Positions 1-64,000 of a DNA stretch of 64,000 nt are shown in pieces. Both the position numbers and the translations under genes were made by a program. The stretch is taken from assembly GCA_004168015.1 (NCBI GenBank), contig SEYW01000010.1:1-64000 (forward strand), in the 5' to 3' direction. The notes under the pieces are model-generated. The model searched no databases, was not told the DNA's origin, and worked only from the letters and a program-made list of their open reading frames with translations. Origin of the DNA: Methylolobus aquaticus. GTDB taxonomy: Bacteria > Pseudomonadota > Gammaproteobacteria > Methylococcales > Methylococcaceae. Position 1 is the first letter of the stretch. Every line of letters begins with the position of its first letter.

Positions 1-108
1 TTCGTGATCTTCGGCTGGTTGGCGCTGGCGGTGATGGGTACGTTGACCCAGACCTTCTACAGCTTCACCAAGCTGATCAAGAACGATCTGTGCCCTGACC
101 TGGCATAA
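1..108 (+). CDS. C-terminal end of a membrane protein (partial)
   Basis: The first 35 codons of the window are open and end in TAA at 106-108. The peptide begins with a hydrophobic stretch (FVIFGWLALAVMGTL) that can form one transmembrane helix and ends in a short polar tail (KLIKNDLCPDLA). A hairpin follows about 70 bases downstream. The gene begins outside the window, so its family cannot be recognised from this piece; it is probably an integral inner-membrane protein. Confidence 0.55.
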   Translation, partial: FVIFGWLALAVMGTLTQTFYSFTKLIKNDLCPDLA

Positions 109-176
109 GCGATTGTTCCGTGTCTGATCGCGCTGCGCGTCGAGCTCTTTGGCGGCGCGCATCGCGTTTGACGATG

Positions 177-211
177 GCCACTGTCGATGAAACGTCGGCA
201 GTGGCTTCGTT
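177..211 (+). terminator. Hairpin downstream of the partial membrane gene
   Basis: The arms GCCACTG (177-183) and CAGTGGC (199-205) are perfectly complementary, with extra CG pairing inside, and are followed by a short TTCGTT. The U-run is weak, so this is a probable rather than classical intrinsic terminator. Confidence 0.45.
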
Positions 212-345
212 AATCATATTCCGTTAAAGATTAGGCTTCGTCGACCGCATTTCATCCGCGGGCTGCGCTTTCGCAGCACGATCAGGGATACGGGCTGCAG
301 GCGAGCTGAAACGATCACACTAAACGCGTTGCGAGGGTTAATAAA

Positions 346-786
346 ATGGCGAGTGCAGTACCACCCAGCAGAAAACCGCACGTCAAATATTCGGGTTTGC
401 TTCTCATCGCTTTCATCGTCGGTTTGTACTTTTTCCAGAACAAGGCGGTGATGCCGTTTGTTGAGGGCGTCGTGGAATCGGATGCGTTCGACGCATCTCC
501 CGGCGAGATTGTGGAGAAAGATCGCAGCCAGCTCGCGCTATCGCACTGCGTCGAGTTCGTTCGCGACGATCTCGGGTTGGACCATGTCCTTCAATTCGGA
601 ACCGAGGAGTCGAAAGCCTGGGAAGTCGCTAGCGGCCGGTACCTCGTCAGCTCTTACGTTATCGAACAAGACGAATCTGGAAAGCAGGTTCGAAAGAATT
701 TCGCCTGCAACGTGCAATACACGGGCGGCGACGAAATGGATCAGAACAATTGGACCCTGCAGGGTCTGGACATACGCGAAAGCTGA
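346..786 (+). CDS. Hypothetical membrane-anchored protein
   Basis: A 146-residue protein with a basic N-terminus, one hydrophobic segment at about residues 16-31 (GLLLIAFIVGLYFF) and a soluble remainder, so it is probably a type II membrane protein or a secreted protein with an uncleaved anchor. The soluble part has two Cys residues (near 68 and 121) that could form a disulfide if the domain is periplasmic. I do not recognise the family. It stands alone, with a GC-rich hairpin just downstream at 808-839. The start was chosen because it directly precedes the membrane segment and lies after a purine-rich GAGGG. Confidence 0.6.
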   Translation: MASAVPPSRKPHVKYSGLLLIAFIVGLYFFQNKAVMPFVEGVVESDAFDASPGEIVEKDRSQLALSHCVEFVRDDLGLDHVLQFGTEESKAWEVASGRYLVSSYVIEQDESGKQVRKNFACNVQYTGGDEMDQNNWTLQGLDIRES

Positions 787-1109
787 TTCTTCGGGACAAT
801 GAATGGGGTGGCAGGCCTGTCTCCCGGCCGGCCTGTCACTCCACCCTCATGTCGGTGCATGAACTTGCCTGGTACGGGACATCACGGGTGACCGTGATCG
901 AGCGTGTTCAACGTCGCATCAAGCGACTAAAGTTTGATTGCACCGAAACCTGCGCCTTGTTAGGATCACGAGGCATTGGCTGTCGCACCTTGGGGCGGTC
1001 AAGGCGGATAGTGCGGATGTGACTTGCAGCTAAGTCCGGAGCGAAGCGCCGCTTCGACGCAGTCCCGGTAGCAGGCCGCTTTCGGAACGCTCTACGTCCT
1101 CAGGCGGCC
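787..1109. other. Intergenic region
   Basis: About 320 bases between two small membrane-protein reading frames. Apart from the hairpin at 808-839 and a short palindrome around 1043-1055 (GAAGCG/CGCTTC) I see no gene, tRNA or clear promoter here. Confidence 0.4.
808..839 (+). terminator. GC-rich hairpin after the 146-aa gene
   Basis: GTGGCAGGCC (808-817) pairs with GGCCTGTCAC (830-839), a ten-pair stem with one G-U pair, 22 bases after the upstream stop codon. There is no U-tract, so termination by this hairpin alone is uncertain. Confidence 0.35.
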
Positions 1110-1388
1110 ATGGAAGTAATAAAACAAAAATTATACCGCTGGTTGAAAATAGCCATCGGCGGCCCGCTCGGCATCCTGGCATGGAGTGTTTCGGGCGCCA
1201 GCGCGGTTGCTGTGTTAATCTGGGGAATCAAGACGGTCGCAATACCGCTGCTGATGCTGAAAACAGCGTCGTGGGGTATCTGGGGCATCGGTGTAATCAA
1301 GGAGTCGAAGACTCGCTCCGCCACGCCCTTCGAGCGGGATCTAGTCAACAAATCTTCACGCCGATCCAATTCGTCGGATTCCACGTAA
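1110..1388 (+). CDS. Possible small two-helix membrane protein
   Basis: A 92-codon frame starting at ATG 1110. It encodes a short basic/aromatic N-terminus (MEVIKQKLYRWLKIA), two hydrophobic segments at about residues 15-39 and 42-63, and a polar, Arg/Ser-rich tail. The first dozen codons are AT-rich against the surrounding GC-rich DNA, which is common at true starts. No family is recognised and no strong ribosome binding site is seen. A longer frame lies on the opposite strand here but looks like a shadow. Confidence 0.35.
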   Translation: MEVIKQKLYRWLKIAIGGPLGILAWSVSGASAVAVLIWGIKTVAIPLLMLKTASWGIWGIGVIKESKTRSATPFERDLVNKSSRRSNSSDST

Positions 1389-1541
1389 AACATCCGAACC
1401 GGCAGACCAGGGGCTGATCCATTCGAGTCCCCGGAGGCATGTCCGGGAGTGGTTTGCTCCACCCGGCGAATGCGGGCAGAATTGGTGGCTATTTTCCACC
1501 AGTCCCGAGTCGCCCCGAACCCCGTCATTCGCTCCAGATCG

Positions 1542-3692
1542 ATGTCGCGTCCCCCCACCCTGTTCAGTTATCGAAAATTTTGGGCCCAACGTTTTGGTAC
1601 GGCCTACCAACTGCCGATGACACGGCAGGAAATGGACGCGCTCCGCTGGGATGCCTGCGACATCATTCTGGTGACCGGCGACGCGTACGTCGATCACCCG
1701 AGCTTTGGCATGGCGCTTATCGGGCGTCTGCTCGAAGCTCAGGGTTTTCGTGTCGGCATCATCGCGCAACCGGACTGGCGGTCCGCCGCTGATTTTTCGA
1801 GACTCGGGCGACCCACGCTCTTTTTCGGGGTCACCGGCGGCAACATGGATTCCATGGTGAACCGCTACACCTCGGATCGCCGCCTGCGCTCCGATGATGC
1901 CTACACGCCCGACGGCCAAGCCGACGCCCGCCCTGACCGGTGCGTGACCGTCTATGCGCAGCGGTGCCGCGAAGCGTTCAAGGATGTGCCGATCATCCTC
2001 GGTGGCATCGAGGCCAGCCTGCGACGGGTCGCGCACTACGACTACTGGTCGGAGAAGGTGCGACGTTCGGTCCTCGTAGATGCCAAGGCCGACCTGCTCG
2101 TCTTCGGCAACGGCGAACGCCCGATCGTCGAGGTCGCGCACCGCCTGGCGGCTGGCGAAGCCGTCCGCAGCCTGACCGAGATTCGCGGGACGGCCGTCGT
2201 CCTGCCATGCGCGCCCGAGGGTTGGCGAATTCTCGAACCGGCCGCGCCACCGCCGGGCACGTTGGGGCCGGTTGCTACCGACCCCTACGCCGAGAAACCG
2301 GTCGCGTGCGCTACGGCATCTCCGGATGAGGGATCGCGCGAAGCGGTCATCCAGATCAAGCGGCGCCACCTCCGGACGGCGATCCGCCTGCCGGCCTATA
2401 CCGCGCTCAAGGACGACACGCTGCTGTACGCCCATGCGTCCCGTCTATTGCACCTCGAAACCAATCCGCATAATGCCCGCCCGCTGATTCAGCGGCATGG
2501 CGATCAGGAGGTGTGGGTCAATCCGCCCGCATTCCCCCTGGAAACCGCGGAAATGGACGGCGTCTACGAGCTGCCCTACAGCCGGATGCCGCACCGTTCT
2601 TACGGCAGCGCGCGGATCCCGGCGTTCGAGATGATCCAGCATTCGGTGACCATCATGCGGGGCTGTTTTGGTGGGTGTACCTTTTGCTCGATCACCGAAC
2701 ACGAAGGACGCATCATCCAGAATCGTTCGGAGGATTCGATCATCCGCGAGGTCGAGGCGGTCCGAGACACGTCGCCCGCGTTCACCGGCGTCATTTCGGA
2801 TCTGGGCGGCCCCACGGCCAACATGTACCGGCTGGCGTGCAAGAGCCCGGAAATCGAGCAGGCGTGCCGTCGGCTCTCCTGTGTCTACCCCGGAATCTGC
2901 CGGAATCTCAATACCGACCACGCACCGTTGATCCGGCTCTACCGGCGTGCGCGGGCCCTGCCCGGCATCAAGAAGATTCTGATCGCTTCGGGGCTGCGTT
3001 ACGACCTCGCGGTCACAGACCCGGAATATGTGAAGGAGTTGGTGACCCACCATGTCGGCGGTTACCTGAAGATCGCGCCGGAGCATACGGAATCCGGCCC
3101 GCTGTCCAAGATGATGAAGCCCGGTATCGGGTCTTATGACCGCTTCAAGTCGATGTTCGACCGCTACTCGCGTGAGGCTGGCAAGGAGCAATACCTGATC
3201 CCCTATTTCATTGCGGCGCACCCCGGCACACGGGACGAGGACATGCTCGAACTGGCGTTGTGGCTCAAGCGCAATGGCTTTCGAGCCGATCAGGTTCAGG
3301 CGTTCCTGCCGTCACCCATGGCCATGGCGACGGCCATGTACCGATCCGGCAAGAACCCACTGCACCGGATTTCATCCGATAGCGAGTCGGTCTACGTGCC
3401 GCGCGGCCACCGACAGCGGCGGCTGCACAAGGCCTTTTTGCGCTACCACGACCCCAAAAATTGGCCGCTCCTGCGCGACGCACTGCGGCGGATGGGTCGA
3501 GCGGACCTGATCGGCAACGGCCAGCGACAATTGATTCCCGCCTGGCAGCCTGCGGAGCCAGGCAACGCGTCAGCGGCGCCGCGCGGATCCAAACAGCCGT
3601 TCCGCACGCAACACACAGGCCTCCCGGACCGCGTCAGATCGAACAAGAAAGGCGCCGGCCGACACCGCACCGGAACCACCCGCCCCCGTTAG
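1542..3692 (+). CDS. YgiQ family radical SAM protein
   Basis: A 716-residue protein that aligns by eye with E. coli YgiQ over its whole length. The N-terminal cobalamin-binding-like domain carries [13 protein letters not shown] and the run GITAQPDW-like [10 protein letters not shown]. The radical SAM core has the CX3CX2C motif at Cys375, Cys379 and Cys382 ([11 protein letters not shown]), which binds the 4Fe-4S cluster and S-adenosylmethionine. Further YgiQ-type blocks are [21 protein letters not shown] and [10 protein letters not shown]. The substrate of the family is not established to my knowledge. The frame is open upstream to 1449, but ATG 1542 ([14 protein letters not shown]) matches the family's usual start. 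The last 60 residues are basic and low-complexity, as in homologues. Confidence 0.93.
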
Positions 3693-3758
3693 CCCCCTGA
3701 AAGTCCCCGCAGGGCGCCCCCGCCGGGAGCACCCAACAATAGAAGAGGATTACCCTGC

Positions 3759-6283
<2,525 letters not shown>

Positions 6284-6310
6284 CCGATCCACCGCCTTCC
6301 CGCGCATTTC

Positions 6311-7885
6311 ATGTCCAATATTCATCAGCACCGTATCCTCATCCTCGATTTCGGTTCGCAGTACACCCAGTTGATCGCCCGCCGCGTGCGCGAAATCGGT
6401 GTCTACTGCGAAATCCATGGCCACGCCACCAGCGACGCGGCGATACGCGAATTTTCCCCGCGCGGCATCATCCTGTCGGGCGGTCCCGAAACCGTGCTCG
6501 GTGCCGACGCCCCGCGCGCCGCTGACGCCGTTTTCGACCTCGGCGTTCCCGTGCTTGGCATCTGCTACGGCATGCAGACCATGGCCCAGCAACTCGGGGG
6601 TACCGTCGAGGCCGCGGCCCACCGCGAATTCGGGTATGCGCAGGTGCGCGCCCGTGGGCACTCGACTCTGCTGCGCGACATCGAGGACCACGCGACCGTC
6701 GAAGGCTACGGCCTGCTCGACGTCTGGATGAGCCATGGCGATCAGGTCACGGCCTTACCGCCCGGCTTCAAGCTGATCGCCAGCACCGACACCGCGCCCA
6801 TCGCCGGTATGGCCGATGGGGCGCGGGGTTTCTACGGTTTGCAATTCCACCCGGAAGTCACGCACACGCGCCAAGGGAAACGCCTGCTCGAACGCTTCAT
6901 CAAGGAAATCTGCGCCTGCGACACCTTATGGACCGCCCGCAACATCGTCGACGACAGCGTCCGCACGATCTGTGAACGCGTCGGCGACGACCAGGTCATC
7001 CTGGGCCTGTCCGGCGGCGTCGATTCATCCGTCGTTGCGGCCTTGCTGCACAAGGCGATCGGCGATCGCCTCGTCTGCGTTTTCGTCGATACCGGTTTGC
7101 TGCGCCTGAATGAAGGCGATCAGGTCATGGCGACCTTCGCCCAGCACATGGGGGTGCGCGTCGACCGCGTCGACGCCGAGGAGACCTTTCTCTCGGCGCT
7201 GGCCGGGGTGGAGGACCCGGAGCAGAAGCGAAAAATCATCGGCCGCCTTTTCGTCGAAATCTTTGAAGCCGAATCCGCCAAATTCGAGACGGCGCGCTGG
7301 CTCGCTCAGGGCACGATTTATCCGGACGTGATCGAATCGGCCGGCACGCCGTCCGGCGGCGCGCACGTGATCAAGTCGCACCACAATGTCGGCGGTCTGC
7401 CCGAGCGGATGAACTTCAAGCTGCTCGAACCGCTGCGCGAACTCTTCAAGGACGAGGTCCGCCAGGTCGGTCTGGAACTCGGGCTGCCCTACGACATGGT
7501 ATTCCGACACCCTTTTCCCGGACCCGGCCTTGGCGTCCGCATCCTCGGCGAGGTCCGGAAGGAGTATGCCGACCTGCTGCGCCGTGCCGATGCGATCTTC
7601 ATCGAGGAACTCGTCAAACACGACCTCTATGCCAAGGTGAGCCAGGCCTTCGCGGTGTTTCTGCCGGTGAAATCCGTTGCCGTCATGGGTGACGGCCGGC
7701 GCTACGACTATGTGATCGCGCTGCGCGCGGTCGAAACCATAGATTTCATGACCGCGCATTGGGCCCATCTGCCCTACGAATTCCTCGACATCGTCTCGCG
7801 CCGGATCATTAACGAAACCCCCGGTATTTCCCGGGTTACCTACGACATTTCCGGAAAGCCGCCGGCGACAATCGAGTGGGAATAG
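6311..7885 (+). CDS. guaA: GMP synthase (glutamine-hydrolysing)
   Basis: GuaA converts XMP to GMP using ATP and ammonia from glutamine. The 524-residue protein has an N-terminal class I glutamine amidotransferase domain with nucleophile Cys85 in LGICYGMQ and the His/Glu of [10 protein letters not shown]. It then has the ATP-pyrophosphatase domain with the P-loop [10 protein letters not shown] and the C-terminal dimerisation domain ending in ATIEWE. It follows guaB closely and overlaps the tadA start by ten bases, suggesting translational coupling of the three genes. Confidence 0.97.
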
Positions 7886-8358
7886 GCATTCCGGTTTCGT
7901 CCCCGGTCGAAACGGATGACGAATTGTGGATGGCCCGAGCGCTCGAACTCGCGCGCTGCGCCGAGGCCCTGGGTGAGGTTCCGGTGGGCGCGGTACTGGT
8001 CAGGGACGGCCGGGCCATCGCCGAGGGATTCAATACACCGATCCGGCTCTCCGATCCCACCGCCCACGCCGAAATCGTCGCGCTGCGCGAAGGCGGCCGG
8101 CGCGAGGGCAATTACCGGCTCGTCGGTTGCACACTCTATGTGACGCTGGAGCCCTGCGTCATGTGCATGGGCGCCATTCTGAATGCCCGGCTGGAGCGCC
8201 TCGTCTTCGGCGCGACGGATCCGCTGCGCGGCGCCGTCTGCAGCCAGTTGCAACTGACCGACGCAAGCTTCGCGAATCACCGCGTCGCGTACCGCGGCGG
8301 GGTCCTGGCCGAAGCTTGCGGGCAGGTGCTCAGGAATTTCTTTCAGACCCGGAGATAG
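7876..8358 (+). CDS. tadA: tRNA-specific adenosine deaminase (A34 to inosine)
   Basis: TadA deaminates the wobble adenosine of tRNA-Arg(ACG). The protein shows the zinc deaminase signature HAE (His64, Glu66) and PCVMC (Cys94, Cys97), plus TadA blocks EVPVGAVLV and [15 protein letters not shown]. Length is 160 residues from GTG 7876, which lies inside the last codons of guaA. An internal ATG at 7930 would lack part of the first helix, so the GTG is preferred. The gene ends guaBA and converges on the minus-strand ABC permease gene. Confidence 0.93.
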
Positions 8359-8400
8359 CTTCCCCGGACTCGTACTACACGCCGCGGACGCCGGCCGGCA

Positions 8401-9198
8401 CTACTCTCCCATCTGCAATAACAAACCGCGCTTCCGGGCGATGTGAAAGCCCAGCAACAGCACGCCCACGCCCAGCCCGAGATAGGTCACGTTCAGACCC
8501 ACGGCGGCCCAGAAATGATCCGCAGAAAAATGGTGTTCCTGCATCGTTGCCCGCATGCCTTCGAAAACATGCGCGGAGGGCAGCGATAGAGCAATACCCT
8601 GCAACCAGTCCGGCAGCGTCGAGATCGGATAGTAGATTCCGCTCAGCGGCGCGAAGGCGAAGATGATTGCCCAGGCCAGGCCTTCCGCCCCCAGGCCCCA
8701 GCGCAGCACCATCGCAACGACCATCAGCCCGATGGACCAGCCCATGACGATCAGGTTCACGAAAAATGCGAGCAGCGGCAACCCCAGGTCGAAGATCGAG
8801 TACTCGTACAGGAGGATTGCCAGTCCGGCTGCGGCCCCGACGCCGATCAACGTCCGCAGCATGCTGATGACCAGCAACGCCAGTATCAGTTCGATCGGCC
8901 GCAATGGGCTGACGAACAGATTGCCCAGATTGCGCGAATACATCTCCTCGAAGAAGGGCAGCGCAACCCCGAGTTGCGCGCGAAACAGCACATCCCACAA
9001 CAGCACGGCAGCGATCAGCAATCCCGACGCCTCGGCTAGCCAATTCCCCTGTCCGACTAGGAATTTGCTGATCAGTCCCCACAAGATCATCTGCACGGTT
9101 GGCCAATAGGCCAGCTCCAGCAAGCGCGGCCATGAGCTCTGCATCAGGTACAGGTACCGGACGATCAGGGCCAACACCCTGCGGCTGGCGCCAATCAT
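8401..9198 (-). CDS. ABC-2 type exporter permease
   Basis: A 265-residue integral membrane protein with about six hydrophobic segments, the layout of ABC-2 permeases (DrrB/NodJ/TagG type). The ABC-2 landmark is the run around EEMYSRNLGNLFVSPLRPIELIL before the second half of the protein, followed by the PISTLPDWLQGIALSLP region. Its ATG overlaps the stop codon of the upstream ATPase gene by four bases, so the two subunits are translationally coupled. The substrate is unknown; the neighbouring CapK-like ligase suggests an acylated or polysaccharide-like product. Confidence 0.87.
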   Translation of the reverse strand: MIGASRRVLALIVRYLYLMQSSWPRLLELAYWPTVQMILWGLISKFLVGQGNWLAEASGLLIAAVLLWDVLFRAQLGVALPFFEEMYSRNLGNLFVSPLRPIELILALLVISMLRTLIGVGAAAGLAILLYEYSIFDLGLPLLAFFVNLIVMGWSIGLMVVAMVLRWGLGAEGLAWAIIFAFAPLSGIYYPISTLPDWLQGIALSLPSAHVFEGMRATMQEHHFSADHFWAAVGLNVTYLGLGVGVLLLGFHIARKRGLLLQMGE

Positions 9199-9947
9199 CG
9201 CGCTGCTCCCTCAGCTTGGCGTTCATCGCCGCGCGCAATATCGATGAAGACTTCCTCCAGATTGGACCGTCCATAGCGCTGCAGCAACGAGGCGGGCGTG
9301 CCACGGTCAACGATGCGCCCCGTTCTCAGCATGACGACATCGTCGCAGAGCCGCTCGACCTCGAACATATTGTGCGATGCGAGCAGCACCGTGGCTCCGG
9401 TTCGGCGTTGGTAGTCGCTGAGCCAGCCGCGGACGCGGTCCGCCGAGGCCGGATCCAGGGATGCCGTCGGTTCGTCCATCAGCAGCACCCGCGGCTCGTT
9501 GATCAGCGACTTCGCCAGCGATACGCGGGTCTTCTGTCCCGCCGACAGGGAACCGTACTTGCGCTGCCAGATTTCATCGAGATCGAAGGTCCGCGCCACT
9601 TCGCGCAGGCGCTCGCGCCGGCGACGGATGCCGTACAGGCGAGCGTAAACGTCGAGGTTTTGCGCCACCGTCAGCCGGTGCGGGAGATCCACATAAGGCG
9701 ACGTGAAATTCATTGAGGGCAGCACGGCATGCCTATGCCGGATCACATCCGTGCCGAGGATCCGCACCTCCCCGGAGGTGGGCAATAGCAACCCCAGCAG
9801 TATCGATAGCGTGGTCGTCTTGCCGGCGCCGTTGCCGCCGAGCAGGGCACAGGTCCCTCCTGATGGCACGTTGAACGAAATACCATCCACTGCATTGACG
9901 TGCTTATACCGCTTTCGCAGTTCGCGCACGATGATCGCGTGTTCCAT
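9195..9947 (-). CDS. ABC transporter ATP-binding protein (ABC-2 exporter)
   Basis: A 250-residue ATPase with Walker A GGNGAGKTT near residues 37-45, the signature LSAGQ, Walker B VLLMDEP and the H-loop ASHNM. The architecture matches ABC-2 exporter ATPases such as DrrA or CcmA. GTG 9950 is directly upstream of ATG 9947 and could also be used. It lies about 30 bases downstream of the CapK-like gene and overlaps the permease gene. The predicted complex is two ATPases plus two permeases in the inner membrane. Confidence 0.93.
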   Translation of the reverse strand: MEHAIIVRELRKRYKHVNAVDGISFNVPSGGTCALLGGNGAGKTTTLSILLGLLLPTSGEVRILGTDVIRHRHAVLPSMNFTSPYVDLPHRLTVAQNLDVYARLYGIRRRRERLREVARTFDLDEIWQRKYGSLSAGQKTRVSLAKSLINEPRVLLMDEPTASLDPASADRVRGWLSDYQRRTGATVLLASHNMFEVERLCDDVVMLRTGRIVDRGTPASLLQRYGRSNLEEVFIDIARGDERQAEGAAR

Positions 9948-9977
9948 CACGGCTCCAACGTTCTCCCTTTTAGCGGC

Positions 9978-11450
9978 TCAGCGGCGCGTGTAACGGTGCT
10001 TCACTCCGGCAGGAAAGTACTCCGGGTCTTCGAAGCTTCGAAGCGTCACCGTCGGCCATTGTCGTTCGAGCGGGACGTAGTTGGCAAACTCGCTGTTGAT
10101 CCGCCGCAGTTCGCCCTGGACCGACCCGGCGAGCCCGGCAACATCGACGGCAGCGGGATCGATGCCCGGCGCAAGCTCGACGACCAGGCTGAGGAAAGTG
10201 TCGCCCGTTGCGGCTTCGGGGACCTGCAACACGAACTTGCCGGTCAACCACCTGGCGAATTCCGGGGCTTCCAGGCCGACCGTGACGTTCTCGGGGTAGA
10301 TATTGGCGCCGTAAAACGACACGGTGAAGTCCCCTCGGCCGAAGACATAGACGAAGGGCAACGGGCGCGCCGACCCATCCGCAGGAAAACCGAAGTCTTC
10401 GAGCAGCGGTGCGCCAAAGTCGCTGAGCCGGGCCCGCATCTCGTCGAAACCGACCAGGCCACCGCGGTCGGCAATATGGTATCGGACCAGCGGTACGCCA
10501 CCGTCGCCGGTCACGACCAGGGTGTTGTCGTAGGTCTCGAAATAGCGGCTGACTGGATCGTATTGCACCAGCGTCGGAAGTCGCGACTCCCCGAACAACT
10601 CCCGGGCAGCAGCGGGATTCGCCGCAAAAAAGCGGCGGATCGCGATGCTCAGCGGCGTCTCGTTGCCCAGCACACCCCCGTCAGCGGTGCCGTAGAGCGA
10701 CGCAGTGGATCGGCACGGGTCGACTCCACCCGCGCGGGCACAGACCAAGGCGCGCCACTCCTCGCTGAACACTTCGCCCGCGAATACCATCCGGATGTTG
10801 TACGCGGCCCAGTCGACCCCCGCGGCCTTGCCGGCATCGAGCACATCCTTCACAAAGGGCGGATAGCCCAGCAATACCGTCTGGTCGAAATGCGGTGCCA
10901 GTTCCTCGACGACCCGGAAAATCTCATCCTTCTTGTTGCCGGGTGTCGCGACGGTGATCGGATAACCCTTCTGTGCGAGGAGCCAGAGGCAGGAGGTGGT
11001 GTAGATACCGCCGACCCAGTTGCCCAGCGCGAAGCAGACGATCGCCAAGGTGCGACGCCGGTGCGCGTCGAAGCCGTCTCTGAAGACCTGTTCGAAACGT
11101 ACGGCAACGTCGTGCTCCAGCGCAGCGGAACGCGGCCAGAATGTGGGACGCCCCGTGGACCCGGTGGATACCGCGACCCGATCGAAGACGTTCAACTCAC
11201 CGCCCCAGCAGCGCGCGGGCAGCGGGTAGCGCTGCATGTAGCCCGGCTTCGTCATCAGCGGCAGCCGCGCAAAGTCTGCGTCCGTGCGCGGCGCGGTGGG
11301 ATCCACACCGTGGCTGCGCAGAAACTCCCGGTAGGCCGGCACCTTGTCGATGGCGGCGGCCGCCAGTGCCGCCGCCCCGGCAGCGCCCGCGCTCTCGGTA
11401 TGACCCGCAAGCATTGCGTCGAGCGACTCGGTCAGAAAGGTGCTGGGCAT
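9978..11450 (-). CDS. CapK / phenylacetate-CoA ligase-like adenylating enzyme
   Basis: A protein of about 490 residues related to the PaaK/CapK branch of the ANL adenylate-forming family. The phosphate-loop motif STGSTGRPT is clear, and later blocks include VVTGDGGVPLVRYHIADRGG, equivalent to the A8 hinge region of PaaK-like enzymes. Members activate a carboxylate as acyl-AMP and transfer it to CoA or another acceptor. The frame is open to ATG 11477, but ATG 11450 has the better-placed AGGA. It is the first gene of an apparent three-gene unit with an ABC-2 exporter, so its product may be exported or may modify the exported molecule. The substrate cannot be read from the sequence. Confidence 0.8.
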   Translation of the reverse strand: MPSTFLTESLDAMLAGHTESAGAAGAAALAAAAIDKVPAYREFLRSHGVDPTAPRTDADFARLPLMTKPGYMQRYPLPARCWGGELNVFDRVAVSTGSTGRPTFWPRSAALEHDVAVRFEQVFRDGFDAHRRRTLAIVCFALGNWVGGIYTTSCLWLLAQKGYPITVATPGNKKDEIFRVVEELAPHFDQTVLLGYPPFVKDVLDAGKAAGVDWAAYNIRMVFAGEVFSEEWRALVCARAGGVDPCRSTASLYGTADGGVLGNETPLSIAIRRFFAANPAAARELFGESRLPTLVQYDPVSRYFETYDNTLVVTGDGGVPLVRYHIADRGGLVGFDEMRARLSDFGAPLLEDFGFPADGSARPLPFVYVFGRGDFTVSFYGANIYPENVTVGLEAPEFARWLTGKFVLQVPEAATGDTFLSLVVELAPGIDPAAVDVAGLAGSVQGELRRINSEFANYVPLERQWPTVTLRSFEDPEYFPAGVKHRYTRR

Positions 11451-11885
11451 TGCGATCGCCGTCCTGAGAACTGCCATGGTCCGGACATCGTCTGTCGGCG
11501 GGCCGCCATTCCATTACCGACATTCGGAGAAAACCAAAGCGGTAGCAGAAGAAAACGCCAAGGTTCCCGGAGCGGAAGATTGTATCTCATCCGTCGAACC
11601 ACACTCAGCGCGCGAGGTATCGAGCTCATGGCGCTGCATAGCTCGCGCGCCAGCGCAAGAGCCTGCCCTATCGGCGGGCGAAGTTGCAACCCGCACATCG
11701 GCGTCGACGCCTTTTGCGTTAAACTTGTGTCCCGCTTGAGAGGTCGACGTGTCCAGGGCCGGACGGACTTCCCATCGATCATCAAGCGGCATCGAAGCTA
11801 CGTGGCCCCGCGTCGGCACCATCGCCCCTTTAGGGCGGATACCCCCTTAGACGGTCCCATCAATGCCTTCCTGTTCCTGAAGAAG
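11451..11885. other. Divergent intergenic region with a candidate -10 box
   Basis: About 430 bases between the minus-strand ligase gene and the plus-strand acidic/basic protein gene. On the minus strand a TACAAT hexamer (11579-11584) could be the -10 element of the ligase operon, but no convincing -35 is seen at the right distance. No RNA gene is recognised. Confidence 0.3.
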
Positions 11886-13076
11886 ATGCGTGAGACATTC
11901 ATTGCTCCGGCAGGCTTGCCCACCGTGCGAAGGGCTCCGTCACCCGTCCCGGATCGATATGCCGGACCGACCGTTCCCGGTCTTGCCGCCGCCCGGGCCG
12001 TGGGCCTATTGCTGCTGCTGTTGGTCGGCATCAGCGCCCTGCCCCGGTTGGCACTGGCCCAGGTCAGCCTGGGCGGAGCGATCACCGCGCCGATGCTGCT
12101 GGCGCAGTATGACGACGAGGACGACGACGAGGACGACGACGAGGACGACGACGATGGGGACTACGGGGCCGGCAGTGCATCGCAACCACGCGCCTACACG
12201 CCTCCCGCACGGAACTATCACTACGACACTTACCGCGCCCCCCAGCGCGCTGCGCCGCACCGCGCCAAACGACACCCTCCAGCCCGGAAACCGGTACATC
12301 GATCCCGATCGACGCGCCATGTTGCAGCACCCCACCGCGCCCGGGCCCATCACGCGCAGCGGCCTCATCGGACCACGCGCGGGCGGTTGACCCGGCATCG
12401 GCCTGCGCAGGCTCACGCCAGCCAGCGTCACGCGCACGCCGCCCATCGCCACGCGGGGTCTCGCGCTGCCGTACGGCCGGCATCGCACCGCAGCGCAACG
12501 CAGCATGCTGCGCGACGACACACCGCGGCGACCCACTATCGGGGTAAGGCGAGCCATCGTAAGCCGGTCGCGTCGCGATCGCATTCGAACCATCGCGCAT
12601 CGCTCAAGAAATCCGGCCAACATCGAGCGGCCCGACACGGCTCGTCTCGGCGCTACACGCAGCAAGGAAGGCATAGCCACTCGCGGCAGCGGGACAAGCG
12701 GAATGTCGCGCCACAGAGCCGAAGGGCTCACACCAAGAGCACGCGGCGCGCTGCAAGCGCGTCGAAAGCACGCGCGCGCGACCGCGCGACGGGACAGTGG
12801 CGGCCCGCGCGTCATGGTCACACGGCCGCCGGCAAGGCCAGACCCGCCGCGCGCACCAAATCCACTCGCTCGGCAAAGCCAGGCCATGGGCAGCGCCGGG
12901 GGCAGTTAAACCCATCGCCAAAATCCCGCGCCAAAGCTCCGGGCCGGCCATCGCGCCACACTGCCGCACGCAGCGGCGGCCGCAGCCCTGCAGCGGCGAA
13001 GAGCAGACGAACCCGCACGACGGCACGCTCATCGAGCCGTCCGCGGGCGAAGGGTAAACAACGCGCCCGTCGATGA
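11886..13076 (+). CDS. Putative exported protein with acidic repeat and His/Arg-rich tail
   Basis: A 396-codon frame. Residues 37-50 form a strongly hydrophobic core (AVGLLLLLLVGIS) followed by a plausible signal peptidase site after Ala58 (LALA-Q), so export is likely. Residues 76-92 are almost purely Asp/Glu, encoded by a 12-base tandem repeat. Residues from about 105 to the end are extremely rich in Arg, His, Ala, Ser and Lys, with recurring HRA/RHA patterns, and contain almost no acidic residues. No family is recognised. The same frame stays open far upstream through the antisense of the ligase gene, so openness alone is weak evidence. The signal peptide, acidic tract and uniform basic tail are the reasons to believe it. 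No close partner gene exists. Confidence 0.55.
   Translation: MRETFIAPAGLPTVRRAPSPVPDRYAGPTVPGLAAARAVGLLLLLLVGISALPRLALAQVSLGGAITAPMLLAQYDDEDDDEDDDEDDDDGDYGAGSASQPRAYTPPARNYHYDTYRAPQRAAPHRAKRHPPARKPVHRSRSTRHVAAPHRARAHHAQRPHRTTRGRLTRHRPAQAHASQRHAHAAHRHAGSRAAVRPASHRSATQHAARRHTAATHYRGKASHRKPVASRSHSNHRASLKKSGQHRAARHGSSRRYTQQGRHSHSRQRDKRNVAPQSRRAHTKSTRRAASASKARARDRATGQWRPARHGHTAAGKARPAARTKSTRSAKPGHGQRRGQLNPSPKSRAKAPGRPSRHTAARSGGRSPAAAKSRRTRTTARSSSRPRAKGKQRARR
12111..12155 (+). repeat. 12-base tandem repeat encoding an Asp/Glu tract
   Basis: The unit GACGACGAGGAC occurs three times without mismatch (12111-12146) and continues as a partial fourth copy. The unit is a multiple of three, so gain or loss of copies would change tract length without shifting the frame. 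Confidence 0.9.
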
Positions 13077-13101
13077 CGGCAGATGACTCGCCACTGAAGG
13101 T

Positions 13102-13762
13102 TCAGGAATTCTGTAGCTCGATGACCCCGTTGACCGTGACCGTCCGCTGCGCGGCGGCGATCGGCGGCGGGGCAGCCGCCTCAATGATCATTGCTCGCGC
13201 GCGCATAGACCGGTAGCGGCGAGGAGTCGCCCGCGTCGACCTGCAGCGTAACGATGCGGTAACCGCTTCGGCCCAATTCTCGGGTGACCAGATCGGCCCG
13301 CTACTGAAAGGCCTTCAATGCCGTTGCGACCAGGCTATCCTCTACCTCCCGCATCCGCTCCTGCGAGACCTGATACGCGATTGATTCCAGGCTCAGGTCG
13401 CGCTGCAACTCTCCCAGCAATGATCCGAGCAAGGCGGCATCCCGGCATTCCAGTCGGAGCGACTGCCGGACCCGCCAGCCGCTCACCCGGGCCTTCTGAT
13501 AGACCGCCTCCGACCGCTAATCCAGCGTCTGTGCCGAGATCCCCGGAACCCGTCGTGCACCTTGGAGGGCTTTCGCTATCGATTGTTTGACCTCATTGGC
13601 CAGCGGTGCAGCGACCGGTCCCTCCAGTTGGCAAAACAGCACTGCCACGAGCAGTTCGTTCGGTGCTTCCGCTGAAGCCGAAGCCCTGAACTCGACGTGG
13701 TCACAGCTCAATGCCCCCCTCCCTATTCTCGGCACATTCACTGCCCCTGTCCCCAAGGGCAA
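13102..13762 (-). pseudogene. Decayed SIMPL-domain (DUF541/YggE-like) protein gene
   Basis: Read on the minus strand, three pieces line up as one SIMPL-domain protein. Piece one (13762 to 13517) contains HVEFRASASAEAPNELLVAV and ends at an in-frame TAG. The frame continues with SEAVYQKARVSGWRVRQSLR through DLSLESIAYQVSQERM to a second in-frame TAG near 13302. The frame then continues through RADLVTRELGRSGYRIVTLQ to the run of GCs near 13200. A one-base shift there is needed to continue as MIIEAAAPPPIAAAQ and VTVNGVIELQNS, ending at 13102. The signal peptide expected in this family is also missing. Two stops plus a frameshift make this a pseudogene. Confidence 0.8.
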
Positions 13763-14179
13763 TGAACAGGGCCCAACCCGGTCTCCTCAGACTCACCCCA
13801 TGCCTTGGGCTGACGTCTGCAACGCGCAGCACCGCTGCGGGCCAGCCAGCCGACCCTTCACTGACAGACGAGGATGGATGCCCGGCTCCCCTTGAATCAA
13901 TACCCAGGGCTTGGAGTACCGGGAGCGACCGCCGGCAAGTCCGGGGCCGCGGCTGCGACAACGCCATTCCACAACCAGTTTGCACGGTCGTTCCGCTTTC
14001 CCCAGAACATCCTCTTTACGCGAGAGCCTGGTGTTTTTGCGAACTTTTTACTCGCACCTGACTTAACCTGCTCCGCGTCGGCAGCGTCCGCATGGGTCCT
14101 GCCAACTGACATCGCTTCGTGATTGCCGACGATCCGGCCGCGTCGGGCGAGCCGCGAAAACCTCCAAAAAGGTGATCTT
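13763..14179. other. Region upstream of the kdp operon, candidate KdpE site
   Basis: About 415 bases without a convincing gene. At 14032-14060 there is a T-rich element containing ACTTTTTAC followed by TCGCACC. It resembles, by eye, the T-rich KdpE site known upstream of E. coli kdpFABC (ACTTTTTTTACA then a C-rich run). No clear sigma-70 hexamer pair was found. The small ORF at 14180 has a good AGGTGA ribosome binding site. Confidence 0.3.
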
Positions 14180-14272
14180 ATGGACCTGATTTTTCTCACG
14201 CTGTTGGCTGTCTTCGCCGTGCTGACGGCAGCGCTGATCTATGGCTGCGACCAGCTGCGGGGAGCGCCATGA
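14180..14272 (+). CDS. 30-residue membrane peptide preceding kdpF
   Basis: ATG 14180 opens a 30-codon frame preceded by AGGTGA. It encodes a single hydrophobic helix (MDLIFLTLLAVFAVLTAALI) followed by a short tail with one Cys (YGCDQLRGAP). Its TGA overlaps the kdpF ATG by four bases, so it is translationally coupled to the Kdp operon. The layout resembles KdpF, a one-helix lipid-like stabiliser of KdpABC, so a second small subunit or assembly peptide is plausible. That role is inferred from position and topology only. Confidence 0.7.
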   Translation: MDLIFLTLLAVFAVLTAALIYGCDQLRGAP

Positions 14273-14358
14273 ACCTGCTTTACATCGCTTGCGGCGGTCT
14301 GGCGCTCGCCTTGTTTATTTACCTGGTCGTAGCGCTCTTCTTCCCGGAGAAATTCTGA
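14269..14358 (+). CDS. kdpF: Potassium-transporting ATPase small subunit KdpF
   Basis: A 29-residue single-helix protein (MNLLYIACGGLALALFIYLV...FFPEKF). The C-terminal motif FFPEKF is typical of KdpF, which stabilises the KdpABC complex in the inner membrane. It overlaps the preceding peptide gene by four bases and the kdpA start by one base (TGATG). Confidence 0.93.
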   Translation: MNLLYIACGGLALALFIYLVVALFFPEKF

Positions 14359-16166
14359 TGACTGCGAACAGCTTGTTGCAGATCACGGTGTATGTGCTAG
14401 TGCTGCTGGCCTGCGCCAAGCCGCTGGGCGGCTACATGGCGCGTATCTACGAGGACCGGCCCGCCGGTTTGAACCGTTGGCTTGCACCGGTCGAGCGCCT
14501 GATCTACCGCCTGTGCTCGATCAACCCGGCGGTCGAAATGCGCTGGACCGACTACGCCGTGGCCTTGTTGCTCTTCAACCTGCTCGGGCTGTTGGCGCTG
14601 TTCGCGCTGCAGCGCCTGCAGGGCGTGCTTCCGCTGAATCCGCAGGACCTGCCCGGAATCAGTCCGGATTCCGCCTTCAATACCGCGGTGAGCTTCGCCA
14701 CGAACACCAATTGGCAGGGCTACGGCGGCGAGACCACGATGAGCTACCTGACCCAGATGCTGGGGCTGACGGTACAGAACTTCGTCTCTGCAGCAACCGG
14801 CATGGCGGCGCTGGTTGCGTTGACCCGCGGGTTCGCGCGTCGCAACGCCGACACGATCGGCAATTTCTGGGTCGACCTGACCCGCAGCACACTGTACATC
14901 CTGCTGCCGCTCGCGAGCGTGCTGGCCTTGGTGCTGGTAAGCCAGGGCGTGGTCCAGACCTTCAGTCCCTACCGTACCGTGGCACTGACCCAACCGGTGA
15001 CCTACGAGCAAGCAAAACTGGGCGACGACGGCCAGACGCTGAAGGACGCGGCCGGAAATGCGGTTAACGAGCCGGTTGAAGTCAGGGAGCAGACGCTCGC
15101 AGTCGGACCGGCCGCTTCACAGATCGCGATCAAGCAACTCGGCACGAATGGCGGCGGCTTCTTCAACGTGAACTCGGCGCACCCGTTCGAGAACCCGACG
15201 CCGCTGTCGAATTTTCTCGAGATGCTGGCGATCCTGCTGATCCCCGCGGCGCTGTGCTACACGTTCGGCGTCATGGTCCGCGACACCCGGCAGGGGTGGG
15301 CGATACTGGCGGCGATGACCGTGGTTTTCGTCACGCTGATCTTCGTCGCCGTCCCGCTGGAACAGGCAGGCAACCCAGCCCTCAGCGCTCTCGGCGTCGA
15401 CCAGCAAGCCCAGGCGGCCCAGCCCGGTGGCAACATGGAAGGTAAGGAACTGCGTTTTGGCATCACCAATTCGGCACTGTGGGCCGTCGCGACGACAGCG
15501 GCATCGAACGGGTCGGTCAACGCGATGCACGACTCGTTCACCCCACTCGGGGGCATGATTCCGATGTGGCTGATGCAATTGGGTGAGGTCATCTACGGCG
15601 GCGTCGGCTCCGGTCTGTACGGCATGATCGTGTTCGCGATCGTCGCGGTCTTCGTCGCCGGCCTGATGATCGGGCGCACCCCGGAATACCTCGGCAAGAA
15701 AATCGAGGCCTATGAGGTCAAGATGGCCTCGCTGGTGATCCTGATCCCGCCGTTCGTCGTCCTGGTCGGAACCGCTGTTGCGGTGATGGTCGATGTCGGC
15801 AAGGCGTCAGTCGCCAATGCGGGAGCCCACGGCTTCAGCGAGATTCTGTATGCCTTCTCCTCCGCCGGCAACAACAACGGCAGTGCCTTCGCCGGGCTGT
15901 CCGCCAACACCCCCTTCTACAACACCGCGCTGGGCCTGGCGATGCTGTTCGCCCGCTACTGGCTGGCCGTTCCGACGCTGGCGATCGCCGGCGCCCTCGC
16001 CGCGAAGAAAGTCGTGCCCTTCGGGCCCGGCTCGCTGCCGACCCACACCCCGCTGTTCGTGGTGCTGCTGATCGGTACTGTGCTGATTGTCGGCGCGCTG
16101 GCCTTCCTGCCGGTGCTGGCGCTGGGCCCCGTGGTCGAGCATTTGCAACTGTTCGGGCTGCACTGA
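14358..16166 (+). CDS. kdpA: Potassium-transporting ATPase subunit A (K+ channel-like)
   Basis: KdpA selects and binds K+ from the periplasm and belongs to the superfamily of K+ transporters with four pore loops. The 602-residue sequence shows pore-loop motifs such as ATNTNWQGYGGE and GTNGGGFFNVNSAHPFENP, and about ten hydrophobic segments. ATG 14358 (MTANSLLQITVYV) overlaps the kdpF stop. kdpB follows after 20 bases. Length is slightly above the E. coli protein, owing to an insert around residues 210-250. Confidence 0.97.
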   Translation: MTANSLLQITVYVLVLLACAKPLGGYMARIYEDRPAGLNRWLAPVERLIYRLCSINPAVEMRWTDYAVALLLFNLLGLLALFALQRLQGVLPLNPQDLPGISPDSAFNTAVSFATNTNWQGYGGETTMSYLTQMLGLTVQNFVSAATGMAALVALTRGFARRNADTIGNFWVDLTRSTLYILLPLASVLALVLVSQGVVQTFSPYRTVALTQPVTYEQAKLGDDGQTLKDAAGNAVNEPVEVREQTLAVGPAASQIAIKQLGTNGGGFFNVNSAHPFENPTPLSNFLEMLAILLIPAALCYTFGVMVRDTRQGWAILAAMTVVFVTLIFVAVPLEQAGNPALSALGVDQQAQAAQPGGNMEGKELRFGITNSALWAVATTAASNGSVNAMHDSFTPLGGMIPMWLMQLGEVIYGGVGSGLYGMIVFAIVAVFVAGLMIGRTPEYLGKKIEAYEVKMASLVILIPPFVVLVGTAVAVMVDVGKASVANAGAHGFSEILYAFSSAGNNNGSAFAGLSANTPFYNTALGLAMLFARYWLAVPTLAIAGALAAKKVVPFGPGSLPTHTPLFVVLLIGTVLIVGALAFLPVLALGPVVEHLQLFGLH

Positions 16167-16186
16167 CGAGTTAACGAGACAGCACT

Positions 16187-18310
<2,124 letters not shown>

Positions 18311-18368
18311 TTTTTAGGCCAACACGGCCGCCCCGGCTGCCCGCCGGGTCGGCGCCGGAGACAATGCC

Positions 18369-18962
18369 ATGTACGTACATCTGAAACCTGCATTCCTGAT
18401 GCTGCTGGTCTTAACGCTGCTGACGGGGGCCGTCTACCCGGCCGCCGTGACCGGCCTCGCCCAACTCTTTGCTGCCGATCAGGCCAATGGCAGCTTGATT
18501 CCCTCGGCGGACGGCGACGCCCGCGGCTCGAGACTGATCGGGCAGGCCTTCAGCGACGGCAAGTATTTCTGGGGGCGCCCTTCGGCAACTGCACCCTATC
18601 CTTACAACGCGGCCGCATCCAGCGGTAGCAACCTCGGGCCGAGCAACCCCGCATTGGTGCAAGCGGTGAGCGCACGTATCGCCGCGCTGCGCGCCACCGA
18701 TACGGGCAACTCAGCGTCGATCCCCGTGGATCTGGTGACCGCGTCGGGCAGCGGTCTGGATCCGCACATCAGTCCCGCAGCTGCCGCCTACCAGGTGCCA
18801 CGGGTGGCTAAACAACGCGGCCTACCTGTCGCCGCACTGCAGGAATTCGTGGAGCGGCACGTCGAACTGAGGCAATTCGGTATTCTTGGGGAAGCACGCG
18901 TCAACGTGGTCGAACTCAACCTCGCACTCGACCGCTCGACCTCGTTGAAGCCGGTGCGCTGA
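18369..18962 (+). CDS. kdpC: Potassium-transporting ATPase subunit C
   Basis: KdpC is a single-pass subunit needed for assembly and high ATP affinity of KdpFABC. The 197-residue protein has one N-terminal helix (about residues 8-28), the family motif GQAFSDGKYFWGRPSAT and the region DLVTASGSGLDPHISPAAA. The C-terminal part is normal in length. It sits directly between kdpB and kdpD. Confidence 0.97.
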   Translation: MYVHLKPAFLMLLVLTLLTGAVYPAAVTGLAQLFAADQANGSLIPSADGDARGSRLIGQAFSDGKYFWGRPSATAPYPYNAAASSGSNLGPSNPALVQAVSARIAALRATDTGNSASIPVDLVTASGSGLDPHISPAAAAYQVPRVAKQRGLPVAALQEFVERHVELRQFGILGEARVNVVELNLALDRSTSLKPVR

Positions 18963-19013
18963 TTCGCTGCCGAGCCGAAACAGGGTCTACCCCCACCGCA
19001 CTTGCCCTGTCCA

Positions 19014-21758
19014 ATGAATCAGTTCGAACGCCCTGATCCCGACGTGTTGCTCGCCAAGGTCGAACGCGCTCAGGAGAAGGCGCGGCGCGGGCGGCTGAAG
19101 GTGTTCTTCGGTGCGGCAGCGGGCGTCGGCAAGACCTATACGATGCTGCAAGCGGCTCGAGAACGTCGCGCCGAGGGGATCGACGTCGTCATCGGACTCG
19201 TCGAGACCCATGGCCGCAAGGAGACGGCTGCGCTGCTCGAAGGCCTGGAAGTGCTGCCGACGCGGATCGTCGAACATCGCGGTGCCCAGTTGCGCGAGTT
19301 CGATCTAGATGGGGCGCTGAAGCGCCGGCCCACTGTCATCCTGGTGGATGAACTCGCGCATACCAATGCCCCCGGTTCACGGCATCCGAAACGCTGGCAG
19401 GACGTCGATGAACTGCTCGAAGCCGGTATCAACGTCTACACGACCCTGAACGTCCAGCACCTGGAAAGCCTGAACGACGACGTCAGCCAGATATCCGGCA
19501 TCCGGGTCTGGGAAACGGTCCCCGACACCGTATTCGAGGCCGCCGATGAGGTCGAACTGGTGGACCTTCCGCCGGACGAACTGCTCATTCGTCTCAAGGA
19601 AGGAAAGGTCTATTTTCCGGAACAGGCTCGGCGGGCCCTGGAGAACTTCTTCCGCAAGGGCAATCTGATCGCGTTGCGCGAACTGGCATTGCGTCAGACG
19701 GCAAGCCGCGTCGATGCCGAGATGCAGGATTACCGCGATGACCATGCCATCCGCGAGGTATGGCAAGTCAGCGAGCGCATCCTCGTCGCCATCGGCCCGA
19801 CACCGCTGGCCGAGCGTCTTGTGCGCGCCGGCAAGCGTCTTGCGAGCGGCCTGAAAGCCGAGTGGATCGTGGTGTACGCCGAAACGCCACAGTTGCAGCG
19901 ACTCGCCCCCGAGCGCCGGGACGGCATACTGCGCATGCTGCGCCTGGCCGAACAACTCGGCGCCGAGACCACCACCCTGTCCGGCCCCGAGATCAGCCAA
20001 CTGCTGATCGATTTCGCCAATGAACGCAATGTAACGAAGATCGTCATGGGCAAGCCGAGTCGGCGGGGATGGCGCCGCTGGCTGTTGGGCTCGGTGGTGG
20101 ACACGGTCATCGCGCATGCCCACAACATCAACGTCTATTTGTTGGGCAGCCCGGGCGCATCCCAAGCCGATGCGGAACGCTCCACCCCGCGCGCATTCGA
20201 CCGACTGAAACTCCCTCCCGGTCTGCAGGCGTCGTCCGGCAAGGGCTGGCTGCAGCGTTACCGCGGGTATCTGTGGGCCATTGCCACGACGGCACTGTGC
20301 ACGGTCATCGGTTGGTCGATGTTCGAGCGATTCGACCTCGCCAACCTCGTCATGGTCTACCTGCTCGGGGTGATCTTCGTCGCGACGCGATTCGGCCGGG
20401 GGCCATCCATCATCGCCTCCGTCCTCAGCGTGACGCTGTTCGACATCCTGTTCGTCAAGCCCTACTTCAGTCTGTCGGTGCACGACACCCAGTACCTGGT
20501 GACCCTGCTGGCGATGCTGGCCGTCGCGATGGTGATCAGCAATCTGGTCGCCAGCGTGCGCTATCAGGCGCGTGTGGCAGCGCATCGCGAGCGGCGCGCC
20601 ACGGTGCTGTACCGGATGAGCCGCGAACTGGTCACCTGCCGCACCGAGACCGAGGTCGCTCGCTGCGCCGTCCGCCATGTTCACGCCGAATTCGAGAGTC
20701 CCAACGTACTGCTATTTCCGGGTGAGACCGGGCACCTCGCGTATCCTGCGGATCGCAGCCTGAGCGAATCGCTGCGCGGCAGCGATCTGAGTGTCGCACA
20801 GTGGGTCTACGACCACGACGAAGCGGCCGGCCAGGGCACCCATACGCTGGCGGGCGCCCAGGCCGTCTACTTTCCCCTCACCACCGCCGATCACGTCGCC
20901 GGTGTGCTCGCCATGCAGCCCGCTAACCTGCGGCGGATCTTTCTCCCCGAGCAGCGCAAGCTGCTCGAGGCCTTCCTTGATCAGATTGCCGGCGCCATAG
21001 AACGCGTGCGTCTGATCGAACTGGCGCGAAAGACCTCGGTCGACATGGAAGCCGAGCGGCTACGGAACTCGCTGCTCAGCTCAATCTCCCATGATCTGCG
21101 CACCCCACTGGCGACCATCGTCGGCGCATCGAGCACGCTGGCTGAACGCGACGGGGCACTCAACGCCGCGGATCGCGATGAGCTCAGCCGGGCGATCTAT
21201 GACGAAGCCCAGCGCATGAGCAGGCTTGTCACCAACATTCTGGACATGGCGCGGCTGGATGCCGGCGCAGCGCAGCTCAACCGCCAGTGGCACATGCTGG
21301 AAGAAATCGTCGGCACGGTACTGACGCGCTTGCAAAAGCCGCTCGCCGGTCGTACGGTGAGCGTGCGACTTCCGTCCGATCTGCCGCTGATCCATGTCGA
21401 TGGCGTGATGATCGAGCAGGTACTCACCAATCTGCTCGAAAACGCGATCCGGTACACACCCGCGGGTAGTCCGATCACCCTCTCGGCCGAAGCCTCGGCC
21501 TTCACGATCACGGTGGCCGTGGCGGACCGCGGCCCGGGCATTCCGAAGGGAATGGAGGACCACTTGTTCGAGAAGTTTTATCGTGGCCAGCGCGAAAGCG
21601 CTCAGAGCGGGGTCGGGCTCGGACTCGCCATCTGCCGCGCCATCATCGAAGCGCATGGCGGGTCCATACATGTCCACAACCGGGGCAATGGTGGCGCGGT
21701 CTTTTCGTTCATGTTGCCGCTGGAGCAGAACCCGCCCGTGGTTGAGCCCGAGGTTTAG
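19014..21758 (+). CDS. kdpD: Osmosensitive K+ channel histidine kinase KdpD
   Basis: KdpD senses K+ limitation and phosphorylates KdpE. The 914-residue protein has the N-terminal KdpD domain with P-loop GAAAGVGKTYTM, a universal stress protein-like domain (about residues 250-375), a four-helix membrane domain (about 410-520), a GAF-like region, the phosphoacceptor His693 in SISHDLRTPL, and ATPase motifs N (LTNLLENAIRYTPA) and G (GVGLGLAI). ATG 19014 is preferred to the TTG at 19002. kdpE follows after 16 bases. Confidence 0.96.
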   Translation: MNQFERPDPDVLLAKVERAQEKARRGRLKVFFGAAAGVGKTYTMLQAARERRAEGIDVVIGLVETHGRKETAALLEGLEVLPTRIVEHRGAQLREFDLDGALKRRPTVILVDELAHTNAPGSRHPKRWQDVDELLEAGINVYTTLNVQHLESLNDDVSQISGIRVWETVPDTVFEAADEVELVDLPPDELLIRLKEGKVYFPEQARRALENFFRKGNLIALRELALRQTASRVDAEMQDYRDDHAIREVWQVSERILVAIGPTPLAERLVRAGKRLASGLKAEWIVVYAETPQLQRLAPERRDGILRMLRLAEQLGAETTTLSGPEISQLLIDFANERNVTKIVMGKPSRRGWRRWLLGSVVDTVIAHAHNINVYLLGSPGASQADAERSTPRAFDRLKLPPGLQASSGKGWLQRYRGYLWAIATTALCTVIGWSMFERFDLANLVMVYLLGVIFVATRFGRGPSIIASVLSVTLFDILFVKPYFSLSVHDTQYLVTLLAMLAVAMVISNLVASVRYQARVAAHRERRATVLYRMSRELVTCRTETEVARCAVRHVHAEFESPNVLLFPGETGHLAYPADRSLSESLRGSDLSVAQWVYDHDEAAGQGTHTLAGAQAVYFPLTTADHVAGVLAMQPANLRRIFLPEQRKLLEAFLDQIAGAIERVRLIELARKTSVDMEAERLRNSLLSSISHDLRTPLATIVGASSTLAERDGALNAADRDELSRAIYDEAQRMSRLVTNILDMARLDAGAAQLNRQWHMLEEIVGTVLTRLQKPLAGRTVSVRLPSDLPLIHVDGVMIEQVLTNLLENAIRYTPAGSPITLSAEASAFTITVAVADRGPGIPKGMEDHLFEKFYRGQRESAQSGVGLGLAICRAIIEAHGGSIHVHNRGNGGAVFSFMLPLEQNPPVVEPEV

Positions 21759-21774
21759 AACACCGGGTCCTGCG

Positions 21775-22470
21775 ATGTCGCAATCGGTACCCACCATCAT
21801 TATCATCGAAGACGATCCGCAGATGCGCCGGTTCCTTCGCACCGGCCTCGCGGCAAACGGCTTCCAAGTATTCGAGGCGGAGACCGGACAGCGCGGCCTG
21901 ATCGAAACCGGCACGCGAAAGCCGGACCTCGTGATCCTGGACCTGGGCCTGCCCGATATGGACGGTGTCGCCGTGGTTCGCTCGCTGCGGGAGTGGAGCA
22001 CCCTGCCGGTGATCATTCTTTCGGCCCGCAGCGCGGAGGAAGACAAGATCCAGGCCCTGGATGCCGGCGCCGACGACTACCTGACGAAACCCTTCGGCAT
22101 CGGTGAACTGCTCGCCCGCCTCCGCGTGGCGTTGCGGCATTCTGCCCGAACCGGGGACGGCCCGGACGACAAGGTCTACGGCAGCGGGCGGTTGAAAGTG
22201 GACCTCGAGAAACGGCTGGTGTACGTCGATGACGAAGAGGTTCATTTGACACCGATCCAGTATCGACTGCTGTCGGTGCTGGTCAGGCACGCCGGTCGCG
22301 TGATGACGCAACGTCAGTTGTTGCAGCAAGTCTGGGGACCAGCCTCCACCGACAACGCCCATTACCTCCGCATTTACATGAGTCAGTTGCGTCGAAAACT
22401 CGAGGCCGACCCGGCCAAACCCGAATTTCTGCTGACCGAGTCGGGTGTCGGCTACCGCCTGAAAGGATGA
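21775..22470 (+). CDS. kdpE: Response regulator KdpE
   Basis: An OmpR/PhoB-family regulator of 231 residues that activates kdp transcription when phosphorylated. The receiver domain has the acidic pair Asp13/Asp14, phosphoacceptor Asp56 (VILDLGLPDMDG) and the conserved Lys of YLTKPFG. The C-terminal winged-helix domain ends in TESGVGYRLKG. The frame is open upstream into kdpD, but ATG 21775 is the family start. Its stop overlaps the start of the following KpsC-like gene by four bases, which is unusual for a kdp operon. Confidence 0.96.
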   Translation: MSQSVPTIIIIEDDPQMRRFLRTGLAANGFQVFEAETGQRGLIETGTRKPDLVILDLGLPDMDGVAVVRSLREWSTLPVIILSARSAEEDKIQALDAGADDYLTKPFGIGELLARLRVALRHSARTGDGPDDKVYGSGRLKVDLEKRLVYVDDEEVHLTPIQYRLLSVLVRHAGRVMTQRQLLQQVWGPASTDNAHYLRIYMSQLRRKLEADPAKPEFLLTESGVGYRLKG

Positions 22471-23495
22471 TCGCGCCCGACGCCGACCGGGTCGGCGTGT
22501 TCTCGCGCGGGCTTGTCAAAACCCTGCGTGGCTGTGCATTCCTGGATTACCCCGTGGTTTTCGATCCTCACCCGGACGACCCGCGCATCGCGCTGACGGC
22601 CGGTTGGGGTTGCAAGCCGAGCGGGGAGAAAGCCGCAGCCTTCGCGGCTGAGCGAGGCATTCCGTGTGTGCGGCTGGAGGACGGGTTTCTGCGCTCCGTC
22701 GGACTGGGCGCGCTCGGCGCACCGCCCCTGTCGCTGACTATTGACGACCGGGGCATCTACTACGATGCCAGCCAGCCCTCGCAGCTCGAAGCCCTGCTGA
22801 ACCAGGCCGACCTGCAGCCCGATCTGCTCGCGCGCGCGGCGCGGCTGCGGTCCCTGATCGCCGATCACCATCTCAGCAAGTACAATCACGCACCGGATGC
22901 TGCGGAAGGGCTGATTCCCAGCACCGGGCGCCTACGGGTCCTGCTGATCGACCAGACTGCCGGCGACGCGTCCATCCGCTGCGGGCTGGCGAACGAAGAC
23001 ACCTTCCGGAACCTGTTGACCGCCGCGCGCGACGAGAACCCCGGAGCCGACCTCTATGTCAAGACGCACCCGGACGTCATCGCAGGGAAAAAGCACAGCG
23101 CCCTCGCCTTTGCGCGATCCGAACCGGGACTGGCGTGGATCGCAGCCGACGTCAGCCCGCCTTCATTGCTGCAGCAGATCGACCGGGTCTATACGGTGAC
23201 CTCGCAGATGGGGTTTGAAGCCACCCTGCTCGGCAAGCCTGTCAGCTGCTTTGGCCTGCCGTTCTATGCCGGGTGGGGCATCACCGACGACCGACTGAGC
23301 TGCGCACGTCGCACGCGGCGGCGCACGGTGCTGGAGATCCTCGCAGCCGCCTATATCCTCTATCCACGCTACGTGGACCCGAAAACGGGGCAGCGGTGCG
23401 AGGTCGAACGGGTCGCGGAGTATCTGGCGACTGCCCGGAGCATCGGACCACGGCGGTCGATCGTTTCCAGACTGATCGCCCGATGGCGTACTTGA
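22467..23495 (+). CDS. KpsC/LipA-like capsule Kdo transferase, single module
   Basis: A 342-residue protein matching one of the two repeated modules of KpsC, the beta-Kdo transferase that builds the linker of group 2 capsules. Family landmarks are GWGCKPSGEKAAAFA, VRLEDGFLRSVGLG, PLSLTIDDRGIYYDA, SKYNHAPDA, YVKTHPDVIAGKK, VTSQMGFEATLLGKPV and PFYAGWGITDDR. Full KpsC is about twice this length, so this is a half-length form and not obviously truncated, since both ends look natural. The ATG overlaps the kdpE stop by four bases. An SDR gene follows after 72 bases, which may supply a sugar modification. Confidence 0.82.
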   Translation: MIAPDADRVGVFSRGLVKTLRGCAFLDYPVVFDPHPDDPRIALTAGWGCKPSGEKAAAFAAERGIPCVRLEDGFLRSVGLGALGAPPLSLTIDDRGIYYDASQPSQLEALLNQADLQPDLLARAARLRSLIADHHLSKYNHAPDAAEGLIPSTGRLRVLLIDQTAGDASIRCGLANEDTFRNLLTAARDENPGADLYVKTHPDVIAGKKHSALAFARSEPGLAWIAADVSPPSLLQQIDRVYTVTSQMGFEATLLGKPVSCFGLPFYAGWGITDDRLSCARRTRRRTVLEILAAAYILYPRYVDPKTGQRCEVERVAEYLATARSIGPRRSIVSRLIARWRT

Positions 23496-23567
23496 TGCGC
23501 CGGCGCGCCGATCCCCGCGCGACTTCCGCTGGGCCTGTGTCTACCACCCAAGCCTTCCGCCATCATC

Positions 23568-24374
23568 ATGAAGCCCGAACGCACACGACTCGCTGAACCC
23601 GATACGGTGCTCGTGACGGGCGCGAGCGGCGGTATCGGCGGCGCGCTGGCCACGGCCTACGCCCGCCCGAACCGCAGGCTGATCCTGCAGGGCCGCAGAG
23701 TCGTTGAATTGCAGCGCGTGGCGGAGCAATGCCGTGAACTCGGCGCAATCGTCGAGGTCGAGCAGCGCGAACTCCGTGACACGGAAGCTTGGATGACTTG
23801 GCTGGCTGCCGCGGCCGAACGGCAGCCGATCGACCTCGCCATCATCAATGCCGGGGTCACCAGCCACATCGGGCCCGACGGCCGGGGCGAGGAGTGGAGC
23901 CGAGTGGATACCGTGATCGACGTCAACATCCGGGCCGCCATCGCCACGGCCGAGGCGCTGATACCAACGATGCGGCGTCGCGGTCATGGACAGATTGCGT
24001 TGATCAGTTCGGTATCTGCCTACATCGGTCTCCCACTGACGCCAAGCTATTGCGCGAGCAAGGCCGCGTTGAAGGCATACGGCGAAGCGCTCCGAGGCTG
24101 GCTCGCTCATGAGGGGATCGCCATCAACGTGGTGCTGCCAGGCTTCGTCGAAAGCGCGATGAGCCACCAGTTTCCGGGCCCAAAATTGTTCGTGCTGTCA
24201 CCGGAGCAGGCCGCCGAGCGCATTCGAAAGGGCCTGGCGCGAGACTGCGCGCGGATCGGCTTTCCGTTCCTGCTGGACTGGGGCCTGTGGGCACTCGGCG
24301 TACTGCCACCGGCCCTGTCGCTGCGCATGCTGCGCGGTCTCGGCTACGGCGGTGGACGGCGGCACCGCATCTGA
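23568..24374 (+). CDS. Short-chain dehydrogenase/reductase
   Basis: A 268-residue classical SDR with the cofactor motif TGASGGIG (residues 17-24), NAG (94-96) and the catalytic triad Ser148, Tyr161, Lys165 (YCASK). The C-terminus has a hydrophobic patch (FPFLLDWGLWALGVLPPAL) that may associate with the membrane. It follows the KpsC-like gene on the same strand, so a role in surface glycan synthesis is plausible. The substrate and the choice of NAD or NADP cannot be fixed from sequence; the Arg pair after the second strand (QGRR) hints at NADP. Confidence 0.88.
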   Translation: MKPERTRLAEPDTVLVTGASGGIGGALATAYARPNRRLILQGRRVVELQRVAEQCRELGAIVEVEQRELRDTEAWMTWLAAAAERQPIDLAIINAGVTSHIGPDGRGEEWSRVDTVIDVNIRAAIATAEALIPTMRRRGHGQIALISSVSAYIGLPLTPSYCASKAALKAYGEALRGWLAHEGIAINVVLPGFVESAMSHQFPGPKLFVLSPEQAAERIRKGLARDCARIGFPFLLDWGLWALGVLPPALSLRMLRGLGYGGGRRHRI

Positions 24375-24384
24375 GCGCCCCCAA

Positions 24385-24405
24385 CGCCGCGGTTCCCTCG
24401 CGGCG
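24385..24405. terminator. GC-rich hairpin between convergent genes
   Basis: CGCCGCG (24385-24391) and CGCGGCG (24399-24405) form a perfect seven-pair stem with a seven-base loop between the convergent SDR and cysA genes. There is no U-tract on either strand, so it may act as a barrier rather than a classical terminator. Confidence 0.4.
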
Positions 24406-24428
24406 ACCTGCCGGTACCCATGGATTGA

Positions 24429-25532
24429 TCAGGTGGCCAGGGCCGTCTCGGGGGCAGTGAAAACCTTCAGCCGCTTCGGATAGACCCGCACCACCTGGTC
24501 TTCACAAAAGGCTTCGGCTTCCCAAGACTCCCGCGGTACCTCCGCCTCCACCGCTCCGTGCCCGTCGATGCGCTCGAGCCGCACCTTGACCACCCCACCA
24601 GCGCGCCGCGCGCCCTGTATCCGCGCCTCCAGCCCGCCCCCGTCGTGCGACAGTTCAATGTCGTGCGGTCGGGTATAGAACATCGCCGCAACCGCGGTAT
24701 CCGCGGGTTCGTGCCCCGCCAGCTGGATCGCCGCCGCGCCGATATGCGCGTGTCCATCCGAGACCCGCCCATGAAACAGGTTCACATCGCCGAGAAACTG
24801 GTAAACGAAGGGTGTCGCGGGGTGGTCGTAGATTTCGTCCGGCGTCCCGATCTGCTCGATGCGACCTTCGTTCATGACGACGACCCGGTCAGCGACTTCC
24901 AGTGCCTCGTCCTGGTCGTGGGTCACGAATACGCTGGTGACGTGCAGTTCATCGTGGAGGCGGCGCAACCAGCGCCGCAGTTCCTTGCGTACCTGAGCGT
25001 CCAGCGCACCGAAAGGTTCGTCGAGCAGCAAGACCTTGGGCTCGACCGCCAGTGCCCGCGCCAGCGCGATGCGCTGGCGCTGCCCGCCCGACAACTGCGC
25101 CGGGTAGCGCTCGGCCAGCCAGTCCAGTTGCACCAGCCGCAGCAACTCCATGACCTTCTCCTTGATGGTCGCCTCCGTCGGCCGCTCGCTCTTCGGGCGA
25201 ACCCTCAGGCCGAACGCGACATTGTCGAAGACCGTCATGTGGCGGAACAAGGCGTAGTGCTGGAACACGAAGCCGACCTGCCGTTCGCGCACGTGCTGAC
25301 ACTTGCTGTCATCCCCGTGAAACCAGACCTCGCCCTCCTCATTGCCGTGAAACCAGATCTCGCCCGAATCGGGCGTTTCCAGCCCGGCGATGATCCGCAG
25401 CAAGGTCGTCTTTCCGCATCCCGACGGCCCCAGCAGGGCGATCAGTTCGCCCTCGCCGACTTCGAGATCGATCTCGCGCAAGGCATTGAAGGCGCCGAAG
25501 CGCTTGACGATTTTCTTGACGTGAATACTCAT
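24429..25532 (-). CDS. cysA: Sulfate/thiosulfate ABC transporter ATP-binding protein
   Basis: CysA powers sulfate and thiosulfate import with CysT and CysW. The 367-residue protein has Walker [11 protein letters not shown]-loop [21 protein letters not shown] (the highly conserved CysA block), signature LSGGQRQR, Walker [15 protein letters not shown] and the H-loop [10 protein letters not shown]-terminal TOBE-like regulatory domain follows. Residues 57-66 and 67-76 are near copies (GEIWFHG and GEVWFHG), a tandem duplication inserted between Walker A and the Q-loop where relatives have one copy. It is the last gene of the operon. Confidence 0.95.
25311..25370 (-). repeat. 30-base tandem duplication inside cysA
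   Basis: Two adjacent 30-base copies (25311-25340 and 25341-25370) match at 24 of 30 positions and add ten in-frame residues to CysA. The divergence suggests it is not recent. Confidence 0.85.
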
Positions 25533-25566
25533 GCAGTGTCCTCGTGTGAGGTGGGGGGATAACGGT

Positions 25567-26430
25567 TCAGTGGTGGCCGCGCAAATGGCGCGCGACGAGG
25601 GTCTTGGCGGCCAGGGTTCCCAGCGCGAGAAAGGCCAGTAGCGTCGCTACCGCAAACGCGGCGGTGGCGTTGTACTCGTTGTAGAGGATTTCGACATGCA
25701 ACGGGATCGTATTGGTCAGGCCGCGGATATGACCCGAAACGACCGACACTGCACCGAACTCCCCCATGGCCCTTGCGTTGCAAAGAATCACACCGTACAG
25801 CAGACCCCAGCGGATGTTGGGAAGCGTGATGTGCCAGAAGGTCTGCCAGCCCGATGCGCCGAGTACGATCGCCGCTTCCTCCTCTTCTGTGCCCTGTTCC
25901 TGCATCAACGGAATCAATTCGCGAGCGACGAAGGGAAAGGTCACGAACAGCGTCGCGAGCACGATCGCCGGCACGGCGAAGACGATCCGGATGTTGTGCT
26001 CCGCGAGAAATTCCCCGAACCAGCCATGCGATCCGAACAACAGTACGAACAGCAGGCCGGCAATGACCGGAGATACCGAGAACGGCAGATCGATCAACGT
26101 GATCAAAAGGCTCTTGCCACGAAATTCGAACTTCGCGATCGCCCACGCCGCGGCAATACCGAACACCATGTTGACCGGAACGGAGATCAGCGCCGCAATC
26201 ACCGTGAGTTTGATCGCCGACAGCGCATCCGGATCGGTCAATGCCTCCCAGTAAACGCCCAATCCCTCCCGCAACGCGCCTACGAAAACGGCCGCCAGCG
26301 GCAGCCACAGGAAGGCCGCCAGAAACGTCAGAGCAACGACGATCAGCAACCGCCGAAAGGGCGTCGACTCGGAGGTCGGGCCAGCGTCGACCTGATAGAC
26401 GCGCGGCAATGTAATAGCCTGACTCGTCAT
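25567..26430 (-). CDS. cysW: Sulfate ABC transporter permease CysW
   Basis: A 287-residue inner-membrane permease of the CysTW family. It has about six helices and the EAA-type cytoplasmic loop [25 protein letters not shown], which contacts CysA. Conserved CysW blocks include [14 protein letters not shown] and [17 protein letters not shown]. The frame is open upstream, but ATG 26430 overlaps the cysT stop by four bases and matches the family length. Confidence 0.95.
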
Positions 26431-27281
26431 GCGGGTTCCTCCTGTTGGTCTGGCGCCGCGGGGGGTAATACCCGACTGCTCCAGGCCTGCAGCAGATTGA
26501 TGCCCAGCAGCAGCAAAAATGACGCGACCAGCATCGCGGCGGCGATGGAAGTCGCTCCGGCCTCGTCGTATTGCTCGAGTTTGGTGACGATCATCAGCGG
26601 AGTGATCTCGGACACCATGGGAATATTGCCGGCGATGAAAATGACGGAGCCGTACTCCCCGATTGCCCGGGCGAAGGCCAGCGCGAATCCCGTCAGGACC
26701 GCGGGACCGATGCTCGGCAGAATGACCATGACGAAAGTTTGCACCCGCGTTGCGCCCAGACTCGCGGCGGCCTCTTCCATCTCCTTCGGAAAGTCCTCGA
26801 GGATGGGTTGGATCGTGCGCACAACGAATGGCAAGCCGATGAACGTAAGCGCAACGACGACACCCAGCGGCGTAAACGCCACCTTGATACCCAACGGAGC
26901 CAGGAACTGCCCCACCCAGCCGTTTTTCGCGTAGATCGTCGCCAGGGTGATCCCCGCGACGGCAGTAGGCAGTGCAAAGGGCAAGTCGACCAGGGCATCG
27001 ACCAGCTTCTTCGCGGGAAACTCGTACCGGACCAACACCCACGCGACCAACAGACCGAAGACCGCGTTGATGGACGCGGCCACGAGCGAGGCACCAAAGG
27101 TCAGTCGGTAGGATGCCAGCACGCGCGGCGCGGTCACGGCAGCCCAAAACTGATCCCAGGTCAGCGTAAACGACTTCAGGAAAACCGCCGAGAGGGGAAT
27201 CAGCACCACAAGACTCAGGTAGAAGATCGTGAATCCCAGTGAAATATTGAATCCCGGCAGCACGTTAGATTGCCTGAACAT
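26427..27281 (-). CDS. cysT: Sulfate ABC transporter permease CysT (CysU)
   Basis: A 284-residue permease partner of CysW, with about six helices. It has the conserved [20 protein letters not shown] block and the EAA loop [24 protein letters not shown] 27281 ([11 protein letters not shown]) is the family start; it lies inside the 3' end of the upstream EAL-like gene, overlapping it by 17 bases. The overlap couples the regulatory-looking EAL gene directly to transporter synthesis. Confidence 0.95.
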
Positions 27282-28161
27282 AGGTACCCTCCGCCGCCCG
27301 CGGCGATTTCTGCCAAAGGACTCCCCCCCGCCGCTCGCGCCGGCGCCGTTCGAGCAGGGGCCCCTGTATCCATTCGATGCCGGCGTCGGCGGCCAGCGCC
27401 AGGGTCTCCGCCTGTTCGATGTGCTCCAGAACGACCTTCCCGCCGAAGCCAAACATCAGACGCTGCAACAAACCAAGGTAGCGCCCTGCCCCGCTCGGCA
27501 GTAGCCGTGACGAGCGGGCAAAGTGCCGGGCGTCGAGCCGCAAATAATCAGGAGCGATACGAAAAAAGAAGTGGGCGGTCGCCTTCGACATCGGCAGTTC
27601 ATCCAGCCGCACCCCGATCCGGTAGCCCCGGCTGCGGTAATTGGCCAGACCTTGCCCCAGGCGGTGGAGGTAATCCCCCGGTTTGGCTCCGAAATCCAGA
27701 GAGGTCGACAGCACGACCCGCTCGGTGGCCAGCCCGCACTGCTCGATCAAACCCGCGAAATAGGCGCCATGGTCGCGCGGGACATTCAGGATATGGCGGG
27801 GGTCGACATCCAGCACCAGCTGCGCGGCCGGATCGTAGTTCCCGGCGACGAAGTTCAGCATGTGCAACGTGCGGCACAGGCGGTCGAAGTTGACGACCCG
27901 GATCGTGTCGGTTCCGGAGTGACTGCGGCCGCTGACCGGCACGGGTGCGGCCTGACTGACGACCGACTGCAACCGGGCTATGTACCCTACCGTCAGACCG
28001 GGGGCTTGGGTGAGGCGAATGGGATCGAGCGCGCTGGCCAGATCGACATCGCAGAAGCGCGCCGTAACGCGGCCGCGCGCCGACCTCAGCAAGGCATCGG
28101 CGACACCCGTGTCCGCCGTCATGCGATCGTTGCAGGCGCGAACGAATGTGTTGAGCGACAT
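27265..28161 (-). CDS. Degenerate EAL-domain protein
   Basis: A 298-residue protein that follows the EAL phosphodiesterase fold but lacks its catalytic motifs. The region [21 protein letters not shown] (residues 179-199) corresponds to the loop that normally carries DDFG, here [31 protein letters not shown] (244-270) corresponds to the VAEGVE...QGY/F block. The EAL tripeptide itself is not found. It therefore probably does not hydrolyse cyclic di-GMP and may bind it or a partner protein. It lies between the Mop-domain genes and cysT, in the operon and overlapping cysT, so a link to sulfate uptake is inferred. Confidence 0.8.
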
Positions 28162-28174
28162 AACCTTGACCTCC

Positions 28175-28426
28175 TCAGTCCAAGTAAGGACCTGCGCCGC
28201 GCGTGCGGTCGTAGAGTCGGGCCACCGCGACCTCGCTGGACTTCACGAGGGCCAGAACCTGGTCGCCCACCTTCAGGCCCAGCGATTCAAGTGAACTGCT
28301 CGTGATGACCGAGGTTACGATGCCGCCTTCCACCTGGACTTCGACCTCGGACACGACGGGACCGAGATTGATCGCGCGGATGCGGCCACGGAACTGATTG
28401 GGTGATGTCAGCGCGACGATGCTCAT
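28175..28426 (-). CDS. Mop/TOBE-domain protein, second copy
   Basis: An 83-residue protein consisting of one Mop (molybdopterin-binding-like, TOBE superfamily) domain: SPNQFRGRIRAINLG, VTSVITSSSLESLGLKVGDQ and ALVKSSEVAVAR are the typical blocks. Such small proteins oligomerise and bind molybdate or related oxyanions. Its start overlaps the stop of an upstream paralogue by four bases. Placement in a sulfate operon suggests sulfate or molybdate sensing or buffering, which the sequence alone cannot distinguish. Confidence 0.9.
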   Translation of the reverse strand: MSIVALTSPNQFRGRIRAINLGPVVSEVEVQVEGGIVTSVITSSSLESLGLKVGDQVLALVKSSEVAVARLYDRTRGAGPYLD

Positions 28427-28668
28427 ACGATATCTCCGGTGGGTTTTGCCTCGAGCTTGGCCAGACTGACCTCGGTCGCCTTGAACAGCGCCAGCACGGC
28501 CACGCCGGGTAATAACTCCAGTTCCTTAGCGGAACTCGTCGTAATCACCGAGGTGACGGGCCCGGCTGCCGTCTCGATGACGATCTCGGAAACCACGCCA
28601 CCGGGAACGAGCTTCTTGATGGTTCCGCGGAACTGATTCTTGGCGTTGACGGCCACGATGGAACTCAT
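28423..28668 (-). CDS. Mop/TOBE-domain protein, first copy
   Basis: An 81-residue Mop-domain protein (KNQFRGTIKKLVPGGVVSEI, VTSVITTSSAKELELLPGV, ALFKATEVSLAKLE), clearly paralogous to the gene directly downstream. The open frame extends upstream, but ATG 28668 (MSSIVAVNAKNQF) matches its paralogue. It lies 31 bases after the sulfate-binding protein gene. Single-domain Mop proteins usually form hexamers around oxyanion ligands. Confidence 0.9.
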   Translation of the reverse strand: MSSIVAVNAKNQFRGTIKKLVPGGVVSEIVIETAAGPVTSVITTSSAKELELLPGVAVLALFKATEVSLAKLEAKPTGDIV

Positions 28669-28699
28669 GAGGGGATACTCCGATGCTAAGGCGGCGCGC

Positions 28700-29725
28700 T
28701 CAGCGCGTCGCGAAGATTTGATCGAACACCGCGCCATCGGCGAAGTGCTTCTTATGAGCGGCCGCCCAGCCACCGAAGACCGGGTCGCTGATGGGTACCA
28801 GTTCCAGCCGGGGAAACTCGGCAGAATGTTTTGTGGCGACCGCAGGATCACGCGGGCGATAGTGATGGCGGGCCGCGATGTCCTGCCCTTCCTTGCTGTA
28901 AAGGTATTCCAGATAGGCCTTCGCCACCTCTTCCGTACCGTGGTTGCCGGCCACCTTGTCGACCACCGTGACCGAGGGTTCAGCCAAAACGCTGAACGAT
29001 GGCGTAACGATCTCGAACTTGTCTGGCCCTGATTCCTTGAGCACCAGATGCGCCTCGTTTTCCCAGGTGATCAGGACATCGCCGATCTCTCGCTCGACAA
29101 AGGACACGGTCGAGCCGCGCGCGCCGGTATCGAGGACTGCCGCATTCTTGTACAGGCGAGATACGAACTCCTTCGCTGAAGACTCGTCACCGCCCTTCTT
29201 CTTGATCGCGTAGCCCCATGCCGCCAGATAGTTCCAGCGGGCACCGCCGGAAGTTTTCGGGTTCGGCGTCACCACCGAAACGTCCGGTTTGGCCAGGTCA
29301 TCCCAGTCCTTGATTCCCTTGGGATTACCCTTCCGGACCACGAAAACCATCGTCGACGTATACGGCGCACTGTTTTGCGGGAGCCGCTCCTGCCACTTCT
29401 CGGGGATCAACCTGCCTTTCTCGTAAAGCTGATCCACGTCATAGGCCAGTGCCAGCGTCACAACATCGGCATCGAGCCCGTCGATGACGGCCCTTGCCTG
29501 CTTGCCGCTGCCACCATGTGACTGCTTTACGGAGACCGTATCGCCGGTCTTGGCTTTCCAGTATTTGGCGAAGACCGCGTTGTACTCCTGATACAGCTCA
29601 CGCGTAGGGTCGTAGGACACGTTGAGCAGCGTGACATCCTCGCCCGCATGGGAAAAGGCGGCGGGCAGCAGGGTCGCGTTAAACGCAAAAATCGCGTGAA
29701 TCAGCCGAGGGGTTAACCAATGCAT
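28700..29725 (-). CDS. sbp: Periplasmic sulfate-binding protein
   Basis: A 341-residue solute-binding protein with an N-terminal signal peptide ending around AFSHAGEDV. Family blocks are [63 protein letters not shown] and [12 protein letters not shown], all typical of Sbp/CysP. It delivers sulfate to CysTWA. It lies between a porin gene and the Mop genes, with short gaps consistent with one transcript. Confidence 0.95.
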
Positions 29726-29767
29726 GAGTAAGCTCCGTCAATTCGTTGAGTCGGGTTGCGGTCGGAC

Positions 29768-31432
29768 CTAAAAGTTGACCTGTACGCGCGTCTGCCAGAC
29801 TTTTTCCGTCTGGAGACTCCGCACGTAGGGCAGCAGCACACCGCTGTTGCTGAAAGTTCCGGCGCCGTCGTTGTAGGACGTCTGCGAGTAATCGAACATC
29901 AGCTTGTAGTTCGGGTTGAGCCACCAGTTGACGCCGAGCGCCCAGGTGGTCGCTTTCGCTACAGCGCTGCGCGGATCCGCGAAGGGATAAATCGGCTTTT
30001 CGGCCGTGCCGGTGTTCTCGAAAACGTCATTGTCGAAATTGATGGTCGAGAAACGCGCTGCGGCCTGGAACGCGCCCCAATGGCCCTCGAAGGGATCGAA
30101 GGGGTGACGCGGCTTGATGCCCTGGTTCAGAAAGACGTTGTCTTCCCCCGTCAGCACGTACGAGACGGTCGCATTCCAGGCTTGGCTGGTTTCGTTGGTC
30201 TTTGCCACGGCATGGCTCTGGCCGTTGACCACGGTTTGGTTCTCCAGATCCTGATCGGACAGGGCGTACTCGCCGACAAACTGGAACGGTCCGTAGATCC
30301 AGTACATCTGCGGGTAGACGCGGTAAGCGGTGCCATCCGATCTGGCGTTCGAGTTGTAGCGAAAGATGGTGTTCAGGCCCGGGCTCTGAAAACTCGATAG
30401 CTGATCGTCATTCGGTTGCCCCCAGGTCCCGGCCACACCCAGACCAAGTCCCTCCAGAGGTTCGATGCCGCTGTGCAGGAAGGGGTGCGAAAATATCCTG
30501 GCCTGAAGCTCTTTCGAATCGTTCTGGTCGCTGTCGATGCTGCCGTTATTGCGCGATCCGTCGAAGATGCCGAACTGGTAACTGAAGAAGTCCGGATATT
30601 GATACATCGGGAAATTCCCACCATAGGTGCGATTTCGCTCGAGCTTGCTGAAATCCGTTCCGTGGTCGGGGCGGTCGAACTCGCCGTGCAACATGACACC
30701 CACGTCGCGATTGGGCGCGAGTTGTGTCGGGAAGGCACGTTCGATGAACGGCAAGGCACTCGCACTCTGCAAACGCTCGAGACTAACCGGTGCCTTGAAT
30801 TTGCCGGCGGCCAGACTTGCGTGGCGAAAGTAGCGAAAGTCGGTGTAGGCGTCGAACAAACGGAAGTTGCCACCGGCAAAATCCGGCATGATGCGATAGT
30901 CGAAATACTTCCACACCGTACCCTCGATGATCGGGCGCACCCGACGCATGTAGAACTTGTCGGCATACGAGTCGCCGTTGGTGTTGCCCGCCTGCTCGGT
31001 ATCGTCCATGAAATAACTGCCGTCGGCCTGGATCAGCGCCCGCAGGTACATAATGAAGTTTTCGTCCTGTGAGATGACCTTGAGGCCCTGTGTGCCGAGT
31101 TCCTCGCTCTTCGGGAACTTGGTCAGCGCGGCTTTCTGGGTCTCTTCGTCGACTTCGACCTTGCGCTCCAACACGTTGACCTTTTGTTTGAGCTGCTTGA
31201 CCTCATCGGCACTGGCTGCGGCAGCCGTTCCCGCCGCACCGGTGGCCGGAGTCGCTGCCGGGGACGGTGCCTTCGCCGCTTCGGATTCTTCCAGACGCTT
31301 CTCGAGGAGTAGCAGGCGCCGTTCCAAGGCTCGGTATTGGGCATCCGACACCATGGCTTCGGCGGAGTCGACACCGCCCACCAGGCCAGCGACGGCGATC
31401 GCCAGCACGGGAGCTTTTGTTGGTTGTTGCAT
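29768..31432 (-). CDS. Phosphate-selective porin O/P-like outer-membrane protein
   Basis: A 554-residue beta-barrel protein with a signal peptide (cleavage near SAEA), a coiled-coil segment at about residues 28-100 rich in Leu, Lys and Glu, and a barrel domain of the OprO/OprP family (YADKFYMRRVRPIIEGTVWK, RDVGVMLHGEF). It ends in Phe (VQVNF), the usual BAM recognition residue. OprP-like channels take up oxyanions. Its position just upstream of sbp suggests it serves sulfate here. Confidence 0.88.
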   Translation of the reverse strand: MQQPTKAPVLAIAVAGLVGGVDSAEAMVSDAQYRALERRLLLLEKRLEESEAAKAPSPAATPATGAAGTAAAASADEVKQLKQKVNVLERKVEVDEETQKAALTKFPKSEELGTQGLKVISQDENFIMYLRALIQADGSYFMDDTEQAGNTNGDSYADKFYMRRVRPIIEGTVWKYFDYRIMPDFAGGNFRLFDAYTDFRYFRHASLAAGKFKAPVSLERLQSASALPFIERAFPTQLAPNRDVGVMLHGEFDRPDHGTDFSKLERNRTYGGNFPMYQYPDFFSYQFGIFDGSRNNGSIDSDQNDSKELQARIFSHPFLHSGIEPLEGLGLGVAGTWGQPNDDQLSSFQSPGLNTIFRYNSNARSDGTAYRVYPQMYWIYGPFQFVGEYALSDQDLENQTVVNGQSHAVAKTNETSQAWNATVSYVLTGEDNVFLNQGIKPRHPFDPFEGHWGAFQAAARFSTINFDNDVFENTGTAEKPIYPFADPRSAVAKATTWALGVNWWLNPNYKLMFDYSQTSYNDGAGTFSNSGVLLPYVRSLQTEKVWQTRVQVNF

Positions 31433-31656
31433 GAAGGCTCTCCCTTTTTTGAAAAGAGAACCTCCGGTGATCCGGTCAGTTCAGGGGGTAACTGTAGGTT
31501 CTACCGTCAGCCTCCCGTTGGGCGGGTCGGCGGGGAGAATTGGCTGGGCCTTGGTCAACGGCCCCGCTTCAAACGTTCGCGCTCCGGTGAGGAGCAACGA
31601 GGGGAAATGACAAAACGGCGCGACGGTGAGGCTTCGTTTTGCGCTGCGCCCAAGCG

Positions 31657-31848
31657 TCAGGGACTGGTCGCGGTTTGGTTGGGGAGCCGAAATTTCTCAC
31701 GGCGCTCGATTTGCACGACCTTGCCGTCGTGCACGGTGATTTCTACGGCGCCGTACTGCAGACCATCGAGAGCGTCGAGTATGCGACCTTGAAGGGGTTG
31801 GGAGGAACGGGCGTCCGGTTTGTTCGCGGGCGTCGTGGGTTTCTGCAT
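31657..31848 (-). CDS. YezD family protein (DUF2292)
   Basis: A 63-residue protein whose core ILDALDGLQYGAVEITVHDG followed by KVVQIERREKFRL is the YezD/DUF2292 signature. Members often sit with sulfur-assimilation genes, and this one heads the sulfate operon. It is probably a cytosolic beta-strand-rich protein; its biochemical role is not established. A well-spaced promoter lies about 45 bases upstream. Confidence 0.85.
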   Translation of the reverse strand: MQKPTTPANKPDARSSQPLQGRILDALDGLQYGAVEITVHDGKVVQIERREKFRLPNQTATSP

Positions 31849-31893
31849 GCAGCCTGGCCTCGGTGGTTCAAGGAATGAAATGCTTCGGGGACA

Positions 31894-31952
31894 ATGCTAG
31901 ATGAGGTGTCCAATAACGACAAATAATAAAAACGCATTTCCTAATCGCGTTT
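31894..31952 (-). promoter_or_regulatory. Promoter and palindrome upstream of yezD and the sulfate operon
   Basis: On the minus strand TTGTCG (31917-31922) and TAGCAT (31894-31899) are separated by 17 bases, a good sigma-70 layout, with a predicted start near 31887. Further upstream AAACGC (31930-31935) and GCGTTT (31947-31952) form an interrupted palindrome centred about 54 bases before that start, a usual place for a LysR-type activator such as CysB. Confidence 0.5.
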
Positions 31953-32070
31953 CGTAATAATAAGCCGGCTGGCATGCGCTATGCGTGATTCGGGCAGGTC
32001 CAACCGCCCACGACGTTCCCGCGCTCAACGCCGTTTGACAGCGCCCCCCGGCCCGGCTAGGTTCCCCTGC

Positions 32071-33042
32071 ATGGGCCTCCGCTTCCACACCGCTCGCCAT
32101 GCACTCGCCCCTTGGGCCCGCCGCTTGAACAGCCGCAGCGTACGCACGCTCCTGGTTATCGTGGTCATGGCGGCCTTGTTGTGGAAGATCGATCGCGCGC
32201 AATTGCGCGACAGTCTGAGCGACTTTGATCCCTTGATAGGCGCCCTGTTGCTCATCGTCAATCTGGTGTTGACCGGTCTCTTCGCGTGGCGTTGGTGCAC
32301 GATCGCCCGCGCGCTGGGCGTCGCGGCTCCTTTTCGGCTGTTCGCGCGCGCGATCTGGGTCAGCCAATGTGTGAGCGAACTCGGCCCGGCGCTCATCGTT
32401 GGTGAGTTGGCTCGCTTTCAGCAACTCCGACGCCATGCCGACAACTGGTTCTTGGCTGTTAGCCAGATTCTGGACCGGCTTTCCGGCAAGGTGATATTGC
32501 TGCTGATCGTCGCAATGTTGACACCGCTGTATCTGGACTGGCTGGATTCCTTCCCCGCGCAGCAGATCGGATTCCTGATGCTGGTGCTGATCACCGGGAT
32601 CACGCTCGTGGCCGTACTGCTAAGGCGCTTTTGGCCTATTGCCCGCCTGCATCCGCGGCGGGTGATCGCACTATGCAATCCATTCAAAGCTCCGGGACAT
32701 TACGGCTTGTCGGTGATCATTCAGCTCTTGCTCGCCAGCAATCTCGCCCTTAGTGCCTTGGGGATCGGCGCGTCGGAAACGATCGCCAGCAGGGTCTTCC
32801 TGCTCGGCCCACTCGTACTGCTGGGCGTGGGTGCGGTACCGGGTCTGGTTTCGGATTGGGGCAAGCGGGAAGCCCTGGCCATCGTGATCCTCGCGCCTTC
32901 GGGGCTGACGACGGAACAACGCCTTGCCGTATCGCTGATTTTTGGCTCGGCCCACTTGCTCGCTGTCCTGCCGGCGGCACTGTTGTTGTGGTCCCGCCGC
33001 CCACCGCCAGTGGCCGGGGAACCGCTCGACGGATCCCCTTAG
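32071..33042 (+). CDS. UPF0104 / lysylphosphatidylglycerol synthase TM-region-like protein
   Basis: A 323-residue polytopic membrane protein with about eight hydrophobic segments. It starts with a basic cytoplasmic end and has the family-like block FARAIWVSQCVSELGPALIVGE, followed by a polar patch and further helices (GALLLIVNLVLTGLFAWRW precedes it). Such proteins are flippase-like and often work with glycosyltransferases or lipid carriers. ATG 32071 is chosen because the upstream extension from 31981 is Arg/Pro-rich and unlike the family. No enzyme gene lies beside it, so the substrate is unknown. Confidence 0.75.
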   Translation: MGLRFHTARHALAPWARRLNSRSVRTLLVIVVMAALLWKIDRAQLRDSLSDFDPLIGALLLIVNLVLTGLFAWRWCTIARALGVAAPFRLFARAIWVSQCVSELGPALIVGELARFQQLRRHADNWFLAVSQILDRLSGKVILLLIVAMLTPLYLDWLDSFPAQQIGFLMLVLITGITLVAVLLRRFWPIARLHPRRVIALCNPFKAPGHYGLSVIIQLLLASNLALSALGIGASETIASRVFLLGPLVLLGVGAVPGLVSDWGKREALAIVILAPSGLTTEQRLAVSLIFGSAHLLAVLPAALLLWSRRPPPVAGEPLDGSP

Positions 33043-33100
33043 TGAGCCCAGGAAAGGCGGTAAATCTGCGTCACGACAATGCCCGGATCGACACGGGAGG

Positions 33101-34456
33101 TCAGCGGTTCCGCTTCCCAGCGGTGCATGCCGCGGTGGGGCGAAAATACTCCCTGGTCTCGCTCCTGATGACACCCGACAGCAGCAGCAATCCGATGAGG
33201 TTGGGCACCGCCATCATGCCGTTCATCAGGTCCGAAAAGCTCCATACCAGTTCCAGCTTAGTCATCGCCCCCACCATGATCATGGAGACGAACACGACCC
33301 GGTAAGGTTTGATTCCCCGCGGTCCGACGAGATACTCGATGGCCTTCTCTCCATAGTAGTTCCAGCCGATCAGGGTCGAGTAGCCGAACAGCGAAATCCC
33401 GAGGGTGACGATCAGGCCGCCCGCCACGCCGAGCGTCTCCGCGAAGCTCGCCGCCGTCAGATCCGCCGCACTCACCCCGGCTTTCCACGCATCCGCAGTC
33501 AGGATGATCAGCGCGGTCATGGAACAGACAACCAGGGTATCGATGAAGGTCTGAGTCATGCTGACCAGCGCCTGTTCCACCGGTGAATGGCTTCTTGCCG
33601 CGGCTGCGGCGATCGGCGCGGAGCCGAGTCCCGACTCATTCGAGAACACCCCGCGCGCGACTCCGTAACGGATTGCCGCCGCCACACCGGCACCCGCCAT
33701 GCCGCCCTCGCCGGCCGCGGGCGTGAATGCATGACGAAAGATCAAGGCGAACGCGCCCGGAAGCTCGTCCCAGTTCATGGCTAGCACGACCAAGGCGGCA
33801 CCGACGTAGCCCACGATCATGAAGGGAACCAGAATCGAGGTGAAGCGTCCGATGGACTTGACGCCTCCCAGAATCACCAGGCCCGTCAGCAGCGTCATGG
33901 CGACACCACTTTGCCAATCGCGAAGGCCAAACGACGAAGAGAGCGCCGCGGCGACCGAATTCGCCTGGGTCATGTTGCCGATACCAAAGGTCGCCAGGGC
34001 CGTGAAGACGGCAAAGAGCCAGCCGAGACGGGGCAGTCCTGCGCCTTTCGCGAGGTAGTACATCGGCCCGCCGCGCATTCCATGCGGGCCCTTCTCCCGA
34101 TACTTCACGGCCAGGACAGCCTCGGAGTACTTCGTCGCCATACCGACCAACCCGGTCATCCACATCCAGAACACGGCACCGGGGCCACCGAGCGTGATGG
34201 CCGTCGCGACACCGACGATGTTCCCGATCCCCACCGTGGCGGCCAGCGCCGTCATCAAAGCCGCAAAATGGCTGATATCGCCGTCCGCGCCATGTTCCTT
34301 GCGCCAGATCAGTCTCAATGCCAGGGACAAGCGCCGGAACTGTAATCCCTTTAAGATCATCGTGAGATAGCAACCCGTCCCAACCAAGGCGACCAGCATC
34401 GGCGCACCCCAAATCCAGCTCGACAGCAATGTGATGGCCGCTTCGACTTTTTCCAT
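33101..34456 (-). CDS. Sodium/alanine (glycine) symporter, AGCS family
   Basis: A 451-residue transporter with about ten to eleven helices. AGCS landmarks are [65 protein letters not shown] and [20 protein letters not shown]. It imports alanine or glycine with Na+ or H+. It stands alone and converges on the upstream membrane protein gene. Alanine use also appears further on, in an alanine dehydrogenase gene at 58.5 kb, but the two are not linked. Confidence 0.95.
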
Positions 34457-34857
34457 GATCCAGTGCTTTCAGGTCAATTTGGTGGGAAACCGAATGGGTT
34501 ACGGCGTCCTCGGCCGATGCTGTTGCAGCGTTCGCGGCAAGGCCGCTCTACGAAAATTGGCTTAAACCGACGACGCTGAAGTTTACCAGAGCGTGTCAAA
34601 GCGGCAGGCAGCGGTGTGAGATGCGAAGGGGTTTGGGTCGGAAGCGCGGAAAGCCGGTGGTCGAGCAAACGACACCTGGAAGGTTTAAGCGAGTAACAGC
34701 GCCCGCGGAAGATCGGAGGGGAGGGGGTGACCCTCCGCGGGCTGGCTCAATGCCGTTGCCGTCCATCGAGCCTGCTGCCAGCCCCCGGGGACTCCGCCTC
34801 TCGGGGACGATTGAAGTCTAGGAGACGACAAGCTAACCAGCTCGCTATTAAAAATAT
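34457..34857. other. Intergenic region with a long GC-rich hairpin
   Basis: About 400 bases upstream of the AGCS gene and downstream of the sigma-factor remnant. It contains a nine-pair perfect stem (GCCCGCGGA at 34701-34709 with TCCGCGGGC at 34734-34742) and a competing inner stem (GAGGG 34721-34725 with CCCTC 34731-34735). No coding frame is convincing. Confidence 0.4.
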
Positions 34858-35035
34858 TCAATGGAACAGCAGGTCGGCGTCGTAGCCTTGTTCCTCGGCC
34901 CGTTGCTTCAACTCTTTCAGGGCGGCGTTCTGCAATTGCCGGACGCGCTCGCGCGGCAGGCAGCGCAGAGGCCCGAGCGCGATTGACCTGAACGTCCAGA
35001 CTGGCAGCACAGCCATCCGAGGGGGGCCAAGGGAC
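34858..35035 (-). pseudogene. C-terminal remnant of a sigma-70 family (RpoS-like) gene
   Basis: The minus-strand peptide PRERVRQLQNAALKELKQ, then RAEEQGYDADLLFH and a TGA at 34858-34860, matches the recognition helix and C-terminal tail of sigma region 4.2 (typical RERVRQIQ...LR). Just upstream the frame gives TFRSIALG with about four extra residues before PRERV. The piece SDGCAASLDVQ, resembling region 4.1, appears only in another frame, so a shift is needed. The rest of a sigma gene, some 250 residues, is absent. RpoS is the best guess because of the tail ending in LF. Confidence 0.55.
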
Positions 35036-35279
35036 CACACAGGCAAGCATTTGAGGCATGCTCCCGTGTCGTCCGAGCCGGCGCCCCGCCCAGCCGGTCG
35101 CAAGCACGCTTCTCGGCGATCGCACTGCGCCAGAGTGGCAGTGGCGGAGTCGGATCGGAACGGAGAGGTGGCGTCTGGGGTGAAGAGAGCTCTCGCAATC
35201 TAGCAGCGCCTTGCGAGTGTCGCTGAAGCCTGCCTGCGGCGCGGCGCCGCCACCCCTGGTTTGCGGGACAGCAAGGAAT

Positions 35280-35366
35280 TGGTGCCTCGGGCCGGAATCG
35301 AACCGGCACGGGTGTTACCCCGCGGGATTTTAAGTCCCGTGTGTCTACCTGTTCCACCACCGAGGC
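35280..35366 (-). tRNA. tRNA-Leu (TAA)
   Basis: A class II tRNA on the minus strand. The acceptor stem GCCTCGG pairs with CCGAGGC, and the CCA end is encoded (35280-35282). The anticodon arm CGGGA-CTTAAAA-TCCCG gives anticodon TAA. A long variable arm follows, and the T-arm has GGTTCGATTCC. A TATTCT box upstream (35384-35389) may be its -10. Confidence 0.95.
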
Positions 35367-35492
35367 CATGGTGATCGTCGACTAGAATATCAGATAAGCC
35401 GGGTAGGGGATCTCCATGAGCATTCGCTCATCCCACCGCTGCCCGTGTGACCCCACTTTCGCGAACCCGACTCCCCGGGAGTAACGCAAATC

Positions 35493-36185
35493 ATGCGCCC
35501 CTGTTCGGTATCCCGATCGAACCTCGATCCCATCAAATCCATAGCGTTCCGTCGCCGGTGTCGACTGCCGCTCTGGCTAGCGTTCTTGCTTCTCACCGCC
35601 TGCGGAGACGATGGACCAAGACTCCCGGTACTGTCCCCGGATGCTTCGATCATCGCATTCGGCGACAGCCTTACGTCGGGGGTTGGTGCAGCACCAGGCC
35701 AGGATTATCCAAGCCAGCTCGCGCGCCTAACCGGCTTCCGGGTGACAAACGCCGGCGTCCCCATGGAGGTGAGTGCCGAGGGCCTGGCTCGACTGCCAGC
35801 GCTGCTGGATGAGAATCCCGCCAATCTTCTGATCCTCATTCACGGCGGGAATGACTTCCTGCGCAACCTGCCGCAGGAGCAGACGGCTGCGAATCTCACG
35901 GCAATGATTGCCGCGGCCCGAAGCCGCGGGATCTCGGTCGTGATGCTAGGCGTACCGCGACCAGCCTTGTTCGGCTTGTCGAGTGCCGAATTCTACGACG
36001 AACTGGCAGAGTCGACCGGCACACCGATCGACGGCGAAACGCTGCCGGCTATTTTGAGTGACAATTCCCTTAAGTCGGATTTGGTGCACCCCAACGACGA
36101 AGGCTATCGCCGGCTTGCCGAAGCGACGGCCAGCCTGTTACGGGCCAGCGGGGCCTGGAGCGGCACTGTTTATTCAAACGACTGA
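35493..36185 (+). CDS. GDSL/SGNH hydrolase lipoprotein (TesA-like esterase)
   Basis: A 230-residue SGNH hydrolase. Block I is FGDSLTSG with the nucleophile Ser; block III is HGGNDFLRN; block V is the His of LVHPNDEGY with its preceding Asp. The N-terminus has a hydrophobic segment ending in a lipobox (LLTAC), so it is probably an exported lipoprotein. Relatives are arylesterases or lysophospholipases like TesA. A GGGAGT lies about 12 bases before ATG 35493. It is single and unlinked to neighbours. Confidence 0.88.
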   Translation: MRPCSVSRSNLDPIKSIAFRRRCRLPLWLAFLLLTACGDDGPRLPVLSPDASIIAFGDSLTSGVGAAPGQDYPSQLARLTGFRVTNAGVPMEVSAEGLARLPALLDENPANLLILIHGGNDFLRNLPQEQTAANLTAMIAAARSRGISVVMLGVPRPALFGLSSAEFYDELAESTGTPIDGETLPAILSDNSLKSDLVHPNDEGYRRLAEATASLLRASGAWSGTVYSND

Positions 36186-36460
36186 CGCCGATCCCAGTCC
36201 GCCTGGGTGCGGACCGCAGGGTGCATGCAACGCACCACACACACGCCGACAATTCCGGACCAGGGGCCATGCGGGTAGTGGGCTTTGCAGTCAATGACTT
36301 TCCGCCGCCTGGATGTTCTCGCGCTCCAGACCCGCCTCCCCGCCTCAGGCAATTGCGGCATACGTGAGCGAGGAAAGTGCCAGGGGTCCGCCAGGCAAAC
36401 CCCACCTCGCCCGAGAGTCACGAAGTCCGTGGGGGGTCAGAGCGATCGCTCTGAATCAAT

Positions 36461-36553
36461 TGGCGGAGAGAGAGGGATTCGAACCCTCGATGGGCGTTTT
36501 GTGCCCATACTCCCTTAGCAGGGGAGCGCCTTCAGCCGCTCGGCCATCTCTCC
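36461..36553 (-). tRNA. tRNA-Ser (GCT)
   Basis: A class II tRNA on the minus strand. The acceptor GGAGAGA pairs with TCTCTCC and the CCA end is encoded. The anticodon arm CTCCC-CTGCTAA-GGGAG gives anticodon GCT. A long variable arm and the T-arm GGTTCGAATCC follow. The csrA gene is just upstream, as in many gammaproteobacteria. Confidence 0.95.
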
Positions 36554-36575
36554 GAAGTTTGGTTCGACTAGCAGG

Positions 36576-36785
36576 CTAGTCGTTGTCCGGCGCAGACCGG
36601 TCGTGTGCTCCCTGCGCTTGCTGTTCCTTTTTTATCCGTTCATAAATTTCTTCACGGTGAACGGAAACCTCTTTCGGGGCGTTGACTCCGATGCGGACTT
36701 GGTTACCTTTCACTCCGAGGACGGTGACCGTTACATCGTCGCCGATCATTAACGTCTCCCCAACCCTACGAGTCAAAATCAACAT
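36576..36785 (-). CDS. csrA: Carbon storage regulator CsrA
   Basis: CsrA is an RNA-binding dimer that controls translation of many mRNAs by binding GGA loops. The 69-residue protein begins with the invariant [18 protein letters not shown] and has the [10 protein letters not shown] helix; Leu4, Arg6 and Arg44 regions important for RNA binding are intact. AAGGAAG precedes the ATG. It follows lysC and precedes tRNA-Ser, the common gammaproteobacterial order. A candidate extended -10 lies in the gap from lysC. Confidence 0.97.
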
Positions 36786-36876
36786 AGTTACTTCCTTTTC
36801 CGCCTCAACCCAACATCGCTGCAGGCACCAACCCTCTGGAGCTAAACTGCCACGCTTCAACCGCCTGGGAAAGTGC

Positions 36877-36885
36877 ATGTTAGCA
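36877..36885 (-). promoter_or_regulatory. Candidate extended -10 element for csrA
   Basis: TG followed by one base and then TAACAT (36877-36882) on the minus strand, about 90 bases before the csrA ATG. There is no clear -35 at the expected spacing, so this would be an extended -10 promoter. Confidence 0.3.
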
Positions 36886-36918
36886 AATTTTCGCTACCCG
36901 AGAAACAAGTTACTTCGG

Positions 36919-38148
36919 CTAGTCCGCATGAGGCGAGTTTTCGAGTTGAAATGCTTCATGCAGCGCACGCACCGCCAATTCCAGGTACCGTTCATCGACA
37001 ACCACTGAGATCTTGATCTCCGACGTGGAGATCATTCGAATATTGATCCCCTCGTTGGCCAAGGTTTCAAACATTTTGCTGGCGATACCCGCATGCGAAC
37101 GCATGCCGACTCCGACGAGCGAAATCTTGACGATATGGGTGTCGCCCGTCACTTCCCGAGCACCCAACTCGCGTTTACAGTCTTCCAGCACAGCCAGCGC
37201 TCGGCTGTAGTCATTCCGGTTGACCGTGAAGGTGAAGTCGGTCGTTTTGTCCCCCGCCACATTTTGGACAATCATATCGACCTCAATGTTCGCAGCCGCG
37301 ACCGGGCCCAGTATTGCGTGGGCTACGCCCGGACGGTCGGGCACGCCCTGAACCGTCAGCTTGGCTTCGTCGCGATTGAACGCGATTCCGGAGATCAATG
37401 CTTTCTCCAACGCTTGTTCCTCATAAGTGATCAGCGTTCCGGGCCCCTCCACGAAGCTGGAGAGCACCCGCAACGCCACGTTGTACTTGCCCGCGAACTC
37501 GACGGACCGGATCTGCAGCACCTTCGATCCCAGGCTGGCCATCTCGAGCATTTCCTCGAAGGTGATCCTGTCCAATCGACGCGCACGTGGCTCGATCCGC
37601 GGATCGGTGGTGTAGACACCGTCCACGTCGGTATAGATCAGACATTCATCAGCCCTCAGGGCGGCCGCCAACGCGACCGCCGTCGTATCCGAGCCTCCGC
37701 GCCCCAGGGTGGTGATATCCCCGGCTTCGGTCACGCCCTGAAAGCCGGCGACGACCACCACCCGCCCCGCGGACAGATCCTGCCGGAGCCGGTCGGTGTC
37801 GATATCGAGGATCCGGGCCTTGGTGTGAGCCTCATCGGTGACGATCCTGACCTGTCCTCCCGTGTACGAGGCGGCTGGACAACCGCGCGCCTGCAGCGCG
37901 ATGCTCAGCAGCGCGATGGTCACCTGTTCCCCCGTGGAGAGCAGAACGTCCATCTCCCGCGGATCCGGCGAACCGTCGATTTCATGAGCCAGAGCGACGA
38001 GCCGATTCGTTTCACCGCTCATCGCTGACACGACCACAACCACCTGTTCGCCGCGCTCACGCGCCGCAATGACCTTATTCGCGACTTCTTTGATCCGCTC
38101 GACCGATCCGACCGAGGTCCCACCGTATTTGTGAACGTACAGCGCCAT
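36919..38148 (-). CDS. lysC: Aspartate kinase
   Basis: LysC phosphorylates aspartate, the first step to lysine, threonine, methionine and diaminopimelate. The 409-residue protein starts with the kinase motif YVHKYGGTSVGSV, has GFQGVTEAGDITTLGRGGSD in the catalytic domain and two C-terminal ACT domains that bind feedback inhibitors. ATG 38148 is the family start; the frame is open upstream toward alaS. It lies 28 bases after alaS, consistent with co-transcription, while csrA has its own candidate promoter. Confidence 0.96.
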   Translation of the reverse strand: MALYVHKYGGTSVGSVERIKEVANKVIAARERGEQVVVVVSAMSGETNRLVALAHEIDGSPDPREMDVLLSTGEQVTIALLSIALQARGCPAASYTGGQVRIVTDEAHTKARILDIDTDRLRQDLSAGRVVVVAGFQGVTEAGDITTLGRGGSDTTAVALAAALRADECLIYTDVDGVYTTDPRIEPRARRLDRITFEEMLEMASLGSKVLQIRSVEFAGKYNVALRVLSSFVEGPGTLITYEEQALEKALISGIAFNRDEAKLTVQGVPDRPGVAHAILGPVAAANIEVDMIVQNVAGDKTTDFTFTVNRNDYSRALAVLEDCKRELGAREVTGDTHIVKISLVGVGMRSHAGIASKMFETLANEGINIRMISTSEIKISVVVDERYLELAVRALHEAFQLENSPHAD

Positions 38149-38176
38149 CTTTGCTTGAATCTTTGTTGGTTGCCCG

Positions 38177-40777
<2,601 letters not shown>

Positions 40778-40784
40778 ACGCGAT

Positions 40785-41257
40785 TCAGTGGTTTGGCAAA
40801 TCGGAAAAGGAGTCGCGCGGCAAAGGCGATTGCATCACGCGACGTATCTGTTCGCTGCTGAACCCGCGCTGTAGCAAGTAGCGCCAGCGCGATTGCAGGT
40901 CCCGGTCGGAAGTGGGTGGGCCGGCCCCGAAACGCTTTCGGTAGAGCCGTTCGAGCACGGCGTCCCAGTCGATGTCCTCGTCGGGGATTACGGAAGGTTC
41001 CACACCCATCTGGCGGAGTTCACTGACGACGCGCATCCGCCCATAACCCTGCTCGGCGCGCCTGCGCACGATCATCGCCGCGAAGCGGCTGTCATCGAGC
41101 AAGCCCTCGGCGGAAAGCGACGCGAGTACCGTGCCCACGCTGTCCGCGGAAAAGCCCTTGGCTCGCAGCCGCTGCGCCAATTCCGCCCGAGCGTAGTCAC
41201 GACGCGCCAGATACCGCAGGCTGACTGCACGGATCTCGGCCGCGACTGTATCGGATG

Positions 41258-41261
<4 letters not shown>
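40785..41261 (-). CDS. recX: Regulatory protein RecX
   Basis: RecX binds RecA filaments and inhibits their activity. The 158-residue protein shows the tandem three-helix repeats ([43 protein letters not shown]). In this frame there is no ATG, GTG or TTG between the expected N-terminus and ATG 41441, which would place 60 residues inside recA. The best candidate is CTG at 41259-41261, which overlaps the recA TGA as CTGA. This implies coupling by a rare start codon. The gene ends eight bases before alaS. Confidence 0.85.
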
Positions 41262-42307
<1,046 letters not shown>

Positions 42308-42338
42308 TTACCTGCATCCACATCAGTAAACGGGGTCA

Positions 42339-42911
42339 TTATTTCATACTGCCGCCAGCGGGAGTAGATTGCAGACGCCAGCGCCGGAGCACACAGTACT
42401 CGGACCCCGACGGGCGGAGCGTGGATTCCACCAGGACGACCGACTCGACCGGCCAGATGATCGTCGGGGTCGCGGGCGGAAACGGCACGGTTAGGCATAC
42501 CTTGCGACCCAGCGTGACATGCGGTATCGGCGCCAAAGCTTCCGGGTTTGCGGAGCCGCGGTCGAGCGCCGCGCGCAGACTTGCCTCGAGCTCGCCCCAC
42601 GCAGAAGGCACGACACTGGGCTCCATCCACAGCAGCTGGCGTCGGCGCCGATATCGCAGCTGATTCAGTTGCAGCGTGAAGGACGCAGCGTCGGGTTCCC
42701 TCTGATGGCAAAGATACTCCAGCTGCGCCGGGGATACGGAGCCTAGGAACCGCAGCGTGATGTGGAAGTTCTCGGCGCGAACCCAGCGCGCTTGCGCGTG
42801 CTGGGCCAACTCCCGGACGCTGGCCTCGAGCGCGGCGCGAACGCCGTCGCTAGGCCAGAGGGCGTAGAAGACCCGGTGCCGAGCTCGGGCTGCGTCAGCC
42901 TCGCAGGGCAT
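42339..42911 (-). CDS. thpR: RNA 2',3'-cyclic phosphodiesterase (2H family)
   Basis: A 190-residue 2H phosphoesterase, formerly called LigT. The two HxT motifs are His50-Thr52 (FHITLRFLG) and His131-Thr133 (PHVTLGR). It hydrolyses cyclic 2',3' RNA ends. ATG 42911 lies within the pncC 3' end and the genes overlap by 17 bases. It is located between pncC and recA, a known gammaproteobacterial arrangement. Confidence 0.92.
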   Translation of the reverse strand: MPCEADAARARHRVFYALWPSDGVRAALEASVRELAQHAQARWVRAENFHITLRFLGSVSPAQLEYLCHQREPDAASFTLQLNQLRYRRRRQLLWMEPSVVPSAWGELEASLRAALDRGSANPEALAPIPHVTLGRKVCLTVPFPPATPTIIWPVESVVLVESTLRPSGSEYCVLRRWRLQSTPAGGSMK

Positions 42912-43386
42912 CGAGCAGGCCTCGCAATGCCGCCTCGATCGACTGCCGGCGTACAGCGGCGCGGTCGCCCGCGAAGTGGTAACAGCGCGAGCAGCCCTGA
43001 CCGCGTGCCGAGCTCCAATGGATCCAGACCGTCCCGACCGGCTTGTCAGCCGATCCGCCGGTCGGTCCCGCGATCCCACTGATCGCGATGGCCCAATCGG
43101 CTCCGAGGCGTGCCAACGCACCTCGCGCCATCGCCGCCACGGTTTCCTCACTGACTGCGCCGCATCGAACCAGTACCTCCGGCGCAACCCCCAGCAGTTC
43201 CGTCTTGGCGTGGTTGCTGTAGGTCACGAAGGCGGCTTCAAACCAGGCGGATGCGCCCGCGATCGCGGTGAGGGTCTCGGCTATGCCGCCTCCGGTACAT
43301 GACTCGGCCGTAATCAGCGTATCGCCACGCTTCGCGAGCGCCGCGCCCACCTCGCCTGCCAGCCCGATCAGCGCTTCATCGTTCAT
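42895..43386 (-). CDS. pncC: Nicotinamide-nucleotide amidohydrolase (CinA C-terminal domain)
   Basis: PncC deamidates NMN to nicotinate mononucleotide in NAD salvage. The 163-residue protein is a stand-alone CinA-C domain with [31 protein letters not shown] and [20 protein letters not shown]. The longer CinA COG1058 domain is absent, as is usual in gammaproteobacteria. It is divergent from mutS, with only 44 bases between. Confidence 0.95.
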
Positions 43387-43430
43387 GTAAACTGCCCCGT
43401 CTGCCGAACCTCATTGTATCCCAGCCTCCG

Positions 43431-46013
43431 ATGTCCACCTCCTCGTCCCCTGCCGCAATGCCGGCGCATACGCCGATGATGCAGCAGTATCTCGGGCTCA
43501 AGGCCGATTTCCCGAACACCCTGCTGTTCTATCGGATGGGCGACTTCTACGAGCTCTTCTTCGACGATGCCCGCTGTGTCGCCGCGCTGCTGGACATCAC
43601 GCTGACCTCCCGTGGCGAATCCGGAGGTCAACGCGTAGCGATGGCCGGAATCCCGTATCATGCGGCGGAAACCTATCTGGCGCGACTCCTCAAGGCCGGA
43701 AAATCAGTCGCGATCTGCGAGCAAGTGGGCGAATCACTGCGCGGCAAGGGCCCGATGGAGCGCAAAGTCGTGCGGATCCTGACGCCCGGCACCGTTACCG
43801 ACGAGTCGCTGCTGGATGAACGCAGGGACAACCTGCTCGCCGCGATCAACTGCGGCAGCGGCGATCGCATCGGGCTGGCTACCCTCGAGCTGACGGCCGG
43901 CCGCTTCACCGTGCAGGAACTGCTGTCCTCCGAGGCCCTGGCGGCCGAACTGGAACGTCTCCATCCCGCCGAGATACTGGTCGCCGAACATTCGGCGATC
44001 GCGGAGTCGCTCGCGGCCGAACATGCGCTCACACCCCGCGCCCCGTGGCATTTCGAACCCGCCAGTGGCGAGCAATTGCTGCTACGGCAATTCGGCACCC
44101 GCGACCTGTGTGGCTTCGGCTGTGAGGGCCTGCCGGCCGCCGTCGGCGCCGCCGGTGCGCTGCTCCAGTATTTGCAGGAGACACAGCGCTCGGCGCTGAC
44201 CCATCTGCGAGGACTACGCGTGGAGTCCAGCGAGGACATGATCGTGCTCGATGCGGCGACGCGCCGAAATCTGGAACTCGATACGCATCCCTCGGGACGG
44301 GCCGACCTGACCCTGCTCGGCGTACTCGACCATACGGTTACGGCGATGGGTAGCCGGATGCTCCGGCGCTGGCTGCAGCGGCCGCTGCGGGCGCGCGACC
44401 GCCTTGAGGCACGCTACGACGCGATCGATACGCTACTTCGTTCGGAAGCGCTCGACGCCCTGAGAGAACACCTGCGCTCCGTCGCGGATATCGAACGCAT
44501 CGCTGCACGCATCGCACTGCTGTCGGCCCGACCGCGGGATCTCGCGCTGCTGCGTCAAACGCTACAGTCACTGCCCCAGTTGCGTCAGGCTTTGGCACTG
44601 CTGGAACCCAGCCCGCTGCTCGCCGATCTCTACGAGCGCGTCGGCGACCACGCCGAGGTGTGCGGCCTCCTGGAGCGGGCGATCATCGCGGAGCCCCCGG
44701 TTCTGATCCGGGATGGCGGAGTCATGGCACCGGGCTACGACGCGGAACTGGACGGCTTGCGTAACCTGAGCGAGAACGCCGACGGCATGCTGGTCGACTT
44801 GGAAACCCGCGAACGGGAACGGTCGGGCATCGGTTCACTGCGGATCAACTTCAACCGGGTGCACGGGTTCTACATCGAGCTGTCCCGCGCGCAGGCCGAG
44901 CGCGCCCCGGATCACTTCCAGCGGCGCCAGACCTTGAAGAACGCCGAGCGTTTCACGACTCCCGAGCTGCGCGCGTTCGAAACGCAGGTCCTCGGCGCAC
45001 GCGAACGCGCACTGGCCTTTGAACGGGCGCTGTACGAGGCCTTGTTGGGGTCGCTCAGCGAACATGTCGCCGCGTTGCAGCGCTGTGCCGATGCACTGGC
45101 GGAGCTGGACGTCATCGGAACCCTCGCGGAGCGCGCAGTCGCCCTGAATTATCAGCGCCCGACGCTGGTGCCGGGTAGCAGGCTCCACATCGTGGATGGT
45201 CGACACCCAGTCGTCGAGCGAACCCTGCAACTTCCTTTCACCCCCAACGACCTGCATCTGAACGGAGAACGCCGGATGCTGATCATCACGGGTCCGAACA
45301 TGGGGGGCAAATCGACCTACATGCGTCAGGCCGCACTGATCAGCCTGCTGGCCCACATCGGCAGCTTCGTACCCGCAGAAAGAGCCGAGATCGGCACCAT
45401 CGACCGCATCTTCACCCGCATTGGGGCAGCGGACGATCTCGCCACGGGACGCTCGACCTTCATGGTCGAGATGACCGAGACGGCGCAAATCCTGCACAAC
45501 GCGACGGAACACAGCCTCGTCCTGATGGATGAAGTCGGCCGTGGCACGAGCACCTTCGACGGGTTGTCGCTTGCCTGGTCCGTCGCGCTAACCCTGGCGC
45601 GCGAAACGAAGAGCCTCACCCTATTCGCCACGCATTACTTCGAGCTGACGACCCTGCCGGAGCAGAGCGATGCGATCCGCAATGTGCACCTCGACGCGCT
45701 CGAACATGGCGACCGCATCGTCTTCCTACATCAAGTCAAGGAGGGTCCGGCTAGCCAGAGCTATGGATTACAGGTCGCCGCGCTCGCCGGCGTGCCGCGG
45801 CGCGTCATCGACGAAGCGCGGTCGGTGCTTCGCCGCCTGGAGCGCCAGGCCTGTGAGCAGTCCATGACCGACGATGGACCACGACAGATGGATCTGTTCG
45901 TCGATGGCCGCAATGATCGCCTGGCCGAACGCGTGAAGTCACTGGACCCGGACGCGATGACGCCGCGCGAGGCGCTGGAGGTCCTATATCAGATCAAGGA
46001 ATTGACGGACTGA
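43431..46013 (+). CDS. mutS: DNA mismatch repair protein MutS
   Basis: MutS recognises mismatches and recruits MutL. The 860-residue protein has the mismatch-binding FxE motif in [15 protein letters not shown], the connector and lever domains, and the ATPase with Walker [15 protein letters not shown], followed by [12 protein letters not shown] and the THYFEL motif. A C-terminal segment ([15 protein letters not shown]) resembles the tetramerisation end. ATG 43431 is used; an internal ATG at 43458 is also possible because no strong ribosome site distinguishes them. Confidence 0.98.
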
Positions 46014-46074
46014 TCGACGGGGCCGTGCCATAAGGCTAAGCGCCGCGGCACGCGGTGACCGGGGCTCCGGATGA

Positions 46075-46800
46075 TCAACCCTTCTTTTCGTCGCCCAACA
46101 ACTGCAGCAACTGGGCCGCGGGTACGTAACCGGGGAGCACACTGCCTTTTTCGGTCACGATCATCGGCGTTCCGGACGCGCCCATCGCGGTCCCCAGCGC
46201 CATGTGTTTGGTCACCGGGTTGTCGCAGTTCTTCTCCGGCAGGGCCTCCCCCTTCTTGGCCTGTGTCAGCGCCTGGGTTCGGTTGTCGGCGCACCAGACG
46301 CTGACGGCCTTGTTGTAGGAATCCGAGCCTTCGCCCGCCCTCGGGTAGAACAGGTAGCGAACTTCGATACCGGCGTCGAGGTACTGTTTGATCTCGGAGT
46401 GGAGCTTGCGGCAGTAGCCGCAGTCGATATCGGTGAACACGTACGCGACATGCTTGGTCTTCTGGGGCTTGAAGACGATCATGTTGGCAGCGCCGACCTT
46501 GTTCAACGCGCCCACTCGAGCCTGCGCCAAGCGCGGCTCGGTTAAGTCCTGACGCGAATTCACGTCCACCAGGGAGCCCTGGATCAGATAGGCGCCGTCT
46601 TCCGACACATAGAACAGCTTGGGACCGTAGAGAACCTCGTAGAGGCCCTTCAACTTGGTGGGCTGTATCGAATCCGGCTCCATTCCGGGCAAGGCCCTCT
46701 GCAGCGCATCGCGGATGGCCTTTTCATCGGCGAGTGCCACGGTCGGGCCGGTGAGAACCACGGCTAAGGCCGCCAGAGCAAGCGAAAGAAACTGTTTCAT
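46075..46800 (-). CDS. dsbC: Thiol:disulfide interchange protein DsbC
   Basis: DsbC is a periplasmic disulfide isomerase. The 241-residue protein has a signal peptide (cleavage near ALA-DE), an N-terminal dimerisation domain and a thioredoxin domain with Cys127-Gly-Tyr-Cys130 and the cis-Pro loop SGTPMIV. A second cysteine pair (WCADNRT and NCDNP) is typical. It is downstream of rseP, converging on mutS. In E. coli dsbC is next to recJ and xerD, so the position is different here. Confidence 0.96.
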   Translation of the reverse strand: MKQFLSLALAALAVVLTGPTVALADEKAIRDALQRALPGMEPDSIQPTKLKGLYEVLYGPKLFYVSEDGAYLIQGSLVDVNSRQDLTEPRLAQARVGALNKVGAANMIVFKPQKTKHVAYVFTDIDCGYCRKLHSEIKQYLDAGIEVRYLFYPRAGEGSDSYNKAVSVWCADNRTQALTQAKKGEALPEKNCDNPVTKHMALGTAMGASGTPMIVTEKGSVLPGYVPAAQLLQLLGDEKKG

Positions 46801-46852
46801 AGAAATTCCGAAAATGGCAGGGTAGGCGGTCCGGCGGCAGCGCCGCCGAAAC

Positions 46853-48208
46853 CTAACTCAGCAGGCGTTCCAGATCCAAATAGAACGCAAGACTCATCAA
46901 TGAAATCAGAATGAACAGTCCGACCTGCTGACACAACATGACGGTCTGCTCGGACAAAGGGCGACCCTTGACCCACTCGATGGCGTACAACGTCAGGTGG
47001 CCACCGTCCAGGATTGGGATCGGCAACAGGTTCAACACGCCCAGACTCACGCTGATCGCTGCGAGGAACTTCAGGAACTGCGCCAGACCCAGCCGTGCCG
47101 ACGCGCCGGCGTATTGGGCGATGCTGAGTGGCCCGCTGAGGTTCTCCAGCGCCGCCTTGCCGATGAGCATACGGCCGATCATCTTCAGCGTCAGGAAGGA
47201 GTAATCCGCGGTTTTCGCCGTGGCCGCGACCAGCGCGGGGATCAAATCCAGGCGATAGGTGACCTGCATCTCCTCTTCGATTTCCGCGGGAATCCGCGCC
47301 GAGGCGCCGATACGCCCGCTGACGATCCCGCCCGCTGTTTCCACGCGAGCCGGCGTGATCTGCAAGGGGATCTCGTCGGAACCGCGGCGAACGATCAGGT
47401 GAATGACGGTTTCGGGACGAGCTCGCACGATTCGGACCCATTCCTGCCACGTTGCGACAGGAACCTCGTCAGCGCTGATCACCCGGTCGCCGGACTGAAG
47501 CCCGGCCGCCTCGGCGCGGCTGCCAGGCTCGATCCGTTCCACTACAGGGTCGAGGTCGGGCTGCCACGGCGTCAAGCCAAGCCGGTCGTAGAGTTGATCC
47601 GGAGATCGCGCGACTTCGGCCGGAACACGCAGACCAAGCTGGCGGGTCTCGCCGGCCGCGGTGCGTACGGTGACATCGACCTGCTCCGCATCCATGACCT
47701 TCTCGACCAACTGCCCCATGGCTTCGCCCCACGTCGGCGTCGGCTTGTCATCGACCGCGAGAATCTCATCGCCGCTGACGAAACCGGATTCAGCTGCCAG
47801 AGTGCCCGGGGTCACCTCGCCCAACACGGGCCTCACGCCAGGCTCACCGACCATGAACACGACCCAGTACAGCGCGATCGCCAGCAGAAAGTTCGCCAAT
47901 GGGCCCGCAATCACAATGGCTGCGCGACTCGCCAGAGGCTGGCGGTTGAAAGCTCGCGGCAAATCCTCAGGTGCTACCGGGCCCTCACGCTCGTCCACCA
48001 TCCGCACGTAACCACCCAGTGGCACCGCCGAAACCACGAATTCAGTCGCCTCAGGCCCGTTCTGGCGCCTCCAGATCGCGCGTCCGAAGCCGATCGAAAA
48101 GCGCAGAACCTTCACACCCAAGCGTCGCGCAACCCAGAAGTGACCAAATTCGTGTACGGCGATCAGAACCGTCAGCGCAGCGACAAAGGACAGAAGGGTG
48201 TGAATCAT
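46853..48208 (-). CDS. rseP: Site-2 protease RseP
   Basis: RseP cleaves RseA and other membrane substrates to release sigma-E. The 451-residue protein has the zinc motif HEFGH (residues 19-23), two PDZ domains in the central periplasmic part, and the second metal-binding motif NLLPIPILDGGHL near the C-terminus. The ATG could also be at 48217 (MPSMIHT). It is downstream of dxr with a short gap. dsbC follows it, whereas the usual neighbour is bamA. Confidence 0.96.
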   Translation of the reverse strand: MIHTLLSFVAALTVLIAVHEFGHFWVARRLGVKVLRFSIGFGRAIWRRQNGPEATEFVVSAVPLGGYVRMVDEREGPVAPEDLPRAFNRQPLASRAAIVIAGPLANFLLAIALYWVVFMVGEPGVRPVLGEVTPGTLAAESGFVSGDEILAVDDKPTPTWGEAMGQLVEKVMDAEQVDVTVRTAAGETRQLGLRVPAEVARSPDQLYDRLGLTPWQPDLDPVVERIEPGSRAEAAGLQSGDRVISADEVPVATWQEWVRIVRARPETVIHLIVRRGSDEIPLQITPARVETAGGIVSGRIGASARIPAEIEEEMQVTYRLDLIPALVAATAKTADYSFLTLKMIGRMLIGKAALENLSGPLSIAQYAGASARLGLAQFLKFLAAISVSLGVLNLLPIPILDGGHLTLYAIEWVKGRPLSEQTVMLCQQVGLFILISLMSLAFYLDLERLLS

Positions 48209-48221
48209 GGAAGGCATGGCA

Positions 48222-49409
48222 TCAAGCGGTCGAGGCTTTCTCCAGATAAAGGCTGGCGGTGTGACGGGTGATCCGATCCGCATCCAACACGTCGTCGAGG
48301 CTACCAACGGCCGAAGCCGGGAGCACGTCCAGGCAATGACGGATCGTCTCGGCAATCGCCGTGAAGCGGATGCGGCCGTCCAGGAAGCTCGCCACCGCCG
48401 TCTCGTTGGCGGCATTCAGGATGGCGGGGGCCGTTCCACCCGCCCTGACCGCCTGATAGGCCAGCGGCAGGCACGGGAAACGCTGCGTATCCAGTTCAAC
48501 GAACTCTAAACGTCCGACCTTGAACAGATCCAAAGGTTCGGCCCCCGATTCCACGCGGTCAGGCCAACCCATCGCGTGAGCGATCGGGATACGCATATCC
48601 GGGTTGCCCATCTGAGCCAGCACAGAACCATCTACATAGTCCACCATCGAGTGAATGACGCTCTGAGGATGGACGACGACCGTAACCTCGTCAGGCGAGA
48701 GATCGAACAACAGGCAGGCTTCGATCACCTCCAGGCCCTTGTTCATCATCGTCGCCGAATCGACCGAGATCTTGCGACCCATTACCCAGTTCGGATGCGC
48801 GACTGCCTGCTCCGGCGTCATGTGCGCCAGAGTCTCCAGCGGCGCCTTCAGAAACGGCCCACCCGACGCGGTCATCATGATCTTCCGGACCTCGCGGGCC
48901 CGGGTGCCGGCGCGATAACTGGCGGGCATGCACTGAAAGATCGCGTTGTGCTCACTGTCGATCGGCAACAACTCGGCGCCCGAAAGTCGGATGGCCGCCA
49001 TGAACAGCGGTCCGGACATCACCAGGGCTTCCTTGTTTGCCAACAGTACACGCTTACCCTTCTGGGCAGCGGCCAGGGTCGGCAGCAAGCCTGCGGCACC
49101 GACGATCGCCGCCATCACGGTATCCACCTCCGGCAGGGATGCGACGTGTTCCAATCCCGATGCGCCCGCCAGGATCTCGACGCCGCGCACGCCCCGGGCT
49201 TCCAACTGTTCGCGCAACGGCTGTCGCTGTTCCGGGTCGACGACCACCGCATAGGCCGGGCGGTGGGCGGCGCATTGCTCGGCCAGGCGCTCGATATTGC
49301 GGTTTGCCGTCAGGGCGACGACACGCAGGTCGTCCGGATGCCGAGCAGCGACATCGAGTGTATTGACGCCGATCGATCCGGTTGAGCCGAGGACGCAAAG
49401 CCGTTTCAC
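48222..49409 (-). CDS. dxr: 1-deoxy-D-xylulose 5-phosphate reductoisomerase
   Basis: Dxr makes 2-C-methyl-D-erythritol 4-phosphate in the MEP isoprenoid pathway. The 395-residue protein begins with the NADPH-binding motif [14 protein letters not shown] and has [21 protein letters not shown] and the loop TASGGPF. It overlaps the cdsA stop by four bases and sits with uppS and cdsA, which use or feed lipid-linked products. Confidence 0.97.
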
Positions 49410-50221
49410 AGGAAGATCTCCCGCAGATAAGAACCCAGGTAAAAGATCGACACGGCTGCAACCAGACTGTCCACGCGGTCCAGCACCCCGCCATGCCCAG
49501 GAAACAGCGTGCCACTGTCCTTGACCCCGCGCTGGCGTTTCAACAAGCTCTCGAACAGGTCGCCGGCGATCGAAATGATCACCGTCACCAGGGATAGCAC
49601 CACGAAGTCAGAGATTACAATGGGCTTGAAGTCGAAATAGATCCCCACGCCGGCAGCGTACAGCGCTGAAATCAGCAGTGCTCCATAAACCCCTTCGACG
49701 GTCTTGCCGGGGCTGATCTGCGGCACGAGTTTCGTGCGCCCGAACCGCTTCCCCGCGAAATAGGCGGCGGCGTCGGCCAGCCAGATCAATAACACCAGGA
49801 ACAAGACCTGCTTGACCCCGAAATTGACCCGGAGCCATAGCATCAGTATCCAGGCCGTCAGCAGTACGAACCAGCCGATCACCAGCTTCACGGCAGTCGG
49901 GTAGCGCCAGGCCAGCAGGCGGTCTGGAGCCATGCGCAGTGCCATGCCGACGACGAACCACCATGCAGCGACAACCCACGGCAGCCAATCAATCGCGTAA
50001 TTGGCCCAGTATTTGCCGGAGATCTGGCAGGCCACGAGCGCCGCGACGAACGCGAGGCGCGCCGGGATCCGGGCCAGACCCGCCAGACCCGACCATTCCC
50101 AGGCCGCTACGGCAAGGACCACACCCCACAAAAAGGCGAACCACAGGGGCGGCAACTGCAAAATGGCCAGGACGATCAACGGCGCCAACACCGCGGCCGT
50201 GATCAGGCGGATTTTCAACAT
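49406..50221 (-). CDS. cdsA: Phosphatidate cytidylyltransferase
   Basis: CdsA makes CDP-diacylglycerol from phosphatidate and CTP. The 271-residue polytopic membrane protein has about seven helices and the C-terminal signature [20 protein letters not shown]. It is between uppS (23 bases upstream) and dxr (four-base overlap). Confidence 0.96.
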
Positions 50222-50244
50222 GGCAAGGTTTTCCTTATTGCGAG

Positions 50245-51018
50245 CTAACTGATGTCGCCGTGGCCGGATGACAGGGCTTCGACCTGCTCGCCGGTGTAGC
50301 CGAAACGGCGCTGCCGCCGGGCGAAGTCAGCAAAGGCCTGATCGAGCAACTGCTCGTCGAAGTCCGGCCACAGGGTGGCAGTGAAGAACAATTCTGTATA
50401 GGCGAGTTGCCACAGCATGAAATTGCTGATGCGCTGGTCGCCCCCGGTACGGATGAAAAGGTCCGGTTCGGGGAGATCCGCCAGCGAAACGTGACAGGAG
50501 AGCAAGTTCTCGGTCAGATCCTCCGCGCGCAGGGAACCTGCCGCTATCTGTGCCGCCAAGGTACGCATCGCGTTCAGGATGTCCCAACGTCCGCCGTAAT
50601 TGGCGGCAACGATCAGGCTCATGCCGGAATTACCCGCCGTTAGCGCCTCGGACGCAGCAATCTTTTCCTGCAACTGTGGCGAAAAGGCGCTGCGGTCGCC
50701 GATGATCCGCAACCGCACGCGGTTCTCGTGCAGCTTCTCGGTTTCGCGTCCCAACGTGGACAGAAACAGGTCCATCAAGACCGAGACCTCTTCCTGCGGG
50801 CGGCGCCAGTTTTCGCTGCTGAACGCGAACAGCGTCAGCGCCTCTACCCCCTTCTCGACGCAATGCTCCACCACCTTCCGCACGGCGGTCACGCCAGCGC
50901 GATGGCCGGCGGTACGCGGCAGATACCGTTGTTGCGCCCAGCGCCCGTTGCCATCCATGATGATGGCCACGTGCCGTGGCATTCGGTGATCTGGAAACGC
51001 TCTTGGTTCGGCTTCCAT
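50245..51018 (-). CDS. uppS: Undecaprenyl diphosphate synthase (cis-prenyltransferase)
   Basis: UppS builds the C55 lipid carrier for peptidoglycan and other glycans. The 257-residue protein has the catalytic motif [11 protein letters not shown] (Asp22), the [11 protein letters not shown] block, and [22 protein letters not shown] 51018 is chosen, giving a ten-residue lead into HVAIIMDG; a frame continues further upstream. Confidence 0.97.
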
Positions 51019-51163
51019 CAGGGCGGCTGTTGTAGAAACTACCAAAACTTCACTCTCAACCCGGGCAATCATGAACTCGGGCGGGTGCCGAGAAATCGGT
51101 GGCTGTGCCCCGGCACCTACGACAGGGCTCGTGCGGGCCGACGGATGCGGACTTGCGCCCGCG

Positions 51164-51721
51164 TCAGATTGCCATCAAGTCGGCTTCTTTCTCGTCCAAC
51201 AAGACGTCGATTTCCTTGATCGACTGATCGGTGAGTTTCTGAATCTGCTCCTCGACGCGGCGTTCCTGATCTTCCGATATCTGCTTTTCCTTGAGCGCGG
51301 CCTTGACTTCGGCGTTCGCATCGCGGCGGATGTTTCTGATCGCCACCTTGCCGCCCTCGCCTTCGTGGCGAACGACCTTGATCAGTTCCTTGCGGCGCTG
51401 TTCAGTCAGCGGCGGCATCGGCACCCGAATGACGAGACCCGTCGTTGCCGGATTCAGACCCAGATCAGAAGCGCGAATGGCTTTGTCGACCGCCTGGACC
51501 ATGGTCTTCTCCCAGGGGGTCACGGTCAGTGTGCGCGAATCCTCGATCGCCACATTGGCGACCTGACTGATCGGAACCTCGCTACCGTAGTAATCGACCT
51601 TCACATGTTCCAGCAAGCTGGGATGGGCCCGACCGGTACGAATCTTTGCGAGCTCGTGCTTCAGGGACTCGATACTCTTCTGCATCCGCTCCCGCGTGCG
51701 TTTCGCGATATCCTCGACCAT
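51164..51721 (-). CDS. frr: Ribosome recycling factor
   Basis: RRF splits post-termination ribosomes with EF-G. The 185-residue protein has the coiled-coil arms and family blocks [34 protein letters not shown], and [15 protein letters not shown]. It starts five bases after the pyrH stop. Confidence 0.98.
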
Positions 51722-51726
51722 ATACC

Positions 51727-52461
51727 TTAAGCCTCCGGCTTCCCGTTTTGGAGCAGCGTACCGATGTCCTCTCCCTGAACCAGCCGCATGATCGCTCCGG
51801 CTTCAAAAATGTTCATCACGCGCAACTGCATCGCATGGTCACGGCACAACACCAGGGCCGTCGCGTCCATGACGTCCAGCCGCTGATCGAGCGCTTCGTC
51901 GAAGGTCATGCGTGCATAAAACTTCGCTTCGGGGTCCTTCTTCGGGTCCGCGGAATAGACTCCGTCAACCTTGGTCGCCTTGATTAGAAGGTCGGCATCG
52001 ACTTCGATCGCCCGCAAACTTGCTGCCGAGTCGGTAGTGAAGAAAGGGTTCCCGGTGCCCGCCGCGAAGATCACGGCGCGGCCCTTCTCCAGATGGCGCA
52101 CGGCTCGGCGCCGAATGTAGTCCTCACAGACCTGATTGATCTTCAGGGCCGACATCACGCGCGTCGGGCGACCCACCTGCTCGAGGGCATCCTGCATCGC
52201 CAACGCGTTGATTACCGTCGCCAGCATGCCCATGTGGTCGCTGGTCACACGATCCAGACCTTCCGCGGCCTTCGTCGCGCCGCGAACGATGTTGCCACCG
52301 CCTATGACCAAGCCAACCTGGACCCCGATCTTGCAGATCTCATCGATCTCGACCGCCAGACGCTGGAGCACGCTGGCGTCAATGCCCGAGGACTGGCTGC
52401 CCATCAGGGCCTCGCCGCTGAGTTTAAGCAAAATCCGTCGGTATACCGGGGGGTTGCTCAT
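51727..52461 (-). CDS. pyrH: Uridylate kinase
   Basis: PyrH converts UMP to UDP. The 244-residue protein shows the amino-acid-kinase fold motifs [36 protein letters not shown] and [19 protein letters not shown] 52461 ([11 protein letters not shown]) is chosen as the family start. It lies about 90 bases downstream of tsf. Confidence 0.98.
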
Positions 52462-52554
52462 CAATGCCTCACAGTGTTCGCGGCCATGTGACCCGTCGAC
52501 CGGCTCGAAAACGCCGGCGACATCCAATAATCATCCGGACTGCGCGCCCTCAGC

Positions 52555-53436
52555 TCAGCTGCCGCGCACCTGTGCCATCACCTCTTCGGCGAAGTTCGAT
52601 TCGACCTTTTCGATGCCCTCGCCCACTTCGAAGCGAACGAAGCGCATGACCTCGCTGCCCTTTGCCTTGAGCAATTGAGCGACGGTCTGCTCGGGATCCT
52701 TGACGAAGGGCTGCCCGAGCAGCGTGACTTCTCCGAGGAATTTCTTGATCCGGCCGTCGACCATTTTTTCCACGATGTTGGCCGGCTTACCGCTGGCTTC
52801 GGCCTGTGCGGCGAAAATCTCGCGCTCCTTGGCGATCACGTCGGCCGGAACGCCGGTCTCGTCAACGCATACCGGCTTGCTGGCGGCGACGTGCATCGCC
52901 ACGTCCTTGCCGACGGTGGCATCGCCGGTGAACTCCACCAGGACACCGATGCGGCTGCCATGGCGGTAGGCAGCAACGAGACCGTTGGCGGAGTCGAAGC
53001 GCGCAAAACGACGCACCGAGATGTTCTCGCCGATCTTAGCGATCAACTCGCGACGCACCTGCTCGACCGTTGCTTGACCGCCGGCCAAGGTCTGTTCGGA
53101 CAGGGCCTCCGGCGAGGCTGCATCGGAGGCCAGCACGGTCCGGGCCACGGCGTCGCAGAAGGCGAGGAAGTCCTCACCCTTGCCCACGAAATCGGTTTCA
53201 CAGTTCACTTCGACGATGGCCGCGCGATGGGCGTCGTCGGATACCTGAATCGAGATCGTACCTTCAGCTGCGGTGCGCCCGGATTTCTTATCCGCCTTGG
53301 CCAGACCGGCCTTGCGCATCAACTCCACCGCCGCTTCCAAATCACCCTGCGTCTCGGCCAGGGCTTTCTTGCATTCCATCATTCCGGAACCGGTTCGTTC
53401 ACGCAGTTCCTTCACCATGGTCGCGGTAATCGTCAT
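52555..53436 (-). CDS. tsf: Elongation factor Ts
   Basis: EF-Ts is the nucleotide exchange factor for EF-Tu. The 293-residue protein has the N-terminal UBA-like domain (VKELRERTGSGMMECKKALA) and the motif VNCETDFVGKGEDF, which contacts EF-Tu. ATG 53436 is the real start; a TTG just upstream makes the open frame look one codon longer. A hairpin terminator between rpsB and tsf precedes it. Confidence 0.98.
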   Translation of the reverse strand: MTITATMVKELRERTGSGMMECKKALAETQGDLEAAVELMRKAGLAKADKKSGRTAAEGTISIQVSDDAHRAAIVEVNCETDFVGKGEDFLAFCDAVARTVLASDAASPEALSEQTLAGGQATVEQVRRELIAKIGENISVRRFARFDSANGLVAAYRHGSRIGVLVEFTGDATVGKDVAMHVAASKPVCVDETGVPADVIAKEREIFAAQAEASGKPANIVEKMVDGRIKKFLGEVTLLGQPFVKDPEQTVAQLLKAKGSEVMRFVRFEVGEGIEKVESNFAEEVMAQVRGS

Positions 53437-53482
53437 CAATCAAAACCTCTTGTTAAAAGCTGGACACGCAGGCCCGCGTATC

Positions 53483-53506
53483 AAAAAAAAGCCCCCGTCT
53501 GGAGGC
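53483..53506 (-). terminator. Intercistronic hairpin terminator between rpsB and tsf
   Basis: On the minus strand GCCTCC-AGAC-GGGGGC forms a six-pair stem with one T-G pair, followed directly by eight Ts (53483-53490). It is the classical intrinsic terminator shape, and an rpsB-tsf attenuator is known in E. coli, so it likely makes tsf expression partial. Confidence 0.75.
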
Positions 53507-53564
53507 CTGTGGCAGGAGCGCCGCCGACTCGGAGAATCGCTAACGGCGCTCGCGGGCTGGTCTA

Positions 53565-54353
53565 TCAGAGCATTTCACTGCCGGCGTAGTCGGCTTCGGC
53601 CACGACCGGGTCGGCGCCCGTCGAGTCCATCTCGATGAACTCGTCTTCAGCGCCGGCGGCCATATCCAGTCCGCTTGCCTTGCCTTGCAGGATCGCCGTC
53701 GCAGCACTCTGCGCGTAGAGCAGCACGGCGCGAATGGAATCATCGTTACCCGGAATCACGTAATCGATACCGACCGGGCTGTTATTGGTGTCGACGATGC
53801 CAACGACCGGGATGCCGAGTTTCTTGGCCTCCGAAACGGCATTCTTCTCGTAGCCGACGTCCATGATGAACATCACGTCGGGGAGGCGATCCATGTCGCG
53901 GATCCCGCCGAGGTTGCTCTCGAGCTTCTCGAACTCGCGCATCATGCCGAGCCCTTCCTTCTTGTTGAAGCGCGACAGGCGGCCATCGTCGCGGATGGCG
54001 GAGAGCTCCTTCATTCGGGCGATCGACTGCTTGATCGTCTTGAAGTTCGTCAGCATACCGCCCAGCCAGCGCGAGTTGACGTAGGGCATGCCGCAGCGGC
54101 GGGCCTCGTCTTCGATCACCTTCCGGGTCGTGCGCTTCGTGCCGACAAATAGAATCTTCCCGCGATTGGCGGAGACCTGTTCCAGATACCGCATCGCCTC
54201 GTTGAAGAGGGGCAGCGTCTGTTCCAGGTTGATGATATGGATGTTGCTGCGCGCTCCAAAAATGAAGGGCGCCATCCGCGGATTCCAGTAACGCGTCTGA
54301 TGGCCGAAATGCACACCGGCTTCCAACATCTGACGCATCGTCACATTCGACAT
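53565..54353 (-). CDS. rpsB: 30S ribosomal protein S2
   Basis: A 262-residue protein with the S2 hallmarks [37 protein letters not shown] and [24 protein letters not shown]. The C-terminal tail is acidic and slightly longer than in E. coli (241 residues). It has its own promoter and a structured leader about 150 bases long. Confidence 0.98.
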
Positions 54354-54507
54354 CTATTTCTCCAAAGATAAAGGGCCAGCGGATCGTGCGCCTCTCGGCG
54401 GACGATCAGCCGGCGTTCGGGTTACGCCTCCACGATCCCCAAGCGGCCACCGGAGCGTGCTCCGGCACCCAGCCACCCGTGACGGACCGTGTGTGTTGCT
54501 TATTAAA
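54354..54507 (-). promoter_or_regulatory. Structured rpsB 5' leader
   Basis: The transcribed leader has a strong local hairpin (CCGGAGC 54450-54456 with GCTCCGG 54459-54465) and a longer-range pair (GGATCGTG 54381-54388 with CACGATCC 54431-54438). rpsB leaders in gammaproteobacteria are known sites of S2 autoregulation, so these may form the S2-binding element. The exact match to a family model was not tested. Confidence 0.45.
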
Positions 54508-54514
54508 GTCGCGC

Positions 54515-54543
54515 TTTATACCATACCTGCAGGGACCCGACAA
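54515..54543 (-). promoter_or_regulatory. sigma-70 promoter of rpsB-tsf
   Basis: TTGTCG (54538-54543) and TATAAA (54515-54520) are separated by exactly 17 bases on the minus strand, one of the best promoter matches in the window. The predicted start is near 54508. Confidence 0.7.
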
Positions 54544-54581
54544 CGCTGCGCCCCTGCCCTTCCCCTGATCCATTTCCCAGC

Positions 54582-55379
54582 ATGACCATCTCCATCAAGT
54601 CCCCAGAGGAAATCGAAAAGATGCGCGTCGCCTGCCGACAGGCCGCGGAAGTCCTGGAAATGATTGGCGACAATGTCCGTCCCGGGGTCAGTACCGACGA
54701 ACTGGATCGCATCTGCCACGAGTACATCGTGGGCAAGCTCCGCGCCATACCTGCCCCGCTTAACTACCGCGGCTTTCCGAAATCCATTTGCACTTCGGTC
54801 AACCACCAGGTGTGTCACGGCATACCGGGCCCGAAGAAGCTGAAGTCCGGCGACATCGTCAACATCGACATCACGGTCATCAAGGACGGCTACCACGGGG
54901 ACACCAGCAAGATGTTCTTCATTGGCGAGCCGACGACCCGCGCGCGCCGCCTGGTCGCGGTCACCCAGGAAGCAATGTACCGCGGCATCGATACGGTCCG
55001 CCCCGGCGCACTACTCCGCGACATCGGGAAGGCAATCCAGGAGCATGCGGAAGCCCATGGCTACTCCGTCGTGCGCGAGTTTTGCGGACATGGCATCGGG
55101 CGCGAGTTCCACGAGGATCCACAGGTCCTGCACTATTATGAGGCCGGAGCGACACTGGAGCTCAAGCCGGGCATGGTTTTCACGATCGAACCCATGATCA
55201 ATCAGGGCAAACGCCACGTGAAGATCCTGCCGGATGGCTGGACCGCCGTGACCAAGGACCACAGCTTGTCGGCGCAGTGGGAACATACAGTTCTGGTGAC
55301 CGAAACCGGTTACGAGATCCTGACTCTCCGCCAAGAGGAAATGCCCAACTATGGCCATCCCCAGGCCGTTGGCGCCTGA
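54582..55379 (+). CDS. map: Methionine aminopeptidase, type I
   Basis: Map removes the initiator methionine. The 265-residue protein has the metal-ligand blocks VNIDITVIKDGYHGDTS, EFCGHGIGREFHEDPQV, TIEPMINQG and SAQWEHTVLVT. It is divergent from rpsB, as in other gammaproteobacteria, and its 3' end overlaps the glnD start by 29 bases. Confidence 0.98.
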   Translation: MTISIKSPEEIEKMRVACRQAAEVLEMIGDNVRPGVSTDELDRICHEYIVGKLRAIPAPLNYRGFPKSICTSVNHQVCHGIPGPKKLKSGDIVNIDITVIKDGYHGDTSKMFFIGEPTTRARRLVAVTQEAMYRGIDTVRPGALLRDIGKAIQEHAEAHGYSVVREFCGHGIGREFHEDPQVLHYYEAGATLELKPGMVFTIEPMINQGKRHVKILPDGWTAVTKDHSLSAQWEHTVLVTETGYEILTLRQEEMPNYGHPQAVGA

Positions 55380-58017
55380 AGCGGCGTTCGTCGAGGCGCC
55401 TCTCGACATCCGGGCCTACCGCGCTCGCATCGAGCAATTCGAGTCCGGTCTCGTTGGGCGTTTCCGCAACGGCGAACTCGTCGGCGATCTGCTGCGGGCC
55501 CGGGCGGCTGTCATCGATGCGCTGCTGATCGAACTCTGGCAGCACTTTCTCGGTGCTCACGCCGACCGCCTGGCCCTAGTCGCCGGCGGCGGGTACGGCC
55601 GCGGCGAACTGAGCCTGCGCTCCGACATCGATCTGATCGTACTGCTCGACTGCGCGACGCATACGCCCGGCGTTGAATGTCTCCACCATGTCATTTACCA
55701 AAGCGACCTGGCGAATTTCAGCAACTTCCTGTGGGACATAGGGCTGAAGCCGGGACTTTCGGTGCGCACCCTCGACGAATGCATCGATCAGGCGGGCAAG
55801 GATCAGGCCGACATCACCAACCTGATGGAATCGCGCCTGCTCTACGGTAACGCCGACCTGTACGCGGCACTGTGGACGCAGATCGGCCCCGACCGCGTCT
55901 GGGCCTCCCGACACTACTTCGAAGCCAAACTGGCCGAGCAGCGCGGACGTTACGCCAAGTTTCACGACACCGCCTACAACCTGGAGCCGAATGTCAAGGA
56001 AGGTCCCGGTGGCTTGCGCGACATACAGATGATCGGCTGGATCATCAAGCGACACTACAATTCGCAGAATCTCCGCGACCTGATCGTCCATGGCTGGCTG
56101 ACGGAAAACGAGTACACCGAACTGGTCACGTCGCAGGAGTTTCTGTGGCGCGTTCGTTTCGGACTGCACGCTCTGACCGGCAAATGTGAGGACCGGCTGC
56201 TGTTCGATCACCAGAAGGACCTGGCCAACCAACTCGGCTACGAGGGAAACGACGTCAACGAGCGCGTCGAGCGGTTCATGCAGGATTATTTCCGGACCGT
56301 CATGGGGATCGAGCGGCTCAACGAGATGCTGCTGCAGCTGTTCAAGGAAGCCGTTCTGCACGGGGCCGAAGATTTCCTGATCCTGCCGATCAACCGGTAT
56401 TTTCAGGCCGTCAACAACTACATCGAAGCCGTCCATCCAGACATTTTCAACGAAGAGCCGCTGGCGTTGCTGCAAATCTTTCTGGTCCTGCAGCAGAACA
56501 GCGCGCTGCATGGGGTGCGCGCCTCCAGCATCCGACTTATCCGGCAGAACCTCCATCTGATCGACGAGGGGTTCCGGAACGATCCGCGCGCCTGCGCCCT
56601 GTTCATGAGCATCCTGCGCCAGCCACGTGGCATCACGCATCAATTGCGCCGGATGAACCGCTACGGCGTCATGGCCGCGTACCTGCCGGCTTTCGGCAGG
56701 GTGGTCGGCCGGATGCAGTATGACCTATTCCACGTCTATACCGTGGACGAACACACCCTGTTCGTCATCCGTAACCTGCGCCGTTTTTCCGTCGAGAAGT
56801 TTCGACCCGATCATCCGCTTTGCAACGAAATCTTCGAGCTGATCGACAAACCCGAACTGCTCTACATCGCCGGCCTCATGCACGATATCGCCAAGGGCAG
56901 CGGGCATGATCATTCGGTTGCTGGTGAGAACATCGCCGAGGATTTCTGCCGCCGCCATGGGGTTCATCGCCGCGATACGGCGCTGGTCACCTGGCTGGTG
57001 CGCAATCACCTGTTGATGTCGCTGACAGCGCAACGCAAGGACATCAGCGATCCGAAGATCATCCATGAGTTTGCCGAGCAGGTCGAAGATCAGAACCGGC
57101 TGAACTATCTGTTTCTGCTGACCGTCGCGGACATCCGCGCCACCAACCCGACGCTCTGGAACAGCTGGCGCGATGCGCTGCTGCGGGACCTGTACGCGGC
57201 GACGCGCTGGGCCTTGCGGCGAGGCCTCGACAACCCGCTGGAACGCACCGAACAGATCGCCGCAATTAAGACCGAGACGCTCCATCTGCTCGACATGCAT
57301 GGAATGCCACGCGAAGCCGTCGATCGCATCTGGAAAGATCTCGGGGACGAATACTTCATCCGCTACCTGCCGGACGAGATTGCGTGGCACACCATCGCCA
57401 TCGCTTCCTGCAGCGACAGCGATCTGCCGCTGGTCTTGCTGCGGCCGATGAGTCAGCGCGGCAGTCCCGAAATCTTCGTTTATGCGCGGAATCAGGACTA
57501 TATCTTCGCTCACAGCACCGCGGTCCTGGACCAGTTGGGGCTGACGATCTTCGACGCCAAGATCATCACCACCCGCAACGGCTTCGTTCTGAACAGCTAC
57601 CACGTACTCGAACAGAGCGAACGTCCGATCCGGGATCAGATGCGCCAGATCGATATCTGCCGGAAGTTGCGGAGTTGCCTGCTACACCCGGGGGCGGCGC
57701 CGCTCAAGGTCGAACGCATGGAACCGCGCCACACCAAGCATTTTCAGGTCCCGACGCGCATCGAGTTCAAGGAGGACCCCGAAGGCCGGTACACCATCAT
57801 CGAACTCGTCGCGACCGATCGCCCTGGACTCTTGTCCAAGGTTGGACAAGCCTTCAATCGCTTCGGCATCCGCCTGCACAACGCGAAGATTTCCACCATC
57901 GGCAGTTATGCCGAGGACATCTTCTACATCACCGACCTGCATAACCGTCCGCTGCACGCGGCCCAACTCCGGGAGGCCATGAAAACGGCCATTACCGAGA
58001 TGGTCGGCAGCAACTGA
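55351..58017 (+). CDS. glnD: Bifunctional uridylyltransferase/uridylyl-removing enzyme
   Basis: GlnD modifies PII proteins according to glutamine level. The 888-residue protein has the nucleotidyltransferase motif GGYGRGELSLRSDIDLIVLL, an HD domain (LMHDIAKGSGHDHS) and two C-terminal ACT domains (one begins FVYARNQDY, the other ELVATDRPGLLSKV). AGAGGA lies about 11 bases before ATG 55351, inside map. map-glnD is a common pair. Confidence 0.97.
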   Translation: MAIPRPLAPEAAFVEAPLDIRAYRARIEQFESGLVGRFRNGELVGDLLRARAAVIDALLIELWQHFLGAHADRLALVAGGGYGRGELSLRSDIDLIVLLDCATHTPGVECLHHVIYQSDLANFSNFLWDIGLKPGLSVRTLDECIDQAGKDQADITNLMESRLLYGNADLYAALWTQIGPDRVWASRHYFEAKLAEQRGRYAKFHDTAYNLEPNVKEGPGGLRDIQMIGWIIKRHYNSQNLRDLIVHGWLTENEYTELVTSQEFLWRVRFGLHALTGKCEDRLLFDHQKDLANQLGYEGNDVNERVERFMQDYFRTVMGIERLNEMLLQLFKEAVLHGAEDFLILPINRYFQAVNNYIEAVHPDIFNEEPLALLQIFLVLQQNSALHGVRASSIRLIRQNLHLIDEGFRNDPRACALFMSILRQPRGITHQLRRMNRYGVMAAYLPAFGRVVGRMQYDLFHVYTVDEHTLFVIRNLRRFSVEKFRPDHPLCNEIFELIDKPELLYIAGLMHDIAKGSGHDHSVAGENIAEDFCRRHGVHRRDTALVTWLVRNHLLMSLTAQRKDISDPKIIHEFAEQVEDQNRLNYLFLLTVADIRATNPTLWNSWRDALLRDLYAATRWALRRGLDNPLERTEQIAAIKTETLHLLDMHGMPREAVDRIWKDLGDEYFIRYLPDEIAWHTIAIASCSDSDLPLVLLRPMSQRGSPEIFVYARNQDYIFAHSTAVLDQLGLTIFDAKIITTRNGFVLNSYHVLEQSERPIRDQMRQIDICRKLRSCLLHPGAAPLKVERMEPRHTKHFQVPTRIEFKEDPEGRYTIIELVATDRPGLLSKVGQAFNRFGIRLHNAKISTIGSYAEDIFYITDLHNRPLHAAQLREAMKTAITEMVGSN

Positions 58018-58025
58018 CGCGGATC

Positions 58026-58053
58026 TTGCCGGACACGGAGTTCATGCTATTCT
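58026..58053 (+). promoter_or_regulatory. Candidate promoter for the DUF6763-like gene
   Basis: TTGCCG (58026-58031) and TATTCT (58048-58053) are 16 bases apart, and TG one base before the -10 makes an extended -10. The gene starts about 150 bases further on. Confidence 0.4.
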
Positions 58054-58206
58054 GACGCCCCGGGCGCCCAGCCAGCCGAGTCGTATGGCAACTCCCGCCG
58101 TTCGACGTCCACCGCTGCGGTGAGCCCGGAGCAGACTGCTTATCGGCAACACCTACGCGGCCAACTTCCCGTCCTGCCGCGTGCTCGCGCTGGAGGACTC
58201 GTTACC

Positions 58207-58512
58207 ATGGTTGCCTCATCCGCTCAGCTCGAAAACTGGTACCAGGATTCTGCTACCGGCCGCAGCTTCCGAGTCATCGCCGTGGACAAAGCCGCAGACT
58301 CGATCGAGATTCAGTATTTCAACGGCGATTTGGGCGAATACGATTTCGCCTCATGGGCCGAATCCGGCTTTTCCCCGATCGAAGCACCGGAAGACTGGAG
58401 TGGCCCGTTCGATGATCTGGAACTCGACGACATGGGCTACAGCGACCCGGACAGTCACCGCAACCGCGACTTCAACCTCGACGATCTCCTGGACGCAGAG
58501 GACGAACGCTGA
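58207..58512 (+). CDS. DUF6763-like acidic protein
   Basis: A 101-residue acidic protein with blocks ENWYQDSATGRSFRVIAVD, IEIQYFNGDLGEYDFASW, EAPEDWSGPFDDLELDDMGY, matching my recollection of DUF6763 proteins of gammaproteobacteria. No membrane segment or enzyme motif is visible. ATG 58207 is chosen over an upstream frame because the family begins near the YQD motif. It lies alone between glnD and the convergent alanine dehydrogenase gene; its function is unknown. Confidence 0.75.
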   Translation: MVASSAQLENWYQDSATGRSFRVIAVDKAADSIEIQYFNGDLGEYDFASWAESGFSPIEAPEDWSGPFDDLELDDMGYSDPDSHRNRDFNLDDLLDAEDER

Positions 58513-58549
58513 TGTTCGCGGGTAGGCAGTTCCCGACGCCACAGCCGCG

Positions 58550-59659
58550 TCAGATCAGCGTCTCCAGCGGTCGGTAACGATCGCTGATCCCGAGTGATTC
58601 GGCGGCGGCACGGCATGTCACGTATCCGCCACAGGCATTGACCGCCTTGGCGAAGCCAGCGTCGTACCGGAACGCGCCGGTGCCTTCCGCAGCCAGACGC
58701 AACACGTAGGGCAAGGTTGCATGCGTCAAGGCCAGCGTGGACGTCCTCGGGTAAGCCCCCGGCATGTTCGTGACGCAATAGTGGATGACCCCGTGCCGGA
58801 CATAGACGGGGTCCGAGTGCGACGTGGGCCGCGAGGTTTCTATACAACCGCCCTGGTCGATGCTGACGTCGACGATGACGGCACCTGGCGGCATCGACCT
58901 GACCATACTCTCGCTGACCACGGAGTCTGCCCGGGCGCCCTTGTGAAGAATCGCCCCGATCAGTAAATCGGCCATGCGCACCTTGTCGGCGACCACGGCC
59001 GGATCGTAGATCCGGTAATGCAGACGGTCGCCCAGTTCCTTCGCCAGTTCCGTGCCGCGGAGCGGATCGAGGCCCACGACCGTGACTTCTGCTCCCAGGC
59101 CGATCGCTGTGCGGGCCGCGTGAGAACCGACGACCCCGTCGCCCACGATCAAGACTTCGCCGTAGGAGCGCCCCATGACCTTGCCCAGTTGCGTACCACG
59201 CCCCCCATTGAAGCGGGCCAGGTAATAGGCTCCCATCTGCGACGCCATGTTGCCGGCAATGGCGCTCATCGGCGCCAGCAAGGGCAGGCGACCGGCCGCA
59301 TCTTCCAGTGTCTCGTAAGCCGCGGCCGTGGTGCCCGCACGCAGCAGGGCCTCAGTCAATGCCGGGTCCACGCCGGCCAAGTGAAAGAACGTGAATACGG
59401 TCTGCGTTCCGAGGAAGCGGTACTCGCTCACGAGCGGTTCCTTGACCTTCAGTACCAACGCGGCGGCCCAGGCCTCCTCGGCAGTCCCGAGTTTGGCACC
59501 GGCGGCCACATAAGCCGCGTCGTCGAAACCGGACCCCGCACCGGCCGAGTGCTCGATAAAGACGGCATGACCGGCGGCGACCAGGGCGGCGGCTCCGTCC
59601 GGAGTCAGCGCGACGCGATATTCCTGGTCCTTGACCTCCTTCGGTACTCCGATCTTCAT
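58550..59659 (-). CDS. ald: Alanine dehydrogenase
   Basis: Ald interconverts alanine with pyruvate and ammonia using NAD. The 369-residue protein starts MKIGVPKEVKDQEYRVALTP and has VGDGVVGSHAARTAIGLGAEV (Rossmann fold), MSAIAGNMASQMGAYYL and VDVSIDQGGCIETSRPT, all family blocks. The gap to the next gene upstream is about 100 bases. Confidence 0.96.
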   Translation of the reverse strand: MKIGVPKEVKDQEYRVALTPDGAAALVAAGHAVFIEHSAGAGSGFDDAAYVAAGAKLGTAEEAWAAALVLKVKEPLVSEYRFLGTQTVFTFFHLAGVDPALTEALLRAGTTAAAYETLEDAAGRLPLLAPMSAIAGNMASQMGAYYLARFNGGRGTQLGKVMGRSYGEVLIVGDGVVGSHAARTAIGLGAEVTVVGLDPLRGTELAKELGDRLHYRIYDPAVVADKVRMADLLIGAILHKGARADSVVSESMVRSMPPGAVIVDVSIDQGGCIETSRPTSHSDPVYVRHGVIHYCVTNMPGAYPRTSTLALTHATLPYVLRLAAEGTGAFRYDAGFAKAVNACGGYVTCRAAAESLGISDRYRPLETLI

Positions 59660-59761
59660 GACAGGGACCCTTCCGGACTCGCGGTGAACATGATCCAGAC
59701 CTGCGGGAAAACGAGGCGGATCACGCAGACCGCCGCCAGGAACCCGGCGCTCAATTCAAGT

Positions 59762-60193
59762 TCAAGTGAACACGTAGCCTCGAATGTCGGCTTCGGATTT
59801 TTGCACCAGATTCTTGTCGATCGTCTTCACGACCACACGCGCCGTCGGCGCGCTGAGTTCCTGACGCAGCATGCCCAGAAACTCCGGTGCCGCGATAAGA
59901 ATGAGCGCCTCGTATTCGCTACGGGCTCGCCCCTGTTCGATACGCTCCGCCAATCGCTTGGCGAAGACCAAGGCCTCGTGATGCTTTGCATCTGATTGTT
60001 TCTCGAAGCCGTGGCGGCCCTCCTCGACGCCGTTGAAACCCCTTCCGGGCCGGTCTGAAACAATGTCCTGGTCTTTCGCTCGACTATCGGTGTGAGCGAA
60101 GTCCTCCACTTCGGTCAGCGGACTGACCCGGTTCTCCGAAACAAAAATCCTCGCGCGGCTGCTTTCGGCGGCAACAACCCATGTCTTTTCCAT
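59762..60193 (-). CDS. Host attachment family protein
   Basis: A 143-residue protein of the 'host attachment' family (Pfam family related to Rhizobium attachment proteins). Landmarks are TWVVAAESSRARIFV, LIAAPEFLGMLRQEL and VKTIDKNLVQKSEADIR. It has no signal peptide, so the family name probably misleads; the fold resembles an RNA release factor-like (eRF1 domain) protein. It stands alone near ald. Confidence 0.85.
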   Translation of the reverse strand: MEKTWVVAAESSRARIFVSENRVSPLTEVEDFAHTDSRAKDQDIVSDRPGRGFNGVEEGRHGFEKQSDAKHHEALVFAKRLAERIEQGRARSEYEALILIAAPEFLGMLRQELSAPTARVVVKTIDKNLVQKSEADIRGYVFT

Positions 60194-60348
60194 CGTAGTC
60201 TCCGTGCGCTTTACTTGTCGTTTCGTCCGATATTATGCCTCAATGCGCCCGAGGCGGCCGCCACCCGCGGATCCGCACCCTGCCCACGTCTCTGTCAAGG
60301 GCACTCGTGCCAACCCCACCGCCGCCCCCCAGATGTTCGCAAGAACCA

Positions 60349-61047
60349 TCAGTGGCGCTTCCTCACGGCCTGCGCTGTGGCCTGGGAGGGTTTGGCCGGG
60401 GCCTTGGCGGGCGGCTCGGCAGCCGCTGCAGCCGGCTCGGCGGTGCTGCCCGGATCCGGTATACCGCGGTCACGGTTCCATTCGTCCACCTTCCCGAGCG
60501 CCTCGCCGATTTCCCCCGGCGTCATCTCCGGGGCGATTTCTCCACGCACCCGCAGCGCGTCCCGATCACCGAACTCGAAGGCCAGCGTCAACCAAAAAAA
60601 GGCCTGCACCAGGTCCTTGGTCACGCCATCGCCCTGAGCATACAGATTGCCCAGCACTGACTGTGCCGCGCTGACGCCCCGATCGGCCGCCAGGCGAAAC
60701 CATTTCGCCGCTGCCTCGCTGTCCTGGACGGTGCCTAACCCGTAGTAATGCAGCATGCCGAGCTTGCCTTGGGCGATCGGGTGGTTCTGGTTTGCCGCCT
60801 TCTGATACCAGTCGAAGGCCGTAGCGTAATCCTGTTTCACTCCCCAGCCGCGCATGAACAGGTTGCCGAGGTTCACCTGAGCATCGGCCTCGCCCTGCTC
60901 GGCCAGCGGACGAAATTCCGCGAAGGCCACCTCGTAGTCCTTGCGCCGCACCGCATCCAGTCCCACATCCAGATCCGCTGCCACGGCCGCCAGAGCCACC
61001 CCCCACCATAACGAGGCGCACAGCGCCGCGCGCCACCGCACCTTCAT
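60349..61047 (-). CDS. Sel1-repeat protein, exported
   Basis: A 232-residue protein with a signal peptide (cleavage near AVA-A) and about four Sel1-like tetratricopeptide repeats between residues 25 and 165 (A..NLGNLFMRGWGV..DY.A, LGMLHYYGLGTVQD, LGNLYAQGDGVTKDL). The tail is Ala/Pro/Lys-rich. Sel1 proteins scaffold protein contacts. Its ATG overlaps the stop of the upstream oxidoreductase gene by four bases. Confidence 0.9.
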   Translation of the reverse strand: MKVRWRAALCASLWWGVALAAVAADLDVGLDAVRRKDYEVAFAEFRPLAEQGEADAQVNLGNLFMRGWGVKQDYATAFDWYQKAANQNHPIAQGKLGMLHYYGLGTVQDSEAAAKWFRLAADRGVSAAQSVLGNLYAQGDGVTKDLVQAFFWLTLAFEFGDRDALRVRGEIAPEMTPGEIGEALGKVDEWNRDRGIPDPGSTAEPAAAAAEPPAKAPAKPSQATAQAVRKRH

Positions 61048-62030
61048 GCCGTCTCCGCCACCTGCAGCACCAGTTTGCCGATGTGCTGGCCTGCTTCCAT
61101 GAGGCGATGCGCCTCGGCCGCCTGGGCGAGCGGCAGGACACGATCGACCACCGGCCGCACGCTGCCGGAAACCAGCCAGGGCCACACGGTGCCGGCCAGC
61201 GACACGGCGATACGCGCCTTTTCGGCAACCGGGCGCGGCCGCAACGTGGACCCCGTGACGATCAGCCGTTTCACCATGAGCTTGAACAGGTCCAACTCGG
61301 CTTTCGCGCCATGCTGGACGGCGATCTGGACCAGGCGCCCGCTTTCGGCCAGACACGCGAGATTCCTCGGCAGATAGTCGCCCCCGACCATGTCCAGCAG
61401 GACATCGACACCCCGCCCACCCGTTAGCGCATCGACCCGCGCGACGAAATCCTCTTCGCGGTAATTGATCGCCTGTGCGCCGAGCGCGACGCAGGCACGG
61501 CACTTCTCGGAGTTGCCGGCTGTTGCGTACACCACAGCCCCGGCAGCCCGGGCCAACTGAATCGCCGCGACGCCGATGCCGCTGGCGCCGCCATGCACCA
61601 GGAAGTGCTCCCCGCTTTGCAGGCCTCCACGGTCGAAGACGTTGTTCCAGACCGTGAACAAGGCCTCCGGTAGCGAAGCGGCCTCTGTTGCCGAGAGACC
61701 TTCGGGTATGGGCAGGCACAGCGGGGAGGCAGCGATGCAATACTCGGCGTAACCGCCGCCGGTGACCAACGCGCAAACCCGATCGCTGACGGACCAACCG
61801 CCCACGTCGGGTCCGAGCGCAGCAATCTCCCCGGCGACTTCCAGTCCCGGTATGTCGGATGCCCCGGGCGGTGGCGGATACAAACCGCGCCGCTGCAGGA
61901 TGTCGGGCCGATTGATGCCCGCCGCCTGCACGCGGATCAGGACCTCACCGTAGCGGGGCACCGGCAACGGACGCTCCGCGAGCCGCAGCACCTCGGCACC
62001 GCCGGGCTCGGTGATCTCGATGGCGCGCAT
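61044..62030 (-). CDS. NAD(P)H:quinone oxidoreductase, MDR family
   Basis: A 328-residue medium-chain reductase of the quinone oxidoreductase (QOR/PIG3) type. It has AGINRPDILQRRGLYPPPPG, PGLEVAGEI, the nucleotide-binding HGGASGIGVAAIQLA and the C-terminal MEAGQHIGKLVL. It lacks the structural zinc cysteines of alcohol dehydrogenases. ATG 62030 (MRAIEIT) is preferred to 62045. Confidence 0.93.
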   Translation of the reverse strand: MRAIEITEPGGAEVLRLAERPLPVPRYGEVLIRVQAAGINRPDILQRRGLYPPPPGASDIPGLEVAGEIAALGPDVGGWSVSDRVCALVTGGGYAEYCIAASPLCLPIPEGLSATEAASLPEALFTVWNNVFDRGGLQSGEHFLVHGGASGIGVAAIQLARAAGAVVYATAGNSEKCRACVALGAQAINYREEDFVARVDALTGGRGVDVLLDMVGGDYLPRNLACLAESGRLVQIAVQHGAKAELDLFKLMVKRLIVTGSTLRPRPVAEKARIAVSLAGTVWPWLVSGSVRPVVDRVLPLAQAAEAHRLMEAGQHIGKLVLQVAETA

Positions 62031-62061
62031 GGTCGTAACCCTCATATGGCGTGTACTCCGG

Positions 62062-62565
62062 TCAGGAAGACTGACCCGCCAGCCACAACCGCAGGCGCAG
62101 ACCCCATTCCGTTGCGTAGCCGCTCACGGCATCGCGAATCGTGCCGTGCGTGTCGACGATGAAGACCGCCGGAACGCCCTTGAGCCCGTATCGCGTGGCG
62201 ATAGTACCATCCGGGTCTGCATGAACGGGCAGTGTGAAGTGCTGCTTGCGGATGTAATCGCGCAGTTCCTGGTCGGTTCCCGACTGCAGCGCCACGCTGA
62301 CGACCGGGTAGTCGCGCGCTATGGCCTCGACGTTTCCTTGCATCGCACGGCAGATGGGACACCAACTCGCCCAGAAATAAAGCACGGCCGGCCGGCCCGC
62401 CCGGTGCGGATCGCCCCACTCGAATGCGGCTCCGTCCAGGGAGCGGCTGGTCAGCGGCGGTGCCTGCCCCTCGATCAAGGCTCTATCCTTCCAACCCTGC
62501 GCCGCGAGGAAAACAACGACCAGCAAGGGCCAGAACCACCAGCCCGACTTGCGGCCGGGCGTCAT
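62062..62565 (-). CDS. TlpA-like thioredoxin-fold protein
   Basis: A 167-residue membrane-anchored thioredoxin of the TlpA/ResA/ScsD type. One N-terminal helix (about residues 9-24) anchors it, and the thioredoxin domain has Cys69-Pro-Ile-Cys72 (WASWCPIC) and the cis-Pro loop KGVPAVFIVD. It probably acts in periplasmic thiol-disulfide exchange. ATG 62565 overlaps the upstream metallopeptidase stop by four bases. Confidence 0.9.
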   Translation of the reverse strand: MTPGRKSGWWFWPLLVVVFLAAQGWKDRALIEGQAPPLTSRSLDGAAFEWGDPHRAGRPAVLYFWASWCPICRAMQGNVEAIARDYPVVSVALQSGTDQELRDYIRKQHFTLPVHADPDGTIATRYGLKGVPAVFIVDTHGTIRDAVSGYATEWGLRLRLWLAGQSS

Positions 62566-63305
62566 CGCACCGGCCCGAAACGATGCAGCAGTCGTCCGCC
62601 TTCGGCCTTGAGCCACTGGCGGGCCTTTCCCCAGTCAGGGAAATGTTCGTTCACCAAAGCCCAGAAATGCGCGGAATGATTGCGGTGGCGGATGTGGCAC
62701 AACTCGTGGACCACGACATACTCCAGCACCGCGGGCGGCACTGCGACAAGCAGCCAGTTCAGATTGATGTCGTTCACTGCACCGCAACTGCCCCAGCGCG
62801 TCCGCATCCGCTTGATGCGTAGTTGGCGCGGATGAACACCGATGCGCTCGGCATGCGCCCGCATCAAGGCTTCAGCGCGCTGAGCGAGCCAACCCCGTGC
62901 CCAGGAAAACGTGAGCAGTTCGATCTGTGCCGCCCGAATCGGGAAGGACAAACCCGTGAGCCGGAGGGCCTCGCCGTCATAACTCACGCGGGCCTGGCCT
63001 GACGGCGGGTCCTGCCGCAAGAAGGGTGTTGCAGCCGCCTGCAATGGAAAACTGAGGTCGCCGGGTGCACTCGCGTCCTGCCAGAAGCTTTGCGCCGGCA
63101 CGTGGGCAATGGCCTCACGGTATTTCCGGACCAACCAGTCATGATGCTGTCGGATGAATTCCCGCGCGATGCGCTCCGAACATCGGGCCGGCAGCACGCA
63201 CTCCACGCCCTCCGCCCGCACGATCAGGCGCAAACGCTTGGCACGGCAGCTCCGGCGCACATGCAACGGAAAGGCCAGCCCGGCGAGCAGGGGCTCGCTA
63301 GCCAT
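62562..63305 (-). CDS. YgjP-like M48-type metallopeptidase (DUF45)
   Basis: A 247-residue protein with the motif HELCH (residues 200-204) and His210 in RHRNHSAHFW as probable third zinc ligand. The RTRWGSCGAVNDINLNW block before it is typical of the YgjP/DUF45 family, whose substrates are not well known. ATG 63305 is used; an upstream frame extends to 63341. It is coupled to the following TlpA-like gene. Confidence 0.9.
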   Translation of the reverse strand: MASEPLLAGLAFPLHVRRSCRAKRLRLIVRAEGVECVLPARCSERIAREFIRQHHDWLVRKYREAIAHVPAQSFWQDASAPGDLSFPLQAAATPFLRQDPPSGQARVSYDGEALRLTGLSFPIRAAQIELLTFSWARGWLAQRAEALMRAHAERIGVHPRQLRIKRMRTRWGSCGAVNDINLNWLLVAVPPAVLEYVVVHELCHIRHRNHSAHFWALVNEHFPDWGKARQWLKAEGGRLLHRFGPVR

Positions 63306-63353
63306 TCGCCCCCCGGCCCACAGTCCCCGCAGAGCGGGCAACGGTCACACGGT

Positions 63354-63860
63354 TCATGACTCGGCACCCTCGTCGATGGCAAGGATTTCCAGTTCTTCAT
63401 CCCCGGCCGGCCGCTTCCAGACGACGCTGTCGCCCAACTCCGCGTGCAACAGTGCCGTCGCCAGCGGGGACACCCAGCTGATGCGTCCGCGCTGCACATC
63501 CGCCTCGTCCTCACCGACGATCGTGAAGCGCTGCTCCCGACCACCCGCATCGCAAACGGTCACGGTATCGCCAAACCGCACGCGACCATCCGATACCGTC
63601 CGTGGGCCGACCAGCACCGCGCGTTGCAGGCGTTCCTCGAAAAAGCGGAGATCCCGTTCGACGACGCCCAGATCTTGCCGGCTCTGAAGGCTCTCCTGTC
63701 TGGACAGTTCCGCACGTCGTTCTGTCAACTCTGCCACGCGGGCCTGGAGATGCCGCAGCCCAGCCGCCGTTACATAATTGGTGTGTGGACTTTGTGGACG
63801 GTCGGGCAACTGCTCCGCCCGATCGCTATCATCCTCTTCCTTGACGAAGGCTCGGCTCAT
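63354..63860 (-). CDS. GreA/GreB-like transcription elongation factor
   Basis: A 168-residue protein related to GreB. It begins MSRAFVKEEDDSD and continues through DRPQSPHTNYVTAAGLRHL, with an N-terminal coiled coil (about residues 35-75) and a C-terminal FKBP-like domain (VGEDEADVQRGRISWVSPLATALL). Gre factors restart backtracked RNA polymerase. The coiled-coil tip should carry two acidic residues; here the tip has RQDLGVVERD, which keeps an Asp and Glu. Its ATG overlaps the stop of an upstream gene by four bases. Confidence 0.9.
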   Translation of the reverse strand: MSRAFVKEEDDSDRAEQLPDRPQSPHTNYVTAAGLRHLQARVAELTERRAELSRQESLQSRQDLGVVERDLRFFEERLQRAVLVGPRTVSDGRVRFGDTVTVCDAGGREQRFTIVGEDEADVQRGRISWVSPLATALLHAELGDSVVWKRPAGDEELEILAIDEGAES

Positions 63861-64000
63861 CGCATGTCCTCTATCGAAGATTTCCCGCTGCTTGGACTGC
63901 CGCCCCCGCTCAACAATTCCGCAGCGAGCCGCGCCAGGTTGGCCGACCCGCCGCCGGCGCCGAGTATGCCCGCAACCTCGGACAGCGCGGCGCGCATCGA
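63857..64000 (-). CDS. C-terminal part of an unidentified protein (partial)
   Basis: The minus-strand frame from the window edge to TGA 63857-63859 overlaps the GreB-like ATG by four bases, a coupling pattern repeated along this strand. The visible end (ALSEVAGILGAGGGSANLAR, then LAAELL and a Ser/Gly-rich tail) is Ala/Gly-rich and cannot be assigned to a family. The opposite strand is also open here, but lacks the coupling. Confidence 0.5.
   Translation of the reverse strand, partial: SMRAALSEVAGILGAGGGSANLARLAAELLSGGGSPSSGKSSIEDMR

Follow-up and report, generated by a model that had tools for sequence, protein, structure and literature searches.

The window, meaning the whole stretch of 64,000 nucleotides analysed, carries a detached 105-bp 3′ end of an rpoS gene at 34857-34961 on the minus strand; it is a real rpoS fragment, short and old, and ordinary in kind. 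The reading considered best, with a probability of roughly 70%, is that the fragment is a leftover of an rpoS-like gene of the type found on contig C7 of a related genome, already in place before the two species split, in a lineage which has duplicated rpoS repeatedly, and that it is mostly inert. The source would be the rpoS paralogue that the sister species still has intact on C7, and the fragment would have been deposited in the spacer between a tRNA-Leu and a symporter gene ahead of the split; either the gene end alone was copied, or a full copy at this site lost its remainder, with other copies from the repeated duplications persisting elsewhere. Both the inertness and the manner of deposition are what we infer from the comparisons below; the fragment itself yields no sigma factor. 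On its own such a fragment is ordinary, and it warns that a truncated copy should not be read as loss of a regulator when the bin is incomplete; the presence of four or more rpoS-like genes in a single genome, with similarity that halts at the stop codon, would be relevant to the study of how stress sigma factors multiply.

The fragment and its borders

G000 denotes the window's own genome (3.39 Mb in 42 contigs, 89.5% complete) and G002 the nearest relative compared, from the same genus (4.8 Mb, rated 100% complete). The features of the locus are as follows.

33101..34456, minus strand: intact ORF, which we take from its sequence to be Na+/alanine symporter-like (AGCS), the neighbour on the other side (ORF list; dS 0.091 and dN 0.007 against G002)
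34689..34830, no strand assigned: G+C-rich, strongly folding spacer block 3′ of the fragment, unrelated to rpoS (G002 alignment, fold z-score)
34857..34961, minus strand: detached rpoS 3′ end (DNA match to the C7 gene; TIGR02394 positions 254-285)
34962..35279, no strand assigned: spacer 5′ of the fragment up to the tRNA-Leu, with no detectable rpoS body (shuffle tests non-significant)
35280..35366, minus strand: tRNA-Leu (TAA), which bounds the spacer (ARAGORN and Rfam)

The 105 bp comprise 33 final codons and the TGA stop, with one base past the stop and two bases ahead of the first whole codon; 34858-34959 on the minus strand translates to LPRERVRQLQNAALKELKQRAEEQGYDADLLFH, followed by the stop. 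This ORF matches the NCBIfam RpoS model TIGR02394 at positions 254-285 of 285 (E 3.7e-5, 23.4 bits; E 3.7e-4 in the whole-genome profile search), and a PDB search with its residues ranks RpoS chains first (best E 0.0037). A match to Pfam Sigma70_r4 covers positions 32-50 of 50 and falls below the cut-off (E 0.0049); the fragment starts inside region 4, and keeps the end of the recognition helix and the C-terminal tail. Set against RpoS (sigma-38, sigma-70 group 2; TIGR02394 / NF004207), its 33 residues correspond to the model's final 32 positions, but regions 1.2, 2, 3 and most of region 4 are lacking. It is therefore not a member of the RpoS family by the curated cut-off (23.4 against 378.7 bits), nor by possession of regions 2, 3 and 4, of which only the sub-cut-off stretch of Sigma70_r4 is present; as a remnant it aligns significantly and co-linearly with a portion of an intact rpoS, over 105 bp at 93% identity (E 7.6e-40). 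An earlier note had read 34858-35035 as the remnant of an RpoS-like gene, with the recognition helix and C-terminal tail on the minus strand; the remnant and its strand are borne out by the profile match, whose absence the note had named as refuting, and by the alignment to an intact relative, which it had proposed as a check, although only the end of the helix is present and the interval holds for the coding part, 34858-34959, and not for 34962-35035.

From 34962-35035 onward to 35279 no frame contains recognisable sigma-factor sequence. Against the RpoS body the upstream sequence scored at most 34 as protein, which 79 of 300 shuffles reached, and its DNA score against rpoS was reached by 30 of 300; since no upstream similarity rises above chance, the rest of the gene is missing and not frame-shifted. 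The suggestion that the upstream parts were shifted or lost thus stands for loss only, and a frameshifted rpoS pseudogene with a decayed body upstream, leaving traces in other frames, was rejected on the protein shuffles. There is also no space for a gene body, because the tRNA-Leu occupies 35280-35366. On the downstream side a first shuffle test against rpoS gave 11 of 300, a weak hint against a sharp border; a second, restricted to the 120 bases directly 3′ of the stop, gave 491 of 500 for the window, and the corresponding test of the fragment in G002 gave 224 of 500. As judged from these comparisons, no sequence outside 34857-34961 appears clearly like the C7 rpoS.

The counterpart and the parent gene in a second species

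The fragment is identical at 98 of 105 positions (93%) to G002 C7:137387-137491, where an intact rpoS of 332 aa ends; with the ends of the C1 and C15 rpoS genes of that genome it shares 77% identity, and it has no DNA match to the rpoS gene on C20. Window positions 27529-46497 align with G002 contig C2 as a single alignment of 19 kb at 95% identity, within which the fragment recurs at the corresponding position of G002. The shared fragment and context mean that the fragment is older than the species split, and they exclude an assembly error, which the earlier note had listed as a possible cause. The fragmentation of G000 at its rpoS copies would lend some colour to an rpoS end having been put into the contig by assembly or binning, but the separate relative carries the fragment in its own 19-kb context with four differences, and this synteny refutes an artefact, whose probability is close to nil.

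Among the 38 family genomes, G000 counted, the fragment is present in two, both of the same genus, and absent from the other 36; no fragment was found in G001, also of this genus and 72% complete. A wider contig search returned RpoS relatives at approximately 49-55% identity, titled Gammaproteobacteria or unplaced Pseudomonadota (the best 80 of at least 561 matches). As a fragment the sequence occurs in one copy per genome. Gene conversion holding fragment and parent alike is unsupported in G002, as its fragment differs from its parent at 7 of 105 sites and from the window's fragment at 4 of 105. The spacer was also considered as a repeat family and rejected; the fragment and its G002 counterpart aside, only short and weak matches to it occur at other places in G000, G001 and G002.

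Copies of rpoS in the genus

The rpoS-like genes of G002 number four, all full-length, and lie on contigs C1, C15, C7 and C20 (loci L052, L053, L054 and L055); they score 358.5, 358.2, 352.6 and 351.4 bits against TIGR02394. Even these intact genes lie under the curated cut-off of 378.7 bits, and Pfam scans of two parent-type genes show regions 1.2, 2, 3 and 4, as in RpoS. In a tree of 32 rows, built from the C-terminal 300 residues of every open frame with one row per genome except for G002, the four form one clade with long branches (support 100/98) against 28 relatives; L047, which is without a C-terminal end, L049, which represents the gene already included as L052, and hits to which no locus was assigned were left out. 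The C1 and C15 copies (L052:6162-7224 and L053:6213-7275) are 95.3% identical over 1063 bp, from approximately 140 bp 5′ of the start codon to 2 bp past the stop, and the 120 bases 3′ of the stop are unrelated. In three pairs the similarity extends no more than 2 bp from the stop: C1 and C15, the G000 contigs C17 and C22, and the fragment and C7. This pattern would fit either an rpoS that moves as a unit bordered near the stop, or gene conversion that keeps old dispersed copies alike.

Attachment sites of integrative elements are often the 3′ ends of genes near tRNA genes, and the 105 bp could be a site left by an element that integrates at rpoS 3′ ends: the duplicated piece is an exact gene 3′ end close to a tRNA gene, and similarity between rpoS copies halts at the stop codon. 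This origin is considered very unlikely, as inspection by eye of the ORFs listed around the rpoS genes on C7 and C20 showed no integrase, each genome has one copy of the fragment as such, and searches of 50,697 phage and 72,556 plasmid records gave no match. The same searches led to rejection of phage-borne or plasmid-borne spread. Literature searches listed no report of an isolated rpoS 3′ fragment, nor of two rpoS genes. The leftover of a duplicated gene resembles ordinary bacterial gene fragments and pseudogenes, which likewise are truncated copies lying in a spacer, with intact ones at other sites. For Acidithiobacillia, the available excerpt of PMC12194929 describes RpoS groups RpoS_1 to RpoS_5; as in the present genus, the lineages covered by that excerpt have more than one group of RpoS-like genes, whereas here two copies are 95% identical over approximately 1.06 kb, and one type exists in addition as an isolated tail.

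The earlier note had supposed that, if this was the only rpoS, the lineage had lost its general stress sigma factor, and had suggested a search of the genome for another copy. A TIGR02394 profile search of the G000 assembly finds no full-length rpoS; the ends of rpoS genes are nevertheless present on three contigs. C17 and C22 (L010 and L011, from base 1) start inside rpoS 3′ ends; their first 77 bases are identical, there are two differences in the first 100, and they diverge at the stop. A shared 77-base prefix is the residue that a commonly used assembler leaves at an unresolved repeat (k = 77). From within the rpoS gene onward C17 matches the C1 locus of G002 over 6.9 kb with 94.4% identity, and C30 is 93% identical over 1.7 kb to the stretch preceding the C1 rpoS; the last 87 bases of C30 correspond to the 5′ part of the rpoS unit, and the contig ends there. 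For the upstream side of the second copy (G002 C15) no G000 contig was found past the same C30 end, and the rpoS bodies between the contig ends are absent from the bin. Such contig ends are expected where near-identical copies collapse in assembly, and from them at least two further rpoS copies seem to exist in G000, cut by the assembler.

The parent locus itself is less well covered, as only 11150-13001 of the 14-kb stretch around the G002 C7 gene matches G000 well, on C28 at 99%, and the remainder gives short or weak matches; the C20 locus has weak matches only. The C7-type parent may be missing from G000. The bin also has no match to TIGR02393 of rpoD strength (best 1.9e-13), despite its completeness rating of 89.5%, and no match of rpoH strength among five TIGR02394 hits; absences from this bin are therefore weak evidence. 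That the lineage's only rpoS stood here and decayed would agree with the lack of a full-length rpoS and of the C7-type locus in the G000 assembly, but the contigs that start or end in rpoS-like genes, the correspondence of C17 to the site of an intact G002 rpoS, the four genes of G002 and the incompleteness of a bin without an rpoD-strength match all tell against it; this history is highly improbable, and the loss of the general stress sigma factor from the lineage is not supported.

Rate of change in the fragment

Slow change is the one feature which a dead fragment explains poorly, and in evolving more slowly than its own spacer the fragment differs from ordinary gene fragments and pseudogenes. 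Between G000 and G002 it is changed at 4 of 105 sites, against 135 of 713 ungapped sites in the remaining spacer (34457-35279); none of 505 other 105-base segments of the spacer has four differences or fewer (minimum 6, at 34690). Identity to G002 is 58% in the nearest 26 bases 3′ of the fragment, 85% in the 73 bp 5′ of it and 72% in the next 240 bases 5′. Synonymous divergence is 0.09-0.10 on the left side (symporter, porin) and 0.17-0.21 on the right (tesA, lysC, alaS), with 0.032 in one left-hand ORF and none in csrA. The probability of four or fewer changes in the fragment is thus 0.035 at a neutral rate of 0.09 (symporter), 1.5e-6 at 0.2 (lysC, tesA) and 0.75 at 0.032; the outcome hinges on the neutral rate assumed, and the evidence, which is suggestive of constraint on the fragment, is therefore short of decisive.

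One source of such constraint could be a functional small element, either a short RNA or a peptide of approximately 50 residues with an RpoS tail, which would compete with or titrate a factor that acts on rpoS mRNA or RpoS. The conservation of the fragment above spacer level would fit this, as would the 33-codon frame and stop, unbroken in both species, an in-frame start read by eye at an aligned position 5′ of the fragment (GTG in the window, TTG in G002; candidate ORF of approximately 50 residues), and the conserved, strongly folding block directly 3′. However, the 16 codons directly 5′ of the fragment are unconstrained (dN 0.197, dS 0.167), and because of this and of a 1-bp indel between the two species the upstream reading frame is not kept. 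The fragment folds no better than its shuffles (z 0.63), a consensus scan gives no promoter-like or terminator-like site, and 36 of the 38 family genomes do without it. Of its four changes since the split two are synonymous, and two fall in a single codon and alter the residue (E in the window and T in G002, where the parent has A). A functional element is considered unlikely; the proposal that a lone RpoS tail is kept by selection as a small RNA or peptide mimicking the end of rpoS mRNA or of RpoS, while rpoS copies spread as stop-bounded units, is rather improbable.

The mostly inert leftover preferred here lies beside a block, 34689-34830, with 130 of 142 aligned bases identical in G002; the fold z-score of 34670-34850 on the minus strand is -2.79, and the block is possibly a terminator or leader RNA. 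A known structured RNA in the spacer was rejected, as only two tRNAs reach the gathering score in an Rfam search over 34000-36700, and no family does so for the spacer or the block. To the left, window positions 31433-34456 are 97-99% identical to G002, and lysC and alaS a few kb away 94-95%; the left part looks as if it had been exchanged between the species.
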